A DNA stretch of 64,000 nucleotides, from assembly GCF_025263685.1 (NCBI RefSeq), contig NZ_CP092109.1:62001-126000 (forward strand), given 5' to 3'. The stretch's first letter is position 1. Each line of letters starts with the position of its first letter. The stretch comes from Geoalkalibacter halelectricus (GTDB lineage Bacteria; Desulfobacterota; Desulfuromonadia; Desulfuromonadales; Geoalkalibacteraceae). The notes below the pieces were generated by a model. It searched no databases and had not been told where the DNA came from. It saw nothing but the letters and a program-made list of their open reading frames with translations. Made by a program: the position numbers and the translations under genes. Of this stretch, positions 1 to 64,000 are shown in pieces.

Positions 1-270
1 CAGAGCGGCGTTCGCTTCGACAATCCGGTGCTCGATACCCTGTTGCTGAGTTCGGTGGTTCATCCCCACCAGCAGGGCCATTCCCTCGATCACATCGCCA
101 AACTGCTCAACCTCACCATCGTCGGGCGCCACACCGCCCTGGGCGACGCCCTGGTGACCGCCGAGGTGCTGCTCAAGCTCATTCCCCTGCTGGAGAGTCA
201 GGGCATCCACACCCTGAAGCAGGCCCTGGATGCCTCCATCAACTCACCCTTTGCCAAGATGGCGTTTTAG
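1..270 (+). CDS. 3'-5' exonuclease (DNA polymerase III epsilon-like), C-terminal fragment
   Basis: The reading frame is open from the first base of the window to a TAG at 268-270, so only the last 89 residues are present. The segment [21 protein letters not shown] and the following [19 protein letters not shown] match the end of the DnaQ/RNase T exonuclease fold. The His and Asp in GRHTALGDA correspond to the third exonuclease motif (ExoIII, HxxxxD). In Geobacter-type genomes this domain is often attached to CBS or nucleotidyltransferase modules; whether that is so here cannot be seen. It probably trims 3' ends of DNA or RNA. The gene converges on the Nudix gene, with a heptamer array between them. 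Confidence 0.8.
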
Positions 271-272
271 GC

Positions 273-328
273 TGTCACTTGTCACTTGTCACTGGTCACT
301 GGTCACTGGTCATTGGTCATTGGTCATT
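273..328. repeat. Heptamer tandem array A (8 units)
   Basis: Eight consecutive 7-bp units lie in perfect phase: three TGTCACT, two GGTCACT and three GGTCATT. The array fills the gap between two convergent genes and ends two bases before the stop codon of the Nudix gene. It belongs to the dispersed heptamer family seen at six other loci in this window. No inverted partner is present here. Confidence 0.95.
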
Positions 329-330
329 GG

Positions 331-780
331 TTAAAGGCGTGTTTCGTTTTTGATGGTGAAGGGTTTGGCGGTGTAGGTGCGGAAAATTGTGCGGTCCTTG
401 AAGGAGAGCAGAGTTTCGATCCGGTCGCGGGAGACCGGGTGGGATATTTGCGGCATGACCTCCGCGACGTCGAACCAGCCAAGCTCGGGGGTTTCGTCGC
501 TGGGTTGCAGGGTGCCGGCGTGGTAATTTGCCAGAAAGGTGAAAATCAGCGCCGCGGGAGCGTCGGTCTTGGAGAAGACGGCGGCCAGGGGGCCGGGGAT
601 GATGTCGATGCCGCTTTCCTCGCGCACTTCGCGATGCAGGGCGTCGAGCAGCCCCTCGCCCTCCTCGACCCGGCCCTGGGGAATTTCCCAGCCGCGCCGG
701 TGATGACGGATCAGCAGGATCTGACCGGCGGCGTTGCGTACCAGGGCGCCGACCACCAGGATATGTTTGGGAGAGTTCAT
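331..780 (-). CDS. Nudix hydrolase
   Basis: A 149-residue protein with a complete Nudix box, which runs from GRVEEGEG through LHREVREESGID (G-x5-E-x7-RE-x2-EE-x-G). The glutamates bind the Mg2+ that drives cleavage of a nucleoside diphosphate linked to another group. The substrate cannot be told from sequence; WEIPQGRVEEGE resembles housecleaning and dinucleotide polyphosphate hydrolases. The start at 780 is chosen because GGAGG lies 10 bases upstream and the predicted protein then begins MNSPKHILVVGALV, the first Nudix strand. A longer upstream reading has no homology-like content. It is convergent with the exonuclease gene and divergent from the BioD-like gene. Confidence 0.9.
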   Translation of the reverse strand: MNSPKHILVVGALVRNAAGQILLIRHHRRGWEIPQGRVEEGEGLLDALHREVREESGIDIIPGPLAAVFSKTDAPAALIFTFLANYHAGTLQPSDETPELGWFDVAEVMPQISHPVSRDRIETLLSFKDRTIFRTYTAKPFTIKNETRL

Positions 781-906
781 GGCAAGAAGACCTCCGGGGG
801 CTTGCAGGTTGGCGAAATAGGGTATACCAGGTGGCAAGCGGCACTCACTCCTGATAGGCTGTAGGGGTGGTTTTCACGGTATAACGAGCTTTCAGGAGCC
901 CTGCGC

Positions 907-2004
907 ATGGCACAAAAAATCTTCATCGCGGCCACCGGTCAAAACAGCGGCAAATCGACCACCAGCCTCTCGCTGTTGCATCTGGCGCAAAAGAGCAGGC
1001 GTCGCATCGGTTTCATCAAGCCCCTGGGGCCCAAGCCTGCGGTGCTCAACGGCTTGGATGTGGACAAGGACGCCGCCCTCATGGCCCAGGTGTTCGGCCT
1101 GGAGGAGCTGCTGCCCTTCATGTCGCCGGTGGTGGTCAAACCCGGCGACACCAAGAAGGCCCTTGACGGCCGGCTGCATCCGGCCGAGTTGGAAGAACGG
1201 ATTCTGGCGGCCTGCGCCGAACTTGAAAGGCACTGCGATTTCATCATCATCGAAGGTTCGGGGCATCCCGGGGTGGGATCGGTTCTGGGCCTCTCCAACG
1301 CGCGCATCGCCCGCTTGCTGGGTGCCCCGGTGCTCATGGTGACCGGCGGCGGGGTGGGCAACGTCATCGATGCCGTGCACCTGAACCTGGCCCTGTTCGA
1401 GAAGGAAGGCGCCGAGATGCGCGCCATTCTCGCCAACAAGATCATCGCCGAAAAGCGCGAGATCACCCTCGATTACCTGCGCCGCGGCCTGGCACAGGAA
1501 TCCCTCAAGGTGCTGGGCGGGTTCAATTACCAACCAGTGCTGGCCAACCCGACCCTGCGTCGCATCGCCCGGGTGGTCAACGTGCCCCTGCAAGGCGACC
1601 CCGAGGCGGCCTCACGCATCGTGCACCACATCCAGATCGGCGCCGCCTCCACCCAGCGTGTGGTCGAGCTGCTGCACGAAGACACCCTGCTGGTGGTGAC
1701 CAGCAGCCGTGACGAACTGCTGGTGACCATGGCCAACCTCTACCAGATTCCCGAATACCGCAACCGCATCGTCGGGCTGGTGATTCCCGGGACCGCCCCG
1801 CTCAGCAAGATCACCCAGCAGATTCTCGATCGCAGCAACATCCCCTATCTGCGCGACGGCAGCACCCACACCACCGCCATCTATCAAGCCATCAACGACG
1901 ACGTCTCCAAAACCTCCGCCGAAGATGTGGAGAAAATCGACCTGATCCGCACCCTGGCGGAAAAACGCATTGATTTCGAGGAACTGGCCATGCTCTTCGG
2001 TTGA
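907..2004 (+). CDS. BioD-like P-loop ATPase with DRTGG domain (Pta N-terminal-like)
   Basis: A 365-residue protein. Residues 1-210 form a dethiobiotin-synthetase-like P-loop domain with ATGQNSGKST near residue 9 and a Walker-B-like IIIEGSGHPG. Residues of about 215-330 resemble a DRTGG domain. The same two domains precede the catalytic domain in long phosphotransacetylases, but the acetyltransferase domain itself is absent. Stand-alone proteins of this kind are common in Geobacter relatives and have no firmly established reaction; a regulatory or ligand-sensing role is inferred. The start is supported by CAGGAG 8 bases upstream. It is convergent with the DUF2845 gene. Confidence 0.8.
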   Translation: MAQKIFIAATGQNSGKSTTSLSLLHLAQKSRRRIGFIKPLGPKPAVLNGLDVDKDAALMAQVFGLEELLPFMSPVVVKPGDTKKALDGRLHPAELEERILAACAELERHCDFIIIEGSGHPGVGSVLGLSNARIARLLGAPVLMVTGGGVGNVIDAVHLNLALFEKEGAEMRAILANKIIAEKREITLDYLRRGLAQESLKVLGGFNYQPVLANPTLRRIARVVNVPLQGDPEAASRIVHHIQIGAASTQRVVELLHEDTLLVVTSSRDELLVTMANLYQIPEYRNRIVGLVIPGTAPLSKITQQILDRSNIPYLRDGSTHTTAIYQAINDDVSKTSAEDVEKIDLIRTLAEKRIDFEELAMLFG

Positions 2005-2020
2005 GACAGGGCGCGCCGGA

Positions 2021-2599
2021 TCAGAAACCGTAGCCGCCGGTTTCGATCTGGCGCAGGCGGCCGTTTTCAAAGGTCAGGTGCAGGAGAAAGCGCCGCGGCC
2101 CGAAATTGTAGGTCCACTCATCGACGCGGATGGTGGAGCGCAGGGCGCGATGGGGGTCCACGGCGTGCAGGATTTCATCCTCGCGGCTGTCGCTGTGAAC
2201 GGGAACGCCGCACTTGCGAATCACCTCGATCTTGGTGTCGCCCACCCGCAAGGTCCGGCCGTCGCGGCAGGCGTCCACCGCCATGGTGGCGCGGTCTCCG
2301 GTGCTGATGTCGACCAGCCGGCTGTTGCGAAAGCGCAGCAGGTAGAGCAGCCGGTGGGGGCCGAAATCGTAAATCCACTCTTCCACCACCACGCTGCGCC
2401 GCTCCAGGGTATCGAAGAAGCGCCGCTCAAAGACGTCGTCATACCAGCGCTCGCGCCACAACGGCTCACCACATTTGGCCAGCACCTCGACCTGGTGGTC
2501 GCCGGTATTCACCAGGCGCCCGTCGCAGCGCAGCGCCCAAGCCGGAACCGCGAACACAGTTAAAAGCAGTAAAGTGAAACAGACTTGGAGGATTCGCAT
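2021..2599 (-). CDS. Secreted DUF2845 protein with two repeats
   Basis: A 192-residue protein beginning MRILQVCFTLLLLTVFAVPAWA, a typical Sec signal peptide, so the mature protein is periplasmic. It contains two copies of a roughly 80-residue unit. Each has a C-DGR-LV/TL-GD-ttt-EV-KCG core followed by a Y-x-FGP-R-x-L strand pair (EWIYDFGPHRLLYLL and EWTYNFGPRRFLLHL). This matches DUF2845, whose function is unknown. The paired Cys in each copy could form a disulphide. The start at 2599 is chosen for AGGAGG 10 bases upstream; the longer open frame overlaps the protease gene. It is probably cotranscribed behind the Ste24-type protease. Confidence 0.8.
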   Translation of the reverse strand: MRILQVCFTLLLLTVFAVPAWALRCDGRLVNTGDHQVEVLAKCGEPLWRERWYDDVFERRFFDTLERRSVVVEEWIYDFGPHRLLYLLRFRNSRLVDISTGDRATMAVDACRDGRTLRVGDTKIEVIRKCGVPVHSDSREDEILHAVDPHRALRSTIRVDEWTYNFGPRRFLLHLTFENGRLRQIETGGYGF

Positions 2600-2624
2600 A
2601 GGCACTACTCCTCCTGTCATTTTA

Positions 2625-3872
2625 TCACGCCCCGGCGGTGGCTTGGCGCCGCAGCGCCCGCACCCGTTCGACCACGGGGGGATGGGAATAGTGGAAAGCG
2701 GCATACCAGGGATGGGGATGGAGATTGGCAAGGTTCTCGCGCGAGAGCGTGACCAGGCCGGAGGCCAGCGCCTCGGGCGCGCCGCTGAGCTCGACGGCGA
2801 AGTGATCGGCCTGGTACTCGTCGCGACGCGACAGCCAACTGGAAAGGGGCGCCAGAGGAAATCCGATCAGGGTCGCCAGCAGGGATAGAATCAGAATCTG
2901 GGCAAAGAAGGAGGCCTGCTCCAGACCCAGAAGTCCGGGCAGAACCCCGGCGGTGATGAGATGATGGGCGGCAAACAGAGCGACCAGGGCCAGCGCCTGA
3001 GCCACCACCAGACGCTTGAGCACATGGCGCTTCTTCCAGTGCCCGACCTCGTGGGCCAGCACGGCGAGGATTTCGTCGTCATCCATCTGCTCGATGAGGG
3101 TGTCGAAGAGCACGATCCGTTTGACCCGGCCGATGCCGGTGAAATAGGCGTTGGAATGACGGCTGCGGCGTGAGGCGTCGACCTGGAACACCCGGCTGAC
3201 TTTGAGACCGGCACGCTCCATCAGCGCGGTGATGCGCTCCTCCAGCCCCGGCCGGCGAACCGGTTCGAACTTGAAGAACAGAGGTTCGATCACATAGGGC
3301 GAGACATACATGACAAACAGGCTGAACAGGGCGAAAAAGCCCCACACCCACAGCCACCACCAGGCGGGGCTGGCCTGCACCAGCCACAGGGCGCCGGTCA
3401 GCAGCAGGCCCATCAACACCAGGGAAATCAGGGTGCCCTTGAGCAGATCGGAAAACCACAGCCGCCAGGTCAGGGTGTTGAAGCCGTAGCGCTCCTCGAT
3501 GACGAAGTGATGGTAGAGATTGAAGGGCACATCGAGCAGGCCGCGCACCACGCCCAAGCCAAGGAAAAACAGCAGGCCGGAGAGCAAAAAGGATTCGCTG
3601 AGGGAGTCGATCCAGGCGTCGTAAATCGCCACCCAGCCGCCAAACAGAAACAGCGCCAGGAGCAGATTGCCCAACAGCGACTCGATGAGCCCGACCCGGT
3701 TGCGGTCGCGCGTATAGGCCGAGGTGCGGGCGAGCAGTTCGCCATCGATCACCCCGGCAAATTCCGCGGGGATTTCCTGCCCATGGCGCCGCAGGTGACG
3801 AAGGTTGAGCCAGGACAGCCAGTATTCAAAACCGACCACGGCGACAAAGGCCGCCAGCAGAAACCATTTCAT
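2625..3872 (-). CDS. M48 family membrane metallopeptidase (Ste24/CAAX-protease type)
   Basis: A 415-residue integral membrane protein with about six to seven hydrophobic segments and the zinc motif HEVGH near residue 275. A downstream SRRDEYQAD supplies the third zinc ligand (Glu). The architecture, with long N-terminal membrane segments before the HExxH, matches the Ste24 branch of M48 rather than the shorter HtpX. Bacterial members lack prenylated substrates and are thought to act in membrane protein quality control; that role is inferred. It lies between a monohaem cytochrome and the DUF2845 gene on the same strand. Confidence 0.9.
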   Translation of the reverse strand: MKWFLLAAFVAVVGFEYWLSWLNLRHLRRHGQEIPAEFAGVIDGELLARTSAYTRDRNRVGLIESLLGNLLLALFLFGGWVAIYDAWIDSLSESFLLSGLLFFLGLGVVRGLLDVPFNLYHHFVIEERYGFNTLTWRLWFSDLLKGTLISLVLMGLLLTGALWLVQASPAWWWLWVWGFFALFSLFVMYVSPYVIEPLFFKFEPVRRPGLEERITALMERAGLKVSRVFQVDASRRSRHSNAYFTGIGRVKRIVLFDTLIEQMDDDEILAVLAHEVGHWKKRHVLKRLVVAQALALVALFAAHHLITAGVLPGLLGLEQASFFAQILILSLLATLIGFPLAPLSSWLSRRDEYQADHFAVELSGAPEALASGLVTLSRENLANLHPHPWYAAFHYSHPPVVERVRALRRQATAGA

Positions 3873-3906
3873 CGCGGCAGATCCCCTGCCCCTTCCGGCC
3901 CACGGC

Positions 3907-4335
3907 TCATCGGCCGAGGCTCAGCACATACTGCGTAACCGCTTCGAGTTCTTCGTCGGAAAGAGCGTGGTGAAAAAACGGCATGCCGCCGGGGCGCCCG
4001 TCGCGGATGCTCGCCTTGACCTCCTCATAGTCTCGTCCGTAGACATAATCCGCGCGTTGCAGAGACGGCCCCGGACGCGTCCCGCGGCCGCTGCCGCGGG
4101 CACCATGGCACACGGCGCACATGCGGTTGAAGACCTCTTCGCCGAGTCGGTGCGGGTCATCGCCTTGGGCGTTGTTTTCATCCGCCGCGGCCGTCGCTTG
4201 GCGCGTCGGCGAGGGAGCACGCTCGCCGGGTGGGGGCGTGTCCTGGCACCCCGGCAGGGCAAGCGCCGCCGCCAACAGCAAAAGCGTCCACCAGAATCCC
4301 CGCCGGAAAAATCCCCGTTGCAATTCTTGCTTCAT
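3907..4335 (-). CDS. Monohaem c-type cytochrome lipoprotein
   Basis: A 142-residue protein with a hydrophobic leader ending in the lipobox ALPGC (Cys30), so it is probably anchored to a membrane facing the periplasm. A Pro/Ala/Thr-rich linker precedes one class I cytochrome domain with a single CAVCH site (Cys73, Cys76, His77). A GGMPFF segment offers the likely axial Met. The fold resembles small cytochromes that pass electrons between periplasmic partners; the partner is not identifiable. GAGGAG lies 7 bases before the ATG. It sits between yajD and the M48 protease on the same strand. Confidence 0.9.
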   Translation of the reverse strand: MKQELQRGFFRRGFWWTLLLLAAALALPGCQDTPPPGERAPSPTRQATAAADENNAQGDDPHRLGEEVFNRMCAVCHGARGSGRGTRPGPSLQRADYVYGRDYEEVKASIRDGRPGGMPFFHHALSDEELEAVTQYVLSLGR

Positions 4336-4393
4336 AAAAATTCTCCTCTTCTTGATCGCATCGCCAAGCGCGCCAGGTGAGAAAAGCGCCGCA

Positions 4394-4765
4394 TCATGAT
4401 TTCTTGAACCGCTCCGCCAAGGCCGCGAAGGGTGAGTGGGTCAGGGACGGGCGCTCGGCCTCGCCCGAGGCACCTTCCGCGCCGCGCTGCTCCTGAATGC
4501 CGCGCGTGTGCTCGTGATCGTGGCAATAGATGCAGAGCAGTTCCCAGTTGCTGCCGTCGGGCGGGTTGTTGTCGTGGTTGTGGTCCCGGTGGTGCACGGT
4601 CAGCTCACGCAGCTTTTTCCCCTCGAATTCGCGCGCGCAACGCCCGCAGACATGGGGAAACAGTTTGAGCGCCTTTTCCCTGTATCCGGCCAGGCGCTGA
4701 TCTTCTTCCTTGCGCATCTCGGCCACGAGACGCCGGTGTTGCTCCTCCTTGGTGTTCTTGGACAC
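4394..4765 (-). CDS. yajD: YajD family HNH nuclease
   Basis: A 123-residue protein with a compact HNH endonuclease core: CGRC near residue 40, TVHHRDHNHDNNPPDGSNWE containing the catalytic HH/D-N-N residues, and LCIYCHDHEH. The two CxxC pairs bind structural zinc. Length and order fit the YajD family, found widely in proteobacteria and of unknown cellular role. It starts 11 bases after the stop codon of the upstream unknown gene, so it is probably cotranscribed with it. Confidence 0.85.
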   Translation of the reverse strand: MSKNTKEEQHRRLVAEMRKEEDQRLAGYREKALKLFPHVCGRCAREFEGKKLRELTVHHRDHNHDNNPPDGSNWELLCIYCHDHEHTRGIQEQRGAEGASGEAERPSLTHSPFAALAERFKKS

Positions 4766-4776
4766 GCAAACCTCCT

Positions 4777-5163
4777 TTACAAATCGCCGGTGAGTTCCTG
4801 CAGCTTGAAAATCTTGGGATTGAGATCGCGGACCACGGCGATGATCTCGCGCAGGGTCGCCTCGTTGACGCCCTCCTCCTCGTCGCGTCCCTGAAACCAG
4901 GCATAGCCGCGCGGCAGGGGCGAATAGGCGTTGCCGCGCAGCAGCGCCACGTCGACCAGATCGTTGACGCGCCCGCCCGTTTCCCAGGGATCGCGGTAGT
5001 TGTACTGGCGCGCGACGATCTGCAGGCCGAGGCCGTTGGGAAAGAGGGCGCGCACCTCAAAGGAAAATTCGCGCGGCGCGCCGTAGTTGTCGGTACGCCC
5101 GCCCCGCGAGGCGACGCGGGCGCCGGCCGCTTCGAGCAGGGCGCGGACGGAGTCTTCGGTCAT
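4777..5163 (-). CDS. Conserved hypothetical protein
   Basis: A 128-residue soluble protein of unrecognised family. It has no signal peptide or membrane segment, a basic-aromatic central part (ARQYNYRDPWETGGRVND) and a C-terminal amphipathic helix. The start is uncertain. The ATG at 5163 gives MTEDSVRALLEAAG, a good helix start. The ATG at 5190 adds nine residues (MTNDTPLTP) of which the first five are encoded by the heptamer array. Neither has a convincing ribosome binding site. It lies downstream of the MoxR and VWA genes on the same strand and may belong to that group. Confidence 0.65.
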   Translation of the reverse strand: MTEDSVRALLEAAGARVASRGGRTDNYGAPREFSFEVRALFPNGLGLQIVARQYNYRDPWETGGRVNDLVDVALLRGNAYSPLPRGYAWFQGRDEEEGVNEATLREIIAVVRDLNPKIFKLQELTGDL

Positions 5164-5178
5164 GGGGGTTAAAGGGGT

Positions 5179-5285
5179 GTCATTTGTCATTGGTCATTGG
5201 TCATTTGTTGGAGTTGTTTGGTGACGATCTGTCAGTTGTCAGTTGTCAGTTGTCCGGTGTCAGTTGTCCGGTGTCCGGTGTCCGT
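5179..5285. repeat. Heptamer tandem array B (4 + 8 units)
   Basis: There are two blocks. 5179-5206 has TGTCATT twice and GGTCATT twice. 5230-5285 has eight phased units that mix TGTCAGT, TGTCCGG and TGTCCGT. The first block runs into the 5' end of the gene at 4777-5163 and the second ends about 18 bases from the stop codon of the VWA gene. All units share the same orientation. Confidence 0.95.
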
Positions 5286-5303
5286 GGATTTTTAGGTGCG
5301 GGG

Positions 5304-6527
5304 TCAATTGTCCAGGCGGAGTTCGACGCCCCAATCCGTTGGCTTTTGGCCGGTTTTGGTCAGCACCCAGAGGGTGGGGAATTCCATCCGTGCGGGTGCT
5401 TCGCCGTAGCCGTCGGTGAGGTAGATGACGGCGGCCGGGCGCGGTTGCAGGGTGCGGGCGTAGTCGAAGACCGGGCGCAGGTCGGTGAACCCGCCGCCGT
5501 GATAGACCTCGGCCACCGCCTGGTTGCCGCGAAAGCTCTCGATTTTCTGGATGCGGCTGCCGGCATAAAGGACGGTCAGCAGGGTATCGCCGCCGCGGGC
5601 GATGCGCATCAGTTCGGCGGCGAAGGCTTCGCGCAATTGCTGCTCATTGGTCGAATCGCTCACATCCACGCCGATCAGCAGATTGAGGCGCCGACGCTTG
5701 CGCTGCCCCGGCACGCTATGGGCAAAGCGCCGGTGTTCGCGCTTCCAGGTGCTTTGCCGCCCGACCCGTCCGGCCGTGGCGACGAACTGGCGCAGCACCT
5801 GCCGCCAGGGAATGGGCGCCGGGGCGAGCATGGAAGTGACCAGGGCCTTGAGATCCCCCGGCACCTCGCCGTCGCTCTTGCGCCAGGCGTCCTGAACCAG
5901 GCCGCGCACCGTCTGCTCGGCAAGGCGCTGGGGCACGGCGTCGGCCTCGGCCCAGAGGCTGTGGTCATCCAGCGGCGCCGCCTCCTGTCCGGCGTGGTCC
6001 TGATCGCCGGCCCCCGTATCACCGCAGCTCTCGCGTGTTGCGCTCCCCAATCCCTGCCCTTCGAGATTACCAGTGTCGAAGGGGCGCGCCAGCAGCTCGT
6101 AATATTCCTCGGCGGCCAGGCCATCGGCGAGATTGAAACGCGCCGGCACGGGCGCCGCCGCGGGCAGGTCGGCGATGGTCGGGTTGATGGCCAGGTCGCA
6201 GGCCGTATCCCAGGTCAGGCCGTGGCGCTCCTTGCGCCGCGCCATGTGCAGGTGCAGCACATGCTTGATGCAATGCTCGAGAAGCGCCTCCTGCTCCGGT
6301 GCGCTGAATTCACCAAAACGCTCAGGGTTGACCTCCAGCAACGGCAACGCACCCACCAGGGTCACCCCCAGGGGATAAGGCGAGCCACCCACCCGTCGCC
6401 GAAAAGCCAGCATCAAGTGGCCGTAGAAGGGACGGCGCTTGAGTAGGCGAATAACAGCATCTTGGAAAAGATGCTGGTCCTTTGTCATTTGTCCCTGGTC
6501 ATTTGTCGGCAAGCGAGGATCGCTCAC
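5304..6527 (-). CDS. VWA-like domain protein with DUF2201-type N-terminal metallopeptidase-like domain
   Basis: A 407-residue protein. The N-terminal half has HCIKHVLHLH, a degenerate HxxxH zinc-like motif followed by a Trp/Asp/Asn-rich stretch (WDTACDLAINPT), as in DUF2201. The C-terminal 130 residues form a von Willebrand A-like fold with a MIDAS-type DVSDST near residue 280 and a later YLTDGYGE. It is paired with the MoxR ATPase immediately upstream, the classic MoxR-VWA arrangement thought to remodel proteins or insert metals. The GTG at 6527 has AAGGGA upstream; an internal ATG at 6488 is an alternative. With the longer start, residues of about 8-17 are encoded by heptamer repeats. Confidence 0.8.
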   Translation of the reverse strand: MSDPRLPTNDQGQMTKDQHLFQDAVIRLLKRRPFYGHLMLAFRRRVGGSPYPLGVTLVGALPLLEVNPERFGEFSAPEQEALLEHCIKHVLHLHMARRKERHGLTWDTACDLAINPTIADLPAAAPVPARFNLADGLAAEEYYELLARPFDTGNLEGQGLGSATRESCGDTGAGDQDHAGQEAAPLDDHSLWAEADAVPQRLAEQTVRGLVQDAWRKSDGEVPGDLKALVTSMLAPAPIPWRQVLRQFVATAGRVGRQSTWKREHRRFAHSVPGQRKRRRLNLLIGVDVSDSTNEQQLREAFAAELMRIARGGDTLLTVLYAGSRIQKIESFRGNQAVAEVYHGGGFTDLRPVFDYARTLQPRPAAVIYLTDGYGEAPARMEFPTLWVLTKTGQKPTDWGVELRLDN

Positions 6528-6596
6528 GAGGGTTCCCTTGCAAAATCAGTCCGGTCCTTGCCTTGACCAACAACCAAGGACAAATGACCAATGACG
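6476..6596. repeat. Heptamer array C, inverted pair
   Basis: Five phased units on the plus strand (6476-6510: GGTCCTT, TGTCATT, TGTCCCT, GGTCATT, TGTCGGC) are followed 65 bases later by three units in the opposite orientation (6576-6596: AAGGACA, AATGACC, AATGACG). The two halves could pair as an imperfect stem. A separate 9-bp hairpin with GGAA loop (6455-6476) abuts the left array inside the start of the VWA gene. Confidence 0.9.
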
Positions 6597-6603
6597 GCTC
6601 TTT

Positions 6604-7665
6604 TCAACTCGCCTCGCGGCTGATCTGTTCGATGGCGTCGAAGATCACGGCGTCGTGTTGATCCTTGCTCAGTACGGCCGCCACGGCGGGGATCTTGAGC
6701 AGGGACTTGACCAGGCCGAAGCGCAGGTCGCGCGGCAGCACGTCGATGTAGTTCACCAGGTTCTGCTCCTGGATCGCGGAGAGCCGCGGGTGGTTTTGCA
6801 GATGCGTGATGAGCAGATTGAGGGTGGCGGCTTGCAGGTCGTCGCGCTGGCCGCGGGCCCGGGGCGCGACTTCCTCCCAGGCATCCAGCACCTCCTCGGC
6901 CGTGAGCGGGCGTGCGCGGTTTTCCAGGCACCACTGCAGAAACAGGGTGGCCGCTTCGTTGCCGACGATGCCGGCGTAGATTTCCATTTCCAGATCCTGG
7001 GGAAAGCGGCAGTGGCGGCGCAGGGTGCTGACCATCTCCCAGGCGCGCTCGCTGGGTTCCATCTGCATGTCCAGAGCGCTGCCGGGACGCGCCAGCATCT
7101 GGTTGTGGGCGGCTAGAAACTGGCGCACCTCGCCGTCGAAATTCTTCTTTTCGGCGTAGCGCGCCCAACAGCGGTAATCGGTTTCGACGTAGATCATGAC
7201 CATGCGGTCGAGCAGGGCACGGTCGAGGGTGGCGACCTGATAGGTGCCGTCGGGCGGGTTGATGGTCACCACCACCTTGTGGCGCGGATCGAGCTGATGG
7301 GTGTGCAGGGCACGTCTTTGGCCCTCCGCGGGCGGCTCGACGAACTGAAAGATGGCCTGCAAGGTATCCTCCTGCTGAGCGCGGTTGAGTTCGTCGCAGT
7401 GCACCACGCTGGGACCGTCCTTTTCCGTGGGCCACCAGGAGGGCCGCGACCAGCGCATGATGTCGCCCTCGCGGTAGGGGATGCCGACCAGATCACCCAC
7501 CTCCATCTGCCCTAGGCGCAGGGGCACATAGCGCAGAGCGGCTTCGCGGCACACCTGAATGATGCCGGCGGTCTTGCCGACGCCACGGTGTCCGACCACG
7601 CAAGGGGTGAGATCGGTGTGCGTAAGAATCTCGCGCACCACCTGTTTCATCTGTTCCACATTCAT
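6604..7665 (-). CDS. MoxR family AAA+ ATPase
   Basis: A 353-residue AAA+ ATPase. GHRGVGKTAG near residue 24 is the Walker A, VVHCDELNRAQ near residue 92 the Walker B. ATLDRALLDRM is the sensor/arginine-finger region, followed by a lid domain. It fits the MoxR class, which forms hexamers and acts as a chaperone together with VWA proteins. The VWA gene follows on the same strand after the heptamer pair, so the two probably form one functional unit. The client protein is unknown. The start MNVEQMKQVV gives the usual family N terminus. Confidence 0.88.
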   Translation of the reverse strand: MNVEQMKQVVREILTHTDLTPCVVGHRGVGKTAGIIQVCREAALRYVPLRLGQMEVGDLVGIPYREGDIMRWSRPSWWPTEKDGPSVVHCDELNRAQQEDTLQAIFQFVEPPAEGQRRALHTHQLDPRHKVVVTINPPDGTYQVATLDRALLDRMVMIYVETDYRCWARYAEKKNFDGEVRQFLAAHNQMLARPGSALDMQMEPSERAWEMVSTLRRHCRFPQDLEMEIYAGIVGNEAATLFLQWCLENRARPLTAEEVLDAWEEVAPRARGQRDDLQAATLNLLITHLQNHPRLSAIQEQNLVNYIDVLPRDLRFGLVKSLLKIPAVAAVLSKDQHDAVIFDAIEQISREAS

Positions 7666-7824
7666 GGTTCCATCACCTTTTTCGCTTTACTCGGGAAACA
7701 ACCGTTTCACACGATAAATCAGGCATGAGGGTTTTGGCAAGACGCGACCCGCCGGGAAATCCTTGTCTCAACCGCCGCCAACGGGCTAAGATTGAAATCA
7801 CTGCAACTCTTCGGGAGAATCCGC

Positions 7825-8019
7825 ATGTTTGGTTTCGGCATCTGGGAAATCGCCATCCTGATCGTCATTCTGGTTGTGCTGTTCGGCGCCCGCCGCGCCG
7901 GTACCATCGTGCGCCGCGGACTCGAAGTCCACGATCAGGTCAACCAGGCGCGCAGCGGTCTGCGCAGTTTTTTCTCCCTCGACACCCTTCTCGGCCGCAA
8001 CCGCAACCGCAAACCCTGA
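7825..8019 (+). CDS. TatA/TatE-like twin-arginine translocase subunit, short form
   Basis: A 64-residue protein: one N-terminal membrane helix (MFGFGIWEIAILIVILVVLF), an FGARR hinge, an amphipathic helix and a basic tail. This is the TatA/TatB layout, in which the helix-hinge-helix assembles the pore used for folded proteins. The canonical FG-P-K/R hinge is FGARRAG here, lacking the Pro. GGGAG lies upstream of the ATG. No tatC is adjacent, so it may be a supplementary TatA or a related small membrane protein. A strong terminator follows. Confidence 0.75.
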   Translation: MFGFGIWEIAILIVILVVLFGARRAGTIVRRGLEVHDQVNQARSGLRSFFSLDTLLGRNRNRKP

Positions 8020-8027
8020 AACGTACG

Positions 8028-8058
8028 AAAGCCCCCGATCGCCAGACCGGGGGCTTTT
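8028..8058 (+). terminator. Rho-independent terminator after the TatA-like gene
   Basis: GCCCCCGAT and ACCGGGGGC form a stem around a CGCCAG loop, directly followed by TTTTT. It lies 9 bases past the stop codon of the TatA-like gene. Confidence 0.9.
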
Positions 8059-8074
8059 TACCTGAAAAAAAACC

Positions 8075-8159
8075 ATGGGACACGGATTTTCCGGATGAAC
8101 CCAGATTGAAGTATTAATCCGCCTGGATCCCGCCTTTGCCGCGCTTATCCGCGTCCCAT
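8075..8159. repeat. Imperfect palindromic element with ACACGGAT core
   Basis: The arms ATGGGACACGGAT (8075-8087) and ATCCGCGTCCCAT (8147-8159) match in 12 of 13 positions across an 85-bp element between the TatA-like terminator and the tpx stop codon. No open frame lies inside. The ACACGGAT core also appears in the palindrome at 59452-59526, so both may belong to one dispersed family. Confidence 0.65.
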
Positions 8160-8168
8160 CGGGTTTGG

Positions 8169-8687
8169 TCAAACGAGCTTCTTCACCGCCGCCAACGCCG
8201 CATCGTAATCGGGCTCGTTGGTGCCCTCCGCAACGATTTCGCGATATACCACCTTGCCCTGCGCGTCGATGATGAACACCGAGCGCGCCAGCAGTTTAAG
8301 CTCCTTCATGAGCACCCCGTAGGCGAGGCCGAAGGAGCGATCCTGATAATCGGAGAGGACCTGAACCCTTTCGATCCCGGCCGCGCCGCACCAGCGCTTC
8401 TGGGCGAAGGGCAGATCGAGGCTGATGGTGTAGACCGCCACATTGTCGGGCAAAGCGGCGGCGGCCTGGTTGAATTTGCGCACCATGGTATCGCACACGC
8501 CGGTATCGATGGAGGGCGTGGCGCTGATCAGGCGGATCTTTCCGGCCGAATCGGCCAGGGTCACGGGAGCCAGCCCCTGGTCGACCACGCGAAAATCCGG
8601 GGCCTGGTCGCCCACCTTGACATCAGGACCGATCAGGGTGATGGGATTGCCTTTGAAGGTGATGACACCGGTTCTTTCTTGAGTCAT
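8169..8687 (-). CDS. tpx: Thiol peroxidase (atypical 2-Cys peroxiredoxin)
   Basis: A 172-residue peroxiredoxin of the Tpx class. The active site [17 protein letters not shown] holds the peroxidatic Cys near residue 65 and the Thr and Arg that position the peroxide. The resolving Cys lies in [10 protein letters not shown] near residue 99. It reduces hydrogen and alkyl peroxides, normally with thioredoxin, in the cytoplasm. Length and motif order are typical. AAGGAGG lies just upstream of the ATG. No regulator is adjacent. Confidence 0.95.
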
Positions 8688-8789
8688 GGACAGCCTCCTT
8701 ATGCAGAAGATGAAAGATTATCGAATCGGTCATCATTCTAACCGCCTCTTGGTCGCTGTCAAGCGGTCCCAGGGCAATTTTTCCCGCCT

Positions 8790-9110
8790 TCAGCGGCTCG
8801 CCGACCATCTGAGGCCGGCGATGCCGATCACGATTAGAGCGATGAAGAACATCCGCGCCCAACTGCGCGGCTCGCCGAGAAAAATCATACCGATGACGGC
8901 GATACCCACCGCGCCGATGCCGGTCCAGACGGCATAGGCTGTGCCCACCGGCAGGGTGCGCAGCGCCTGGGTGAGAAACCAGAAACTCGCTCCCATGGCG
9001 GTCAGGGTAAAAAGGCTCGGCCCCATCCGGGTAAACCCGTGGCTGAACTTCAGCCCCAGGGCCCACAACACCTCGAAAAATCCCGCGATAAATAACTGAA
9101 CCCATGCCAT
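8790..9110 (-). CDS. SMR family exporter, SugE/Gdx type
   Basis: A 106-residue protein with four membrane helices. MAWVQLFIAGFFEVLWALGL contains the essential Glu of helix 1, and the GLKFSHGF and LPVGTAYAVWTGIGAVG signatures are typical of the SugE/Gdx branch of small multidrug resistance proteins. Characterised Gdx proteins export guanidinium in exchange for protons as dual-topology dimers; that activity is inferred. The start at 9110 gives the family N terminus; the longer frame reads through heptamer repeats. No guanidine riboswitch (ykkC or mini-ykkC type) was recognised upstream, where array D lies instead. Confidence 0.88.
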   Translation of the reverse strand: MAWVQLFIAGFFEVLWALGLKFSHGFTRMGPSLFTLTAMGASFWFLTQALRTLPVGTAYAVWTGIGAVGIAVIGMIFLGEPRSWARMFFIALIVIGIAGLRWSASR

Positions 9111-9114
9111 GATT

Positions 9115-9149
9115 TGTCCGTTGTTCGTTGTCCGTTGTCCGTTGTTCGT
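9115..9149. repeat. Heptamer tandem array D (5 units)
   Basis: Five phased units, TGTCCGT or TGTTCGT, lie immediately upstream of the SugE/Gdx start codon (5 bases away). They therefore occupy the place of its ribosome binding site and leader. No inverted partner was seen nearby. Confidence 0.95.
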
Positions 9150-9193
9150 TGGAATCCATTCGTCCGGGGTGGGGTTGCAGCCCCCACAGCTGG

Positions 9194-10984
9194 TTAGCCG
9201 CAGACTCCGCAGCGGCGGCAGCCGGGGGCGCAGCGCGGCGTGGACCGGCCTTGCAGGGCGTTTTGATATTCCTGCCACAGATAATCGCGGCGCACCCCGT
9301 TGTCGATCACTTCCCAGGGGAATACCTCGTCCTTGCCGCGCGGGCGCGTGACGTAGAAATCCGGATCAAGATCCAGTTCACGGCAAGCGGCCTTGAGGTT
9401 GCGGCCGGCGGCGAGCAGAGGCAACACCTGGCCGGTACGTCGGTCGCCGCGGGCGAAAAAGGCCTGGATGGTGGCGGCGCGCAGGGATTCGCAGATCATC
9501 TCGGTGTTGGCCAGACGCGCAACCCCGCCGCGGATGCGGCGCAAGGTATTCTGCAGATCCTTTTCCCGGGCCATGGGCGCCCATTGCAGGGGGGTGAAAG
9601 GCTTGGGCACGAAGGGATTGAGGGACAAGGTCAGATGGCCGAGGCGGCCGCGCTTGCGCCCGGCTTCAAGCCACAGGGTGCGGATCGCGCCGACCAGGCG
9701 CAGCAACTCGTCGGTGTCCTGGGCGTTTTCGCCGGGCAAACCGATCAGAAAATAGAGCTTGAGATTGGGGATGCCGGCCTCGGCCAGAAGTTCCACCGCG
9801 CGCAGGATATCCGCTTCGCTAAGGCCTTTATTGACCAGGTCGCGCAGGCGCTGGCTGCCTGCCTCGGGAGCGATGGCCACGCTGCGGTGCCCGGCATCGG
9901 CCAGGGCGGCAACCTCTTGCGCACCCAGGGCATCGATGCGCAGGCTCGATACCGAAACGCCTCCGCCCTGGGCCACGACATGCCGCTGCAAGGCCGCGGC
10001 CTCGGGGTGATCGGCCACCGCCGCGCCCACCAGCCCGATACGGCGGCGATGACACAGGCCTTCATCCACCTGGGCGACAAGATTTTCCAGGCTACGCTCG
10101 CGCGGCGGCAGATACAAGAAACCGGCGGCGCAGAACCGGCAGCCGCGCGAACAGCCGCGCGACACCTCGCTCAAAAACATATCGCCGAATTCCGTTTCCT
10201 CGGTGAGCACATAGGACAGGCTCGCGGATGCGTCGAGATTTTCCTGCCAGCGGCGCCGCACTTGCGCCGGAGCGCCCCGCGCGCCCTGGTACGCGGCCGG
10301 GGTGCCATCCGGGTGGTAGGTGGGTTCGTAGAGGCTCGGCACGTAGAGGCCCGGTACCTTCGCCAAACTTTCCAGCAACTCCCGACGCCCGGAGGCCTGG
10401 CCTTGCAGCGCCGCGATCAGGTCGGGCAGGATGGGCTCGGCCTCGCCCACCGCGAACAGATCCATGACCTCGGCCAGGGGTTCGGGATTGAGAAAGGCGC
10501 ACACGCCGCCCGCCAGCACCAGCGGGTGATGGGCAGCGCGCGCCGCGGCACGCCAGGGCAGCCGCGCCAGGTCAAAAATCACCGGCAGGTTGAGGTAGTC
10601 GTTTTCAAAGGACAGGGAAAAGGCGACCAGATCGAATTCGTCGAGAAAGCGCGCCGACTCCAGGGAAAACAGGGGATAGCCGGTGGCGCGATGCTCGGCC
10701 AGATCGTCAGCGTCGGGCAGGAAAAACCGTTCGCAGAGGGTATCCGCGCGGCTGTTGAGCAGATGGTAGACGGTCAAAAAGCCCAGATTGCTCATGGCAT
10801 GGCGATAGGTGTTGGGATACACCAGCGCCACCGCCAACCGCCCTCCCCAGGGGTTGGCGCGGCAACCGCTTTCCGCCTCCAGGCGGCGGCGGGCTTTATC
10901 CAGGAGTCGATGGCTCACGGGGTTGTCCGTTGTCCGTTGTCCGTTGTCCGTTGTCCGTTGTCCGTTGTCCGTTGTCTCGATCAT
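9194..10984 (-). CDS. B12-binding radical SAM protein (TIGR03960-like)
   Basis: A 596-residue protein. The N-terminal third resembles a cobalamin-binding domain (LAVALVYPNTYRHAMSNLGF). The central part is a radical SAM core with the 4Fe-4S motif CSRGCRFC near residue 240, followed by AAGFLYLPPRERS. A Cys-rich tail (CAPGCRRCGVCG) ends the protein. It matches the TIGR03960 family, often fused or linked to DUF2344; the reaction is not established. The ATG at 10984 makes the N terminus a 7-residue repeat (TTDNGQR) because the heptamer array is read in frame. A GTG at 10918 would exclude it. Confidence 0.85.
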   Translation of the reverse strand: MIETTDNGQRTTDNGQRTTDNPVSHRLLDKARRRLEAESGCRANPWGGRLAVALVYPNTYRHAMSNLGFLTVYHLLNSRADTLCERFFLPDADDLAEHRATGYPLFSLESARFLDEFDLVAFSLSFENDYLNLPVIFDLARLPWRAAARAAHHPLVLAGGVCAFLNPEPLAEVMDLFAVGEAEPILPDLIAALQGQASGRRELLESLAKVPGLYVPSLYEPTYHPDGTPAAYQGARGAPAQVRRRWQENLDASASLSYVLTEETEFGDMFLSEVSRGCSRGCRFCAAGFLYLPPRERSLENLVAQVDEGLCHRRRIGLVGAAVADHPEAAALQRHVVAQGGGVSVSSLRIDALGAQEVAALADAGHRSVAIAPEAGSQRLRDLVNKGLSEADILRAVELLAEAGIPNLKLYFLIGLPGENAQDTDELLRLVGAIRTLWLEAGRKRGRLGHLTLSLNPFVPKPFTPLQWAPMAREKDLQNTLRRIRGGVARLANTEMICESLRAATIQAFFARGDRRTGQVLPLLAAGRNLKAACRELDLDPDFYVTRPRGKDEVFPWEVIDNGVRRDYLWQEYQNALQGRSTPRCAPGCRRCGVCG

Positions 10985-11035
10985 AACGAAAGGTTTTACA
11001 AATGACCAATGACAAAGGACAAAGGACAAAGGACG
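10924..11035. repeat. Heptamer array E, inverted pair
   Basis: Seven exact TGTCCGT copies (10924-10972) and a degenerate eighth unit are followed after about 21 bases by five units in the opposite orientation (11001-11035: AATGACC, AATGACA, AAGGACA twice, AAGGACG). The halves are largely complementary and could form a stem of about 35 bp with a short loop. The left block overlaps the possible coding start of the radical SAM gene. Confidence 0.95.
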
Positions 11036-11041
11036 GTTTTC

Positions 11042-11074
11042 AAAAAAAATAAAGGGACCGCGCGAAACGGTCCC
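11042..11074 (-). terminator. Rho-independent terminator at the end of the dcw cluster
   Basis: On the minus strand GGGACCG and CGGTCCC form a stem around a 7-base loop, followed by TTTATTTTTTTT. It lies about 150 bases past the ftsZ stop codon, the 3' end of the division and cell-wall gene cluster. Confidence 0.85.
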
Positions 11075-11222
11075 TGGGTGGAGGGATGCAAAAACACCAC
11101 ATCACACACTTTCCCCTCAGGCGCCGGGCGGAGAACCGGCTCGGGGACGTGCAAAGACACCCGTCTCGTCGACAAACTGCCCTGACGGGGTTATGCCTGG
11201 TAAGGCGCGGGCGCGCTCTAGC

Positions 11223-12386
11223 TTAATCGACCCGCTTGCGCAGGAACGTGGGGATGTCGTACTCATCCTCCGTCCCAGCGATGTTGGGGCCGAGATTGCT
11301 GCGCATGCTACGAATGCTCTCGCGCTGACGTTCGCGAATGAACGCCGGAATGTCGCGGTTTTCCTTGGCGCTCAGGGCCGCGGCCGCCTGCGACCTGAGT
11401 TCCTCGGAGGCGCCGCGGGTCTGCTCGAAGGACTCGCCGAAGCCGGTGGCGATGGCGGTGATTTTGATGTTGTCGCCCATCTCCTCGTTGACCACCAGGC
11501 CGATGATGATGTTGGCGTCTTCGTGAACCTTGTCGTGAATGATGCGTGAGGCCTCGTCGAATTCTTCCATGGTCATGCTGCTCGACCCACAGATGTTGAC
11601 CAGCACGCCCTTGGCACCGGAGATATCGATTTCTTCCAGCAGCGGGCTGCTGATGGCTTTCTGGGCCGCTTCAGCGGCGCGCTTTTCACCGCTGGCCAGA
11701 CCGATGCCCATCATCGCCATGCCGCGTTCGCTCATGATCGCCTTGACGTCGGCGAAGTCGACGTTGATCAGGCCGCTGGTGGTGATGAGGTCGCTGATGC
11801 CCTGCACCGCCTGGCGCAGCACATCGTCGGAGGGCTTGAAGGCATCGAGGATGCTCATGTTCTTGCCGGCCAAACCGAGCAGGCGGTCGTTGGGAATCAC
11901 GATGAGCGAGTCGACCACTTTCTTCAGGCAATCCACGCCTTGGGTGGCCTTTTTCATGCGCTGCTTGCCTTCGCGGGTGAAGGGCTTGGTGACCACGCCG
12001 ACGGTCAGGGCGCCGAGTTCCTTGGCCACCTCGGCGATGATGGGCGCGGCGCCGGTTCCGGTGCCGCCGCCGAGGCCCGCTGCGATGAACACCATGTCGG
12101 TGCCTTCGAGAAACTCGGCGAGGCGCGCGCGGTCCTCCTGGGCCGCCTCGCGGCCGATTTCGGGATTGGCGCCGGCCCCCAGGCCCTTGGTGAGCTTGTT
12201 GCCGAGTTGAACCTTCATCGGCGCCTTGGAGTTCTTGAGAGCCTGCGCGTCGGTGTTGGCGGTGAGAAACTCAACGCCTTCGAGGTGGCAGTCGATCATG
12301 GTGTTGACCGCGTTGCCGCCGCCACCGCCGACTCCGATGACCTTGATTTTCGCCGGCCGATCCAAATTCTCTTCAAATTCAAACAT
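11223..12386 (-). CDS. ftsZ: Cell division protein FtsZ
   Basis: A 387-residue tubulin-like GTPase that polymerises into the division ring. [17 protein letters not shown] opens the nucleotide-binding fold, [10 protein letters not shown] near residue 105 is the tubulin signature, and the T7-loop region follows with [11 protein letters not shown]. The conserved C-terminal peptide [14 protein letters not shown], which binds FtsA and other partners, is intact after a short variable linker. It is the last gene of the cluster, 66 bases after ftsA, and is followed by a terminator. Confidence 0.98.
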
Positions 12387-12452
12387 ACATCCCTCCCCGT
12401 AGGTTGTTTCCGGGTATCTCCGCGACCCCGGAAGGTTGGTGTGGTGGTGTGA

Positions 12453-13682
12453 TTAGAAAAATTCCCCGAACCATTCCTTCATGCGACGCACGATCTTGTC
12501 GAAGGTGTTTTCCTGGCCAATGCTGAAATTTTTGGTTTCCAGATTCCGGCAGCCGTATTTCACCAGACCGACGCCGGTGGCATACACGGGCGAATTGACC
12601 ACGTCGGTCAAGCCGCCGATGTCGCGCGGCACGCCGCGGCGCACCTGCATGCCGAAGATCTGCTCGGCCAGTTCCGGCATGCCGGGCAGAATCGAGGTGC
12701 CGCCGGTGATGACCACGCCCGAGGCGATCAGATCCTCGTAGCCGCTGCGGATGATCTCGCGGTTGACCAGGGTGAAAATCTCCTCGACGCGCGGCTCGAG
12801 AATCTCGGCGAGCAACTGGCGCGAAAGAATGCGCGGTTCACGCCCGCCCACCGAGGGCACTTCGATGGTTGCGTCCTTATCGACCATGGAGGTCAGACAG
12901 CAGCCGTAGGCGTGCTTGATCTTTTCCGCCTCGGCCATGGGCGTGCGCAGGCCCACGGCAATGTCGTTGGTCAGATGATTGCCGCCCAGGGACAGCACCG
13001 AGGTGTGCTTGATGGCACCGTCGATGTAGATGGCGATATCCGTGGTACCGCCGCCGATATCGACCATGGCCACGCCCAATTCCTTTTCATCGGCGGAGAG
13101 CACCGCCTCGGCCGAGGCGAGCTGCTCCAGGACGATATCGGCCACGTCGACCCCGGCGCGATTGCAACTCTTGATGATGTTCTGGGCGCTGGCCACGGCA
13201 CCGGTGACGATATGCACCTTGGCTTCAAGGCGCACGCCGCTCATGCCCAGGGGCTCCTTGATGCCGTCCTGATCGTCGATGATGAATTCCTGGGGCAGGA
13301 TGTGGATCACCTCGCGGTCCATGGGAATGGCCACGGCCTTGGCGGCGTCGATGACGCGCCGCACGTCGTCGCCGGTCACCTCGCGGTTCTTGATGGCGAT
13401 CACGCCCTGGGAATTAAATCCCTTGATATGCCCACCGGCGATGCCGGCGAACACCGACTTGATCTCGCAGCCGGCCATGAGTTCGGCTTCCTGCAAGGCT
13501 TTGCGGATCGCCGCCACGGTGCTTTCGATATTGATGACCACGCCCTTGCGCAGCCCCTTCGAGGGGCTGACGCCGATGCCGACAATATCGAGGCCTTCCT
13601 CCGTATAATTGCCGACAATGGCGCAGATCTTGGTGGTACCGATATCCACCCCGACGACCAGATTGTCCCTTCTGTTACTCAT
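12453..13682 (-). CDS. ftsA: Cell division protein FtsA
   Basis: A 409-residue actin-like ATPase that tethers FtsZ to the membrane and recruits late division proteins. VVGVDIGTTKICAIVG is the phosphate 1 motif, MVDIGGGTTDIAIY the phosphate 2 motif and VVITGGTSILPGM the adenosine motif. A C-terminal amphipathic helix (IVRRMKEWFGEFF) is the membrane-targeting sequence. It lies between ftsQ and ftsZ in the usual order. Confidence 0.98.
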   Translation of the reverse strand: MSNRRDNLVVGVDIGTTKICAIVGNYTEEGLDIVGIGVSPSKGLRKGVVINIESTVAAIRKALQEAELMAGCEIKSVFAGIAGGHIKGFNSQGVIAIKNREVTGDDVRRVIDAAKAVAIPMDREVIHILPQEFIIDDQDGIKEPLGMSGVRLEAKVHIVTGAVASAQNIIKSCNRAGVDVADIVLEQLASAEAVLSADEKELGVAMVDIGGGTTDIAIYIDGAIKHTSVLSLGGNHLTNDIAVGLRTPMAEAEKIKHAYGCCLTSMVDKDATIEVPSVGGREPRILSRQLLAEILEPRVEEIFTLVNREIIRSGYEDLIASGVVITGGTSILPGMPELAEQIFGMQVRRGVPRDIGGLTDVVNSPVYATGVGLVKYGCRNLETKNFSIGQENTFDKIVRRMKEWFGEFF

Positions 13683-13707
13683 GACATTTTCCTTTCCTCG
13701 GCGGCTG

Positions 13708-14550
13708 CTATCCCCTGGCTCGCTGCTGGTTGTTGTCGATTTTAACGATCACGCGGTCAGGCACCTTGAGATCAATGTATTCCAGGGCGGTCAGACGCGG
13801 TTCCAATTCCTTGTAGATATGCTCCAAGCGATCAAGCTTGCGCGCGAAGTCTCCCTCGCCGAAGTGCACCGCGACTCCGCCGATGTAGGTGAACACGGCG
13901 ATTCCCTCATCGGGATGCAGGTGCAGTTCCGAGATGGAGTCCAGATTGAAGCGGCGCCGCTGTTCCAGTTCGTCGAGCAGGGCCAGGGCCAGGTGCAGGC
14001 GCGCGCGGGTCTTCTCGGGCTGCTCGAGGATGTCGCTGCGTTCGATGCCGGTGATGACCGGATAATCCAGGCGGTCGCCGTTGCTGAGCAGCTTGAACAC
14101 CTCGCCGCCCCCATCGAGGTAATAGAGATAGCCGAGGTTGATGATGGCCCGCGGCTCCCGCTCCTCCAGGCTGATGGCGATCTCGCGCGGGAATATTCGA
14201 TTGACCCGCGCGGTCTTGACCCAGGGATTCTCCTCGATCCTGCGCCCGATCATGTCCAGATTGAGTTCAAAGATCGAACTGCCGACCAGGATGTCGGAGA
14301 GATCCACCACTTCCTCGGCGCTGACGCGCACGGCGTTTTCCACCCGCACCGTTTCGATGCGAAAATAATCCGATGCCACCAGCATGCGCGCTGCGATCAC
14401 GGCGGCACCGACGATCAGGACCGCGCTGACCGCTGTGACCACACAACGCAGGGTCTTTTGCAGCAAGCCGCGCCAGTCGCGGGGTTGGCGCTCGCGGCGG
14501 ACCTTGTTTTTTTTGACCTTGACCTGGGCCGTCGCCTTGTAATCTCGCAT
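13708..14550 (-). CDS. ftsQ: Cell division protein FtsQ
   Basis: A 280-residue bitopic membrane protein: a basic cytoplasmic tail, one membrane helix near residues 35-55, then a POTRA domain (YFRIETVRVENAVRVSAEEVV) and the FtsQ/DivIB beta domain with PREIAISLEEREP. It is a periplasmic scaffold that recruits FtsL, FtsB and FtsI to the septum. Position between ddl and ftsA is canonical. Confidence 0.95.
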   Translation of the reverse strand: MRDYKATAQVKVKKNKVRRERQPRDWRGLLQKTLRCVVTAVSAVLIVGAAVIAARMLVASDYFRIETVRVENAVRVSAEEVVDLSDILVGSSIFELNLDMIGRRIEENPWVKTARVNRIFPREIAISLEEREPRAIINLGYLYYLDGGGEVFKLLSNGDRLDYPVITGIERSDILEQPEKTRARLHLALALLDELEQRRRFNLDSISELHLHPDEGIAVFTYIGGVAVHFGEGDFARKLDRLEHIYKELEPRLTALEYIDLKVPDRVIVKIDNNQQRARG

Positions 14551-14591
14551 GCCGGGTTGCCCGATATCCGCTACGAAGCCGCGCGCTCAGC

Positions 14592-15521
14592 TTATTTATT
14601 GAGCGCCGCGCCTTCAAGAATCCTGATGGTGAGTTCCGCAAAGTCCATTCCCGCCGCCTGGGCGGCCTTGGGCAAAAGACTGGTTTCGGTCATGCCGGGA
14701 ATGGTGTTGACTTCCAGGCAATAGAATTCACGCTCCTTGGCACGAAAATCCACCCGCGCCGCTCCGCAACAGCCAAGAGCCGCGCAGGCCGCCACCGCGA
14801 CCTCCTGCATGCGTTGATACAGGGCCGGCTCCAGGGGCGCGGGCAACAAATAGCGCGTTTTGCCGCTGCCGTATTTGGCGCCGAAATCATAAAAGCCGCC
14901 CTCCACCTCAATTTCGATGATCGGCAGAGCCTCGCCGTCTAGCACCGCGACGGTGAGTTCGCGCCCGGCGATATACTCCTCGATGAGCAATTGATCATCG
15001 AAGCGCAGGGCCTCGACAATCCCCTGGCGCAAGGCGTCCCCATCGCCGACGATGCTGATGCCGAGGGTCGATCCCTCGCGCGCCGGTTTGACCACCAGGG
15101 GATAATGCCGACAGCGCGCAACGAGCCTCTCCAGATCCTCGCCGCGCCGATAAGTCTCGAAGCCGGGGGTGGGCAGATCATGGTGGATCAGTAACTTTTT
15201 GGTGACGATTTTGTCCATGGCCAGGCTCGATGCCAGCACACCGCTGCCGGTATAGGGAATGCCCATGAGTTCGAGCAGCCCCTGCACGGTTCCATCCTCA
15301 CCGTAGCGGCCGTGCAGGGCGATGAACGCCACCTCGATGCCGCTGTCGCGCAATTGCCCGGCCAGATCCCGCCCCGCATCAATGGCGGTGCAACGATAGC
15401 CCTTTTGCTGCAGGGCCTTGAGCACCGCGGCGCCGGTCCGCAGGGACACCTCGCGCTCTCCGGAGAGACCTCCCATGAGCACGCCGATCTGCTTGGCCTT
15501 CAACTCGTCACGCTTCATCAT
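14592..15521 (-). CDS. ddl: D-alanine--D-alanine ligase
   Basis: A 309-residue ATP-grasp enzyme that joins two D-Ala molecules for the peptidoglycan stem peptide. Visible features include IGVLMGGLSGEREVSLRTG at the N terminus, HGRYGEDGTVQGLLE, the ATP-grasp KPAREGSTLGI and the Mg-binding ARVDFRAKE with LEVNTIPGMT. In many genomes murB lies directly upstream of ddl; here only 54 bases separate it from murC, so no murB is present. Confidence 0.97.
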   Translation of the reverse strand: MMKRDELKAKQIGVLMGGLSGEREVSLRTGAAVLKALQQKGYRCTAIDAGRDLAGQLRDSGIEVAFIALHGRYGEDGTVQGLLELMGIPYTGSGVLASSLAMDKIVTKKLLIHHDLPTPGFETYRRGEDLERLVARCRHYPLVVKPAREGSTLGISIVGDGDALRQGIVEALRFDDQLLIEEYIAGRELTVAVLDGEALPIIEIEVEGGFYDFGAKYGSGKTRYLLPAPLEPALYQRMQEVAVAACAALGCCGAARVDFRAKEREFYCLEVNTIPGMTETSLLPKAAQAAGMDFAELTIRILEGAALNK

Positions 15522-15575
15522 TCATCCCACTGCTATTGGCCCCGACGAAATGACGCATTTCGTCACGACACCTTT

Positions 15576-16976
15576 TTATTCTTCCTGATCGGCCTTTTGA
15601 CCGTCACGCTCGCGCAGGTAGCTGATGATATCCTCGCCGACCTGCCAGATATTACCCGCGCCCAGGGTGATGATCATGTCACCGGGGCGCAGCACGGGGG
15701 CCAGATGCGGAACCACGGCGTTGCGATCACCCACATAGTGAGCGTTCTTGTGCCCGTGACGGCTGATGCTCTCGACCAGATGCGCGCTGTCGGCGCCGGC
15801 GATGGGCTCCTCGCCGGCCGGGTAGACATCGGTGACGACCAGATGATCGGCTTGGTAGAAAGCCGTCACGAATTCGTCGAACAGGGCCTGGGTGCGGGTG
15901 AAGCGATGCGGCTGAAACACGGCAATCACCCGCCGGTTCCAGCCGGAGCGCGCGGCAGCCAGGGTCGCCTTGATCTCGGCCGGATGGTGGCCGTAATCAT
16001 CGACCACCATGATACCCTCGGCATCGTGCTTGACCTGGAAGCGCCGCTGCACGCCGCCAAAGCCCTTGAAGCCCTCGGCGATGACGGCAAAGGGCACGCC
16101 GATTTCCAAGGCGACACCGATCGCCGCCAGGGCGTTGAGCACGTTGTGCCGCCCGGGCATGGCAAAGGATACCTCGCCCAGTTCCTCGCCGTGCAGGTGG
16201 GCTTTAAAGGAGGTGCGCCCCCCCTGGTGCACGATGTCGGTGGCGCAGAGGTCGGCCTGTCCGGCCAGGCCATAGGTCAGAAAGCGTTTTTTGACCCGGG
16301 GGATGACCGCCTGGATGTTGGGGTCGTCGAGACACAGCACCGCCAAACCGTAGAAAGGCACCTTGTTGATGAAATCGACGAAGGTTTCCTTGATCTCCTC
16401 CAGATCCTGGTAAAAATCGAGATGGTCGGCGTCGATATTGGTCACCACGGCGATGGTAGGCGACAGCAGCATGAAGGAGCCGTCCGACTCGTCGGCTTCG
16501 GCCACCAGAAACTTGCCCTGGCCGAGCTTGGCGTTGGAGCCCAGGGCGTCGACCCGGCCGCCGATCACCGAGGTCGGGTCGATGTTGCCATGGTAGAGCA
16601 GGGTCGCCACCATGCTGGTGGTCGTGGTCTTGCCGTGGGTGCCGGCCACGGCGATGCCGTATTTCATGCGCATCAGCTCGGCCAGCATCTCCGCGCGCGG
16701 AATCACCGGAATCATGCGCCTGTGAGCCTCGCTCACCTCGGGGTTGTCCCGCTTGACCGCCGTCGAGGTCACCACCACGTCGGCTTCACGCACGTTCTCT
16801 GCGCGGTGCCCGTAGGATATCTCTCCGCCCAACTCGGCCAGGCGCCGGGTGATTTCGCTTTCACGCAGATCGGAGCCCGACACCTGGTAGCCGAGATTGA
16901 GCAGCACCTCGGCAATGCCGCTCATGCCGATGCCGCCGATGCCGACGAAGTGAATTTTTCTGATCTTTCCGTACAT
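15576..16976 (-). CDS. murC: UDP-N-acetylmuramate--L-alanine ligase
   Basis: A 466-residue Mur ligase that adds the first amino acid of the stem peptide. [18 protein letters not shown] is the N-terminal UDP-binding signature, [13 protein letters not shown] the ATP loop near residue 110, and [14 protein letters not shown] the conserved C-terminal MurC motif. It acts in the cytoplasm on UDP-MurNAc. It follows murG after about 75 bases. Confidence 0.98.
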
Positions 16977-17050
16977 GGTTACTCCAAAAAAACCTCAATG
17001 ACCGGCCAGGATAAGTCCCTGCGCGGTGCACACCGCTTAGCGCCCGGCGG

Positions 17051-18133
17051 TCATGCGGGTCTTGCTTGGGCAATTGCCCGACACTCCTTCAATATGGCGG
17101 CGGCCGCATCACGTTTTCCCAGGGCATGGGCGGCGCCGGCCATGGAAGCCAGCAACGGCGGATCAGCCAGTAATTCCCTCAGTAACTGCCCGAGGCGCGC
17201 CGCGTTCAACTGCGCCTGGGGCAAAAGCAGGGCAGCGCCCTTTTCCGCCAGCGCCTGGGCATTGGCCGTTTGGTGGTCATTGGCGGCATGGGGATAGGGC
17301 ACCAAAATCGCGGCGCGCCCGCACGCGGTCAATTCCGCCAGGGTCGTTGCCCCGGCGCGGCACAAGACCAAATGAGATTTGGCATAGGCCGCGGCCATAT
17401 CCTCGATAAACGGCACCACCATGTTCGGGTTCCAACCGGCGGCCTGATAGCCGGAGCGCACCCGCTCAAAATCATCCTCGCCGGTCTGGTGCAGCAGCGT
17501 CACCTGATCCTTGAGGTCGCTCAGCTCGGGCAGCACGTTGAGCATCGCATCGTTAATGGCCCGCGCGCCCAGGGAGCCGCCGAAGACCAGCAGGTGCGGC
17601 GCGCCGTTGGGTGGCGGCGGGCAATGGGCCAGGCCAAGCCGCACCGGGTTGCCGGTCACCACCTTGGTGGCGCGGCGCATGAAGTCCCCGGTTTCCGGAA
17701 AGGACAGGCACACGCGCCGCACCCAGGGAGCCAGCAGGCGGTTGGTCAGCCCCGGCCAGGCATTCTGCTCGTGAATCAGCACCGGGTAGCGCATCAGCAG
17801 CGCCGCGGCCAGCAGCGGGCCTGAAGCATAACCGCCGACCCCAACTACAACGTCGGGTTGAAACTCGCGCAGAATCGCCCGCGACTGGCGCAAGCTTTTG
17901 AACAACTGCGGGATAAGGGCCAACTTGCGCCCCCACCCCTTGCCGACGAAGCCGCTGATGTCGATCTTGCGCAGCTCAAACCCCAGACGCGGCAGGATAC
18001 GGCTTTCCAGGCCGCGCTCGGTGCCGACGAACAGCACCTGGCCCTGGGGATCTTCGCGCAGCAGTTGCTCCGCCAAAGCGACCGCGGGAAACAGATGCCC
18101 GCCGGTTCCGCCTCCTGCCAGCAGCAGCCTCAT
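17051..18133 (-). CDS. murG: UDP-GlcNAc:lipid I N-acetylglucosaminyltransferase MurG
   Basis: A 360-residue GT-B glycosyltransferase that converts lipid I to lipid II on the inner face of the membrane. MRLLLAGGGTGGHLFPAVAL carries the GGTGGH motif, GVGGYASGPLL the second Gly-rich loop, and the acceptor/donor site follows in HEQNAWPGLTNR and FGGSLGARAIN. The ATG at 18133 overlaps the ftsW stop codon as ATGA, which suggests translational coupling and settles the start. Confidence 0.97.
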   Translation of the reverse strand: MRLLLAGGGTGGHLFPAVALAEQLLREDPQGQVLFVGTERGLESRILPRLGFELRKIDISGFVGKGWGRKLALIPQLFKSLRQSRAILREFQPDVVVGVGGYASGPLLAAALLMRYPVLIHEQNAWPGLTNRLLAPWVRRVCLSFPETGDFMRRATKVVTGNPVRLGLAHCPPPPNGAPHLLVFGGSLGARAINDAMLNVLPELSDLKDQVTLLHQTGEDDFERVRSGYQAAGWNPNMVVPFIEDMAAAYAKSHLVLCRAGATTLAELTACGRAAILVPYPHAANDHQTANAQALAEKGAALLLPQAQLNAARLGQLLRELLADPPLLASMAGAAHALGKRDAAAAILKECRAIAQARPA

Positions 18134-19242
18134 GCCTTGACCTCCCCGGTTTGGCGCGAGATGTTGAGCAGCACCCCGACGGCAAAAAGCGTTGTCAGCA
18201 AACTGGTACCGCCGTAAGACAGCAGCGGCAGCGCCAAACCCTTGGTCGGCAGCAGACCGAGCACCACCCCCATGTTGATGAAGGCGCCCATGCCGATCAG
18301 AAAGGTCAAACCGAAGGCCAAGTGCCGCCCGTAATCGTCGGGGGCTTGCTGGGCGATCCGGATGCCGCGCAGGCAAAACACCAAAAACATCGCCGTCACC
18401 ACCAGCACGCCGATAAATCCCAACTCCTCGCCAACCACCGAGAAGATGAAGTCGGTATGCGCTTCGGGCAGATAGAAGAGTTTCTGCTGCCCTTCGCCCA
18501 GCCCCTTGCCCAACAGACCACCGAGCCCGAAGGCCGTCCAGCTCTGCAGGATCTGAAAACCCGTGTTGAAGGGATCATCCCAGGGGTCGAGAAACGCCAG
18601 GATGCGCCGGCGTCGATAATCGACCTGCATGATCGCCAGATACAGAACCGGCAGCGCCATCAGGGCCACGGACAGCAGATAGCTCAGGCGCGCCCCGGCG
18701 ACCAGCAGCATGGTCAGGGCTACCACGGCAATCACAATGGCGCTGCCCAGGTCCGGTTGCAGCAGCAACAGGCCAAGCAGACAGCCCACCACCAGCATGT
18801 AGGGCAAAAAACCCAGCTTGAAGCTATGCAGCTTGTCTTTTTTGCGCGCCAGGCTGTGGGCCAGATAAAACACCATGGCCAGTTTTGCCAGCTCCGCCGG
18901 TTGCACCGAGAAGCCCGGAAAACGCAGCCAGCGCGAGGCGCCGCCGACATTGGCGCCAACGCCGGGAATCAGAACCGCTATGAGAAAGATCACCGCGGCC
19001 GCCAACCCCAACAGGGTCAGACGCCGCCAGAAACGATAATCGATATGCATGGCCGCGGCCATGATCAGAAAGCCCGCGGCGGCATAGAGCCCCTGGCGCT
19101 TGAGAAAAAAGAACCCATCATTGAAACGCTTGGCCGCCATGATGGAGGACGACGAATACACCATCACCACCCCGAAACAGGTCAGGACCACAACGAGAAG
19201 CAGAATGGTGGTATCGAATTCCCGCCGTGTCGCCATCCTCAC
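18130..19242 (-). CDS. ftsW: Lipid II polymerase FtsW (SEDS family)
   Basis: A 370-residue protein with about ten membrane helices. It belongs to the SEDS family of peptidoglycan glycosyltransferases. GASRWLRFPGFSVQPAELAK and GLLPTKGLALPLLSYGGTSL are family signatures. It works with FtsI at the septum. The GTG at 19242 overlaps the murD stop (GTGA); an ATG two codons later (19236) is equally possible. Its 3' end overlaps murG by four bases. Confidence 0.96.
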   Translation of the reverse strand: MRMATRREFDTTILLLVVVLTCFGVVMVYSSSSIMAAKRFNDGFFFLKRQGLYAAAGFLIMAAAMHIDYRFWRRLTLLGLAAAVIFLIAVLIPGVGANVGGASRWLRFPGFSVQPAELAKLAMVFYLAHSLARKKDKLHSFKLGFLPYMLVVGCLLGLLLLQPDLGSAIVIAVVALTMLLVAGARLSYLLSVALMALPVLYLAIMQVDYRRRRILAFLDPWDDPFNTGFQILQSWTAFGLGGLLGKGLGEGQQKLFYLPEAHTDFIFSVVGEELGFIGVLVVTAMFLVFCLRGIRIAQQAPDDYGRHLAFGLTFLIGMGAFINMGVVLGLLPTKGLALPLLSYGGTSLLTTLFAVGVLLNISRQTGEVKA

Positions 19243-20603
19243 ACAACCTTTGCGACCTGTTCGGGCAGCTTGGCGACCGCCGCGGCAAACACCTCGCCGC
19301 GCTCCTCGAAGTCGCGAAACATATCAAAACTCGAGCAGGCCGGTGACAGGAGCACCGTGCCCCCGCGCGGCGTCAACTCCCGCGCCAGGCGCACCGCCGC
19401 TTCCATATCGGCCGCGCGCAGGGTGTGGGTGCAGGCCCCGAGAACCCGGTCGATGCGATCGCCGGCCTCGCCGATGAGAATCAGGTGCGCCACGCGCTCC
19501 TTGACCAGGGGAATCAGGGGCGCATAGTCGCCGCCCTTGTCCTTGCCCCCGGCAATGAGGGTAACGGGGGCTTTCAGACCGGCCAGGCTCTTGACCACGC
19601 TGCCGACGTTGGTGGCCTTGGAATCGTTGTACCAGGTCACGCCGTCAAGGCTGCGCACCGGCACCATGCGATGGGGCAAGCCGGAAAAGCCGCACACCGC
19701 GTCCCAGGCCAGTTGTGGCGGGCAACCGGCGAGCAGGGGCGGGATCAGGGCGGCCATGGCGTTTTCGATATTGTGCAGGCCGCGCAACTGCATTTCGGCC
19801 ACGGCAAAGCGCGCCTCCTGCCCCCCCATGCGCCAGACCAGATCCTGCCCGTCGAATCCCATGCCCTCGTCGAGAACGCGCGCGGAGGAGAAAAACACCT
19901 TGCGCGCCCGCGTCGCGGCGGCCGCCGCGAGAGTCTGGGAATCCTCGTGGTTGAGCACCGCCACGTCGGTGCGCCGCTGCCGGGCGAAAATTCTTGCCTT
20001 GGCGGCGATGTAGGCGGCCATGTCGGGATAGCGGTCGAGGTGATCCTCGCTGATGTTGAGCAACAGGGCATAATCGGGACGGAAATCGACTACCGCCTCG
20101 AGTTGAAAGGACGACAGTTCGGCGACCAGCCAGTCCCAGTCCTTCTCACGCGTCGCTTCGATCAGGGGCAGACCGAGGTTGCCGCCGACGAAGGTTTTTT
20201 TTCCCCAGGCTCGGTAAATTTCGCCCAGCAAGGTGGTGGTGGTGGATTTGCCGTTGGTTCCCGTCACCGCCACCAGCGGCGCGTGCAGGGCGCGCCGGGC
20301 AATTTCGATCTCGCCCAGGATCGGCACGCCGCGCTCCGCGGCCGCCGCCAGGGCAGGCTGGTCAAGGGGCACGCCGGGGCTGACCACCACCAGATCCGCC
20401 TGACAGAGCACCTGCGCGCTGTGGCCGCCCAGATCCAGGGCGACTCCTGCCTGGGTCAGCAACTCCAGGGAAGGAATACGCTCTGCCTCGCGGCGGTCAC
20501 TGACCGTCAGGCGCGCACCCTGGCGCAGGAAAAATCCCACCAGCGCCAGGCCTGTGCGACCCGCTCCGACGATCACGACATTTTTTCCGGTGTAAGCCTT
20601 CAC
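19239..20603 (-). CDS. murD: UDP-N-acetylmuramoyl-L-alanine--D-glutamate ligase
   Basis: A 454-residue Mur ligase that adds D-Glu. NVVIVGAGRTGLALVGFFL is the N-terminal domain signature, VTGTNGKSTTTTL the ATP loop, HRMVPVRSLDGVTWYNDSKA the central motif and LLSPACSSFDMF the C-terminal motif. The GTG at 20603 is preferred over upstream frames because it gives VKAYTGKNVVIVGAG and has GAGG about 8 bases upstream at the end of mraY. It lies 5 bases after mraY. Confidence 0.96.
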   Translation of the reverse strand: MKAYTGKNVVIVGAGRTGLALVGFFLRQGARLTVSDRREAERIPSLELLTQAGVALDLGGHSAQVLCQADLVVVSPGVPLDQPALAAAAERGVPILGEIEIARRALHAPLVAVTGTNGKSTTTTLLGEIYRAWGKKTFVGGNLGLPLIEATREKDWDWLVAELSSFQLEAVVDFRPDYALLLNISEDHLDRYPDMAAYIAAKARIFARQRRTDVAVLNHEDSQTLAAAAATRARKVFFSSARVLDEGMGFDGQDLVWRMGGQEARFAVAEMQLRGLHNIENAMAALIPPLLAGCPPQLAWDAVCGFSGLPHRMVPVRSLDGVTWYNDSKATNVGSVVKSLAGLKAPVTLIAGGKDKGGDYAPLIPLVKERVAHLILIGEAGDRIDRVLGACTHTLRAADMEAAVRLARELTPRGGTVLLSPACSSFDMFRDFEERGEVFAAAVAKLPEQVAKVV

Positions 20604-20608
20604 CTTGT

Positions 20609-21685
20609 CTACCTCAGTTTCAGCGTCGAGAGCGCGACCAGGGCCAGAATGATGCTGATGATCCAAAAGCGCACGATGATCTTGGGCTCCGGCCAGCCTT
20701 TAAGTTCGAAATGGTGATGGATCGGCGCCATCTTGAAGATCCGCTTGCCGTAGAGCCGATAGGAGGTGACCTGAAAGATCACCGAGAGCGCCTCAACCAC
20801 GAATATGCCGCCCACGATGACCAGGACGATCTCCTGCTTGGTGATGACGGCGATGGTTCCCAGGGCTCCCCCCAGGGAAAGGCTGCCCACATCGCCCATG
20901 AAAACCTGGGCGGGATAGCTGTTGAACCAGAGAAAACCCAGGCCCGCCCCGACCATGGCGCCGCACAAAATGGACAGTTCCCCGGCACCGGGCACCGGAT
21001 TGATCTGCAGGTACTCGGACAGTTGCGCGTTGCCGGCCAGATAGGCAAACAACAGATAGGTTCCCGAGGCGATAATCATCGGCCCGATGGCCAACCCGTC
21101 GAGGCCGTCGGTGAGGTTCACGGCGTTGCCGGCACCCACGATCACCAGCAGCACGAAGGGAATGTAGAACAGCCCCAGATCGGGACGGACATTCTTGAAG
21201 AACGGCACCCCCACCGTGGTCTGGAAGGGCGGATACTGATAAAGGATGACTGCTGCCGCCAGGGAAATAAGCAGCAGCCAGAACATTTTCTGCCGCGCCG
21301 ACAGGCCGTCGCTGTTGCGGCGCTTGACCTTGAGATAATCGTCGCTGAAGCCGACGATGCCGAAACCCACCGTCACCAGCAGCACCACCCAGACGTAGAG
21401 GTTGGTCAAATCCGCCCACAACAGGGTCGGCAATACGATGGCGCACAGGATCAGGGTACCGCCCATGGTCGGCGTCCCCTCTTTTTTGAAATGCGTCTCC
21501 GGCCCCAGTTTGCGAATCGATTGTCCGATCTGCAGGGACTGCAGCTTTTGAATCAACCAGGGACCGATCAAAAAGGAGATCACCAGCGCGGTGATGGTCG
21601 CGTAAATGGTCCGGAAGGTGATGAACCGGAACACGTAGAACGCCGAATACTCGGTATGTAGCGGATAGAGCAAGTGGTAGAGCAT
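20609..21685 (-). CDS. mraY: Phospho-N-acetylmuramoyl-pentapeptide-transferase MraY
   Basis: A 358-residue protein with about ten membrane helices that makes lipid I from UDP-MurNAc-pentapeptide and undecaprenyl phosphate. [12 protein letters not shown], the Asp-rich [10 protein letters not shown] and [13 protein letters not shown] hold the catalytic residues. [13 protein letters not shown] near the C terminus is the His-rich loop typical of MraY. The ATG at 21685 begins 8 bases after murF. Confidence 0.98.
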
Positions 21686-21693
21686 ATCGGCCC

Positions 21694-23088
21694 TCAGATC
21701 ACCACTGCCAGGCGGAATTCCTGACGTTCCTGCAGCAGTGCGCAGATTTTCTCCATTTTCATTCCCCGGGAACCCTTGACCAGCAGACGATCGCCTCGGC
21801 TCAGAATGTTCTGCAGCCGCGCGGCGATTTCCTGGTGGTCGCGCGCGACCCACACCCGACTTTCGGCCATTCCGGCGGCGCGGGCGCCCTCGGCGAGTTC
21901 CTGGGCCATGCTGCCCAGAACCATGAGAAAATCACAGCGGCGGGCCGCCTCGGCCCCGATCTCGCGGTGCAGACGGGCCGCCTCCTGCCCGAGCTCAAGC
22001 ATATCGCCCAAAACCGCGATACGCCGCCCACCGCCCGGCATTTCATCCAGGGTGGCAAGGGCCGCCTTGACCGAGAGCGGATTGGCATTGTAGCTGTCGT
22101 CGATGAGCAGCGCGCCCCCGGGCAGATTGGCCAGATTGAGACGCCCGGCTATGGGACGGTAGCGCCCCAGTCCGCGGGCGATAAGCGCCGGCTCAATCCC
22201 CAAACTCTGCGCCGCGGCGGCCGCCGCCAGGGCGTTGTGGACGTTGTGGCGCCCAGGAACCCGCAGGCGCACGAGGATTTCCTCCGCGCCCAGGCACAGC
22301 TTGAACGCCGCTTCATGGCCATGAATGCGGATATCGCGGGCGCGCACCTCGGCGCGCTCACATTCGCCGAAGAGCAGGCGCCGCACGCCGTTGGCGACGG
22401 GCAGGTCGCGGGTGCGCTGATCGTCGGCGTTGACGATGGCGACCCCCCCGGACGGCAGGGAAGCAAAGAGTTCGCCCTTGGCGCGGGCCACCCCTTCCAC
22501 ACCCTGCAGGGCTTCCAGATGCGCGGGACCGATGTTGGTAATGATCCCCACCCGGGGTCGGGCGATTTCACACAGGCGCGCGATCTCGCCGCGCGCGCTC
22601 ATGCCCATCTCGATCACTGCCCAGCGGTGGGCGCGCTTCAGGTTGAACAGCGTCAGCGGCACGCCGATCAGATTGTTGAAATTGCCCTCGGTCTTGAGTC
22701 CGGGCGCGGTCTGCTCGAGGATGCAGGCGAGCATTTCCTTGGTAGTGGTCTTGCCCGAGGAGCCGGTTACCGCCACCAGGGGCCCGCTGAAACCCTGGCG
22801 CCAGGCCGCCGCGAGTTCACCGAGGGCGCGCAGGGTGTCGGCCACGTGCACCACGGGTGTCGGGAAACCGGCGACGATCTCCTCGGAAAGGCAGGCAGCG
22901 GCGCCGCGACGCGCCGCCTGCACCAGGAAATCGTGGCCATCGTAGCGTTCGCCGCGCAGGGGCACGAACAACGCTCCCGACTCGATGGAGCGGCTGTCGG
23001 TCGAAACGCCTTCCACCTCGCCCTGAGCCCCGGAGGGAATCAGGGTGCCGTGGGTAATGCGGGCAATTGTCGCCAGATCAAGTTTCAT
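21694..23088 (-). CDS. murF: UDP-MurNAc-tripeptide--D-alanyl-D-alanine ligase
   Basis: A 464-residue Mur ligase that adds the D-Ala-D-Ala dipeptide. [20 protein letters not shown] is the UDP-binding N-terminal domain, [13 protein letters not shown] the ATP loop and [17 protein letters not shown] the MurF motif. Its ATG overlaps the murE stop by one base (TGATG), indicating translational coupling. Confidence 0.97.
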
Positions 23089-24608
23089 CAGGAAACCTCC
23101 TGTTCCCCAAGAGCGCGCTGCACTTCCTCGCGATCGTCGAAATGAAGGCGCTCACCGCCAACGATTTGGTAATTCTCATGGCCCTTGCCCGCCACCAGGA
23201 GCAGATCACCGGGAGCCAAAAGAGAAACGGCCAGACCGATGGCGCGGCGGCGGTCCGCCTCGATCACATAGCCGCCGCGCGTGTCCTGCGACAGAGTTTG
23301 CCCCGTCAGGGGCGCTGCATTGCCACGGCGCAGCCCGGGAACGATCTGGTCGATGATCCCCTGGGGATTTTCCGTGCGCGGATTGTCGCTGGTGAGGATG
23401 ACCAGGTCGGACAAACGCGCGGCCACCTCGCCCATGACGGGCCGTTTGCCGGGGTCGCGGTCGCCGCCGCAACCGAACACCGTAATGACGCGTCGGGGCT
23501 GCAACCGGCGCACCGCCGCCAGGGCCTTTTCCAGGGCATCGCCGGTATGGGCGTAATCGACCAGAATCACCGCACCGCGCTGGTTCACCACCTGTTCGAG
23601 GCGTCCCGGCACCTGCGGGGCCCGGCGAATGCCTTTTTCAATGGCCTGGGGCGGCAAACCCAGCGCGGTTGCCGCCGCCACGGCGCAAAGCAGATTCTCC
23701 AGGTTAAACTGACCCAGCAGAGCGGATTCAATCTCAAGCATGCCTTCAGGGGTGCGAATCTTGCCCCGAATACCTTCCAGGGACAGATCCATGTCCACGG
23801 GCCGGACATCGGCCCGCGCGTCGACGCCGCAGGTCAGGGCACCGGGCACCTCGGCGGCCAGGCGCCGCCCGTAGTCATCGCCCACATGAATGACCGCGCG
23901 ACCGCCGTCGCGCGGCAACAAGTGCGTGAACAGGCGCTTCTTGCCGGCGAAATAGCTCTCCATATCGCCGTGATAGTCAAGATGCTCGGGAGTCAGATTG
24001 GTAAAAACCCCCACCGAAAAATGAATCCCGTCGGCGCGGTGCTGCTCAAGGGCGTGGGAGGACACTTCCAACACCAGGCTGTCGGCGCCCTGGTCGCGAA
24101 ACTCTCGTAGAATTTGCAGCATCTCCACCGCCTCGGGCGTGGTATGCGGCGCCGGCAAAGCGCGCTCGCCCAGGCGATAATTCACCGTTCCGAACACCGC
24201 CGGATGGTGACCGGCGGCACTCAAAATCGATTCCAGCAGCCAGGTGGTGGTGGTTTTCCCGTTGGTTCCCGTGACACCGACCACCTGCATGGCGGCGCTG
24301 GGATCGCCGTAAAAAATCCGGGCGGCCGCCGCCAGGGCGGCACGGCTATCCGGCACCACCAAGCCCGCCACCGCCTCGGGCAGATCCCGCGACTCTTCCA
24401 TCACCACCGCGACCGCCCCGCGCGCGACAGCCTCATCGATAAAGCCATGGCCATCGGCCTGCACGCCGCGCAGGGCGAAAAAAACACTGCCCGGCGCGAC
24501 GCGCCGACTGTCATAACACAAGGCGTTCACGTCAACGTCCCGCACGGGTGGCCGCGCCGCCGCGAAGGGGCCGGGAAGCAACAGTGAAAGCCTCACAGAA
24601 TCGAGCAT
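23088..24608 (-). CDS. murE: UDP-MurNAc-tripeptide synthetase MurE, meso-diaminopimelate type
   Basis: A 506-residue Mur ligase that adds the third stem residue. VTGTNGKTTTTWLLE is the ATP loop and VFGCGGDRDPGKRPVMG the central motif. TSDNPRTENP contains DNPR, the signature for meso-diaminopimelate rather than lysine, as expected in a Gram-negative. The ATG at 24608 is preferred to the TTG at 24635, which would add nine residues. The gene is 32 bases after ftsI. Confidence 0.96.
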   Translation of the reverse strand: MLDSVRLSLLLPGPFAAARPPVRDVDVNALCYDSRRVAPGSVFFALRGVQADGHGFIDEAVARGAVAVVMEESRDLPEAVAGLVVPDSRAALAAAARIFYGDPSAAMQVVGVTGTNGKTTTTWLLESILSAAGHHPAVFGTVNYRLGERALPAPHTTPEAVEMLQILREFRDQGADSLVLEVSSHALEQHRADGIHFSVGVFTNLTPEHLDYHGDMESYFAGKKRLFTHLLPRDGGRAVIHVGDDYGRRLAAEVPGALTCGVDARADVRPVDMDLSLEGIRGKIRTPEGMLEIESALLGQFNLENLLCAVAAATALGLPPQAIEKGIRRAPQVPGRLEQVVNQRGAVILVDYAHTGDALEKALAAVRRLQPRRVITVFGCGGDRDPGKRPVMGEVAARLSDLVILTSDNPRTENPQGIIDQIVPGLRRGNAAPLTGQTLSQDTRGGYVIEADRRRAIGLAVSLLAPGDLLLVAGKGHENYQIVGGERLHFDDREEVQRALGEQEVS

Positions 24609-24640
24609 TTTCCTATTCCCGTTGGAAAAAGTCAAAGGCT

Positions 24641-26626
24641 TTAGGTGGGAGCGGCCAAGCGCACCCGCACCTCGGAATCGAAACGAATTTTCTCCCCCGA
24701 ACGGGGGATCTGTTCCACTACCCGACCCGAACCTTCCAGGCGGATATTGAGGCCGGTGCGCTCCATGACCTGAAGCACCTGGCGATAACTCATGCCCGAA
24801 AGATCGGGCATACGACCCGGCCCCTCGCCACTTGGCTCTCCGACCACCAGGGGCGCCAAAGCCGGGGTGCGCACTTCCAGCACCGGCGGCAAGGGGTCGA
24901 TTCCTTTAGGCAGAGTCGGCGAGATGCCCAATTGGCGCAGGGCCTGCCCGCCGATACGCGAAAATACCGGCGCCGCGACCAGGCCGCCGTAGGTTTTCTC
25001 CTGCGGCTCATCGAGGACCACAACCATCACCAACTGCGGATCTTCGGCCGGAACAAAGCCGACAAAGGACGAAACACGCTTGTCCGCCGAATAACCACCG
25101 GTCACCGGGTCGACCTTTTGCGCGGTACCGGTTTTACCGGCCACGCGAAATCCCGGTATCGCCGCCAGGGTTCCGGTGCCGCCCTGCTCCGTAGCGGCCA
25201 CCATCATGTCGCGCACCTGCGCCGCGACTTCTCGCGATACGACCCGGTGCATCACCGTCGGCGTCTGCTCCCGCACCACCTGGCCCTGCCCGTCGACGAT
25301 GCGCTCGACCAAATACGGACGCATGAGCCGGCCGCCATTGGCGATGGCTGAAGTCGCCGAAGCCAACTGGAGGGCCGTGACGCTGATGCCCTGACCGAAT
25401 GAGATGGCCGCCAGATCGATCTCGAACCACTGCCCCGGCCCGCGCACCAGCCCCGTCACCTCGCCGCGCAGATCGATGCCGGTGCGATGGCCGAAGCCAA
25501 AGCGCTCGATGTAATGATGAAAACGCTCACGCTCCAGAATTTTGGCGATCTTGGCGGTGCCGATATTGGAGCTGACCTTGAGAATTTCCGCGGCGGTGAG
25601 GTTCTGGTAGGGGCGATGGTCGTGAATGGTGCGCCCCCCGATGCGATAGCGGCCGTTCTCGCAGAAAAAAGTCTGATTGGCCCTGATCACCCCCTGCTCG
25701 AGGGCGGCTGCCATGAGAAAGATCTTGAACGTCGAGCCCGGCTCGAAGGTGTCGGAAATGGCGCGATTGCGCCATTGCTCCGGCTTGTGACGCCAGAATA
25801 CGTTGGGATTGAAATCGGGCTGGCTGGCCATGGCCAGAATGCGTCCCGTCGCGGGCTCCATCAGCACTACCGTGCCGGCGCGCGCGCGCATGGCCCGCAC
25901 CTGGGCGGCAAGCTCACGTTCCACCACATATTGCAGGTTGCGATCGATAGTCAGGTGCAGGCTGTGGCTTTGCGCGGCTTCGCGCACGATATTGTTGCCC
26001 GCGGTCATGCGTCGTCCCAGGGCGTCCTGCTCCATAAGCAGATAGCCCCCGCCGCCAAGCAGGTCGCTGTCGTAGGCCAACTCCAACCCCTCCAGGCCCT
26101 GAGGGTCCAGCCCGGTGAACCCGACCACCTGGGCACCGATTTCGGAATTGGGATAGTAGCGCTTGTGCTCCTTGATAAAGTCGATGCCGGCCAGCCTTAA
26201 GGCCCTGACCCGCTCGCTCTCGGCCGGTGTCACGCGCCGCTTGATCCACACAAAGCCGCGGCGGCTGTTGAGCTTGTCGCGCACCTCCGCCAGGGGCAGG
26301 TTGAGCGCCTGAGCCAACTGGCGCGCCGCCGCATCGGCATCCCCCAGACGCGGCGGCTCCGCGTAAATGGAGTCGTTTTCCAGACTCACGGCCATCTCGG
26401 CGCCGCTGCGGTCATAGATGTTGCCGCGCTGGGGCGCCAGGGGGATGGCGCGCTGAAATTGCTGCTCGGCGCGCTTTTGCCACATCTCGCCGGTGACGAC
26501 CTGCAGGTAGTAGGCGCGCCCGGCCACCAGGAAAAAAGCCGCCACAAAGACCGCACCGACCAGGCGCAGCCGGATACGAAACCAGCGCTCGGCTTTATCG
26601 GGATGCTTGGTCGGTCGCGCTGCCAC
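24641..26626 (-). CDS. ftsI: Class B penicillin-binding protein FtsI/SpoVD-like with C-terminal PASTA domain
   Basis: A 661-residue bitopic transpeptidase. One membrane helix near residues 20-40 precedes the pedestal domain (PQRGNIYDRSG) and the transpeptidase domain. The three active-site motifs are STFK near residue 300, SSN soon after, and KTGT near residue 465. A PASTA domain (MPDLSGMSYRQVLQVMERTG) ends the protein. It cross-links septal peptidoglycan with FtsW. A PASTA-bearing division PBP is usual in Gram-positives and occurs in Desulfuromonadia, but is absent from enterobacterial FtsI. Confidence 0.96.
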   Translation of the reverse strand: MAARPTKHPDKAERWFRIRLRLVGAVFVAAFFLVAGRAYYLQVVTGEMWQKRAEQQFQRAIPLAPQRGNIYDRSGAEMAVSLENDSIYAEPPRLGDADAAARQLAQALNLPLAEVRDKLNSRRGFVWIKRRVTPAESERVRALRLAGIDFIKEHKRYYPNSEIGAQVVGFTGLDPQGLEGLELAYDSDLLGGGGYLLMEQDALGRRMTAGNNIVREAAQSHSLHLTIDRNLQYVVERELAAQVRAMRARAGTVVLMEPATGRILAMASQPDFNPNVFWRHKPEQWRNRAISDTFEPGSTFKIFLMAAALEQGVIRANQTFFCENGRYRIGGRTIHDHRPYQNLTAAEILKVSSNIGTAKIAKILERERFHHYIERFGFGHRTGIDLRGEVTGLVRGPGQWFEIDLAAISFGQGISVTALQLASATSAIANGGRLMRPYLVERIVDGQGQVVREQTPTVMHRVVSREVAAQVRDMMVAATEQGGTGTLAAIPGFRVAGKTGTAQKVDPVTGGYSADKRVSSFVGFVPAEDPQLVMVVVLDEPQEKTYGGLVAAPVFSRIGGQALRQLGISPTLPKGIDPLPPVLEVRTPALAPLVVGEPSGEGPGRMPDLSGMSYRQVLQVMERTGLNIRLEGSGRVVEQIPRSGEKIRFDSEVRVRLAAPT

Positions 26627-26654
26627 GGCGAATAGAGGCCCTTTCCCTTAGTTT

Positions 26655-26975
26655 TCAGCGAACATTGATGATCTGCTCAGGCGTCGGCTCACGCAGCCCC
26701 AACCGGGTGCGCGCAATATTTTCAATGCGCGAGGGACTGCGCAGGCTGGCCACTTCCAGGCGCAGTTGGCGGTTCTCCTGTTGGCCTTCGCGAAGGGCGG
26801 TTTCCAGGGCCGAGATTTCGTATTTGAGCTCAAAGACCTCGATACGCGACCACACGAAGAGCAGGGATATCGCCAGCACCAGGCCGACAAAAAACAGCAC
26901 CGGCAATAAACGCGGGCGCCCCAGGCTGAGACGGATGAAACTCGGAAATCGGTTGTTGGCAATGGACTCAGCCAT
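26655..26975 (-). CDS. ftsL: Cell division protein FtsL
   Basis: A 106-residue bitopic protein: a short basic N terminus, one membrane helix near residues 22-42, then a coiled coil (EISALETALREGQQENRQLR) and the conserved ARTRLGLREPTPEQII end. FtsL pairs with FtsB and FtsQ to activate FtsWI. Between rsmH and ftsI, position is canonical and supports the call despite the low conservation of the family. Confidence 0.9.
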   Translation of the reverse strand: MAESIANNRFPSFIRLSLGRPRLLPVLFFVGLVLAISLLFVWSRIEVFELKYEISALETALREGQQENRQLRLEVASLRSPSRIENIARTRLGLREPTPEQIINVR

Positions 26976-26996
26976 AAATCACTCCTACAAAACCGC

Positions 26997-27950
26997 TCAG
27001 ACTTCGGCCAACCGGCGCACCGCCCGCAACACCGCGCTGCGCGCCCTGGCATTGTTCTCGACTTCCTCCGCCCCGGGGCGAACGCCCTTGCGGGTCAGCA
27101 GCTCCACGCGCGGGCGGTGATTGCAGACGCAGCGGGGAACACGGGGCGGGCAGATACAAGCACGCGCTTCCTGGCGGAAAAAATGTTTGACGAGGCGATC
27201 CTCCAGGGAGTGAAAACTGATCACCACCAATCGACCGCCCGGCCGCAGCAAGGCGACGGCCTGCTCGAGGCCGTCGGCGATGTGCCGCAACTCGTCGTTG
27301 ACAAAGATCCGAAGTGCCTGAAAGACCCGAGTCGCGGGATGAATCCGTGCCGGCACCTTGCCGCCGGGAACCGCGTCGCGCACCAACTCGGCAAGCTGCG
27401 CGGTGGTAAGGATGGGTGCGGCCTGCCGGACCGCGACGATTTTGCGGGCGATACGGCGAGCGAAGCGTTCCTCGCCGAAATCACGAAAAATACGTGCCAG
27501 CTCCTGCTCCTCGGCACCATTGACAACCTCGGCGGCGGTGGATCCGGTGCTGGGATCCATGCGCATGTCCAAGGGGGCGTCGGCACGAAAGGAAAACCCT
27601 CGCCGGGACTCATCGAGCTGATAGGAGGACACGCCCAGATCGAGCAGGATACCGTCAAACCCGGCGATACGCGCCTCGCTCGCCACGGCTGCCATGTGCG
27701 AAAAATTGCTGTGAAACAACTGCACGCGCGGGCCAAAGTGCGCCAGCCGCCGGCGGCCGCGTTCCAGGGCCTCGGGATCGCGATCAAGCCCGACTAAACG
27801 CCCGTCGGGAACGGAAGCTTCCAGAATCAGGCGCGCATGGCCGGCGCCGCCCAGGGTCCCGTCGAGATAAGTCTCGCCGCCGGCCGGCCGCAGATAGGCC
27901 AGAACCTCGGCAGACATGACCGGAACATGGCCCGGCACCGCCCCGACCAT
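26997..27950 (-). CDS. rsmH: 16S rRNA (cytosine1402-N4)-methyltransferase RsmH
   Basis: A 317-residue SAM-dependent methyltransferase. GHVPVMSAEVLAYL opens the protein, YLDGTLGGAGHARLIL is the SAM loop, DGILLDLGVSSYQLD the catalytic region and VISFHSLEDRLVKHFF the C-terminal motif. It methylates C1402 in the ribosomal P site. It sits 3 bases after mraZ, as in most dcw clusters. Confidence 0.97.
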   Translation of the reverse strand: MVGAVPGHVPVMSAEVLAYLRPAGGETYLDGTLGGAGHARLILEASVPDGRLVGLDRDPEALERGRRRLAHFGPRVQLFHSNFSHMAAVASEARIAGFDGILLDLGVSSYQLDESRRGFSFRADAPLDMRMDPSTGSTAAEVVNGAEEQELARIFRDFGEERFARRIARKIVAVRQAAPILTTAQLAELVRDAVPGGKVPARIHPATRVFQALRIFVNDELRHIADGLEQAVALLRPGGRLVVISFHSLEDRLVKHFFRQEARACICPPRVPRCVCNHRPRVELLTRKGVRPGAEEVENNARARSAVLRAVRRLAEV

Positions 27951-27953
27951 GAC

Positions 27954-28397
27954 CTAGAGCCCCAGGTCGGCGACGAATTGGGGATCGGCGCGCAGCAACT
28001 CCTGCGACTCGCGATTGACTTCGGCGTAGCGCGCCTGACTGAAAATATCGATCTTGTCGAAACCGCCCACCACCACCACGTCCTGCTCCAGTCCCGCATG
28101 GGCGCGGAGCGCCTGGGAGACCTGAATTCGTCCTTGCTTGTCGAAGGTGCAGATCTCGGCGGGGTTGAGAACCAGGCGGTTGAGGGCGGTGCGGCGAGGG
28201 CCGGCGGGAATGTCTGCGATGCTCTTTTCAATGTCCTGCCAGCGGGCGCTCGGGTAGGCGGACAGACCTCCGTCCATGTTCTTGGTCAGCGTGATGCTCT
28301 CGTCGCCGATTTGGCGCAAAACTTCCCGGAATCTGGCCGGAATGCTCAGGCGCCCCTTGGCGTCGACGCTGTTGTGAAATTCCCCCGTAAAATTCAA
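27954..28397 (-). CDS. mraZ: Transcriptional regulator MraZ
   Basis: A 147-residue protein with two AbrB-like swapped-hairpin domains. The first holds FHNSVDAKGRLSIPARFRE, the second CTFDKQGRIQVSQALRAHAG. MraZ forms a ring and represses its own operon in characterised bacteria. The TTG at 28397 is chosen because it gives LNFTGEFHNSVDAKGR, aligned with the family start MFxGEYxxxxDAKGR, and GAGGG lies 6 bases upstream. The upstream open frame includes promoter sequence. It is the first gene of the dcw cluster. Confidence 0.93.
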   Translation of the reverse strand: MNFTGEFHNSVDAKGRLSIPARFREVLRQIGDESITLTKNMDGGLSAYPSARWQDIEKSIADIPAGPRRTALNRLVLNPAEICTFDKQGRIQVSQALRAHAGLEQDVVVVGGFDKIDIFSQARYAEVNRESQELLRADPQFVADLGL

Positions 28398-28412
28398 ACC
28401 GACCCTCGCATG

Positions 28413-28440
28413 GCCACAAATGACACTTTTCCCCACATTT
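28413..28440 (-). promoter_or_regulatory. Candidate MraZ operator repeats
   Basis: On the minus strand three A/T-rich GTG half-sites (ATGTGGGG, AAGTGTCA, TTGTGGCC) recur with spacings of 10 and 9 bases between the mraZ promoter and start codon. Known MraZ boxes are direct repeats of TGGG or GTGG with about 10-base period upstream of mraZ. Binding is inferred. Confidence 0.5.
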
Positions 28441-28446
28441 TGGGAA

Positions 28447-28475
28447 AATATAACGGGCACCCGACGGAGTGTCAA
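28447..28475 (-). promoter_or_regulatory. Strong sigma-70 promoter of the dcw cluster
   Basis: TTGACA (28470-28475) and TATATT (28447-28452) on the minus strand are separated by exactly 17 bases. The expected transcription start near 28440 gives a leader of about 43 bases to the mraZ TTG. This is the best promoter match in the window. Confidence 0.85.
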
Positions 28476-28531
28476 GGAGATTTTTTTAATTTTTTTTAGA
28501 TTTTTTGCGAAGTTGCCGGTTTTTCGGGTGA

Positions 28532-28558
28532 CAAAAAAAGGCCCTCACCGGGAGGGCC
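28532..28558 (-). terminator. Rho-independent terminator after the CNNM/CorC gene
   Basis: On the minus strand GGCCCTC and GAGGGCC pair around a 5-base loop, followed by TTTTTTT. It isolates the dcw promoter from upstream transcription. Confidence 0.9.
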
Positions 28559-28594
28559 GCTTGGGGCTTGCCTAGGCTAAACAATGAATTTTTT

Positions 28595-29854
28595 TTAACT
28601 TTTGTCCTCCTCCGGCAGAACCATTTCAATTTCCTCGATGCGCCGCTCGACGACGCGCCGCACGGTAAAAACGATGCCGTCGGCTTCGCAGACCGCGCCC
28701 TGCTCCGGAATGACACCCAGCCTGTGCATGAGAAAACCGGCCAGCGTATTGGCATGCTCCTCGGAGAGTTGCAGGTCGAAGCGGCGATTGAGAATGCGCA
28801 GGGATACGCTGCCGTCGATGAGGTACTGACGCGGGGCGACAGGGCGAATTTCCGCTTCCTCGGCATCATATTCGTCCTGGATCTCACCGACGATCTCCTC
28901 GACGATATCCTCAAGGGTCACGATCCCTTCCATGCCCCCGTACTCGTCGACGACGATGGCCAGATGCACCCGCTTTTTGCGAAATGCCTGCAACAAAGTG
29001 CCGATGCGCTTGGATTCGGGCACGAAATAAGGCGGGCGACAGGCCTCGCGCAGGGCGAACTCCTCGGTGCGCCCGACAAAGCGCAGGATATCCTTGGAGT
29101 GAATGATGCCGACCACCTGATCCAGGCTGCCCTCGTACACGGGAAAGCGTGAATGGCGCGCGCCCTGGGCCAGCACCAGCGCGTCCTCGAAGGGAGTGTT
29201 GACCTCCATGGCCACCACCTCGGTGCGCGGGATCATGATATCGCGGGCGCGAATGGCGGACAGGTCGAAAATGCCGTGCAGCATGCGCCGATTTTCCTTG
29301 GGCAGCACCCCGGCTTCCTCGCCCACGGAGATGATGTTGCGGATTTCGTCCTCGGAGAGAATCGGCGAGGGCTTGTCCTCGCCCTGCATCAAGCGCGTGA
29401 GCATACGCGAGATATGCGTCACCAGCCAGATCACCGGCGCCAATAGCCACATGACCGCTAGAATCGGCCGCAACACCCAGAAGGAGACACGTTCGGGATT
29501 TTTCGCCGCGTAGGTTTTTGGGCAGATTTCGGCGAAAACGAGCAGGATGGGGGTGAGGATCAGGATGGTGAGCAGTTCGCCACGCTCACCGTAAAGGTGC
29601 ACGAAAAGACCGGTGGCGAAAACCGATGCGGCAATATTGACCAGGTTGTTGCCGACCAGAATGGCGCCCAGCAGGCTCTCGGGCTGGTCGAGCATGTGTT
29701 CCAGGCGTTCGGCGTTTTTCTTTTTTTTCTTGACCAGGTATTTGACGCGCAGCTTGTCAAGCGCCATCAGGGCGGTTTCCGACCCGGAAAAAAACGCCGA
29801 GAGCACGAACAGCACGCCGAGCAAGGCAAGGCGCATCCAGAGGTCTTCAAACAT
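28595..29854 (-). CDS. CNNM/CorC family protein (hemolysin-like, CBS domains)
   Basis: A 419-residue protein with an N-terminal DUF21/CNNM membrane domain (about four hydrophobic segments, with FFSGSETALMALDKLR), a CBS pair near residues 210-330 (MIPRTEVVAMEV, VVDEYGGMEGIVTLEDIVEEI) and a C-terminal CorC_HlyC domain. Relatives transport or sense Mg2+ and other divalent cations; the old hemolysin name is misleading. The ATG at 29854 has GGAG six bases upstream and is preferred to one seven codons earlier. It is divergent from ligA. Confidence 0.9.
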   Translation of the reverse strand: MFEDLWMRLALLGVLFVLSAFFSGSETALMALDKLRVKYLVKKKKKNAERLEHMLDQPESLLGAILVGNNLVNIAASVFATGLFVHLYGERGELLTILILTPILLVFAEICPKTYAAKNPERVSFWVLRPILAVMWLLAPVIWLVTHISRMLTRLMQGEDKPSPILSEDEIRNIISVGEEAGVLPKENRRMLHGIFDLSAIRARDIMIPRTEVVAMEVNTPFEDALVLAQGARHSRFPVYEGSLDQVVGIIHSKDILRFVGRTEEFALREACRPPYFVPESKRIGTLLQAFRKKRVHLAIVVDEYGGMEGIVTLEDIVEEIVGEIQDEYDAEEAEIRPVAPRQYLIDGSVSLRILNRRFDLQLSEEHANTLAGFLMHRLGVIPEQGAVCEADGIVFTVRRVVERRIEEIEMVLPEEDKS

Positions 29855-29922
29855 TCCCTTCTCCAGTGCAATCAAACAGGCATTGCATTTCGGGGAATTC
29901 TACCCGAAGAGCAGGTTAATGA

Positions 29923-32300
<2,378 letters not shown>

Positions 32301-32339
32301 GGGAGGCAGTGGTGAGGGTCGCCGCGTACCGGCGCATCG

Positions 32340-33179
32340 CTAGAGCCTTTTTTCCTTCCACCTGAGGTATTCCTGGTAGACCTGGCTGCGGGGCTCGCCG
32401 GTCGCCTTGGCGACACGCCGCACCAACTCCGCGGGAGGTAGATCCTGCTCCGCGCCAAGGCGCTCCAGGGCGGTGGGGACATCCTCGCGCGGCGCCGCGC
32501 CTTTCTCCGCCGGCGCGATGAGCAGCACAATTTCGCCGCGCACTTCACCCTGGGCAAAATGCGCGCTCACCTCCGTGGCGCTGCCGCTGAACAATTCCTC
32601 GTGCTTCTTGGTCAACTCCCGCGCCACCGCCACCTGCCGGTGGGTGCCGAAAATCCCCACCACGGCCTCCAGGCTCGCCCGCAGTCGATGCGGCGCTTCG
32701 TAAAACACCAGCGTTCGCGCCTCGTCCCTGAGGGCCGTGAACAGATCTTCCCGGGCCTTTTTCCGTGGCGGCACGAACCCCTCGAAGGCGAAACGGTGAC
32801 AGGGCAGGCCCGCCACCGACAGGGCCGCCGTCAGGGCCGAAGGACCGGGCACCGCCACCACCGACACGCCGGCCGCGCGGCAGCGCCGCACCAGATGAAA
32901 ACCCGGATCGGAAATGGCCGGAGTACCGGCATCGCTGATCAGAGCCACGGATTGCCCGGCCTCAAGGCGGTTGAGCAGTTGGGCGCCACGGGCTTCCTCG
33001 TTGTGCTCGTGGTAGGCGACCAGAGAAGTAGCGATGCCGTAGTGGCTGAGCAGCTTGCGGCTGTGACGGGTGTCCTCGGCGGCGATCAACGCGACCTCCT
33101 TGAGAATCCGCAGGGCGCGCAGGGATATGTCCTCGAGATTGCCGATGGGGGTGGCGACGATGTAAAGGGTGGCGGCCAT
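32340..33179 (-). CDS. rsmI: 16S rRNA (cytidine1402-2'-O)-methyltransferase RsmI
   Basis: A 279-residue tetrapyrrole-methylase-fold enzyme. LYIVATPIGNLEDISLRAL, EDTRHSRKLLSHYGI and ISDAGTPAISDPGFHLVR are family signatures; the last shapes the SAM site. It methylates the ribose of C1402, the nucleotide whose base is methylated by RsmH. The gene follows nadE after 10 bases. Confidence 0.97.
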   Translation of the reverse strand: MAATLYIVATPIGNLEDISLRALRILKEVALIAAEDTRHSRKLLSHYGIATSLVAYHEHNEEARGAQLLNRLEAGQSVALISDAGTPAISDPGFHLVRRCRAAGVSVVAVPGPSALTAALSVAGLPCHRFAFEGFVPPRKKAREDLFTALRDEARTLVFYEAPHRLRASLEAVVGIFGTHRQVAVARELTKKHEELFSGSATEVSAHFAQGEVRGEIVLLIAPAEKGAAPREDVPTALERLGAEQDLPPAELVRRVAKATGEPRSQVYQEYLRWKEKRL

Positions 33180-33189
33180 GGCGCGAAAC

Positions 33190-35160
33190 TCAGTCCGGCC
33201 CTATGTGGTTTTCGGCCTCAAGCGCCTCCAGCTCGGCCAACCAGAGGGCGGCGCTCGCATCGCTCGGCATGCGCCAGTCACCGCGCGGCGACAGCGCCAA
33301 AGTGCCGATCTTGGGTCCGTCGGGCAAGCAGGAGCGTTTGAACTGCTGGGAGAAGAACCGCCGGTAGAAGGTTTTCAGCCACTCCAGAAGCTCGGCGCGG
33401 CGGAACTGCTCGGCGAACACCTGCTCGGCGAGAAACAAGATGCGGCGCGGCGGAAACTGCATGCGCACCGCCTGAAACAGAAAAAAGTCGTGCAGCAGAT
33501 ACGGCCCGAGATGTTCCTCGGTCTTCTGCCGGATCGCGCCCTCGGCATCTGGCGGCAGCAGCTCGGGCGAGACGGGCGTTGCGCAGATGTCATGGAGAAT
33601 GTCCGCCGCCGCGCCGCTGAATTCGCTCTGCGCGCACCACTCGACCAGGTGGCGCACCAGGGTCTTGGGCACCCCGGCGTTGACGCCGTACATGGACATG
33701 TGGTCGGCGTTGTAGGTACACCAGCCCAGGGCCAGTTCGGACAGGTCGCCGGTTCCGATGACCAGCCCCCGCACCGCGTTGGCCACATTCATGAGTATCT
33801 GGGTGCGCTCCCGCGCCTGGGCATTCTCGAAGGTGATGTCGTGGGTTTCGCCGTCGTGGCCGATATCCTTGAAGTGACCACGCACCGCGGCGTCGATGGA
33901 GATCACCCGCAGGCTGACGCCGAGGATTTCGGCCAGCTTTTCGGCGTTGCCCCGGGTGCGCGCGGTGGTGCCGAATCCCGGCAGGGTGAGAGCCAGAATG
34001 CCCTGGCGGTCCAAACCGAGTTTGTCGAAGGCCGCGGCGGTGACCAGCAGCGCCAGGGTCGAGTCAAGACCGCCGGAAATGCCGATCACCACCTGCCGGC
34101 TGCCGGTGTGGCGCAAGCGTGTGGCCAGCGCCGTGGTTTGCAGGGCGAAGATTTCGCGGCAGCGCGCGCTGCGCTCCCGCTCGCCGCTCGGCACGAAGGG
34201 GCGCGCCGCCACCTCGCGCAGCAACACGCCGAGGGGCGGATCGCCGCTATCAAATTCCACCACGCGCCAGGTCCCCGGAGGGAGTTGAGCGGAAAAAGCA
34301 TTGTTGCGCAGCCGCTCCTGACGCAGGCGCAACAAGTCGACATCGCTGACCGCCCAGCGCGACTCAAAGCAGAAACGCTCGCTTTCGGCGAGCACCTGCC
34401 CGTTTTCGGCGATCAGACTGTGGCCTGCATAGACCAGGTCGGTACTCGACTCGCCGGATCCCGCCGAGGCATAGGCATAGGCAGCCAGGCAGCGCGCCGA
34501 CTGCGACTGCACCAGCGCGCGCCGATAATCCTGTTTGCCGAGAATTTCCGGGCTGGCCGAGGGATTGACCAGCACCGTGGCACCCGCCAGGGCCTGAGCG
34601 CAACTCGGCGGCTGCACCGACCAGAGATCCTCGCAGATCTCCACGCCGACCAGGCAGTCGGGGTGCCGTTTCCAGCGAAACAAGAGGTCCGTCCCGAAGG
34701 GCACTTGATGCTCGCCGACCCGCACCTCCTTGGCGAGGGCCTCGCGCGCCGAGGCAAACCAGCGCTCCTCGTAGAACTCGTTGGTGTTGGGCAGGTAGGT
34801 CTTGGGCACCAGGCCGAGAATACGCCCTTCGGCAAGAAAGGCGGCGCAGTTGAACAAAAAGCCGCCTTGGCGCAGCGGCAGTCCGACGACCACGGCCAAG
34901 TTGCGTTCCGCTGCATGCGCGGCGATTCGCGGCAGGGCCTCGGCGGCGCGCTCCAGCAGCAGATCCTGATAGAACAGATCGCCGCAGGTGTAGCCGGTCA
35001 GGCACAGCTCGGGAAAAACGGCAAGCTGCGCGCCCTGCTCATGCAGGCCATCGATGACCTTGAGAATCTCTCCGGTATTGAAGGCGACATCGGCCACCCG
35101 CAGGGCCGGGGTCGACACCCCGAGGCGTAAATAACCCATGACGGCGCAGGAAGTTTTCAT
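33190..35160 (-). CDS. nadE: Glutamine-dependent NAD+ synthase
   Basis: A 656-residue two-domain enzyme. The N-terminal nitrilase-type glutaminase has the Glu-Lys-Cys triad in [17 protein letters not shown] and VEICEDLW. The C-terminal synthetase has the PP-loop [13 protein letters not shown] near residue 365 and [20 protein letters not shown]. It makes NAD+ from deamido-NAD+ with ammonia channelled from glutamine. Its length is near that of the long bacterial form. Neighbours rsmI and yraN lie on the same strand at short spacing. Confidence 0.97.
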
Positions 35161-35184
35161 GGCGTGTCCTCGTCCTCGATCGGC

Positions 35185-35547
35185 TTACAAGGTAAAAGCA
35201 TTGACGATATGCTCGATGCGGGGCCCCGAGGCGACGGCCAACACGGCCACCACGTCGAAGCGCGGCTGCAATCCCCGATAGCAGCCGCGTCCCAGGCACC
35301 ACTGGGCGGCGCGAATGATCTGGCGCTGCTTACGCGGGGTGACGGCGGCCTGGGGCACGCCGAAGGCCGTGGTGCGTCGGGTTTTGACTTCGACGAACAC
35401 CAGGGTGCGTCCCTGGCGGGCGATCAGATCGATCTCGCCGAGGGGCGTGCGCACATTGCGCTCGAGAAGCTCAAAGCCCTGCTCCTCCAGAAACGCGCCG
35501 GCGCACTCCTCGCCCCAGCGTCCCAGGCTCTGGCGCGCCAGGCTCAC
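35185..35547 (-). CDS. yraN: UPF0102 (YraN) family endonuclease-like protein
   Basis: A 120-residue protein with the restriction-endonuclease-like signature GEIDLIARQGRTLVFVEVKTR, giving the D-ExK residues of a metal-dependent nuclease. Its role is not settled; Holliday-junction-like folds and association with recombination or competence have been proposed for the family. It overlaps rnhB by four bases, a pairing conserved in many bacteria. Confidence 0.93.
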   Translation of the reverse strand: MSLARQSLGRWGEECAGAFLEEQGFELLERNVRTPLGEIDLIARQGRTLVFVEVKTRRTTAFGVPQAAVTPRKQRQIIRAAQWCLGRGCYRGLQPRFDVVAVLAVASGPRIEHIVNAFTL

Positions 35548-36188
35548 GGCGCCCCCACATGCTCGCGCACGCCGCGGAAGCTGCGGCGGTGCTGCGGACT
35601 GGGCCCCAACCGGGCGATGGCCTCCAGATGCGCACGCGAGCCATAGCCCTTGTGCCCGGCTAAACCGTAACCGGGATAGCTGCGATCCAGCGACGCCATG
35701 ATGCGATCACGCACCACCTTGGCCACCACCGAGGCCGCGGCCACCGACAGGGAGCGCGAATCACCCTGCTTCAAGGTCTGCTGCGCGATGGCCGTCGGCA
35801 ACGGCGTGATGCCGTCGATCAGCAGATAATCGGCCGGCACCGCCAGGCGCGCCACGGCGCGCTGCATGGCCCGCAGGGTGGCCTGCAGAATGTTGTGCTG
35901 GTCGATCTCGGCCGCCGAGGCGGTGCCGACGCCCACGGCCAGGGCCTGGGCGCGGATCAGCGGATAGAACGCGCGCCGCTGCGGGTCGCTGAGCTTTTTG
36001 GAATCGGTCAACCCGTCCAGGGCAAAATCCGGCGGCAAAATCACCGCTGCCGCCACCACCGGTCCGGCCAAAGGGCCGCGCCCGGCCTCATCGACGCCGG
36101 CCACCGCGCGAAAGCCGCGCCGCTGGGCCAACTTCTCGAAATGGCAAAGGGATAATTCCTGCTCGGGAAACAGGCGCAACTCCTCCAT
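35544..36188 (-). CDS. rnhB: Ribonuclease HII
   Basis: A 214-residue enzyme that removes ribonucleotides from DNA and RNA from hybrids. VAGVDEAGRGPLAGPVVAAA carries the first catalytic Asp-Glu pair near residue 30; LTDSKKLSDPQR and the downstream DYLLIDG and SVVAKVVRDR complete the site. In many genomes it directly follows rplS; here a small gene and a palindrome lie between. Confidence 0.97.
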   Translation of the reverse strand: MEELRLFPEQELSLCHFEKLAQRRGFRAVAGVDEAGRGPLAGPVVAAAVILPPDFALDGLTDSKKLSDPQRRAFYPLIRAQALAVGVGTASAAEIDQHNILQATLRAMQRAVARLAVPADYLLIDGITPLPTAIAQQTLKQGDSRSLSVAAASVVAKVVRDRIMASLDRSYPGYGLAGHKGYGSRAHLEAIARLGPSPQHRRSFRGVREHVGAP

Positions 36189-36253
36189 GGGCTTTGGTCC
36201 TTGCGCATGGGGTTGAAGGGATTATACTCTGGATTCAATGCACGGGCTGGTGT

Positions 36254-36282
36254 AGTATACGTGCGTTGGCCAGTAATACCAA
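36254..36282 (-). promoter_or_regulatory. Candidate sigma-70 promoter of rnhB
   Basis: On the minus strand TTGGTA and TATACT are separated by 17 bases, about 65 bases before the rnhB ATG. A local promoter is expected here because a bidirectional terminator cuts rnhB off from the rplS operon. Confidence 0.5.
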
Positions 36283-36343
36283 CACTTTCCCATGCTGTTT
36301 TGTGGATCGATTGCGTCACCAACCTGCCCAAGGAGGAGAGAAG

Positions 36344-36526
36344 ATGACTGCCATTTTTATCATGCTTGCCGTGGTCGCCTACCTGGCGCTCCTGGTCGAC
36401 TGGAAGGAACTGATTGGGATTCTCGGTCAGGGCGGATGGGCATCCGTGGTCGTTTACGCGGTGCTCACGGTCATGATCATCGTCATTCTGAACAACCCCG
36501 ACATCCCCAACATCACACCCCGCTGA
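36344..36526 (+). CDS. Small membrane protein of unknown function
   Basis: A 60-residue protein beginning MTAIFIMLAVVAYLALLVDW, with two predicted membrane helices (about residues 3-17 and 33-50) joined by a KELIGILGQGG loop, and a short NNPDIPNITPR tail. No family was recognised. AAGGAGG seven bases before the ATG is one of the best ribosome binding sites in the window, which argues that it is really translated. It is the only plus-strand gene in a minus-strand block and is followed at once by a long palindrome. Confidence 0.7.
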   Translation: MTAIFIMLAVVAYLALLVDWKELIGILGQGGWASVVVYAVLTVMIIVILNNPDIPNITPR

Positions 36527-36530
36527 TGCC

Positions 36531-36604
36531 TAGGAGGCTGTCGGACTATCCGGGCCAAACAGCCGGATTTGCAGCCGGCTCATGGATAGTCCGACAGCCT
36601 CCTA
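36531..36604. repeat. 74-bp palindromic element with perfect 21-bp arms
   Basis: The arms at 36531-36551 and 36584-36604 are perfect inverted repeats that begin TAGGAGGCTGTCGGAC. The 32-base centre holds a second, 6-bp stem (AGCCGG and CCGGCT). There is no open frame and no transposase. It starts 4 bases after the stop of the 60-residue gene. A MITE-like element or long hairpin are the main options. Confidence 0.85.
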
Positions 36605-36614
36605 ATTCTTGGCA

Positions 36615-36647
36615 TAAAAAAAGCCCCGGTTGCCCGGGGCTTTTTTT
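36615..36647. terminator. Bidirectional rho-independent terminator
   Basis: AAAAAAAGCCCCGG, a short loop and CCCGGGGCTTTTTTT form a symmetric hairpin with T tracts on both strands. It ends the ffh-rplS operon on the minus strand and the 60-residue gene on the plus strand. Confidence 0.93.
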
Positions 36648-36656
36648 ATGCGCGCA

Positions 36657-37004
36657 TCAGGAGTAGCGCTTCTCGCGAATCCGTGCCGCCTTGCCGCGCA
36701 GGTTGCGCAGGTAGTAGAGCTTGGCACGCCGCACCCGGCCGATGCTGACGACCTCGATTTTCTCGACGGCCGGCGAATGCAGGGAAAAGACCCTCTCGAC
36801 GCCGAACCCGTCGGAAATCTTGCGCACGGTGAAGGTCGAACCGACGCCGTTATTCATGCGCGCGATGCACACGCCCTGATAAATCTGAATGCGCTGCTTG
36901 TCACCCTCGGTGATCTTTACGTGAACGCGCAGGGTATCTCCGGCCTTGAAGACGGGGATGTTCTTTTTGACGTGTTCCATGCCAAGGCGATCGACGATGT
37001 TCAT
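36657..37004 (-). CDS. rplS: 50S ribosomal protein L19
   Basis: A 115-residue protein with the L19 core: [39 protein letters not shown] and FPLHSP-like [15 protein letters not shown], ending in [17 protein letters not shown]. It sits at the 30S-50S interface. It is the last gene of the ffh operon, after trmD, and is followed by the bidirectional terminator. Confidence 0.98.
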
Positions 37005-37102
37005 GATGTCCTCCTGTATGTAGTCGAAGCGATGCTTGTCTGCTCTTTATGAGGTTCCCGGCCACCCGACGGGGTGCGGGGTGAAATGCACAGTTACTGG
37101 GT

Positions 37103-37843
37103 TCAACCGCCGTCCTTGCCCGCTGCCAGCTCCGCCAGATAGCGCCGATCCTCGTCGCTCAGGGGAGCATCGGCCAAAAGATCGGGACGCCGCCGGGCGG
37201 TGCGTTCAAGCTGGGCCTGCCGCCGCCAGCGCGCGATGGCGCCATGATTGCCCGAAAGCAGCACCTCGGGCACCTTGAGTCCTTCGAACTCGGCCGGCCG
37301 GGTGTACTGAGGATATTCCAGCAGGCCATCAGAGAAAGAATCCCCGGCGGCACTGCCCTCACAACCCAAAACACCGGGTATCAGCCGCGCTATGGCGTCG
37401 ATCATGACCATGGCCGCCAGTTCGCCGCCGGTCAGAATAAAATCGCCGATGGAGTATTCGACATCGACAAAGGCGCGAATCCGCTCGTCATAGCCTTCAT
37501 AGCGGCCGCAAACGAAAATCAGCCCGCTCTGCTTCGCCAGGTGCGCGGCCTCCCGCTGCGTGAAGGTGCGCCCCTGCGGGGTCAGTAAAACCGTCTGCGC
37601 GCCCGGCGCGGCGGCGCGCAGATCACGCAAGGCGCCGACCACGGGCTCGACCTTCATGACCATCCCGTCGCCACCCCCGTACGGGGCATCGTCGGTCACC
37701 TGATGACGGCCGGCGGCCCAGTCACGCAGATTGTGGGCATGCACCGAGATCAGCCCCCGGTCCACGGCCTTGCCCAGAATGCTCTCGCTCATGGGCGAGG
37801 CAAACATGGCTGGGAACAGGGTCAGAATGTCAAAGGTCATCAC
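37103..37843 (-). CDS. trmD: tRNA (guanine37-N1)-methyltransferase TrmD
   Basis: A 246-residue SPOUT methyltransferase. [15 protein letters not shown] opens the protein; [31 protein letters not shown] and [16 protein letters not shown] build the trefoil-knot SAM site. It prevents +1 frameshifting by methylating G37. Start and order after rimM (8 bases) are canonical. Confidence 0.98.
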
Positions 37844-37851
37844 GGCGGCCG

Positions 37852-38400
37852 CTAGGGAACTTGCTCAGCCTTGGCTTCATCGACCAACCCGAGGGGCAGG
37901 TCCACATGAAGGCAGGCGTTTTCCTCGTCAAATTCGAGGATGAATTCATCGACGGCGGGAATCAGCACCTCACCGAAGCGCCCCTGCACCACATAGACAT
38001 CGTGGGCGGCGGTTTCGAAAACATCCTCCAGCGTGCCGATGCTGCCCAGGCGCCGGTCGATGACCTCCGCGCCCTGCAATTCATACCAGTAGGATTGCCC
38101 CTCCTCGAGGTCCGGCAATTCCTCCCGGGACATGAAAACCAACGCGCCTTTAAGCGGCGCGGCGGCATCGATGCTCTCGACGCCCTCCAGACGCACCAGC
38201 AGGCTTGCCTTGTGAACACTCGCCTTGCGCAATTTATAGGTGAGAAAGTCACCCTCCGTCTCGCGGCGCAGCCAAAGCGTTTGCGCCGCCAGAATGGAGG
38301 TAGATCCCGGAGTGAGCGGACGCACCTTGATATCGCCGCGCAATCCGTGGGTACCGGTCACGGTTCCCACCTGAAACAGCTCCTCGTGCGTTTTTCCCAT
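37852..38400 (-). CDS. rimM: Ribosome maturation factor RimM
   Basis: A 182-residue protein with the RimM N-terminal fold ([21 protein letters not shown]) and a PRC-barrel C-terminal domain ([20 protein letters not shown] with [13 protein letters not shown]). It binds S19 during 30S head assembly. The ATG at 38400 overlaps the khpA stop codon by one base; a GTG one codon earlier is also possible. Confidence 0.96.
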
Positions 38401-38633
38401 CACTCCACAATCTGCAACGTAGCCCGCAGATTCTCGCGGGTGGCCTTGGCGTTGAGCAGGGTGCGCATCGCCTTGGCGGTTCGCCCCTGCTTGCCGATGA
38501 TCCGCCCCATATCGTCCTGCGCGGCCGCAAGTTTGATCAGGATGGTGCCGTCGTCGGCCTGCTCTTCGACGACGGATACCGCGTGAGGATCTTCAACCAA
38601 AGATTTTGCGATGAATTCGATGAGCTCTTTCAT
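38400..38633 (-). CDS. khpA: KH domain RNA-binding protein KhpA
   Basis: A 77-residue single KH domain with the GxxG loop in MGRIIGKQGRTAKAMR. It belongs to the YlqC/KhpA family found between rpsP and rimM in many bacteria. Gram-positive members act with KhpB in RNA binding and cell elongation; the role here is unknown. It overlaps rimM by one base. Confidence 0.93.
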   Translation of the reverse strand: MKELIEFIAKSLVEDPHAVSVVEEQADDGTILIKLAAAQDDMGRIIGKQGRTAKAMRTLLNAKATRENLRATLQIVE

Positions 38634-38694
38634 GGAGTCCTACCTTTGGAGTAAGGGCTCGCCGGCTCAGCTATCGGTCACCGCGTGGGTCGTC

Positions 38695-38958
38695 TCAGGC
38701 CGGCTGCTTGAACTTGGCCCAGATGCCCTGGGAGCGCAGAATCTGCCGCACGGTGTCCGTCGGCTCGGCGCCCTGCTGCAGCCACTCCAGAGTGCGCTCT
38801 TCCTTGAGGCTGATCATGGGCGGATCCTGCTTGGGGTCGTATTGACCCAGGCGCTCGATGAACCGGCCATCACGCGGGAAACGCTCATCAGCCACAACCA
38901 CCTGATAAAAAGGCTTCTTCTTGGCGCCCCCACGGGCCAGTCTGATCTTTACCGACAT
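38695..38958 (-). CDS. rpsP: 30S ribosomal protein S16
   Basis: An 87-residue protein starting [20 protein letters not shown] with [13 protein letters not shown], the S16 signature. It is an early assembly protein of the 30S body. It follows ffh after about 90 bases in the same transcript. Confidence 0.98.
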
Positions 38959-39046
38959 GCTCTGTTCCTCCTGGATTTGCTCTGGTTTCTATGACGTCTG
39001 TTATTAATTATATCCCGAATCCGCGCCAGTGGGCGAACCCGGCCTT

Positions 39047-40396
39047 TCACATGAAAGGCCCGCCACCGCGCATCAGGTTCTTCATCCCCTTGGGACCGAG
39101 TTTCTGCATTTTCTTCATCATCTTTTGCGCCTCGCTGAAGCGCTTGACCAGCACGTTGATATCGTGCACCGTGGTGCCGCTGCCCTTGGCGATGCGCATG
39201 CGCCGCGACCCGTTGAGAATGCGGTGGTCACGACGCTCCTGCGGGGTCATGGAACTGATGATCGCCTCGATCTTCTTGAGTTCCTTATCCGGCATCTGCA
39301 GATCCTTGAGCTGCTTCATCTGCTTGCCGGCGCCCGGGATCATCTTGAGGATGGATTCCATGGATCCCATCTTCTTGATGGACTGCAACTGGTCGCGAAA
39401 ATTCTCGAGAGTGAAGCCCTCCTTGCGCAGGCGCTTCTCCATCTCGGCGGCGTTTTCCTTGTCGATGGCCGCTTCGGCCTTCTCGATCAGGGTGAGCACG
39501 TCACCCATGCCGAGAATGCGCTGCGCCATGCGGTCGGCGTGAAAAACATCGAGAGCGTCGAGTTTCTCGCCGAGGCCGACGAACTTGATGGGCTTGCCGG
39601 TGACCGCGCGAATGGAGAGAGCCGCGCCGCCGCGGGCATCGCCGTCGAGCTTGGTCAGCACGATGCCGGTCACGTCCAGGCGCTCGTTGAAACTCTGGGC
39701 GACATTGACGGCGTCCTGCCCGGTCATGGCGTCAGCCACGAAGAGAATTTCGCGCGGCTTGAGGGACGCCTTGATGCGATCAAGTTCGCCCATCAACTCA
39801 TCGTCGATGTGCAGGCGCCCGGCGGTATCGAAAATCAGCGTGTCAAAGCCGTTGAGTTCCGCGTAGCGGCGCGCGTCCTCGCAGATGCGCACCGGATCCT
39901 GGCCCGGCAGGGATTCGTAAACCGTCACCCCGAGTTGGCGCCCCAGGGTCTTGAGCTGCTCGATGGCCGCCGGTCGATAGACGTCGGCGGGTACCAACAG
40001 GGGGTTGCGCTTGTCGCGCCGCAGGCTCAGGGCCAGCTTGCCGCAGGTGGTGGTCTTGCCCGACCCCTGCAAACCGCACAGCATGATGCCTACCGGCGGG
40101 CGCGCCGTCAGGTCGAGATGATTGTCGACGCCGTCGCCCATGAGCCGCGCCAGCTCGTCGCGCACGATCTTGATAACCTGCTGCGCGGGGGTCAGGCTCT
40201 TGAGCACATCCTGTCCCAGGGCGCGCTCGCGCACCGCGGCGACAAAATCCTTGACCACCTTGAAGTTGACGTCGGCTTCGAGCAGCACGAGGCGCACCTC
40301 GCGCAGGGCCTCGCCGACATCCTCCTCGGTGAGGCGTCCTTGCCCGCGCAACTTGCGGAAAACCGATTCCAGTTTATCGCTTAGGTTGTCAAACAT
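39047..40396 (-). CDS. ffh: Signal recognition particle protein Ffh
   Basis: A 449-residue SRP54 GTPase. The N domain is followed by the G domain with GLQGSGKTTTCGKLAL near residue 108, DTAGRLHIDDELM and LTKLDGDARGG. The Met-rich M domain (from about residue 300) contains MIPGAGKQMKQL and RRMRIAKGSGTTVHDIN for SRP RNA and signal-peptide binding. It targets nascent membrane proteins to FtsY. It is the first gene of the operon and has a good promoter upstream. Confidence 0.98.
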   Translation of the reverse strand: MFDNLSDKLESVFRKLRGQGRLTEEDVGEALREVRLVLLEADVNFKVVKDFVAAVRERALGQDVLKSLTPAQQVIKIVRDELARLMGDGVDNHLDLTARPPVGIMLCGLQGSGKTTTCGKLALSLRRDKRNPLLVPADVYRPAAIEQLKTLGRQLGVTVYESLPGQDPVRICEDARRYAELNGFDTLIFDTAGRLHIDDELMGELDRIKASLKPREILFVADAMTGQDAVNVAQSFNERLDVTGIVLTKLDGDARGGAALSIRAVTGKPIKFVGLGEKLDALDVFHADRMAQRILGMGDVLTLIEKAEAAIDKENAAEMEKRLRKEGFTLENFRDQLQSIKKMGSMESILKMIPGAGKQMKQLKDLQMPDKELKKIEAIISSMTPQERRDHRILNGSRRMRIAKGSGTTVHDINVLVKRFSEAQKMMKKMQKLGPKGMKNLMRGGGPFM

Positions 40397-40435
40397 GGAC
40401 GCGTCCGCTCACTCCGAAAACAGGGCAAAGCTGGA

Positions 40436-40464
40436 ACTATAGAGAAGGCCCTTGACCTTGTCAA
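40436..40464 (-). promoter_or_regulatory. Sigma-70 promoter of the ffh-rpsP-khpA-rimM-trmD-rplS operon
   Basis: On the minus strand TTGACA (40459-40464) and TATAGT (40436-40441) are separated by 17 bases. The ffh ATG lies about 40 bases further on. Confidence 0.82.
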
Positions 40465-40465
40465 G

Positions 40466-40516
40466 AAAAAAGCCGGAAGGCCGGATACTTGGGGCGCCCC
40501 CCCCCGCGAGCCGGCC
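40466..40516 (-). terminator. Candidate terminator of the DUF3343 gene
   Basis: On the minus strand GGCCGG (40511-40516) can pair with CCGGCC (40479-40484), with an internal GC-rich hairpin, followed by TTCCGGCTTTTTT. The T run abuts the -35 element of the ffh promoter. Confidence 0.5.
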
Positions 40517-40768
40517 TCAGAGCCGCTGATAACCGCTCCCGGTACGCTGGTGCAACTCCACCGGACTCAGATCGGCCTGGGCCAGCAGCGCCAACACCCG
40601 TTCCTGCTCGCGGGGCTCGAAACGCAGGGCCAGGCCGCAGTCGGAACTGAACTCCCGCGGCGTCGGAATCAGCAGGATCTCGGCCCCGGCCTCCTTGAGG
40701 ATTTTCTCGGCCTTCATCACCCGGTGAATCCCCTGGAAAATCGCTACAATGTCGTTATCGCGCACCAT
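40517..40768 (-). CDS. DUF3343 domain protein (putative Se/S carrier-like)
   Basis: An 83-residue protein. IVAIFQGIHRVMKAEKILKEAG, LIPTPREFSSDCGLALRFEP and the single conserved Cys of SSDCGLA match DUF3343, a family named putative Se/S carrier-like because it often lies near YedF or selenium and sulphur transfer genes. No such neighbour is present here, so the role is open. It is divergent from the small membrane gene at 40965. Confidence 0.82.
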   Translation of the reverse strand: MVRDNDIVAIFQGIHRVMKAEKILKEAGAEILLIPTPREFSSDCGLALRFEPREQERVLALLAQADLSPVELHQRTGSGYQRL

Positions 40769-40860
40769 CCGTACCGTCCTCCAAAAGCCGCCACCATCGA
40801 GACGGGCAGCATCATGCCACTTTTAGACCGGGCATGCAAGGGGTGAGGCGCGCTCGGCTC

Positions 40861-40889
40861 TTGACTTAGGGACTATAAGTGAGTATTTT
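40861..40889 (+). promoter_or_regulatory. Candidate sigma-70 promoter with flanking dyad
   Basis: TTGACT and TATTTT are separated by 17 bases, about 75 bases before the GTG at 40965. The spacer and -10 region lie inside an inverted repeat (GACTA and TAGTC), which could be an operator. Confidence 0.5.
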
Positions 40890-40964
40890 AGTCAGAAATT
40901 GTCACCACTTCGTTCTTCAAGGGGACTCGTCCCGACCCATTTAAAGTGAAGACAGGCGCCCACC

Positions 40965-41225
40965 GTGACCTACGTTCAGACCCTGCCCTTCTCCACCTTG
41001 CTGATTTTCGCCCTGGGCGTCAATGTGCCCCTGGGCTACCTGCGCCAAGGGGCGCGCAAATATTCCCTGGCCTGGTTCACCTACATTCACCTCTCCATCC
41101 CCTTCATCATCCTGTGGCGACTGGCCGAAGGCCTGGGCTGGGAGATCGTGCCCTTCACCCTGGGCTGCGCCCTGCTGGGGCAGTTTCTCGGCGGGCGGCT
41201 GCGCCGCGACAACACCATGCCATGA
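40965..41225 (+). CDS. Small conserved membrane protein
   Basis: An 86-residue protein with about three hydrophobic segments (PFSTLLIFALGVNVPLGYL, SLAWFTYIHLSIPFIILW and FTLGCALLGQFLGG). The family was not recognised. A GTG start is required; the frame has no nearby ATG and gives MTYVQTLPFS. The stop codon overlaps the ATG of the DciA-like gene (ATGA), so the two are translationally coupled. That arrangement suggests, without proving, a shared function. Confidence 0.7.
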   Translation: MTYVQTLPFSTLLIFALGVNVPLGYLRQGARKYSLAWFTYIHLSIPFIILWRLAEGLGWEIVPFTLGCALLGQFLGGRLRRDNTMP

Positions 41226-41752
41226 AAAAAAGCGACCGCGGGCGCATGGTCCGGGCCCTGCCCCTGGGAGACATTCTGGAGCAGGTTCTCCAGGAGCGCG
41301 GCCTCAGTGATCGGCTGCACAAATACCGTGCCTTCACCTGCTGGGCCAAGGCGGTCGGCCCGCAGATCGCGGCTCAGACCCAGCCGCTGCGCGTCCGCGA
41401 CAAAATTCTCGAGGTGCGCGTCGCCCATCCGGTATGGATGCAGCAACTGCAACTGCTCAAGCCGCGCATCCTCGCACGCCTCTCCGAGCATCTCGGCCCC
41501 GGCGTGATCAACGACCTCTACCTGCGCCAAGGCCGCATCGACCAGAATCCGCAGGCAACCGCCCCGCATCCGCCGGCCTGGAAAAGCGCCAAACTCTCCC
41601 CCGATCAGGAGCGGCACATCGCCGACACCCTGGCCTCCATCAGCGATCCCGACCTGCGCCGCACCATGGAGCGGGTCATGCGCCGCCAGGCCCAGCTCGA
41701 AAACGCCCGGCGCGCCGCTCAATCCTCCGCGACCGGATCCTCGGGATCGTAA
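41222..41752 (+). CDS. DUF721 protein (DciA-like)
   Basis: A 176-residue protein with the DUF721 core (LGDILEQVLQERGLSDRLHKY, FTCWAKAVGPQIAAQTQP, ILEVRVAHPVWMQQLQLLKP). DUF721 includes DciA, the replicative helicase loader of bacteria without DnaC. The C-terminal part is hydrophilic and probably disordered. The ATG at 41222 overlaps the upstream stop codon. Its 3' end overlaps the convergent trmN6 gene by 34 bases. Confidence 0.85.
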   Translation: MKKSDRGRMVRALPLGDILEQVLQERGLSDRLHKYRAFTCWAKAVGPQIAAQTQPLRVRDKILEVRVAHPVWMQQLQLLKPRILARLSEHLGPGVINDLYLRQGRIDQNPQATAPHPPAWKSAKLSPDQERHIADTLASISDPDLRRTMERVMRRQAQLENARRAAQSSATGSSGS

Positions 41753-42474
41753 TAAGCCCGCACCTCCGCGCTGTACTCTTCACCGCAAAACACCACCAGG
41801 GGCGCCTCCAGCGCCAACCCGGCACGCCCGCCGCGCCGCCCCTCCACCAACACCAGACGCGCCGGCTCACCCAGGCGCCCGTGCACGCAGCGCAGCCGCT
41901 TAGGCTCCAGCCCCGCGCGGCGCATGCCGTCGAGCAGATCCACCAGCCGCTCGGCCAGATAAACCACGTAGAAGCGGCCGCCCGGCTTGAGCAGGCGGGC
42001 CGCGGCACGCAGAAAATCCTCCAGCCCGCCGGTCAGTTCGTGGCGCGCCGCGGCACGCTCATCCTGCGGCGCCAGGCGACCGCTACCCGCCGCACGAAAG
42101 GGCGGATTGCTCAGCACCACCGAAAACGAGCGCGGCTCCAGCATCTGGTCGAGATCACGCACGTCGGCGTGCAGAATACGGATGCGCCCCTGCAAACCGT
42201 TGAGAGCCACACTGCGCCGGGCACGTTCGGCCAATTGCCCCTGCACCTCCACCCCGACGATGTGCGCCGCCGCCGTGCGCCGCGCCAGCACCAGAGGAAT
42301 CACCCCCGACCCCGTACCCAGATCCACCACCTCCTCGCCCCGCTCCACCCGCGCAAAGGCGCAAAGCAGGATGGGATCGATGGAAAAGCGGTAGCCGTTT
42401 GTACTCTGAAGGATTTTCAGCCCGCCGACGCGCAAGTCGTCGAGGGTTTCCTCAAGAAAATCGTCATTTGTCAT
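41719..42474 (-). CDS. trmN6: tRNA1(Val) (adenine37-N6)-methyltransferase-like, TrmN6 family
   Basis: A 251-residue SAM-dependent N6-adenine methyltransferase. VVDLGTGSGVIPLVLA is the SAM loop and LSNPPFRAAGSGR the catalytic NPPF motif, followed by a basic region. FSIDPILLCAFA is typical of the YfiC/TrmN6 family, which modifies A37 of tRNA(Val). The first residues MTND are written by heptamer array F. The alternative of a different N6-methyltransferase substrate remains open. Confidence 0.87.
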   Translation of the reverse strand: MTNDDFLEETLDDLRVGGLKILQSTNGYRFSIDPILLCAFARVERGEEVVDLGTGSGVIPLVLARRTAAAHIVGVEVQGQLAERARRSVALNGLQGRIRILHADVRDLDQMLEPRSFSVVLSNPPFRAAGSGRLAPQDERAAARHELTGGLEDFLRAAARLLKPGGRFYVVYLAERLVDLLDGMRRAGLEPKRLRCVHGRLGEPARLVLVEGRRGGRAGLALEAPLVVFCGEEYSAEVRAYYDPEDPVAED

Positions 42475-42571
42475 TGGTCACTTGTTATTTATTAAGGGCG
42501 CTTTTTTGTGGATTGCCTGGGTAGTTTAGCGGGGGTTTAAACAAAGGACAAATGACAAAGGACCAAGGACA
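42462..42571. repeat. Heptamer array F, inverted pair
   Basis: Four units (42462-42489: CGTCATT, TGTCATT, GGTCACT, TGTTATT) lie over the trmN6 start codon. Four units in the opposite orientation (42544-42571: AAGGACA, AATGACA, AAGGACC, AAGGACA) abut the terminator of the beta-barrel gene. The spacer is 54 bases. Confidence 0.9.
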
Positions 42572-42598
42572 AAAAATCCGGGCCAACCCGGATTTTTT
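42571..42598. terminator. Rho-independent terminator of the beta-barrel gene
   Basis: AAAAAATCCGGG, a CCAA loop and CCCGGATTTTTT form a symmetric hairpin with T tracts on both strands. Its edge overlaps the stop codon of the beta-barrel gene. Confidence 0.9.
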
Positions 42599-44858
42599 AA
42601 AACGTCTTCCTCGCCCGCATCTCCCAGCGGTGTTCGCGACGTTCGGAAAGGTTCACGCCTTCGTCGCGGGTGCCGTAGGCGTAGTCGAAGGCGATCTGGA
42701 GTTTTTCCCAGTTGATGCCGGCGGTGAGGTAGGTGGTGTAGATGGTGGTGTCCTCGGGCTCGAGGTGGCGATAGCGCAGGCGCAGGCCGAGCAGGGTGCG
42801 CAGGGTGGGGAAATATTCACCCGAGAGGGTGAGAGTGCGGGCCGTGCGGGTGTCCGCGAGGGGCGATTCGAGACGCTCCCAGATGAATTCCTCGCCGAGG
42901 GTGTAGAGCTTGCGGCCCATGCCGCTGCGCTGGAAATAGGAGTAGCGCAGGCGCTGCTCGACCAGGTACTGGTTGGAGTCACCGACTCCAAGGCGCCGCC
43001 AGTCGTGGTCGACGCGCAGGGAGGTCTCCACCGCGCGCACCGGAAAGTAGGCCATGTACAGACGCGTTTCCAGGGTGCGGTCGGCCTCGCCCGAGAGACC
43101 ACCCTGCAATGCCGAACCGGCGCCGACTCCCGAAGTGGTCCGGTGGCTGCCGACCACCCAGCGATTCTGCAAAGTGGCGAGAAAGCGGCGCTGATCATAG
43201 CGCAGGCGATGGCTGAGCATGACCACATCATCCTCGCCACCCTCATCGGAGAGAAAATCGTAGACCAACTCCAGGCGGCTGGTGATCCGACTGCTGCCGC
43301 GGTATTCGCCGAACCAGGTCGAGGTCGAGCGAAACACCGAGCCGTCGCGCCGCTGTACGCCCTCATTCGACAACATCCGGCCCAGGTCGCTGCGCGGCAG
43401 GATGTATTCCGCCACGCTGCGATCCAGGGTGCCCGTGCCGTGGAGAAATTCCTGGGTCAGCCCGGTGCGGTAGCTGGGCGCCAGATCCGTTTCGATGCGG
43501 CCGACGAGGGTCTGCTCCCAGAAATCCACTCCCTCGCCGAGGGCACTTTCGCCAGAGAAGTAGGCCAGGGAATAGGCGCTAAAAATATCATATTTGGGCC
43601 GATGGGCGCGGTTGGTGAATAACTCGGCCAGCGCGCGCAGGGCCACGCCCTCGCCGCGGTCGCCGGCCTTGCGCTCGGCGTCGAACTGGCCGGAGAGGCT
43701 CCAGGGCTGCCGCTGCAGGGCATCGATGCGATTGCTCAGATAAACCACCTCGCGCGTCGTTTCCTCGTCGGCGGAAAACAGAAGCCGATCCTCGCGCGCG
43801 CCGATGAAGCGGGTGCGCAGGGTGGTTTCGGGGTCTAGGTTCTTGGTCACGTAGATGGGCACGGTCAGATCGCGCTGCACGCTGGTGGCGGTGCTGTCAC
43901 GGCGAAAGGAGGTGAAGTTGGCGGTTTCCCAACCGCTGCGGCGGGCCACGGTGAAGACGTTGAGATCGTAGCGACGGTCGGGCTCGCGGCCGCTTGCCGA
44001 TCTGCTGCTCGTCGAGTAGGTCCCGTCGACGGAAAATTCGATCCAGTTGGTCAAGCGCACCCAGCGGCGCTGCAGGGTATGGTCGATGGTGCCGAGGATG
44101 TAGGCTTTTTCGATGAAATCGTTGTTGGGATTGATGAAGTCCTTATGATCGAAGACCCGGTAGTGAAACCAGTTGTCCTTTTTGTTCAAGGAAACGAAGG
44201 CCAGGTTGCGGTCGCGGTAGTGCTGAGGCGTAAAACCCTTGAGGTCGCGCACGTAGTGCTGACGATAGTCGACCAGCAGGCGCGGCGCATGGGCGAGAAC
44301 GTCGCGGTACATGCCCTCGTAATCGCCGCTGGCCGAACCGACAAACAGGGTGAATCCCGTGGTGTTCTGCTGGCCGTTGTGAATGCCGACCACCGAACTC
44401 TGCGGACCCAGGCCTTCGGAACCGAGGCTTTCGAACAGCCCTCCCGGGGAAGCGGTGGAAAAGGTCGAGCGGTGCAGGTCGTGGGAATAGAGGTGCAGGT
44501 GCAGCGGCAGGCCGCCGGGCGCTATAAGAATATCGCCCTGATAGAGAATTTTGTCGACGCTGACGTCGGTGCTCTCACCGTTGATCGAGCCGTCCAGAGC
44601 CGTCCATTCGTACCCCAGGGCCAGGTTGTAGCGCCCAGCGCGCCCACGGGCGAGGTCCCCAGCAGTGCGGTAGAGCAGGGAGTACTGCTGGGCGAACCAG
44701 GATGCATCCAAGACCTTTTCGCCCCGCTCTTTGGCGGTGTGTGCGCCATAACGCCATTCCAGCGAACCGTCAAGCTGGCCGCGGGCAGCATGGCTCTGCA
44801 GCGGCGCAAGGCCGAGGCAAAGCACGAATAAAGAGATGGCGAGAAGCCAAGGTCGCAT
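42597..44858 (-). CDS. Outer-membrane beta-barrel protein of the cytochrome locus
   Basis: A 753-residue protein with a Sec signal peptide (cleavage near LQSHA). From residue 25 to the end it is a succession of alternating polar and aromatic strands such as RRYDLNVFTVARRSGWETAN and LRLRYRHLEPEDTTIYTTY. It ends in RKTF with the terminal Phe expected of proteins folded by the Bam machine. There is no Cys after the signal, so it lacks the CxxC of MtrB. The size suggests more than 20 strands. It may form the pore of a porin-cytochrome conduit or the export gate for the OmcE-like cytochrome encoded upstream. Both roles are inferred. Confidence 0.8.
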   Translation of the reverse strand: MRPWLLAISLFVLCLGLAPLQSHAARGQLDGSLEWRYGAHTAKERGEKVLDASWFAQQYSLLYRTAGDLARGRAGRYNLALGYEWTALDGSINGESTDVSVDKILYQGDILIAPGGLPLHLHLYSHDLHRSTFSTASPGGLFESLGSEGLGPQSSVVGIHNGQQNTTGFTLFVGSASGDYEGMYRDVLAHAPRLLVDYRQHYVRDLKGFTPQHYRDRNLAFVSLNKKDNWFHYRVFDHKDFINPNNDFIEKAYILGTIDHTLQRRWVRLTNWIEFSVDGTYSTSSRSASGREPDRRYDLNVFTVARRSGWETANFTSFRRDSTATSVQRDLTVPIYVTKNLDPETTLRTRFIGAREDRLLFSADEETTREVVYLSNRIDALQRQPWSLSGQFDAERKAGDRGEGVALRALAELFTNRAHRPKYDIFSAYSLAYFSGESALGEGVDFWEQTLVGRIETDLAPSYRTGLTQEFLHGTGTLDRSVAEYILPRSDLGRMLSNEGVQRRDGSVFRSTSTWFGEYRGSSRITSRLELVYDFLSDEGGEDDVVMLSHRLRYDQRRFLATLQNRWVVGSHRTTSGVGAGSALQGGLSGEADRTLETRLYMAYFPVRAVETSLRVDHDWRRLGVGDSNQYLVEQRLRYSYFQRSGMGRKLYTLGEEFIWERLESPLADTRTARTLTLSGEYFPTLRTLLGLRLRYRHLEPEDTTIYTTYLTAGINWEKLQIAFDYAYGTRDEGVNLSERREHRWEMRARKTF

Positions 44859-44913
44859 TGCTGTCGGTGTACCTGCCGTGAAAAGTCAGTGAAATGAAAT
44901 TATTCGTCTAACC

Positions 44914-44930
44914 TTGCAACATCCGTTCCC
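44914..44930 (-). promoter_or_regulatory. Candidate sigma-54 promoter of the beta-barrel gene
   Basis: On the minus strand GGGAACG, four bases, then TTGCA match the consensus TGGCACG-N4-TTGCW at all but two positions. The GG and GC dinucleotides are 12 bases apart as required. The predicted start near 44904 leaves a leader of about 46 bases. Confidence 0.6.
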
Positions 44931-45070
44931 TGAATAACTTTTCCTAATAAATCAATCCTAAAGGGACTCGCACACGGCGAAAGCGAAGTCCAAATTAAAT
45001 GGCCCTGCGCGCACATGAAAAATTCACCATGAGGGATCCTGGCAATATAGCTGTCCGATCCAATGAAAAT

Positions 45071-45095
45071 GGGCGGAAACCGAAGTTTTCCGCCC
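45071..45095 (-). terminator. Hairpin with CUUCGG loop after the OmcE-like gene
   Basis: GGGCGGAAA and TTTCCGCCC pair around ACTTCGG, a stable UUCG tetraloop, followed by ATTTTC on the minus strand. The T tract is short, so termination may be partial. It lies 57 bases past the stop codon. Confidence 0.65.
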
Positions 45096-45151
45096 ATGGA
45101 AGCGCTCTTTTTCCCGCATTAAAGAGTCAATGCGGACAAGACTGAGATCAA

Positions 45152-45862
45152 CTACTTATTGTGGCAAGCCAGGCAAAGGCCCGATTGTTCATTGCTGGCG
45201 CGCAAGAAGGAGTCCACACCGGGCACCCCGTGCACTGCATGGCAGGAAGCACACCACATCCTTCCACCGAACAGCGGCAAATCCCGCCCGCCGGGGCCCG
45301 GAATAACCCCGTCCACTACCGCATTAAAATCATCCGATTTGGCTGTGACAACATCGTCGTAGACCATGCCGATGGGGTGATCGTCCTTAAGGACGTTACC
45401 GCCATCTTTAAGATTGGCGCGACCGCCAATCTGATCATTGCCGGGCCCATCGCCGCCAGTGAACACCGGGGGGGCTGCCTCGGCACCCTTATGGATAATT
45501 CCGCTGGCCATACCGGTACCGTCATGACAGGAAAGGCAGAGAGGCACATCGGAATTCTTGATGGCGTCAAGCAATCCCGCCGCATCCGGCTTGGACGCCG
45601 GGGTCAAGGACTGGGAGTCATAGAGATCCGCAGTGGTGAAAGAGCTGACACCGCCGTCGGTGTTGCGATTCCACAAGGGCGCATTGCTTACCGTTGTTGA
45701 AGCCTGGTGAGGAGTGTGGCAGAAAATGCACAACTCGTCATAATCCGATTTGATCGTGGCCGTGCTGTGAACAGATAAATCATGCTTACTGTCCTTAATG
45801 CTTGCCAGTGCCGGAGCGGCCAACACGCCGACGGCCAAGGCCACTACCATCAACTTTTTCAT
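45152..45862 (-). CDS. OmcE-like tetrahaem c-type cytochrome (candidate extracellular nanowire subunit)
   Basis: A 236-residue protein with a signal peptide cleaved after ALA20. Four haem sites lie at CIFCH (45-49), CLSCH (109-113), CASCH (204-208) and CLACH (230-234). Other His residues at 27, 32, 52, 124, 162 and 211 can supply the four distal ligands for bis-His haems. The landmarks SKHD near the mature start, CHTPH, APLWN, LCLSCHDGT, DDHPIG, MWCASCHAVHG and FLRASN-x3-SGLC-x2-CH at the end follow the plan of the polymerising cytochrome OmcE. Such proteins are exported and stack into conductive filaments. It has a sigma-54 type promoter, AAGGAGG nine bases from the ATG, and lies amid other multihaem genes. 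Filament formation is inferred. Confidence 0.85.
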   Translation of the reverse strand: MKKLMVVALAVGVLAAPALASIKDSKHDLSVHSTATIKSDYDELCIFCHTPHQASTTVSNAPLWNRNTDGGVSSFTTADLYDSQSLTPASKPDAAGLLDAIKNSDVPLCLSCHDGTGMASGIIHKGAEAAPPVFTGGDGPGNDQIGGRANLKDGGNVLKDDHPIGMVYDDVVTAKSDDFNAVVDGVIPGPGGRDLPLFGGRMWCASCHAVHGVPGVDSFLRASNEQSGLCLACHNK

Positions 45863-45884
45863 CTCTCGCTACCTCCTTTTTTTG

Positions 45885-45906
45885 GCCATGACCTCTGGTT
45901 CATGGC
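45885..45906 (-). promoter_or_regulatory. Leader hairpin before the OmcE-like gene
   Basis: GCCATGA and TCATGGC form a perfect 7-bp stem with an 8-base loop in the predicted 120-base leader. It ends just before the CAAAAAAAGGAGG ribosome binding region, so it could stabilise the message or modulate translation. Confidence 0.5.
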
Positions 45907-45991
45907 GTTTTATTTGCCTTCTCCCTCGTCGCACCCGGAGCAGAAAACTCTCTTGTAAACAGCCATAAGACAGATTAGACTAAACAAATTT

Positions 45992-46009
45992 AAGCACTTT
46001 TCGTGCCAA
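45992..46009 (-). promoter_or_regulatory. Candidate sigma-54 promoter of the OmcE-like gene
   Basis: On the minus strand TTGGCACGAAAAGTGCTT matches the consensus TGGCACG-N4-TTGCW with one mismatch. The -24 GG (46007-46006) and -12 GC (45995-45994) are 12 bases apart. The predicted start is near 45982. It lies between the NHL protein gene and the cytochrome gene, so the latter is probably controlled separately. Confidence 0.72.
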
Positions 46010-46092
46010 GGCGGCGGAAGCCTAAAACCCTCAGCATGCCGAAGTCCAATTACAGGCGGCGATACCCCTTCCGCCAAATGACGCATTCTCGC

Positions 46093-47190
46093 CTAGCGGT
46101 TTGGCAGATCCCCGAGCCTCCTTTGCCGCAACTCCACTTGCTGCTGGATGGTTCTTTCGTCAAAGGGATTGTTCGCCAAATACTCCTCGGAAAAATAGCG
46201 CCACTGGGCCACCCGGCGGTTCAAGCTATCCGTGATGTAAATTCGGTCTCCGCCGTCGATCCAGATATTCATGGGCATGCCGAAAGCCACCGGGGAATCA
46301 CTGATCCCTCCGCCGGTGAACAATAAAAGCGTGCCGTCCGGACGGTATGTGATCAGGGCCGCCTTGCGCACATCGAGGATGTGCAGGTTGCCGTCACTGT
46401 CAAAGGCGAGATCCTTGGGAAATTCGAAATTCCACTCGCGGTTGCCGCGCTCGCCGAACTTATATAAAAAATTACCGTCGGCATCGAATACCTGAATCCG
46501 GGCATTGAACTGATCCGCCACGAAAAGACGATGGTCGGTATCCACCGCCAGACCCTGCGGCGAATAAAGATGGCCGTCGCCCCCGCCCCATTGGCCGAAA
46601 CTGAAGAGATGTTCACCTTCGAGATCAAAAACCGCAATCTTGTGCCCTGCCCCGTCCGACACATAGATTCTGCCGAGGCTTTCATTGAGGGCTACATTGA
46701 CCGGCTTTTCGAAAATATCCGGACCTCCGAAGGAAAACAGCGGCTTGCCTGCGGCGGAAAATACCAGCACCCGCCTTGATCCGCCCTCGGCAACATATAG
46801 GTTGCCCCGACTGTCCACGGCCAACCCCAAGGGATCCTGAAACCGCCGCCCCCCAGCGAACGACTCCAGTTTGCGGCTGTTGAAATCAAACACCTTGATC
46901 ACGCGTTGATCAGCATCGGATACATACACGCGACCCTTGCCGTCGGCGGCAATACCAAGTGGTCGACCAAAAAATTCAAGACCTCTATTGCCCACCACGT
47001 CATCAACCAACCTCTCGCGCGAAGTCCTGGGCAAATCCATTTCCGAATAATAAACCCCCAACCATTCCAGGCGCGGCGTATCGGGCAACGGCGGCCAGAG
47101 CACCCGCATGTTCGCTTCGGGCTTGGCGCAGCCGCCGAGAAGTCCCACCACCAACATCAGCAGAAAGGCTTGCAACAATTTGTGTTTCAT
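46093..47190 (-). CDS. Lipoprotein NHL-repeat beta-propeller (first of two)
   Basis: A 365-residue protein with a lipobox LLGGC (Cys21) and then six NHL-type blades such as PLGIAADGKGRVYVSDADQR, PLGLAVDSRGNLYVAEGGSR and SPQGLAVDTDHRLFVADQFN. A conserved start VLWPPLPDTPRLEWLGVY is shared with the second propeller (YFWPPGTSEPRIEYIDFY). NHL propellers bind proteins or peptides and are frequent beside multihaem cytochrome genes in Geobacter-type bacteria; assembly or scaffolding of the electron conduit is inferred. It lies 42 bases after the 8-haem gene. Confidence 0.88.
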   Translation of the reverse strand: MKHKLLQAFLLMLVVGLLGGCAKPEANMRVLWPPLPDTPRLEWLGVYYSEMDLPRTSRERLVDDVVGNRGLEFFGRPLGIAADGKGRVYVSDADQRVIKVFDFNSRKLESFAGGRRFQDPLGLAVDSRGNLYVAEGGSRRVLVFSAAGKPLFSFGGPDIFEKPVNVALNESLGRIYVSDGAGHKIAVFDLEGEHLFSFGQWGGGDGHLYSPQGLAVDTDHRLFVADQFNARIQVFDADGNFLYKFGERGNREWNFEFPKDLAFDSDGNLHILDVRKAALITYRPDGTLLLFTGGGISDSPVAFGMPMNIWIDGGDRIYITDSLNRRVAQWRYFSEEYLANNPFDERTIQQQVELRQRRLGDLPNR

Positions 47191-47232
47191 CTCTTGTTTC
47201 TCCCTGGTGAAAATCCGACGGATCAGGCTCCG

Positions 47233-48240
47233 TCACTTCTGGTGACACAGGTTGCACAGACCGAACTTGGTCTGGACGCCACGTACGAACAAAAACTGCG
47301 ACTCGCCCCCGTGGGGGTCGTGACAACTGACGCAGGAAAATTCCTTGCGCTCATCCAGCGGATTGACCGGCCCGCTCAGGGGATGTCCCTTGCCGCCGAC
47401 ACCACGCACTACGTGGGTGCCTTGATCGAGCCCCTCGTGGCAGGCCAGACACACCTCGTTGGGCTTGGCGCGCAAATAGGCCTGTTCATTGGAGGCGTGG
47501 GGATCGTGACAGATGGTGCACAGGCCCACGCCGACGGGGCCGTGGGCGAAGCGGCGCTGCTCGAATTCCTCGGTCTTGCCGACGTGGCAGCTGTTGCACA
47601 ACTCGGCCTCGGCTGCGACCAGCCGGTGGCGATTGGGCTCGCTGTCGGGCAGGTGGCAATAGCTGCAATCCCAGACCCCGGCCGGGCCGTGCACGTATTT
47701 CTTGTCCAGTAATCCCTGGTGGCAGTCGCCGCAGGGGTTGGTGGCGGCGGTGTCGGCGCGCACTCCCTTGGGCAGCGGCTGCATGATGTGGCAGGGCGCG
47801 CACAGGGCCTCACCCTCGGGGGTGTGCATGACGAAGGGCTCGAATCCCTTGGGCGGGATGGCGTTGAGATCGCGCAGGTAGACGATGTTGGCCGCCTCGC
47901 GCGCCACGCGCCGCCCTTCGCGAAAGCCGGCCACCACGATCTGATTGCTGCCGGGCCGCCAGTTGGGCAGCAGGATGATGATGTCGCCGAAGGCGTTGCG
48001 ATAGACCTCGTCGCTGATGTCGATGAGATCGCTTTCGACGCCGTTGAGACTCACCGTCACCCCGGTGATCTGCGGGTCTGCGGTTTTAAGAATGAGGTAA
48101 TTGGATTTGCTCACATAGGTGCGGTCGGCCGGATAGACGATCTGCAGGGCCGCGGCGGGCGCTGCGAACAGCAGCACTGCCGAAAGCAGGGCGATGCCGA
48201 AGCTGATTGTTGCGAATCGTCTGTTCACGTTAATTCCCAT
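47233..48240 (-). CDS. Octahaem c-type cytochrome with N-terminal Ig-like domain
   Basis: A 335-residue exported protein beginning MGINVNRRFATISFGIALLS, a signal peptide ending near PAAA. Residues of about 30-130 form a beta-rich Ig-like segment (LQIVYPADRTYVSKSNYLIL) that may dock to another protein. The C-terminal part has eight CxxCH sites (CAPCH, CGDCH, CSYCH, CNSCH, CTICH, CLACH, CVSCH, CNLCH), several in the doubled CxxCH pattern with CHDPH. It probably moves electrons in the periplasm or across the outer membrane. The start at 48240 is chosen for the signal peptide; the longer frame runs into the repeat element. Confidence 0.9.
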   Translation of the reverse strand: MGINVNRRFATISFGIALLSAVLLFAAPAAALQIVYPADRTYVSKSNYLILKTADPQITGVTVSLNGVESDLIDISDEVYRNAFGDIIILLPNWRPGSNQIVVAGFREGRRVAREAANIVYLRDLNAIPPKGFEPFVMHTPEGEALCAPCHIMQPLPKGVRADTAATNPCGDCHQGLLDKKYVHGPAGVWDCSYCHLPDSEPNRHRLVAAEAELCNSCHVGKTEEFEQRRFAHGPVGVGLCTICHDPHASNEQAYLRAKPNEVCLACHEGLDQGTHVVRGVGGKGHPLSGPVNPLDERKEFSCVSCHDPHGGESQFLFVRGVQTKFGLCNLCHQK

Positions 48241-48245
48241 AATCC

Positions 48246-48455
48246 TTTTCACCGCAGAGAACGCTGAGCCCGCGGAGAAAAACAAAACCAAAACAAGATT
48301 TCTCAGGCCTGCCTCCGCGCCCTCTGCGTCTCTGCGGTGAAACCATCCCAAAAAATCCTTTTCACCGCCGAGAACGCTGAGTCCACTGAGTTAAAACAAA
48401 AACCAAAATAAGATTTCTCAGGCCTGCCTCCGCGTTCTCTGCGTCTCTGCGGTGA
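48246..48455. repeat. Tandemly duplicated palindromic element (two ~97-bp units)
   Basis: Units at 48246-48342 and 48359-48455 are close copies. Each begins TTTTCACCGC, ends CTCTGCGTCTCTGCGGTGAA and has an A-rich centre ending in GATTTCTCAGGCCTGCCTCC. The ends of each unit are inverted repeats of each other, so each can fold into a long hairpin. Similar TTCACCGCAGAGACG elements are known as dispersed repeats in several phyla. No coding sequence lies inside. Confidence 0.85.
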
Positions 48456-48466
48456 ACCCACCCGAT

Positions 48467-49555
48467 TTACCTCGCCACCGCCTCGCCCGGCCTGATGGGA
48501 TGGGCCGCGAGCCACGCGTCGTTGAGGTATTGAAAGCGATGCACCATGCGGTTGAGGCCGTCGACGACGTAGATCCCGCCCGCCGCGTCGGCGTCGATGC
48601 CGCCGGGCAGCAGAAAGCCCCCCGGCGCCACGCCGCCCGACGCCGAATGCTTGGCGCCGATGGTCATCAAGTGGCGCCCTTCAAGATCAAAGATCACGAA
48701 GCGATGGGCGCGTGCGTCGGTGACGTAGACATGCCCTTCAGGGTCGACCGCCACCGCCTTGGGAATCTGAAAGGAGCCCAGGGCCGTGCCGCGCTCGCCG
48801 AACTGCCGCAGGAAGCTGCCCTGCGGGTCGAACACCTGGATGCGCGCGTTGAGGGAATCAAGCACGTAAAGATTGCCCTGGGCGTCGAGAGCCACGTCCA
48901 GGGGATAGTTAAAGCCTCCGGGACGGCTACCGCGCCGCCCCAAACGCTGCTTGACGTTGCCCTCGGCATCGAGGCGGGTTAGACGGTGCTGCTGAGGCTC
49001 GGCCACCCAGACAGTCTCGCCGTCGGCGGAAACGGCCAGGCCGGCGGGGTTGTCCAGGTGTCCCTGGCCGAGGCTGCGCAGCTGGCGCCCATCGGCACCG
49101 AAGACATGAATCTGATGGGCGTGGATATCGCTTACGTAAACCCGGCCCCGGGCGTCCACCGCCAGGCCATGGGGAAGGCGAAAGCCGAAGTCCTGGCCTT
49201 TTTCATCCTGCAACACGCCGGTGCCGAAGCGATTCAAATCAAAAACATGCACCCGGCGCGATTCGGCATCGGAGACATAGAAACGCCCCTGGCCGTCGGA
49301 CGCCACGTCCACCGGCCGCACGAACAGCGGCCGCGGCCGCTCGCGGCCCAGTATGGCCTCGCTGATGCGCGCGGGCGCGTCGCGGCGCGCATCCTCGGCC
49401 TTTTCATAAAAGTCGATGTACTCGATGCGCGGCTCGCTGGTACCCGGCGGCCAGAAGTAGCGCTGCCGCTCCGGCTGCACCGGCGCGCAGGCGCCCAGCA
49501 GCACCAGAATCGCTCCGGCCAGCATCAGCCGACCCATGATGGCCGTTCTCTTCAT
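48467..49555 (-). CDS. Lipoprotein NHL-repeat beta-propeller (second of two)
   Basis: A 362-residue protein with the lipobox LLGAC (Cys23) followed by WPPGTSEPRIEYIDF and six NHL blades (for example RPVDVASDGQGRFYVSDAES, PHGLAVDARGRVYVSDIHAH and PKAVAVDPEGHVYVTDARAH). It is a paralogue of the propeller at 46093. The ATG at 49555 gives a normal-length lipoprotein signal; the ATG at 49582, eight bases after the upstream stop, is an alternative. It immediately follows the 19-haem gene, so the two are almost certainly cotranscribed. Confidence 0.87.
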   Translation of the reverse strand: MKRTAIMGRLMLAGAILVLLGACAPVQPERQRYFWPPGTSEPRIEYIDFYEKAEDARRDAPARISEAILGRERPRPLFVRPVDVASDGQGRFYVSDAESRRVHVFDLNRFGTGVLQDEKGQDFGFRLPHGLAVDARGRVYVSDIHAHQIHVFGADGRQLRSLGQGHLDNPAGLAVSADGETVWVAEPQQHRLTRLDAEGNVKQRLGRRGSRPGGFNYPLDVALDAQGNLYVLDSLNARIQVFDPQGSFLRQFGERGTALGSFQIPKAVAVDPEGHVYVTDARAHRFVIFDLEGRHLMTIGAKHSASGGVAPGGFLLPGGIDADAAGGIYVVDGLNRMVHRFQYLNDAWLAAHPIRPGEAVAR

Positions 49556-49590
49556 CGTTTTTTTCTGTCCGTCCCTGTTCATTTCAGTGC

Positions 49591-51213
49591 CTACCAGTAA
49601 CGCACCGGCTTGACGCGATCGTACGTCTTGGGCTTGTGACAACCGACGAAGCAGGTGGCGCCGGTGTCGTGCTGCTCAAAGCGGATGGGAATTTCCCAGG
49701 CTCCGAAGCCCGGGATGCGGCTTTTGATGAGCTTGGGCTGATCGGCGCCGTGAATCCCGTGACAGCTCTTGCAGGTGCGGCTTTTCACCGGCCGGTTGAC
49801 GTGCAGGTAGTGCAGGTTGGCGTCGCCGTTGCGAAATCCGGTCAGATCGGCGGTGCGCTCGTAGATAAACGCCTGATGGTCGTGGCAGGCAAAGCACAGA
49901 TCGTAATTGCCGAGGTTAAAATCGGTGTAGAACTCTTCCGGATAGTAGATATTGAGCAGCGGCTCGTAAGGCCCGCCGTGGGGGTTGTGGCACATCCAGC
50001 ACACCCCGATGTCCACCGGGCCATGGCCGTAGGTGGCTTCCTTGACGGCTTTTTCAATGGGGGCGTGACAATCGAAGCACACCTGGGCATCGGGCTTGTG
50101 CAGCAACTTGTGGTTGCCGGTACCGTGGGGGTCATGGCAGACCACGCATCCCTCGGCGGCGACGACGCTGTGATGGGATTGGGCCTCGGCCACCTGACGG
50201 CCGATATCGCCGTGGCACTCAAGGCACAGGGCATCGCCCGCCGCGGGCAGCATGGCGCGAGTTTTGTCGCCGTGGGGATCATGGCACTGCACGCAACCCT
50301 GCTCCACAACCGGATGGGGATTTTTCAGGCCGCGCAGATGCCCCATGTCGTCGTGGCAATAGAGGCACAGCTCGTTGCCGGCAGCGGGCAGGGAAAAGGG
50401 CGCCGCGGAGCCGTGGACATCGTGACAGGCGCTGCAATCGCCCTCGCGCACCGGGGTGTGCTGCACGGCGGCGCTTTGCTGGCCGCTGTGGCATTCGGCG
50501 CACAACTGCGCTCCGCGCGCGGGCAACAAGCCCTTTTCCTTGCCGCCGTGGGCGCCGTGGCAGGCGGTGCAATCCTTTTGCTCCACGGGGGTGTGCAGAT
50601 GGGTTTTGCCGCGCGTGACGCCGCCATGGCAGCGCAGGCAAAGATCACCGCCGGGCGCGCTGAGCAGCGCCTCGCCGTAGCCGGCGTGCGGCCGGTGGCA
50701 CAGGGTGCAGGTGCCGGCCTTCACCGGGCGATGGGGCACCGCGAAGGCATCGGCGGGATTTTCGTGGCAGGTTGTGCAAAGACGCGCGGCAGGCTGCGGC
50801 AGCATTCCGGAGTAAGCACCCCCATGGGGATCGTGACAAGCGGTACAGCCCAGGTCCAGGGCGCTATGGACATTGGGGTGGCGGCCCCGCGGATCGGCAT
50901 GACAGAGCAGGCACAGGGCATCACCCTCAGCGATCAGGCTCGCCTTGGCCCCGCCCCGCGGATGCGCGCCCGCCCCCGTCTGGTGACAGCTCTGGCATTC
51001 GCCGAGGGCCACGGGCGCGTGGACATGCCGCGCTTTGCCCAGGTCACCATGGCATTCGGCGGTCAGGCAGCCCTGCGCAAAAGCTGCTACGGCATATCGC
51101 GGCAGCAGGAGGGCGAGCAGCATCAGCGCCACCACCAAGGCACCCGTAGCAACTAAATTCCCCTGTCTCGCGGCGATCTTAGACAATCGCGCACCCTGTG
51201 CGACATAGCTCAT
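49591..51213 (-). CDS. Large multihaem c-type cytochrome (about 19 haem sites)
   Basis: A 540-residue exported protein with an unusually long N-terminal region before the hydrophobic signal core (residues of about 20-40, cleavage near AVAA). It has 17 canonical CxxCH sites, mostly as doubled pairs with CHDPHG, plus two with unusual spacing: C-x4-CH at 49-55 and C-x3-CH at 521-526. With one haem per 28 residues it can span tens of angstroms. The repeat pattern suggests growth by duplication of a two-haem module. It is likely periplasmic or outer-membrane associated, and forms a unit with the NHL lipoprotein encoded directly after it. Confidence 0.92.
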   Translation of the reverse strand: MSYVAQGARLSKIAARQGNLVATGALVVALMLLALLLPRYAVAAFAQGCLTAECHGDLGKARHVHAPVALGECQSCHQTGAGAHPRGGAKASLIAEGDALCLLCHADPRGRHPNVHSALDLGCTACHDPHGGAYSGMLPQPAARLCTTCHENPADAFAVPHRPVKAGTCTLCHRPHAGYGEALLSAPGGDLCLRCHGGVTRGKTHLHTPVEQKDCTACHGAHGGKEKGLLPARGAQLCAECHSGQQSAAVQHTPVREGDCSACHDVHGSAAPFSLPAAGNELCLYCHDDMGHLRGLKNPHPVVEQGCVQCHDPHGDKTRAMLPAAGDALCLECHGDIGRQVAEAQSHHSVVAAEGCVVCHDPHGTGNHKLLHKPDAQVCFDCHAPIEKAVKEATYGHGPVDIGVCWMCHNPHGGPYEPLLNIYYPEEFYTDFNLGNYDLCFACHDHQAFIYERTADLTGFRNGDANLHYLHVNRPVKSRTCKSCHGIHGADQPKLIKSRIPGFGAWEIPIRFEQHDTGATCFVGCHKPKTYDRVKPVRYW

Positions 51214-51350
51214 TAATCTTTTTTCCTGTGATTTAAGAGATTAATGCAAAACAATTATCTCGATCTTACATACAAGTTTCATGCCCTGGCTGGGCATGCA
51301 AGCGCGGGGATTTTGCGGACAATACGGGAGAAGGAAAATGGAGAACCCGC

Positions 51351-51425
51351 GGGCGATGATCCTTGGCTTTGGGGGAAAGCAGGACCATCGCCCCTGGAAA
51401 CGGGCTTTTGACGCCTGGGTCAAAA
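51351..51425. promoter_or_regulatory. Structured leader: 43-base nested palindrome and TTTTGAC dyad
   Basis: GGGCGATG and CATCGCCC (51351-51358 and 51386-51393) enclose TCCT/AGGA and GCTTT/AAAGC pairs around a five-G loop, about 17 bp in total. Eleven bases away TTTTGAC and GTCAAAA (51406-51412 and 51419-51425) form a perfect dyad with a six-base gap, the geometry of a protein operator. Both lie between the upstream terminator and the 19-haem gene. Confidence 0.65.
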
Positions 51426-51443
51426 ATACCGATGAGGGAAACA

Positions 51444-51476
51444 AAAAACCGGCGCGCGGTTGAACCGGGCGCCGGT
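51444..51476 (-). terminator. Rho-independent terminator after the small tetrahaem cytochrome
   Basis: ACCGGCGC and GCGCCGGT pair around an inner CGGTT/AACCG stem, followed by TTTTTTG on the minus strand. It separates the small cytochrome transcript from the 19-haem gene. Confidence 0.9.
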
Positions 51477-51503
51477 GAAATTAGACGGAAGAGAAAGCGA
51501 CGA

Positions 51504-51827
51504 TCAGCGGATGTGGCAATCCGCGCAGGCGGTGCTCAGACCCACCTCCTGGTGGCAGCCCTTGCACTGCATGTGAAAGGCATCGGTCTTGCGGCGGGCA
51601 TCCTCACGTACGCCGTGACAGGAACTGCACTTGGGATACGCGCCGGTGTGGTGGCAGGTGGTGCAGTCGGGAACCCAGTTGGCGTGGTCGATGTGGCTGA
51701 AGTGCACATCGCCGAGGCGCGCCGGGAAGGTCACCTCGTCGGGCACCTTCATCTCCTCCTGCTCGGACTGAACCGGGGCGGCGACGAACAAGAACACCAA
51801 CAAGGCGATTGGCCAGAGAATTTTCAT
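51504..51827 (-). CDS. Small periplasmic tetrahaem cytochrome (class III-like)
   Basis: A 107-residue protein with a Sec signal (MKILWPIALLVFLFVAAPVQS) and four haem sites: CTTCH, CSSCH, CKGCH and CADCH. HFSHIDHANWVPDCTTCHHTG resembles the c3/c7 family, where nearby His residues are distal ligands. Such proteins shuttle electrons through the periplasm. GGAGG nine bases before the ATG supports the start. It has its own promoter candidate and terminator, so it is transcribed separately from the larger cytochromes. Confidence 0.9.
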   Translation of the reverse strand: MKILWPIALLVFLFVAAPVQSEQEEMKVPDEVTFPARLGDVHFSHIDHANWVPDCTTCHHTGAYPKCSSCHGVREDARRKTDAFHMQCKGCHQEVGLSTACADCHIR

Positions 51828-51921
51828 GGGCTGGGCCCTCCTGCGCAAGAAAAACCGAGGATATCTATTAAAACGGTGGGGGGTCGCAGCCCCCTGCTGA
51901 ACAGGTGCAATCGACAAACTG

Positions 51922-51956
51922 GGAAAAGATTAAATCTTTCCCACTTTATTGTCAAG
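51922..51956 (-). promoter_or_regulatory. Candidate promoter and operator of the small cytochrome gene
   Basis: On the minus strand TTGACA (51951-51956) and a weak TAATCT (51928-51933) are 17 bases apart. The -10 region lies inside a dyad, GGGAAAAGATT and AAATCTTTCCC (51922-51943), which could bind a repressor or activator. The weak -10 suggests a need for activation. Confidence 0.5.
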
Positions 51957-51998
51957 GGCAAACCACTGTTCTGCTCTGATCGGGTTGCGGGTGTGCCC

Positions 51999-53276
51999 TC
52001 AGTCGGCGCGATTGAGCGCCTTTTGGCCGATATCGCTGCGATACTGCGCGCCCTGCCAGGAGATGACCCGCACGCCCTCATAGGCTTTGTCGATGGCCTG
52101 GGCGACGGTCTTGCCCAAACCGGTCACGCCCAGCACGCGCCCACCGTTGTTGACCACCCGGCCATCCTTGAGGGTGGTTCCGGCATGAAAGACGATGAGA
52201 TCCTCGATGCGATCGGCAGCCTCGAGCCCGGAGATGGGATGGCCCTTGTCCAGGGTGCCGGGATAGCCCCCCGAGGCCATGACCACGCACACCGCCGCCT
52301 TGTCGTGCCACTCAAGATCGCGCTGGCGCATTTCGCCGCGCGCGCAACCCAGCAGCACCGGCACGATGTCGGATTTGAGCCGCACCAGCAGGGGCTGCGC
52401 CTCGGGATCGCCGAAGCGCGCATTGTACTCGACCACGCGCGGCTTGCCGTTGCGGATCATCAGCCCCACGTAGAGAATGCCGGCGTAGGGGCAGCCCTCG
52501 CGGGCCATGCCGTCGATGGTGGGGCGCACGATTTTGTTGACGATTTTCTCGTAGAGTTCGTCGGTCACGACGGGCGCCGGCGAATAGGCGCCCATGCCGC
52601 CGGTGTTGGGCCCCTGGTCGCCGTCGAAAATGCGCTTGTGGTCCTGCGCCGAGGCCAGGGGCAGGATGTTGCTGCCGTCGGTGAAGACGAAGAAGGAGGC
52701 CTCTTCGCCCTCCATGAATTCCTCGATGACCACCTCGGCGCCGGCCGCGCCGAAAACTCCCTCGACCATGATATTGTCCACGGCGGCGACGGCTTCCTCG
52801 ACGCTGGTGGCCACCACCACGCCCTTTCCGGCGGCCAGTCCGTCGGCCTTGACCACGATGGGCGCGCCCTGGGCGCGGATGTAGGCCACCGCCGCGTCAC
52901 GATCGGAAAACCTCCGGTAGGCGGCGGTGGGAATGCCGTATTTGGTCATGAGATCCTTGGAGAAGCCCTTGCTGCCTTCCAGGCGCGCCGCGGCGCGGGA
53001 GGGACCGAAGATGGTCAGGCCCGCCGCGCGAAAGCGATCGACGATGCCCAGGGTCAGGGGCGCCTCGGGTCCCACCACGGCGAGGTCGATGTCGTTCTCC
53101 AGGGCAAATTCGAGCAGCCCGTCGATATCCTCGGCGCCGATGGCCACGCACTCGGCATAGCGGGCGATGCCGGGATTGCCCGGCGCGCACCAGATTTTCG
53201 CGACCAGGGGCGATTGGGCGATTTTCCACACCAGGGCGTGTTCGCGCCCTCCTCCACCGACCACCAGAATTTTCAT
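51999..53276 (-). CDS. purD: Phosphoribosylamine--glycine ligase
   Basis: A 425-residue ATP-grasp enzyme, the second step of purine synthesis. MKILVVGGGGREHALVWKI opens it, VKADGLAAGKGVVVATS is the ATP loop near residue 140, and GPNTGGMGAYSPAP and VEYNARFGDPEAQ are purD signatures. It follows purH after 100 bases filled by a palindromic element. No purE follows. Confidence 0.98.
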   Translation of the reverse strand: MKILVVGGGGREHALVWKIAQSPLVAKIWCAPGNPGIARYAECVAIGAEDIDGLLEFALENDIDLAVVGPEAPLTLGIVDRFRAAGLTIFGPSRAAARLEGSKGFSKDLMTKYGIPTAAYRRFSDRDAAVAYIRAQGAPIVVKADGLAAGKGVVVATSVEEAVAAVDNIMVEGVFGAAGAEVVIEEFMEGEEASFFVFTDGSNILPLASAQDHKRIFDGDQGPNTGGMGAYSPAPVVTDELYEKIVNKIVRPTIDGMAREGCPYAGILYVGLMIRNGKPRVVEYNARFGDPEAQPLLVRLKSDIVPVLLGCARGEMRQRDLEWHDKAAVCVVMASGGYPGTLDKGHPISGLEAADRIEDLIVFHAGTTLKDGRVVNNGGRVLGVTGLGKTVAQAIDKAYEGVRVISWQGAQYRSDIGQKALNRAD

Positions 53277-53310
53277 CTCTCACCCCTTCTTTGTCTTTAT
53301 TAAATTCGTC

Positions 53311-53358
53311 GTAGGGGCGCACCGATGTGCGCCCTGGGCGGACGCTGTCCGCCCCTAC
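53311..53358. repeat. Double-hairpin palindromic element between purH and purD
   Basis: Outer arms GTAGGGGCG and CGCCCCTAC (53311-53319 and 53350-53358) enclose two hairpins side by side: GGGCGCA/TGTGCGCCC and GGGCGGA/TCCGCCC. The sequence can fold either as one long stem or as two adjacent hairpins. GTAGGGGCG-type elements are dispersed in many bacterial genomes. Confidence 0.8.
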
Positions 53359-53376
53359 CGCGGCGTAGACCCATCA

Positions 53377-54942
<1,566 letters not shown>

Positions 54943-54983
54943 GGAAGGATCCTTTCCCTTGCGATTGCGAGTGCCTGAAAAAC

Positions 54984-55008
54984 AAAAAAACCGACGGTAA
55001 CGGCGGTT
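54984..55008 (-). terminator. Terminator after the ASKHA-domain gene
   Basis: On the minus strand ACCGCCG and CGTCGGT pair with one mismatch around a TTAC loop, followed by a T run. It sits immediately after the stop codon of the ASKHA gene and ahead of purH. Confidence 0.7.
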
Positions 55009-56241
55009 TCAGAAGTTGAGCGCTGCGATAAAGGCCTTCTCGAAGGCCGGGGTTCCCGACAGCGGGTAGGAACGCAGGCTGGCCGCCAACCGGGCAACCC
55101 GCGCCGCGGCTCCGGGCGTGGAAAGAAAACGAACGACGCCACGCAGAGCACCATCGCCTTCAAATCGGACTTTTTCTAGCACGGATTCCGGCAGCATGGC
55201 AACTTTTTTCAGGGTTTCTAACCCCAGAGCGGAGCCGAACGCCCCGGTGACAACGACCTGCCGCAGGGCCTCGGCGGGTAGCTCGGCACGCCGCAGCAGG
55301 CAGGCCACTCCGGCATGCACCGCGCCCTTGGCCAACTGAAAGGCGCGGATGTCGTCCTGGGCGAGGTAGAGCTCGGTCCGAGCGTCGCGATAGAGGCGCA
55401 GAACGCGCTGCCCCTGCCGTTCGCCCAGGTAGCGCGCCAGATTGGTCGCCACCTCTCCGGGCAGGCGCAGGGTTCCGGCGGCGTCGATGAGCCCGCCTTC
55501 AAGCCCCGCCGCCACCGCCGCCGCCAGGCCGCTGCCGCAGATGCCGCGCGGCGGGCCCTCGCCGAGGGTCTTGAGCACCAGGCGATCGGCTGCGATGCTC
55601 ACGTCTTCCACCGCCCCCGGGCCGCGCTGCATGCCGCAGGCGATCTCGCCGCCTTCGAAAGCCGGTCCCGCCGCCACCGAACTGACCAGCCAACGGCCCT
55701 CGGCGTATAGCGCCAGTTCGGCGTTGGTGCCGATATCCACGTACAGGGTCGCAACCCCGGGCTGATCCTGGCCGAACAGAAACGCCACCAGATCGCCGCC
55801 CACATAGCCCGATACCAGGGGAAAAAGATAAACGGGGCAGGCCAGATCAAGAGCAAAGCGCGATGCGGGATAATAGGCGCCGCCGCGAAATACGGGACGA
55901 TGGGGAGGAAAAAGCAGGCCCTCGACGGATTCGGCGGCCAGCAGATGGGCGATGCCGGGATTGGCGGCCAGGGCGACCGCGCCGAGCCGCTCCCGAGGGA
56001 CGCCCGCCTGCTGCAGCAGCCCATCGGTCAAGGCGCCGATCCCCTCGGCCAACAGCCCCTGCAACTCGGCCGCGCGCCCGTAGCGCGCCGCCTCCAGGCG
56101 CCGAACGATATCGGCGGCCACAACGCCCTGCGGATTCGCGCAACGCCCCTCGGCCAGCACCGCACCGTCCCCACCAAGCAACCGCCCGACCAAAGTGGTG
56201 GTGCCGAGATCAAGGGCTAGAGAAAAATCGTTATTTGTCAT
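55009..56241 (-). CDS. ASKHA-domain protein, RACo-like, without ferredoxin domain
   Basis: A 410-residue protein. LALDLGTTTLVGRLL near the N terminus is the phosphate motif of the ASKHA fold, YVDIGTNAELALY and CGMQRGPGAVEDV follow, then GICGSGLAAAVAAGLEGGLI. This is the DUF4445 / reductive activator of corrinoid (RACo) catalytic region, which uses ATP to reactivate corrinoid proteins. Typical RACo proteins begin with a [2Fe-2S] domain; none is present, and no Cys cluster occurs at the N terminus. The start MTNND is written by heptamer array G. The partner is unknown; no corrinoid protein gene is adjacent. Confidence 0.82.
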   Translation of the reverse strand: MTNNDFSLALDLGTTTLVGRLLGGDGAVLAEGRCANPQGVVAADIVRRLEAARYGRAAELQGLLAEGIGALTDGLLQQAGVPRERLGAVALAANPGIAHLLAAESVEGLLFPPHRPVFRGGAYYPASRFALDLACPVYLFPLVSGYVGGDLVAFLFGQDQPGVATLYVDIGTNAELALYAEGRWLVSSVAAGPAFEGGEIACGMQRGPGAVEDVSIAADRLVLKTLGEGPPRGICGSGLAAAVAAGLEGGLIDAAGTLRLPGEVATNLARYLGERQGQRVLRLYRDARTELYLAQDDIRAFQLAKGAVHAGVACLLRRAELPAEALRQVVVTGAFGSALGLETLKKVAMLPESVLEKVRFEGDGALRGVVRFLSTPGAAARVARLAASLRSYPLSGTPAFEKAFIAALNF

Positions 56242-56353
56242 TGGTCATTGGTCATTTGTTGTCGGTGGGGGTTGGGGCTTTGGTGTCCGAAATTACGCAG
56301 TACTGATTTTTTTTGGCCTTTAACCAATGACAAATGACAAAGGACCAATGACG
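56229..56353. repeat. Heptamer array G, inverted pair
   Basis: Five units (56229-56263, chiefly TGTCATT and GGTCATT) cover the start codon of the ASKHA gene. Four units in the opposite orientation (56326-56353: AATGACA twice, AAGGACC, AATGACG) end 15 bases from the alr stop. The spacer is 62 bases. Confidence 0.92.
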
Positions 56354-56367
56354 ATTCATTAAAGGCT

Positions 56368-57489
56368 TCAGCCTTTGATAACTCTCGGCACCCTCTTGCT
56401 CACCTGGCAAAACACCTCGTAGGGAATGGTGCCGATTTTTTCCGCCCACTCCTCGGCGCGGATCCATTGGCCGTCGGCTTCTCCCAGCAGGGTCACTTCG
56501 TCGCCGACCTGCACGCCGGGCACCTCGGTGACGTCGATCATGGTCCAGTCCATGCACACGGTGCCGGCCACGGGGACGCGCCGGCCGCGCACCAGAACCT
56601 CGCCGCGATTGGTCAGGCGGCGGTTGTAGCCGTCGGCGTAGCCCACCGGCAGGGTCGCGACCAGGGTCGGGCGCGCGGTGACGAAGCGATGTCCGTAGCT
56701 GATGCCGCTGCCGGAGGGCAGGGTCTTGAGCAGGGCGATGCTGGTGCGCCAGTGCATCACGGGACGCAGATCGAGGCGTCCGGCGAAATGATTCGAAGGC
56801 AGCGCGCCGTAGAGCACGATGCCGGGCCGTACCAGGTTGCACTCGGGAAGGTCGTGGGCGAACAGCCCGGCACTGTTGGCGATATGCAGATAGCGCGGCC
56901 GGTGGCCAAAGGCTCGAACCTTGGCCACCGCCTGACGAAAGCGCGCGATCTGCTCGGCGGTAAAGGGATGCTCGGGCTCATCGGCGACGGCGAGATGCGA
57001 CATGATGCCGTCGACGCGCAGATGGGTGAGCTTGCTCAATTCGGGCAGCAGGTCATCGAGTTCGCCGTTGAAAAACCCGACCCGACCCATGCCCGTATCG
57101 ATCTTGATGTGGCAACCGATAACGCGCCCCGCGGCGCGGGCGGCGGCGTCCAGGCGTCGCGCCGAGGCCAGATCGAAAATGCACGGAATCAGGTCGGGCG
57201 CGAAGAACCCCGCCTCCTGGCCCGGATAGATGCCGCCGAGGATCAAAATGGGCGCGCGGATTCCGGCTGCTCGCAGCTCCTTGGCCTCTTCCAGCAGCGC
57301 CACCCCGAACAGGTCGACGCCCTCCTTCGCCAGGGCACGGGCCACGTCCCGCGCGCCATGGCCGTAGGCATCGGCTTTGACCACGGCCAGCACCTGGCGC
57401 TCGGCGCCGGCCTGATGGCGCACCAGACGGAAATTGTGACGCAAGGCGCCGAGATCGATGTCGACATGGGTGGGACGCGCAACGGGCAT
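56368..57489 (-). CDS. alr: Alanine racemase
   Basis: A 373-residue PLP enzyme that supplies D-alanine for peptidoglycan. VVKADAYGHGARDV near residue 38 holds the PLP-binding Lys, and CHIKIDTGMGRVGF and the C-terminal VCMDWTMIDVTEVPGVQVGD (with the catalytic Tyr in SYGHRFV) complete the site. It complements ddl and murF encoded in the dcw cluster. It is divergent from the CooT-like gene. Confidence 0.97.
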   Translation of the reverse strand: MPVARPTHVDIDLGALRHNFRLVRHQAGAERQVLAVVKADAYGHGARDVARALAKEGVDLFGVALLEEAKELRAAGIRAPILILGGIYPGQEAGFFAPDLIPCIFDLASARRLDAAARAAGRVIGCHIKIDTGMGRVGFFNGELDDLLPELSKLTHLRVDGIMSHLAVADEPEHPFTAEQIARFRQAVAKVRAFGHRPRYLHIANSAGLFAHDLPECNLVRPGIVLYGALPSNHFAGRLDLRPVMHWRTSIALLKTLPSGSGISYGHRFVTARPTLVATLPVGYADGYNRRLTNRGEVLVRGRRVPVAGTVCMDWTMIDVTEVPGVQVGDEVTLLGEADGQWIRAEEWAEKIGTIPYEVFCQVSKRVPRVIKG

Positions 57490-57588
57490 AGCTGAAAGCC
57501 TCGGGGAGTGATGATAACGGCACCCTTATTTACCATGTGCCCCCCGGCATGTAAAGCACGCAGATTCGGGCGTTTTGGATCAAAATTG

Positions 57589-57617
57589 TTGACACCGCCG
57601 GGGGATTGCTTTAGCTT
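57589..57617 (+). promoter_or_regulatory. Candidate promoter of the CooT-like gene
   Basis: TTGACA (57589-57594) is a perfect -35. The best -10 at 17 bases spacing is TAGCTT, which is poor, so an activator or another sigma factor may be needed. The gene starts 32 bases later. Confidence 0.42.
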
Positions 57618-57648
57618 CGGAGGATAGGACTGAAAGGAGATTTTCACC

Positions 57649-57837
57649 ATGTGTCTTGATCCCGGTTGCTTTCATCTGGTTCACGGTAACGAGGAGCGCG
57701 ACCTGCAACACATCACGTCGATTCTGCCCGGAAAAACTGGCCTGCGCCTGATCGACGCCTTCGGCAAGATCGAGGAAGTCGCCGGCGCCATCGAGGAGAT
57801 CGACCTGCTCAATCGTCGCATCGTCATCGCCGCCTGA
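57649..57837 (+). CDS. CooT family (putative nickel-binding) small protein
   Basis: A 62-residue protein. It starts MC, with the Cys at position 2 that binds nickel in characterised CooT, and has the family pattern LRLIDAFGKIEEVAGAIEEIDLLNRRIVI. CooT of Rhodospirillum rubrum assists maturation of CO dehydrogenase; many homologues, like this one, lack neighbouring CODH genes and their role is unknown. AAGGAG nine bases upstream supports the start, and a terminator follows. Confidence 0.82.
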   Translation: MCLDPGCFHLVHGNEERDLQHITSILPGKTGLRLIDAFGKIEEVAGAIEEIDLLNRRIVIAA

Positions 57838-57881
57838 GCCTTTCATTTCGACTTTCGGCCCCTTGATGCTTCACCCATGCC

Positions 57882-57920
57882 ATCGCCGCAACGGCTTGCC
57901 AGCCGGTCGCGGCGATTTTC
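57882..57920 (+). terminator. Terminator after the CooT-like gene
   Basis: ATCGCCGC and GCGGCGAT form an 8-bp stem, with an inner CGGC/GCCG pair, followed by TTTTC and ATTT. The T tract is modest. Confidence 0.7.
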
Positions 57921-57949
57921 ATTTGGCCATCCATTAATTAGAGGATTTC

Positions 57950-59362
<1,413 letters not shown>

Positions 59363-59412
59363 AACTTTCGCGAATCCGGTATTTTTTCCGTGCCGTTTTT
59401 TTGCGTCCAGCC

Positions 59413-59418
59413 TATAAT
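59413..59418 (+). promoter_or_regulatory. TATAAT -10 element before thiC (tentative)
   Basis: A perfect TATAAT lies in the 220-base gap between thiED and thiC. The matching -35 region (GTGCCG at 17 bases) is poor. Transcription from here would place the 18-bp palindrome at 59452-59526 in the leader. Confidence 0.4.
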
Positions 59419-59451
59419 GCATACCCTTTTTACAACCAAAGGATCTTTTGC

Positions 59452-59526
59452 ACACGGATCAAATCTGATCACGTCTGATGGAATCCTGCTTTTGACTGAT
59501 CCGCATTTATCAGATTTGATCCGTGT
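59452..59526. repeat. Perfect 18-bp inverted repeat in the thiC leader
   Basis: ACACGGATCAAATCTGAT (59452-59469) and its exact complement at 59509-59526 are separated by 39 bases. If transcribed it would form a long hairpin about 55 bases before thiC. It lacks a T tract, so it is not a standard terminator, and shows none of the TPP riboswitch core. Its core matches the element at 8075-8159. Confidence 0.75.
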
Positions 59527-59582
59527 CCGGACTTTCAGCTTTTCAAAGTCTTGCACCTTTTCAAACCTGTGAGGTTTCACCC

Positions 59583-60890
59583 ATGACGCAACTCGAAGCC
59601 GCCCGCCAGGGCATCATCACCGATCTCATGCGCCAGGCCGCGACCGCCGAAAACATCGACGCCGAGACGCTGCGCGCGCGCATCGCCGAGGGCACGGCCA
59701 TCATCTGTCATAACAACCGGCGCCAAAACGGCATCCCCCTGGCCGTGGGCAAGGGCCTGCGCACCAAGGTCAATGCCAACATCGGCACCAGCAAGGACGA
59801 CACCAGTATCGACAAGGAACTGGAAAAGGCCCGTGTCGCGGTGCGCGCCGGAGCCGACGCCATCATGGACCTGTCCACCGGCGGGCCGGTGGATGAGATT
59901 CGCGCCGCCATCATCGCCGAGACCGGCGTGTGCATCGGCAGCGTGCCCATCTACCAGGCCGCCGTCGACACCGTGCTGCGCCAGAAAAAAGCCATCGTCG
60001 ACATGACCGTCGACGATATTTTCAAGGGCGTCATCAAGCACCTCGACGACGGGGTCGACTTCATCACCGTGCACTGCGGCGTGACCCGCGCCACGGTGGA
60101 GCGCATGAACCGCGAGGGGCGACTGATGGACGTGGTGTCGCGCGGCGGCTCCTTCACCGTCGAATGGATGGCCTACAACAACGCCGAAAACCCCCTCTAC
60201 GAGCACTTCGACCAGCTCCTTGAGATCGTCAAGCCCTACGACGCCACCCTGTCCCTGGGCGACGGCTTCCGGCCCGGCTGCCTGGCCGACGCCACCGACC
60301 GTGCGCAGATTCACGAACTTATCGTGCTCGGCGAGCTGACCCAGCGTGCCCAAGCGGCCGGGGTCCAGGTCATGATCGAGGGGCCGGGCCATGTGCCCCT
60401 CAACCAGATCGAGGCCAACATCACCCTGCAGAAGCGCCTCTGCCACGGCGCGCCCTTCTACGTGCTCGGCCCCCTGGTGACGGATATCGCGCCGGGCTAC
60501 GACCACATCACCTGCGCCATCGGCGGCACCCTGGCGGCGGCCGCCGGGGCGGATTTTCTCTGCTACGTCACCCCCAGCGAGCACCTGCGCCTGCCCACCG
60601 TCGAGGACGTGCACGAAGGGGTGATGGCGAGCCGCATCGCCGCCCACGCCGCCGACATCGTCAAGGGTGTGCCCGGTGCCATGGACAAGGACATCGCCAT
60701 GGCGCGCTGCCGGAAGAACCTTGACTGGGAAGGCCAGTTCCGCCTGGCCCTCGACCCGGACAAGGCGCGGCGCCTGCGCGCCGAATCGGGCGTCGACGAG
60801 GAACACGGCGCCTGCACCATGTGCGGTGAATTCTGCGCCTACCAGGTGATGAGCGACGGCAGCCGCCGACGCAAGGTCGCCGCCGGCTGA
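59583..60890 (+). CDS. thiC: HMP-P synthase ThiC, short form (BzaF is an alternative)
   Basis: A 435-residue radical SAM enzyme. The HNNRRQNGIPLAVGKGLRTK N-terminal region, ANIGTSKDDTSIDKELEK, VSRGGSFTVEW, SLGDGFRPGC and APGYDHITCAIGG are ThiC signatures. The C-terminal cluster reads CTMCGEFC, a C-x2-C-x3-C spacing rather than the usual C-x2-C-x4-C. It converts aminoimidazole ribotide to the thiamine pyrimidine. BzaF, a ThiC paralogue known from this bacterial group, makes 5-hydroxybenzimidazole from the same substrate and cannot be excluded. The position after thiED favours ThiC. The start gives MTQLEAARQG. Confidence 0.85.
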   Translation: MTQLEAARQGIITDLMRQAATAENIDAETLRARIAEGTAIICHNNRRQNGIPLAVGKGLRTKVNANIGTSKDDTSIDKELEKARVAVRAGADAIMDLSTGGPVDEIRAAIIAETGVCIGSVPIYQAAVDTVLRQKKAIVDMTVDDIFKGVIKHLDDGVDFITVHCGVTRATVERMNREGRLMDVVSRGGSFTVEWMAYNNAENPLYEHFDQLLEIVKPYDATLSLGDGFRPGCLADATDRAQIHELIVLGELTQRAQAAGVQVMIEGPGHVPLNQIEANITLQKRLCHGAPFYVLGPLVTDIAPGYDHITCAIGGTLAAAAGADFLCYVTPSEHLRLPTVEDVHEGVMASRIAAHAADIVKGVPGAMDKDIAMARCRKNLDWEGQFRLALDPDKARRLRAESGVDEEHGACTMCGEFCAYQVMSDGSRRRKVAAG

Positions 60891-60903
60891 ATCCTGTCAA
60901 TAG

Positions 60904-60934
60904 CCCCGCAGTCCACTGGATTGCGGGGTTTTTT
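60904..60934 (+). terminator. Rho-independent terminator after thiC
   Basis: CCCCGCA and TGCGGGG form a stem with an 11-base loop, directly followed by TTTTTT, 14 bases past the stop codon. Confidence 0.92.
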
Positions 60935-61039
60935 GTGCCCATCGAAGCGCTTTCTTGACAGCTTGGCGCCATAGGAAATAATTAAGGGGTTGCGGCGCAG
61001 AACCAGAGTGCATGCGTCCGCCGAAAGGAAGTTTCCTCG

Positions 61040-62128
61040 ATGCCCGCCTTTTTTGCCCTGCTGGTGATCCTGCTCTTTGCCGTGAACCTTCATGCGCAAC
61101 CCCGCTCCGGCGGCGGCCCGCCGGCCGCGCTGGTCGTCACTGCCCCCGTCGAGGAGAGTCGCCCGCGCGTTCCCCTCACCTTTGTCGGCCTCAGCGAGGC
61201 ACGCTTCAGCTCCGCCGTCGCCTCGGAAGTCGAGGGACTTGTCGAGGCGCTGCCGGCGCGCCGCGGTCGGCACGTCGAGCGCGGCGCGGTGCTTGCCCAA
61301 CTGCGCACCCATCGCCTCGAATTACAGATCGAGGAAGCCCGCGCCGCCCTGGGAGAGGTCGAGGCGCGCATCACCAAGGCCCAGACCGATGTGCGCCGCG
61401 CCCGGGAGCTGTTCGAGCAGGCCATCGTCTCCGAGGAAGAATTCCAGACCCGCCAGACCGAACTTGACGCCCTGGAGCAGTCCGCCCGCAATCGGCGCGC
61501 CGCGCTGCGCAGCCTGGACGATCGCCTGGCGCGCATGACCATCCGCGCGCCCTTTGCCGGGCGCATCGCCGCGGAAATGACCGAGGTCGGCCAATGGCTG
61601 CGCGAGGGCGATCAGGTGGTGTGGCTGGACGATCTCTCCGTGGTGCATGTCATGATCCCGGTTCCCGAGCAGCAGCTCGCCCGCATCGCCCCCGGCAACC
61701 AGGCGCGCATCCGGTTCGACGCCCTGCCCGGACGCGACTTCAGCGGCCGGGTCACCGCCGTGATTCCCCGCGCCGATGCCGCGGCACGCACCTTTCCGGT
61801 GCAGATCGAAGTCGACAACCGGCAGGGCGAGATTCTCGGCGGCATGCTGGCCCGGGTCAGCCTCGACCAGGACTTGCAGGAAGCGACCCTGCTGGTGCCC
61901 AAGGACGCCTTCGTCCCGCAACCCGACGGCCAGGGCTTCGTGGTGCGCGTGATCGAGGGCAAGGCCGAAATCGTGCCGGTGAACATCCTGGCGGCGGTCG
62001 AGGACTTTTTTGCCGTGGCGCCCCGCGAGGGTGAACTGGCGGCGGGCGATCGGGTGGTGATTCGCGGCAATGAGCGCCTGCGCGACGGCCAGGCCGTGCG
62101 TGAGGCGTCCGCCGAGGCCGGCTCATGA
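61040..62128 (+). CDS. RND efflux periplasmic adaptor (membrane fusion protein)
   Basis: A 362-residue protein with an N-terminal signal-like hydrophobic stretch. A lipoyl-like half (VEGLVEALPARRGRHVERGA), a long coiled-coil hairpin (residues of about 95-165), the second lipoyl half (MTIRAPFAGRIAAEMTEVGQ) and beta-barrel domains follow, as in HlyD/AcrA adaptors. It links the inner-membrane pump to an outer-membrane channel. AGGAAG precedes the ATG. The stop codon overlaps the pump ATG (ATGA). The substrate is not predictable. Confidence 0.93.
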   Translation: MPAFFALLVILLFAVNLHAQPRSGGGPPAALVVTAPVEESRPRVPLTFVGLSEARFSSAVASEVEGLVEALPARRGRHVERGAVLAQLRTHRLELQIEEARAALGEVEARITKAQTDVRRARELFEQAIVSEEEFQTRQTELDALEQSARNRRAALRSLDDRLARMTIRAPFAGRIAAEMTEVGQWLREGDQVVWLDDLSVVHVMIPVPEQQLARIAPGNQARIRFDALPGRDFSGRVTAVIPRADAAARTFPVQIEVDNRQGEILGGMLARVSLDQDLQEATLLVPKDAFVPQPDGQGFVVRVIEGKAEIVPVNILAAVEDFFAVAPREGELAAGDRVVIRGNERLRDGQAVREASAEAGS

Positions 62129-64000
62129 GCCTGATCAGCCTCTCCGTTAAACGCCAGGTCGGCGTCACCGTCGGCGTACTGCTGGTGGTTCTCTTTGGCC
62201 TGATTTCCCTTTTTCGCACCCCGATTCAGCTCACCCCGGAAGTCACCCGCCCGGAAATCACCGTCACCACCCTCTGGCCGGGCGCCGCCCCGGAGGAGGT
62301 GGAAAAGGAAATCGTTCAGCGCCAGGAGGACGAACTCAAGGGCGTTGAAGGCGTGGTGGAGATGAAATCCCAGTCCATGGACAGCCAGGGGCGCATCGTG
62401 CTAACCTTCGTGCCCGGCACCGACATGGATTCGGCCCTGCTCAAGGTCAGCAACAGCCTCAACCAGGTGCGCAACATTCCCCTGGATGCCGAACGACCGG
62501 TCATCTCCACGGTCAACACCGACGATCAGCCCATCGCCTGGTTCGCCCTCAAGCCCGGCCCCGGCAACCCCAATCCCATCTATGCCTACAAGACGTTTGC
62601 CGAGGATCACATCAAGGCGCGCTTCGAGCGCGTGCCCGGCGTGGCCCGCAGCAATCTGTTCGGCGGCCGCGAGCGCGAATTGCAGGTGGTCGTCGATCCG
62701 GAAAAGCTCGCCGCCGTGGGCCTTACCCTCACCGAATTCATCCGCGCCCTCGATGCCGAGAACGTCAACATCTCCGCGGGCAGCTTCGACGAAGGCAAAC
62801 GCCGCTACCTGGTGCGCACCCTGGCCGAACTCACCACCCCCGAGGAGGTCGGCGACATCGCCCTGCGCACCGCCTCGGGCGAGCGGGTCTTCGTGCGTGA
62901 TCTGGCCGAAACGCGCTTCGGCTACGAGCGGGCGACGGTTTCGGTGCGCCAGATCGGCGAGCCGGCCATCGCCATCAACGTGCAGCGCGAATCGGGCACC
63001 AACGTGCTCGAGGTCATGGAAGGGCTGCGCGAAGCCCTGCGCGAACTCAACGCGGGCCTGATTCCCGACGCCAACCTCACCCTCAACCAGGTCTACGACG
63101 AAACCGAATACATCGACTCGGCCATCAGCCTGGTCATGAACAATCTCTGGATCGGCGGCAGCCTGGCGGTGGTGGTGCTGCTGCTGTTCCTGCGCAGCGT
63201 CGCGCCCACCTTCATCGTCGCCACGGCGATTCCCGTCTCGGTGGTGGGCACCTTCATCGTCATGGTTCTGCTCGGACGCACCATCAACGTCATCTCCCTG
63301 GCGGGCCTGGCCTTTGCCGTGGGCATGGTGGTGGACAACGCCATCGTCGTGCTCGAAAACATCTACCGCCACCGCCAGATGGGAAAATCACCCCAGGAGG
63401 CGGCCATTGACGGCACCCGCGAGGTCTGGGGGGCGATTCTGTCCTCGACCCTGACCACCATCGCCGTGTTTCTGCCGATTTTTTTCATCGTCGAGGAAAC
63501 CGGGCAGCTGTTTCGCGATATCGCCATCGCCATTTGCGCCGCCGTCGCTTTGTCGCTGATCGTCTCCGTTTCGGTGATCCCCTCGGCCGCGGCGCGCCTG
63601 CTCACCGACCGGGCCGTGGTCCTGCGCACCGACACGGCCGCCAAGCGCCCCGGCCCGCGTGAACTCTTCGGCCTGGTGACCCTGGCGCAGCGCTTTACCG
63701 ATCACGTGGCGCGCGTCGTTTACTGGGTCAGCCGCCGCGTTCCGGCGTGTGTGGCCGTGATGGTGCTGTTCACCGTCGGCGCCCTGGGCACGGCCTGGCT
63801 GCTCGCCCCCCAGGCCGAATATCTGCCCACCGGCAACCGCAACCTGCTCATCGCGTTACTGCTGCCGCCGCCGGGCTACAACATCGAGGAATTCGCCCGC
63901 ATCGCCGAGGATCTTGAGGCCGACATCGCGCATTTGTGGGATCCGGATTATGATGATCGCGGCCGCACCCCGGCCATGGGCCATTTTTTCTACGTCGCCT
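62125..64000 (+). CDS. RND family efflux transporter, N-terminal part (runs off the window)
   Basis: The frame is open for 625 codons to the window edge. The first membrane helix (VGVTVGVLLVVLFGLISLF) is followed by the porter subdomains (RPEITVTTLWPGAAPEEVEK, VPGVARSNLFGG) and helices 2-6. Helix 4 has GMVVDNAIVVLENIYRHR, in which one Asp remains of the DD pair that relays protons in AcrB; a DN variant is common in other RND branches. It is a proton-driven exporter coupled to the adaptor upstream. The missing part should include the second half of the pump. Confidence 0.93.
   Translation, partial: MSLISLSVKRQVGVTVGVLLVVLFGLISLFRTPIQLTPEVTRPEITVTTLWPGAAPEEVEKEIVQRQEDELKGVEGVVEMKSQSMDSQGRIVLTFVPGTDMDSALLKVSNSLNQVRNIPLDAERPVISTVNTDDQPIAWFALKPGPGNPNPIYAYKTFAEDHIKARFERVPGVARSNLFGGRERELQVVVDPEKLAAVGLTLTEFIRALDAENVNISAGSFDEGKRRYLVRTLAELTTPEEVGDIALRTASGERVFVRDLAETRFGYERATVSVRQIGEPAIAINVQRESGTNVLEVMEGLREALRELNAGLIPDANLTLNQVYDETEYIDSAISLVMNNLWIGGSLAVVVLLLFLRSVAPTFIVATAIPVSVVGTFIVMVLLGRTINVISLAGLAFAVGMVVDNAIVVLENIYRHRQMGKSPQEAAIDGTREVWGAILSSTLTTIAVFLPIFFIVEETGQLFRDIAIAICAAVALSLIVSVSVIPSAAARLLTDRAVVLRTDTAAKRPGPRELFGLVTLAQRFTDHVARVVYWVSRRVPACVAVMVLFTVGALGTAWLLAPQAEYLPTGNRNLLIALLLPPPGYNIEEFARIAEDLEADIAHLWDPDYDDRGRTPAMGHFFYVA

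Follow-up and report, generated by a model that had tools for sequence, protein, structure and literature searches.

Seven genes lie on the minus strand between positions 42597 and 51827 of the window, i.e. the whole 64,000-nucleotide stretch of Geoalkalibacter halelectricus DNA analysed here, with intergenic gaps of at most 293 bp:

42597..44858, minus strand: outer-membrane beta-barrel gene (753 aa), with a signal-like N-terminus, a C-terminal F and 36 strand segments in the model
45069..45097, minus strand: terminator-like hairpin 3' of the omcE-like gene (11 pairs, weak T tract)
45152..45862, minus strand: OmcE-family tetrahaem cytochrome (236 aa), with four CXXCH and four further invariant His
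46093..47190, minus strand: NHL beta-propeller lipoprotein 1 (NHL family match, lipobox-like motif), probable partner of the OmcE-like protein
47233..48240, minus strand: octahaem cytochrome c8, with an N-terminal Ig/FNIII-like domain and a signal-like N-terminus, without lipobox
48467..49555, minus strand: NHL beta-propeller lipoprotein 2 (NHL family match, lipobox-like motif)
49591..51213, minus strand: 19-haem MtrA/DmsE-like cytochrome (c19), without lipobox
51447..51461, minus strand: weak terminator-like hairpin 3' of the c4 gene (5 pairs by scan)
51504..51827, minus strand: small tetrahaem c3/c7-type cytochrome (c4), predicted to be PpcA-like, probably its own transcription unit

The inventory given in a preliminary description of this DNA is borne out: all seven genes are present on one strand, its figure of about 35 haem sites corresponds to 35 counted motifs (4 in the OmcE-like, 8 in the octahaem, 19 in the large and 4 in the small cytochrome), the barrel shows the termini listed above and an all-beta model, and the NHL pair carries lipobox-like LGGC and LGAC motifs, both calls depending on the likely start codons. 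Corrected starts, chosen by reading, are 48240 for c8, 49555 for the second NHL gene and 51827 for c4. Chance or an annotation artefact was rejected as an explanation, given 35 motifs in four ORFs, conserved synteny and an open-frame scan in which no frame of the window besides the four cytochrome genes had two or more CXXCH.

Filament candidate, multihaem wire and barrel

Regarding the OmcE-like protein, its assignment to a filament-forming family stands. It is a secreted protein in the ~220-240 aa range with four CXXCH and OmcE homology over its length, residues 4-236 aligning to Geobacter OmcE (PDB 7TFS, 5e-27) and residues 1-236 to PDB 9YUQ (2e-35), and a Geobacter protein from a syntenic locus aligns to OmcE at 6e-62. 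Across 21 aligned sequences, the window's included, the four CXXCH and His 27, 52, 162 and 211 are invariant, the latter being available as second haem ligands; in published OmcE, a haem is ligated by a His of the next subunit (PMC9473688). PDB 9YUQ contains 16 copies of a chain with 100% identity to the syntenic protein of Desulfuromonas soudanensis (genome G018), a copy number from which we infer a filament; the window protein shares 45% identity with this chain (row L030 of the alignment). By analogy, the window protein would polymerise as well. In vivo conduction by cytochrome filaments is itself disputed (PMC11077965).

The c19 protein combines 17 CXXCH with one CX4CH (residue 49) and one CX3CH (residue 521), and matches MtrA (6R2Q_A) at 1.7e-16. 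On the DmsE-family model it scores 172.9 bits, below the cut-off of 192.2, while the 25-motif counterpart in L030 reaches 269.5 bits summed over six stretches and four short counterparts 67-101 bits. Its kinship to MtrA agrees with the earlier proposal that the locus holds parts for wiring to the periplasm, since such a protein plausibly joins the periplasm to the outer membrane. At the orthologous place, relatives carry 9 to 25 haem motifs, and this variation of the MtrA-like wire at the OmcE locus is a new observation. No surface decahaem lipoprotein of the MtrC/OmcA family is found among the seven genes: the octahaem protein, which lacks a lipobox, obtains 18.2 bits on the OmcA/MtrC model (cut-off 209.3). 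Matches of the octahaem model at E up to 0.001 cover the Ig/FNIII-like domain only, and about 24 first residues of this model lie outside the protein, the first row of the alignment having begun upstream of the likely start.

The barrel model, a single one built from 22 sequences, is all-beta and fairly confident (mean pLDDT 86.9, pTM 0.67), and the C-terminal F is nearly invariant among aligned relatives. Neither Pfam nor NCBIfam gave a family match at E up to 0.01, nor the PDB a sequence match at E up to 1, barrel profile included. MtrB (6R2Q) is the first Foldseek match of the model (4.9e-9), but superposes poorly (TM 0.28-0.31); the VIA-align rows listed are mostly porins and transporters at rmsd 10-16, an uninformative result, and MtrB is not among these 50. 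The barrel profile has one match only in its own genome, i.e. no second copy, and barrel-like proteins of two other clusters whose type is not established (L147, L150) have no homology to it. An 805-aa ORF beside the OmcE paralogue of the same genome (L044), suspected from its length to be a barrel, reads as a putative Lon protease. Among 200 genomes of the class Desulfuromonadia, 62 contain the barrel.

Transcription units and conservation in Desulfuromonadia

A terminator-like hairpin is kept at a conserved position 3' of omcE in 47 of 50 loci (own-script count; the 50 omcE rows include near-copies), a feature that is also new, while terminator-like sites in the region as a whole show no excess over shuffles (9 found, 11.5 expected). 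Because this hairpin separates them in most loci, omcE and the barrel gene are not simply co-expressed. At the other end, c4 is followed by its weak hairpin before the c19 gene and, of the 12 stretches from relatives that extend as far as purD, only 2 contain it; it is probably transcribed separately. The two hairpins and the rarity of c4 led us to reject a single seven-gene transcription unit, and they also make the label of a seven-gene self-contained module, used in the preliminary description, too strong. Self-containment is not supported either, as the genome has its ResB-type haem-attachment genes outside this locus and an inner-membrane quinol cytochrome is absent from the seven. The c4 product is, as judged from its sequence, a PpcA-like soluble shuttle. 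In seven Geobacteraceae loci, a small trihaem gene stands 2.3-2.9 kb before the MtrA-like gene, and the one product compared (L067) matches PpcA at 3e-30.

The synteny check suggested earlier came out positive, the parts co-occurring syntenically across Desulfuromonadia, so that the lack of co-occurrence named as counter-evidence was not encountered. OmcE, NHL and octahaem genes are found at all 40 named barrel loci of at least 9 kb, and the MtrA-like gene at 34 of them, the remaining six ending before its place. The co-occurrence statistics ignore relatedness, their Fisher p being descriptive, and the two locus tallies are not independent, several contigs being common to both sets.

Two sub-modules emerge from the exceptions. 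One of the 21 relatives' loci (L040) lacks OmcE and the adjacent NHL gene and keeps the barrel, octahaem, second NHL and MtrA-like genes, and in four others (L037, L052, L054, L055) OmcE and an NHL gene form a pair past the barrel, on the opposite strand; the pair has thus been lost or moved together in five loci. NHL lipoprotein 1 is the probable partner of the OmcE-like protein. In 38 of 42 further loci, the OmcE-family gene has a propeller-type gene on its own strand at a distance of at most 165 bp; the control is small, with 20 windows placed at round coordinates, of which a single one had an OmcE-profile match, with no NHL gene. Likewise new is the finding that two further types of locus combine an OmcE-family gene with an adjoining propeller-type gene, and that one of these types carries type II secretion-type genes as well. 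Genes of this kind are present in 18 barrel-less loci with an OmcE paralogue and an NHL neighbour, two of which (L131, L132) belong to genomes in which no such barrel was found (G025, G027).

Proposed working of the cluster and alternative readings

We consider it reasonably probable that Geoalkalibacter, a metal-respiring genus, has here its own version of a Desulfuromonadia OmcE cluster in which an MtrAB-like conduit is coupled to an OmcE filament unit. As to topology, complex formation and electron flow, c4 would act as a soluble shuttle feeding electrons to the conduit, the 19-haem cytochrome, starting deep in the periplasm, would extend into the barrel, and the octahaem cytochrome with one NHL lipoprotein, at one mouth of the barrel, would pass the electrons on. 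Outside, the OmcE-like protein would polymerise into a cytochrome filament, and the other NHL lipoprotein may take care of the filament's base or assembly. A more speculative extension, to which we give a small chance, makes the barrel an unusually wide (~34-36-strand) pore that would let the filament out and also serve as its electrical socket: the MtrA-like wire would plug into it, its haems varying from 9 to 25 in steps of mostly two to fit the envelope, a membrane-anchored propeller would hold the filament base and the terminator at its conserved position would set many subunits per socket.

It is unlikely, in our estimation, that the barrel and propellers primarily export and assemble the filament, with OmcE leaving via the wide barrel, NHL proteins as chaperones and wiring secondary. 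The 36 modelled strand segments, against 26 strands in MtrB (PMC12133095), point in this direction, as do the propeller-type neighbours of most other OmcE-family genes and an eight-gene block near omcS tied to OmcS maturation and secretion (PMC12977616, citing Shen 2025). However, the strand count comes from the single 22-sequence model, the MtrA-like cytochrome beside the barrel suggests a lumen filled by the wire, and OmcE paralogues with NHL neighbours occur in barrel-less loci, two of them in genomes where no such barrel was found; this barrel is therefore no general requirement of OmcE-type proteins.

The cluster could instead work inwards, as an Mto-like route that oxidises Fe(II) or Fe(0) and uses the OmcE-like protein as its collecting antenna. 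Such a route was proposed for the matching locus of Geoalkalibacter ferrihydriticus, an organism able to oxidise siderite and to corrode iron (PMC12016550). The direction of electron flow cannot be read from sequence, the barrel is spread over almost a third of the class genomes, including that of D. soudanensis, a metal and electrode respirer (PMC4914508), and we regard this route as quite improbable here. That the OmcE-like protein would stay monomeric, as the surface cytochrome of a conduit of Mtr type, seems very improbable: its modest identity to the 9YUQ protein would allow it, but the eight His able to ligate haem are kept and the D. soudanensis protein of the same locus forms the 16-copy entry.

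The coupling of conduit and filament unit that we favour bears on how cytochrome filaments are exported and supplied with electrons, two matters that according to a 2025 review (PMC12307469) are not fully understood. Being widely conserved and naturally split into a conduit and a filament sub-module, the cluster makes both questions easier to test. Its short list of parts, together with natural experiments such as the OmcE-less L040 and the 9- versus 25-motif wires of the sister loci L029 and L030, turns them into deletions and swaps in laboratory strains.

Comparison with known systems

The locus resembles MtrCAB (6R2Q) in pairing a large barrel with an MtrA-like multihaem cytochrome, but the latter has 19 motifs, not 10, and the barrel no detected sequence kinship to MtrB; an octahaem protein without lipobox replaces MtrC, and propellers and a filament subunit are added. 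PCC3 of Fe(II) oxidisers is alike in idea, its multihaem wire spanning the periplasm with a number of haems that varies (21, 24, 27), although its published part list, the basis of this likeness, names no OmcE-like or NHL gene (PMC10734462). The OmcS machinery (Osc in PMC13194489; OetABI conduit in PMC10553843) likewise groups a filament gene with genes for a barrel and for periplasmic cytochromes; its filament is hexahaem, whereas the window's filament gene has four motifs, it includes the extracellular cytochrome lipoprotein OetB, and the barrels are likened by description.

By description, the Uet pathway of Tenderia and Gallionella has similar parts, with an extracellular tetrahaem UetA, a barrel UetC, NHL proteins UetHI, a large multihaem UetJ and small periplasmic cytochromes (PMC10734462). 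It differs by the peptidyl-prolyl isomerase UetB, for which family searches gave no match among the seven proteins, by three trihaem shuttles and by an 11-haem UetJ, against 19 motifs in the window and 11 in some relatives.

Within Desulfuromonadia, Geobacteraceae share the OmcE-family protein and, in seven loci, a nearby PpcA-type gene. Loci of Geobacter, Geotalea, Geomobilimonas and Pelotalea keep the order MtrA-like, octahaem, NHL, OmcE, barrel, but with a wire of 9-11 motifs, not 19, one NHL gene instead of two in L065, L067, L069 and L085, and PpcA where the window has a tetrahaem shuttle. In G. sulfurreducens, compared by published description, OmcE is GSU0618, ppcA is GSU0612 and GSU0615/0616 are cytochromes (PMC2700814, PMC13194489). 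The D. soudanensis conduit DSOUD_2909-2915, with cytochromes and a putative beta-barrel (PMC4914508), probably corresponds to L030, judging by gene number and position (barrel at 3.22 Mb of 3,958,620 bp); its wire has 25 motifs. In G. ferrihydriticus, Ga0056053_02426-02431 comprise an MtoA-like cytochrome, a second cytochrome, an OmcE homologue and two NHL proteins; the description also lists a putative quinol-oxidising cytochrome, mentions no barrel and interprets the locus as Fe(II) oxidation with mtoB and mtoD absent (PMC12016550). With this matching gene list, the probable D. soudanensis cluster and the similar Uet parts already published, the arrangement is not new in kind: the locus is the OmcE cluster of Desulfuromonadia.

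Genes and proteins of the locus

Re-reading of the sequence recovered all seven same-strand genes of the preliminary description, each on the minus strand, and the approximately 35 haem sites that it had claimed correspond to 35 counted motifs (4 + 8 + 19 + 4). The genome is a single contig of 4.13 Mb, of which the window represents bases 62001-126000.

42597-44858, minus: barrel gene
45152-45862, minus: OmcE-like gene, 4 haem motifs
46093-47190, minus: NHL1 gene, propeller with lipobox
47233-48240, minus: octahaem gene (c8), 8 haem motifs
48467-49555, minus: NHL2 gene, propeller with lipobox
49591-51213, minus: 19-haem gene, 19 haem motifs, including a CX4CH near the N-terminus and a CX3CH near the C-terminus of the protein
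51504-51827, minus: tetrahaem gene (c4), 4 haem motifs

A palindromic element that begins with TTCACCGCAGAGACGCAGAG is present twice between c8 and nhl2 (48241-48466), in tandem copies spaced by ~115 bp. It has no other exact match in the genome and recurs at five further places with 1-2 mismatches; the longest c8 frame, in its upstream portion, runs through one copy.

The OmcE-like protein aligns over nearly its full length with PDB 9YUQ (2.4e-35) and OmcE (7TFS, 5.4e-27), and four CXXCH motifs and four other histidines are invariant among 21 aligned sequences, its own among them. In genome G018 (locus L030), the syntenic OmcE-like protein is identical in sequence to 9YUQ (100% over 218 residues) and, because this entry holds 16 OmcE-like chains, we infer that it represents a filament. 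OmcE is also matched, at 6e-62, by a protein from a Geobacter locus in which the genes follow the same order. Regarding the other components, NHL1 and NHL2 give strong Pfam NHL matches, the octahaem protein starts with an Ig/FNIII-like domain, and c4 encodes a small tetrahaem protein of c3/c7 type, with matches to high-molecular-weight cytochrome c (7.5e-10) and PpcA (4e-8). The 19-haem protein matches MtrA (6R2Q_A) at 1.7e-16 but, with 172.9 bits, falls below the cut-off that the DmsE family model sets at 192.2. Family-model and PDB sequence searches found no family match for the barrel; it is modelled as an all-beta barrel, in which 36 strands reach a length of at least 3 residues (mean pLDDT 86.9, pTM 0.67), and for this model Foldseek ranks MtrB first (4.9e-9) with a poor superposition (TM 0.28-0.31).

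Conservation and organization in relatives

The barrel is present in 23 of 58 genomes, own genome counted, and in 62 of 200 sampled from the class. All 23 barrel genomes have an OmcE-family gene at E ≤ 1e-8, versus 16 of the 35 without barrel. Stretches were taken from 21 of the 22 other barrel genomes; G021 was left out, its barrel being just a fragment where a contig ends. NHL and octahaem genes are found in all 21, the OmcE gene in 20, the MtrA-like gene in 18 (three contigs stop short of its place) and the c4 gene in two, both among the 12 stretches reaching purD, the gene beyond this side of the locus. Conserved synteny, for which the preliminary description had proposed a search, is borne out in the named loci, a set sharing several contigs with the other fetched stretches: OmcE, NHL and octahaem genes occur together in 42/46, the remaining four being contigs <5 kb, and in 40/40 barrel loci of at least 9 kb. 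The octahaem gene of G005 (L028:10038-16249) is interrupted: an insert carrying frames of 496 and 261 aa, possibly an IS21-type element, separates a part with 7 motifs from a part with one; another frame, of 778 aa, precedes NHL2.

In 47/50 loci, omcE is followed, no more than 120 nt from its stop codon, by a terminator-like hairpin, defined as a stem of ≥7 pairs with a T-rich tail behind it. By the same criterion, it was found past the MtrA-like gene in 3/46, the octahaem gene in 1/52, the barrel gene in 16/52 and the two NHL gene groups in 4/62 and 4/31. The window copy after omcE has a strong stem and a weak T tract. This hairpin might reduce transcription of the barrel relative to the filament subunit, or close the operon.

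L040 (G035) lacks both OmcE and the NHL next to it while keeping barrel, octahaem, NHL2 and MtrA-like genes, and OmcE-family genes are present elsewhere in this genome. In L037, L052, L054 and L055, OmcE is found together with one NHL past the barrel and on the other strand. This joint loss and relocation suggest two putative functional units, OmcE with NHL1 and the MtrA-like protein with NHL2, octahaem protein and barrel.

Wire length and putative periplasmic partners

Counting one locus per distinct barrel, the MtrA-like gene could be read in 46 loci, the window's and 45 others. Its product, the presumed wire, carries 9-11 motifs in 30, 19-21 in seven and 25 in nine. On the barrel tree, the three length classes need at least 7 changes, but when the count is limited to well-supported branches, no class requires more than 2; wire length has thus likely changed repeatedly, the exact number of changes not being fixed by this tree. 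The wires of L029 (9 motifs) and L030 (25 motifs) belong to supported sisters (98/95). Counts are odd in proteins with both end motifs, hence even steps, in agreement with a paired-CXXCH unit; by our own count, the 10-motif Geobacteraceae forms lack the CX4CH. Periplasmic reach may thus be tuned by duplication or loss of haem units.

On the periplasmic side, seven Geobacteraceae loci (L065, L067, L069, L073, L074, L082, L085) have a gene for a small trihaem protein 2.3-2.9 kb ahead of the MtrA-like gene, and none was found in other Geobacteraceae loci with as much upstream DNA; the L067 protein, the one tested, matches PpcA at 2.6e-30. Tetrahaem relatives of c4 occupy the same side in L024, L026, L052, L054 and L055. 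Between the MtrA-like gene and purD, L033 (10688-12955) encodes ResB and CcsA-type system II cytochrome c biogenesis proteins (Pfam), and L030 and L038 have similar genes there by reading. Such genes are absent from that place in the window; this genome has its ResB matches at ~150.3-151.2 kb. The own genome also contains, beyond the window, three open frames (G000:C1:152207-160498, 160650-168842 and 190004-197866) that span 2,621-2,764 aa and have 37 haem motifs each.

OmcE-family genes at other loci and known clusters

Forty-two other OmcE-family stretches, 40 from relatives and two from the own genome, were taken as a subset of the further matches. In 38, a same-strand gene of NHL type (21) or of the ~1000-aa type of L043 (17) lies within 165 bp; none was found in L125, L127 and L148, and it is 1153 bp away in L151. 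The L043 protein, the single tested member of its group, has Pfam FG-GAP, PEGA and Ig rather than NHL matches. As a control, 20 stretches of 17 kb each, placed at round coordinates of five genomes, yielded no NHL gene; one of them held an OmcE-profile match, without NHL. One paralogue locus of the own genome has relatives in L113-L132:

G000:C1:1631000-1650500, 4151-11307: L044, OmcE paralogue locus

There, OmcE-family paralogue, NHL lipoprotein and octahaem cytochrome adjoin T2SSE (MshEN), T2SSF and PilM-like genes, with a lon-like gene near. Secretion-type genes occur in 18 of the 21 loci of this type (own and 20 fetched), these 18 having the same trio followed by relatives of the T2SSF and T2SSE genes; two sit in G025 and G027, where the barrel was not found. 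Such a locus could provide a pseudopilus route devoted to the export of an OmcE-type cytochrome. Because it is found beside OmcE-family genes in loci without the barrel, two of them in genomes where it was not found, the propeller partner is, as judged from gene neighbourhoods, more general than the barrel.

L182 (580-8985) and L183 (541-8676) encode giant multihaem cytochromes of 2,802 and 2,712 aa with 75 and 71 motifs (own count). Their genes come immediately downstream of those for another OmcE-family protein and a ~1000-aa protein, and such giants are also seen among L136-L152. The Desulfuromonas soudanensis giant of this type is probably DSOUD_0664, a 69-motif protein according to an excerpt of its description (PMC4914508). 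In another cluster type (L147 in G024, L150 in G027), an MtrA-like cytochrome, NHL lipoproteins and a 5-7-motif protein accompany a 9-12-motif OmcE-related protein and a haem-free barrel-like protein of 667-716 aa, for which no homology to the window barrel was detected.

Searching the open literature, we found no report of a wire series of 9-25 haems at one locus and, with terms narrowly covered, none on an omcE terminator or a type II secretion-linked OmcE paralogue. In the excerpts available of the following papers, cytochrome clusters with NHL genes are also described in D. ferrophilus (PMC9769857), and an eight-gene block is tied to maturation and secretion of OmcS (PMC12977616, citing Shen et al. 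2025). Since like gene lists are published, in the portions available, for G. ferrihydriticus (a matching list; PMC12016550), D. soudanensis (a cluster of cytochromes and barrel; PMC4914508) and the Uet pathway (a similar part list; PMC10734462), this kind of cluster is already known and the window locus is a further member.
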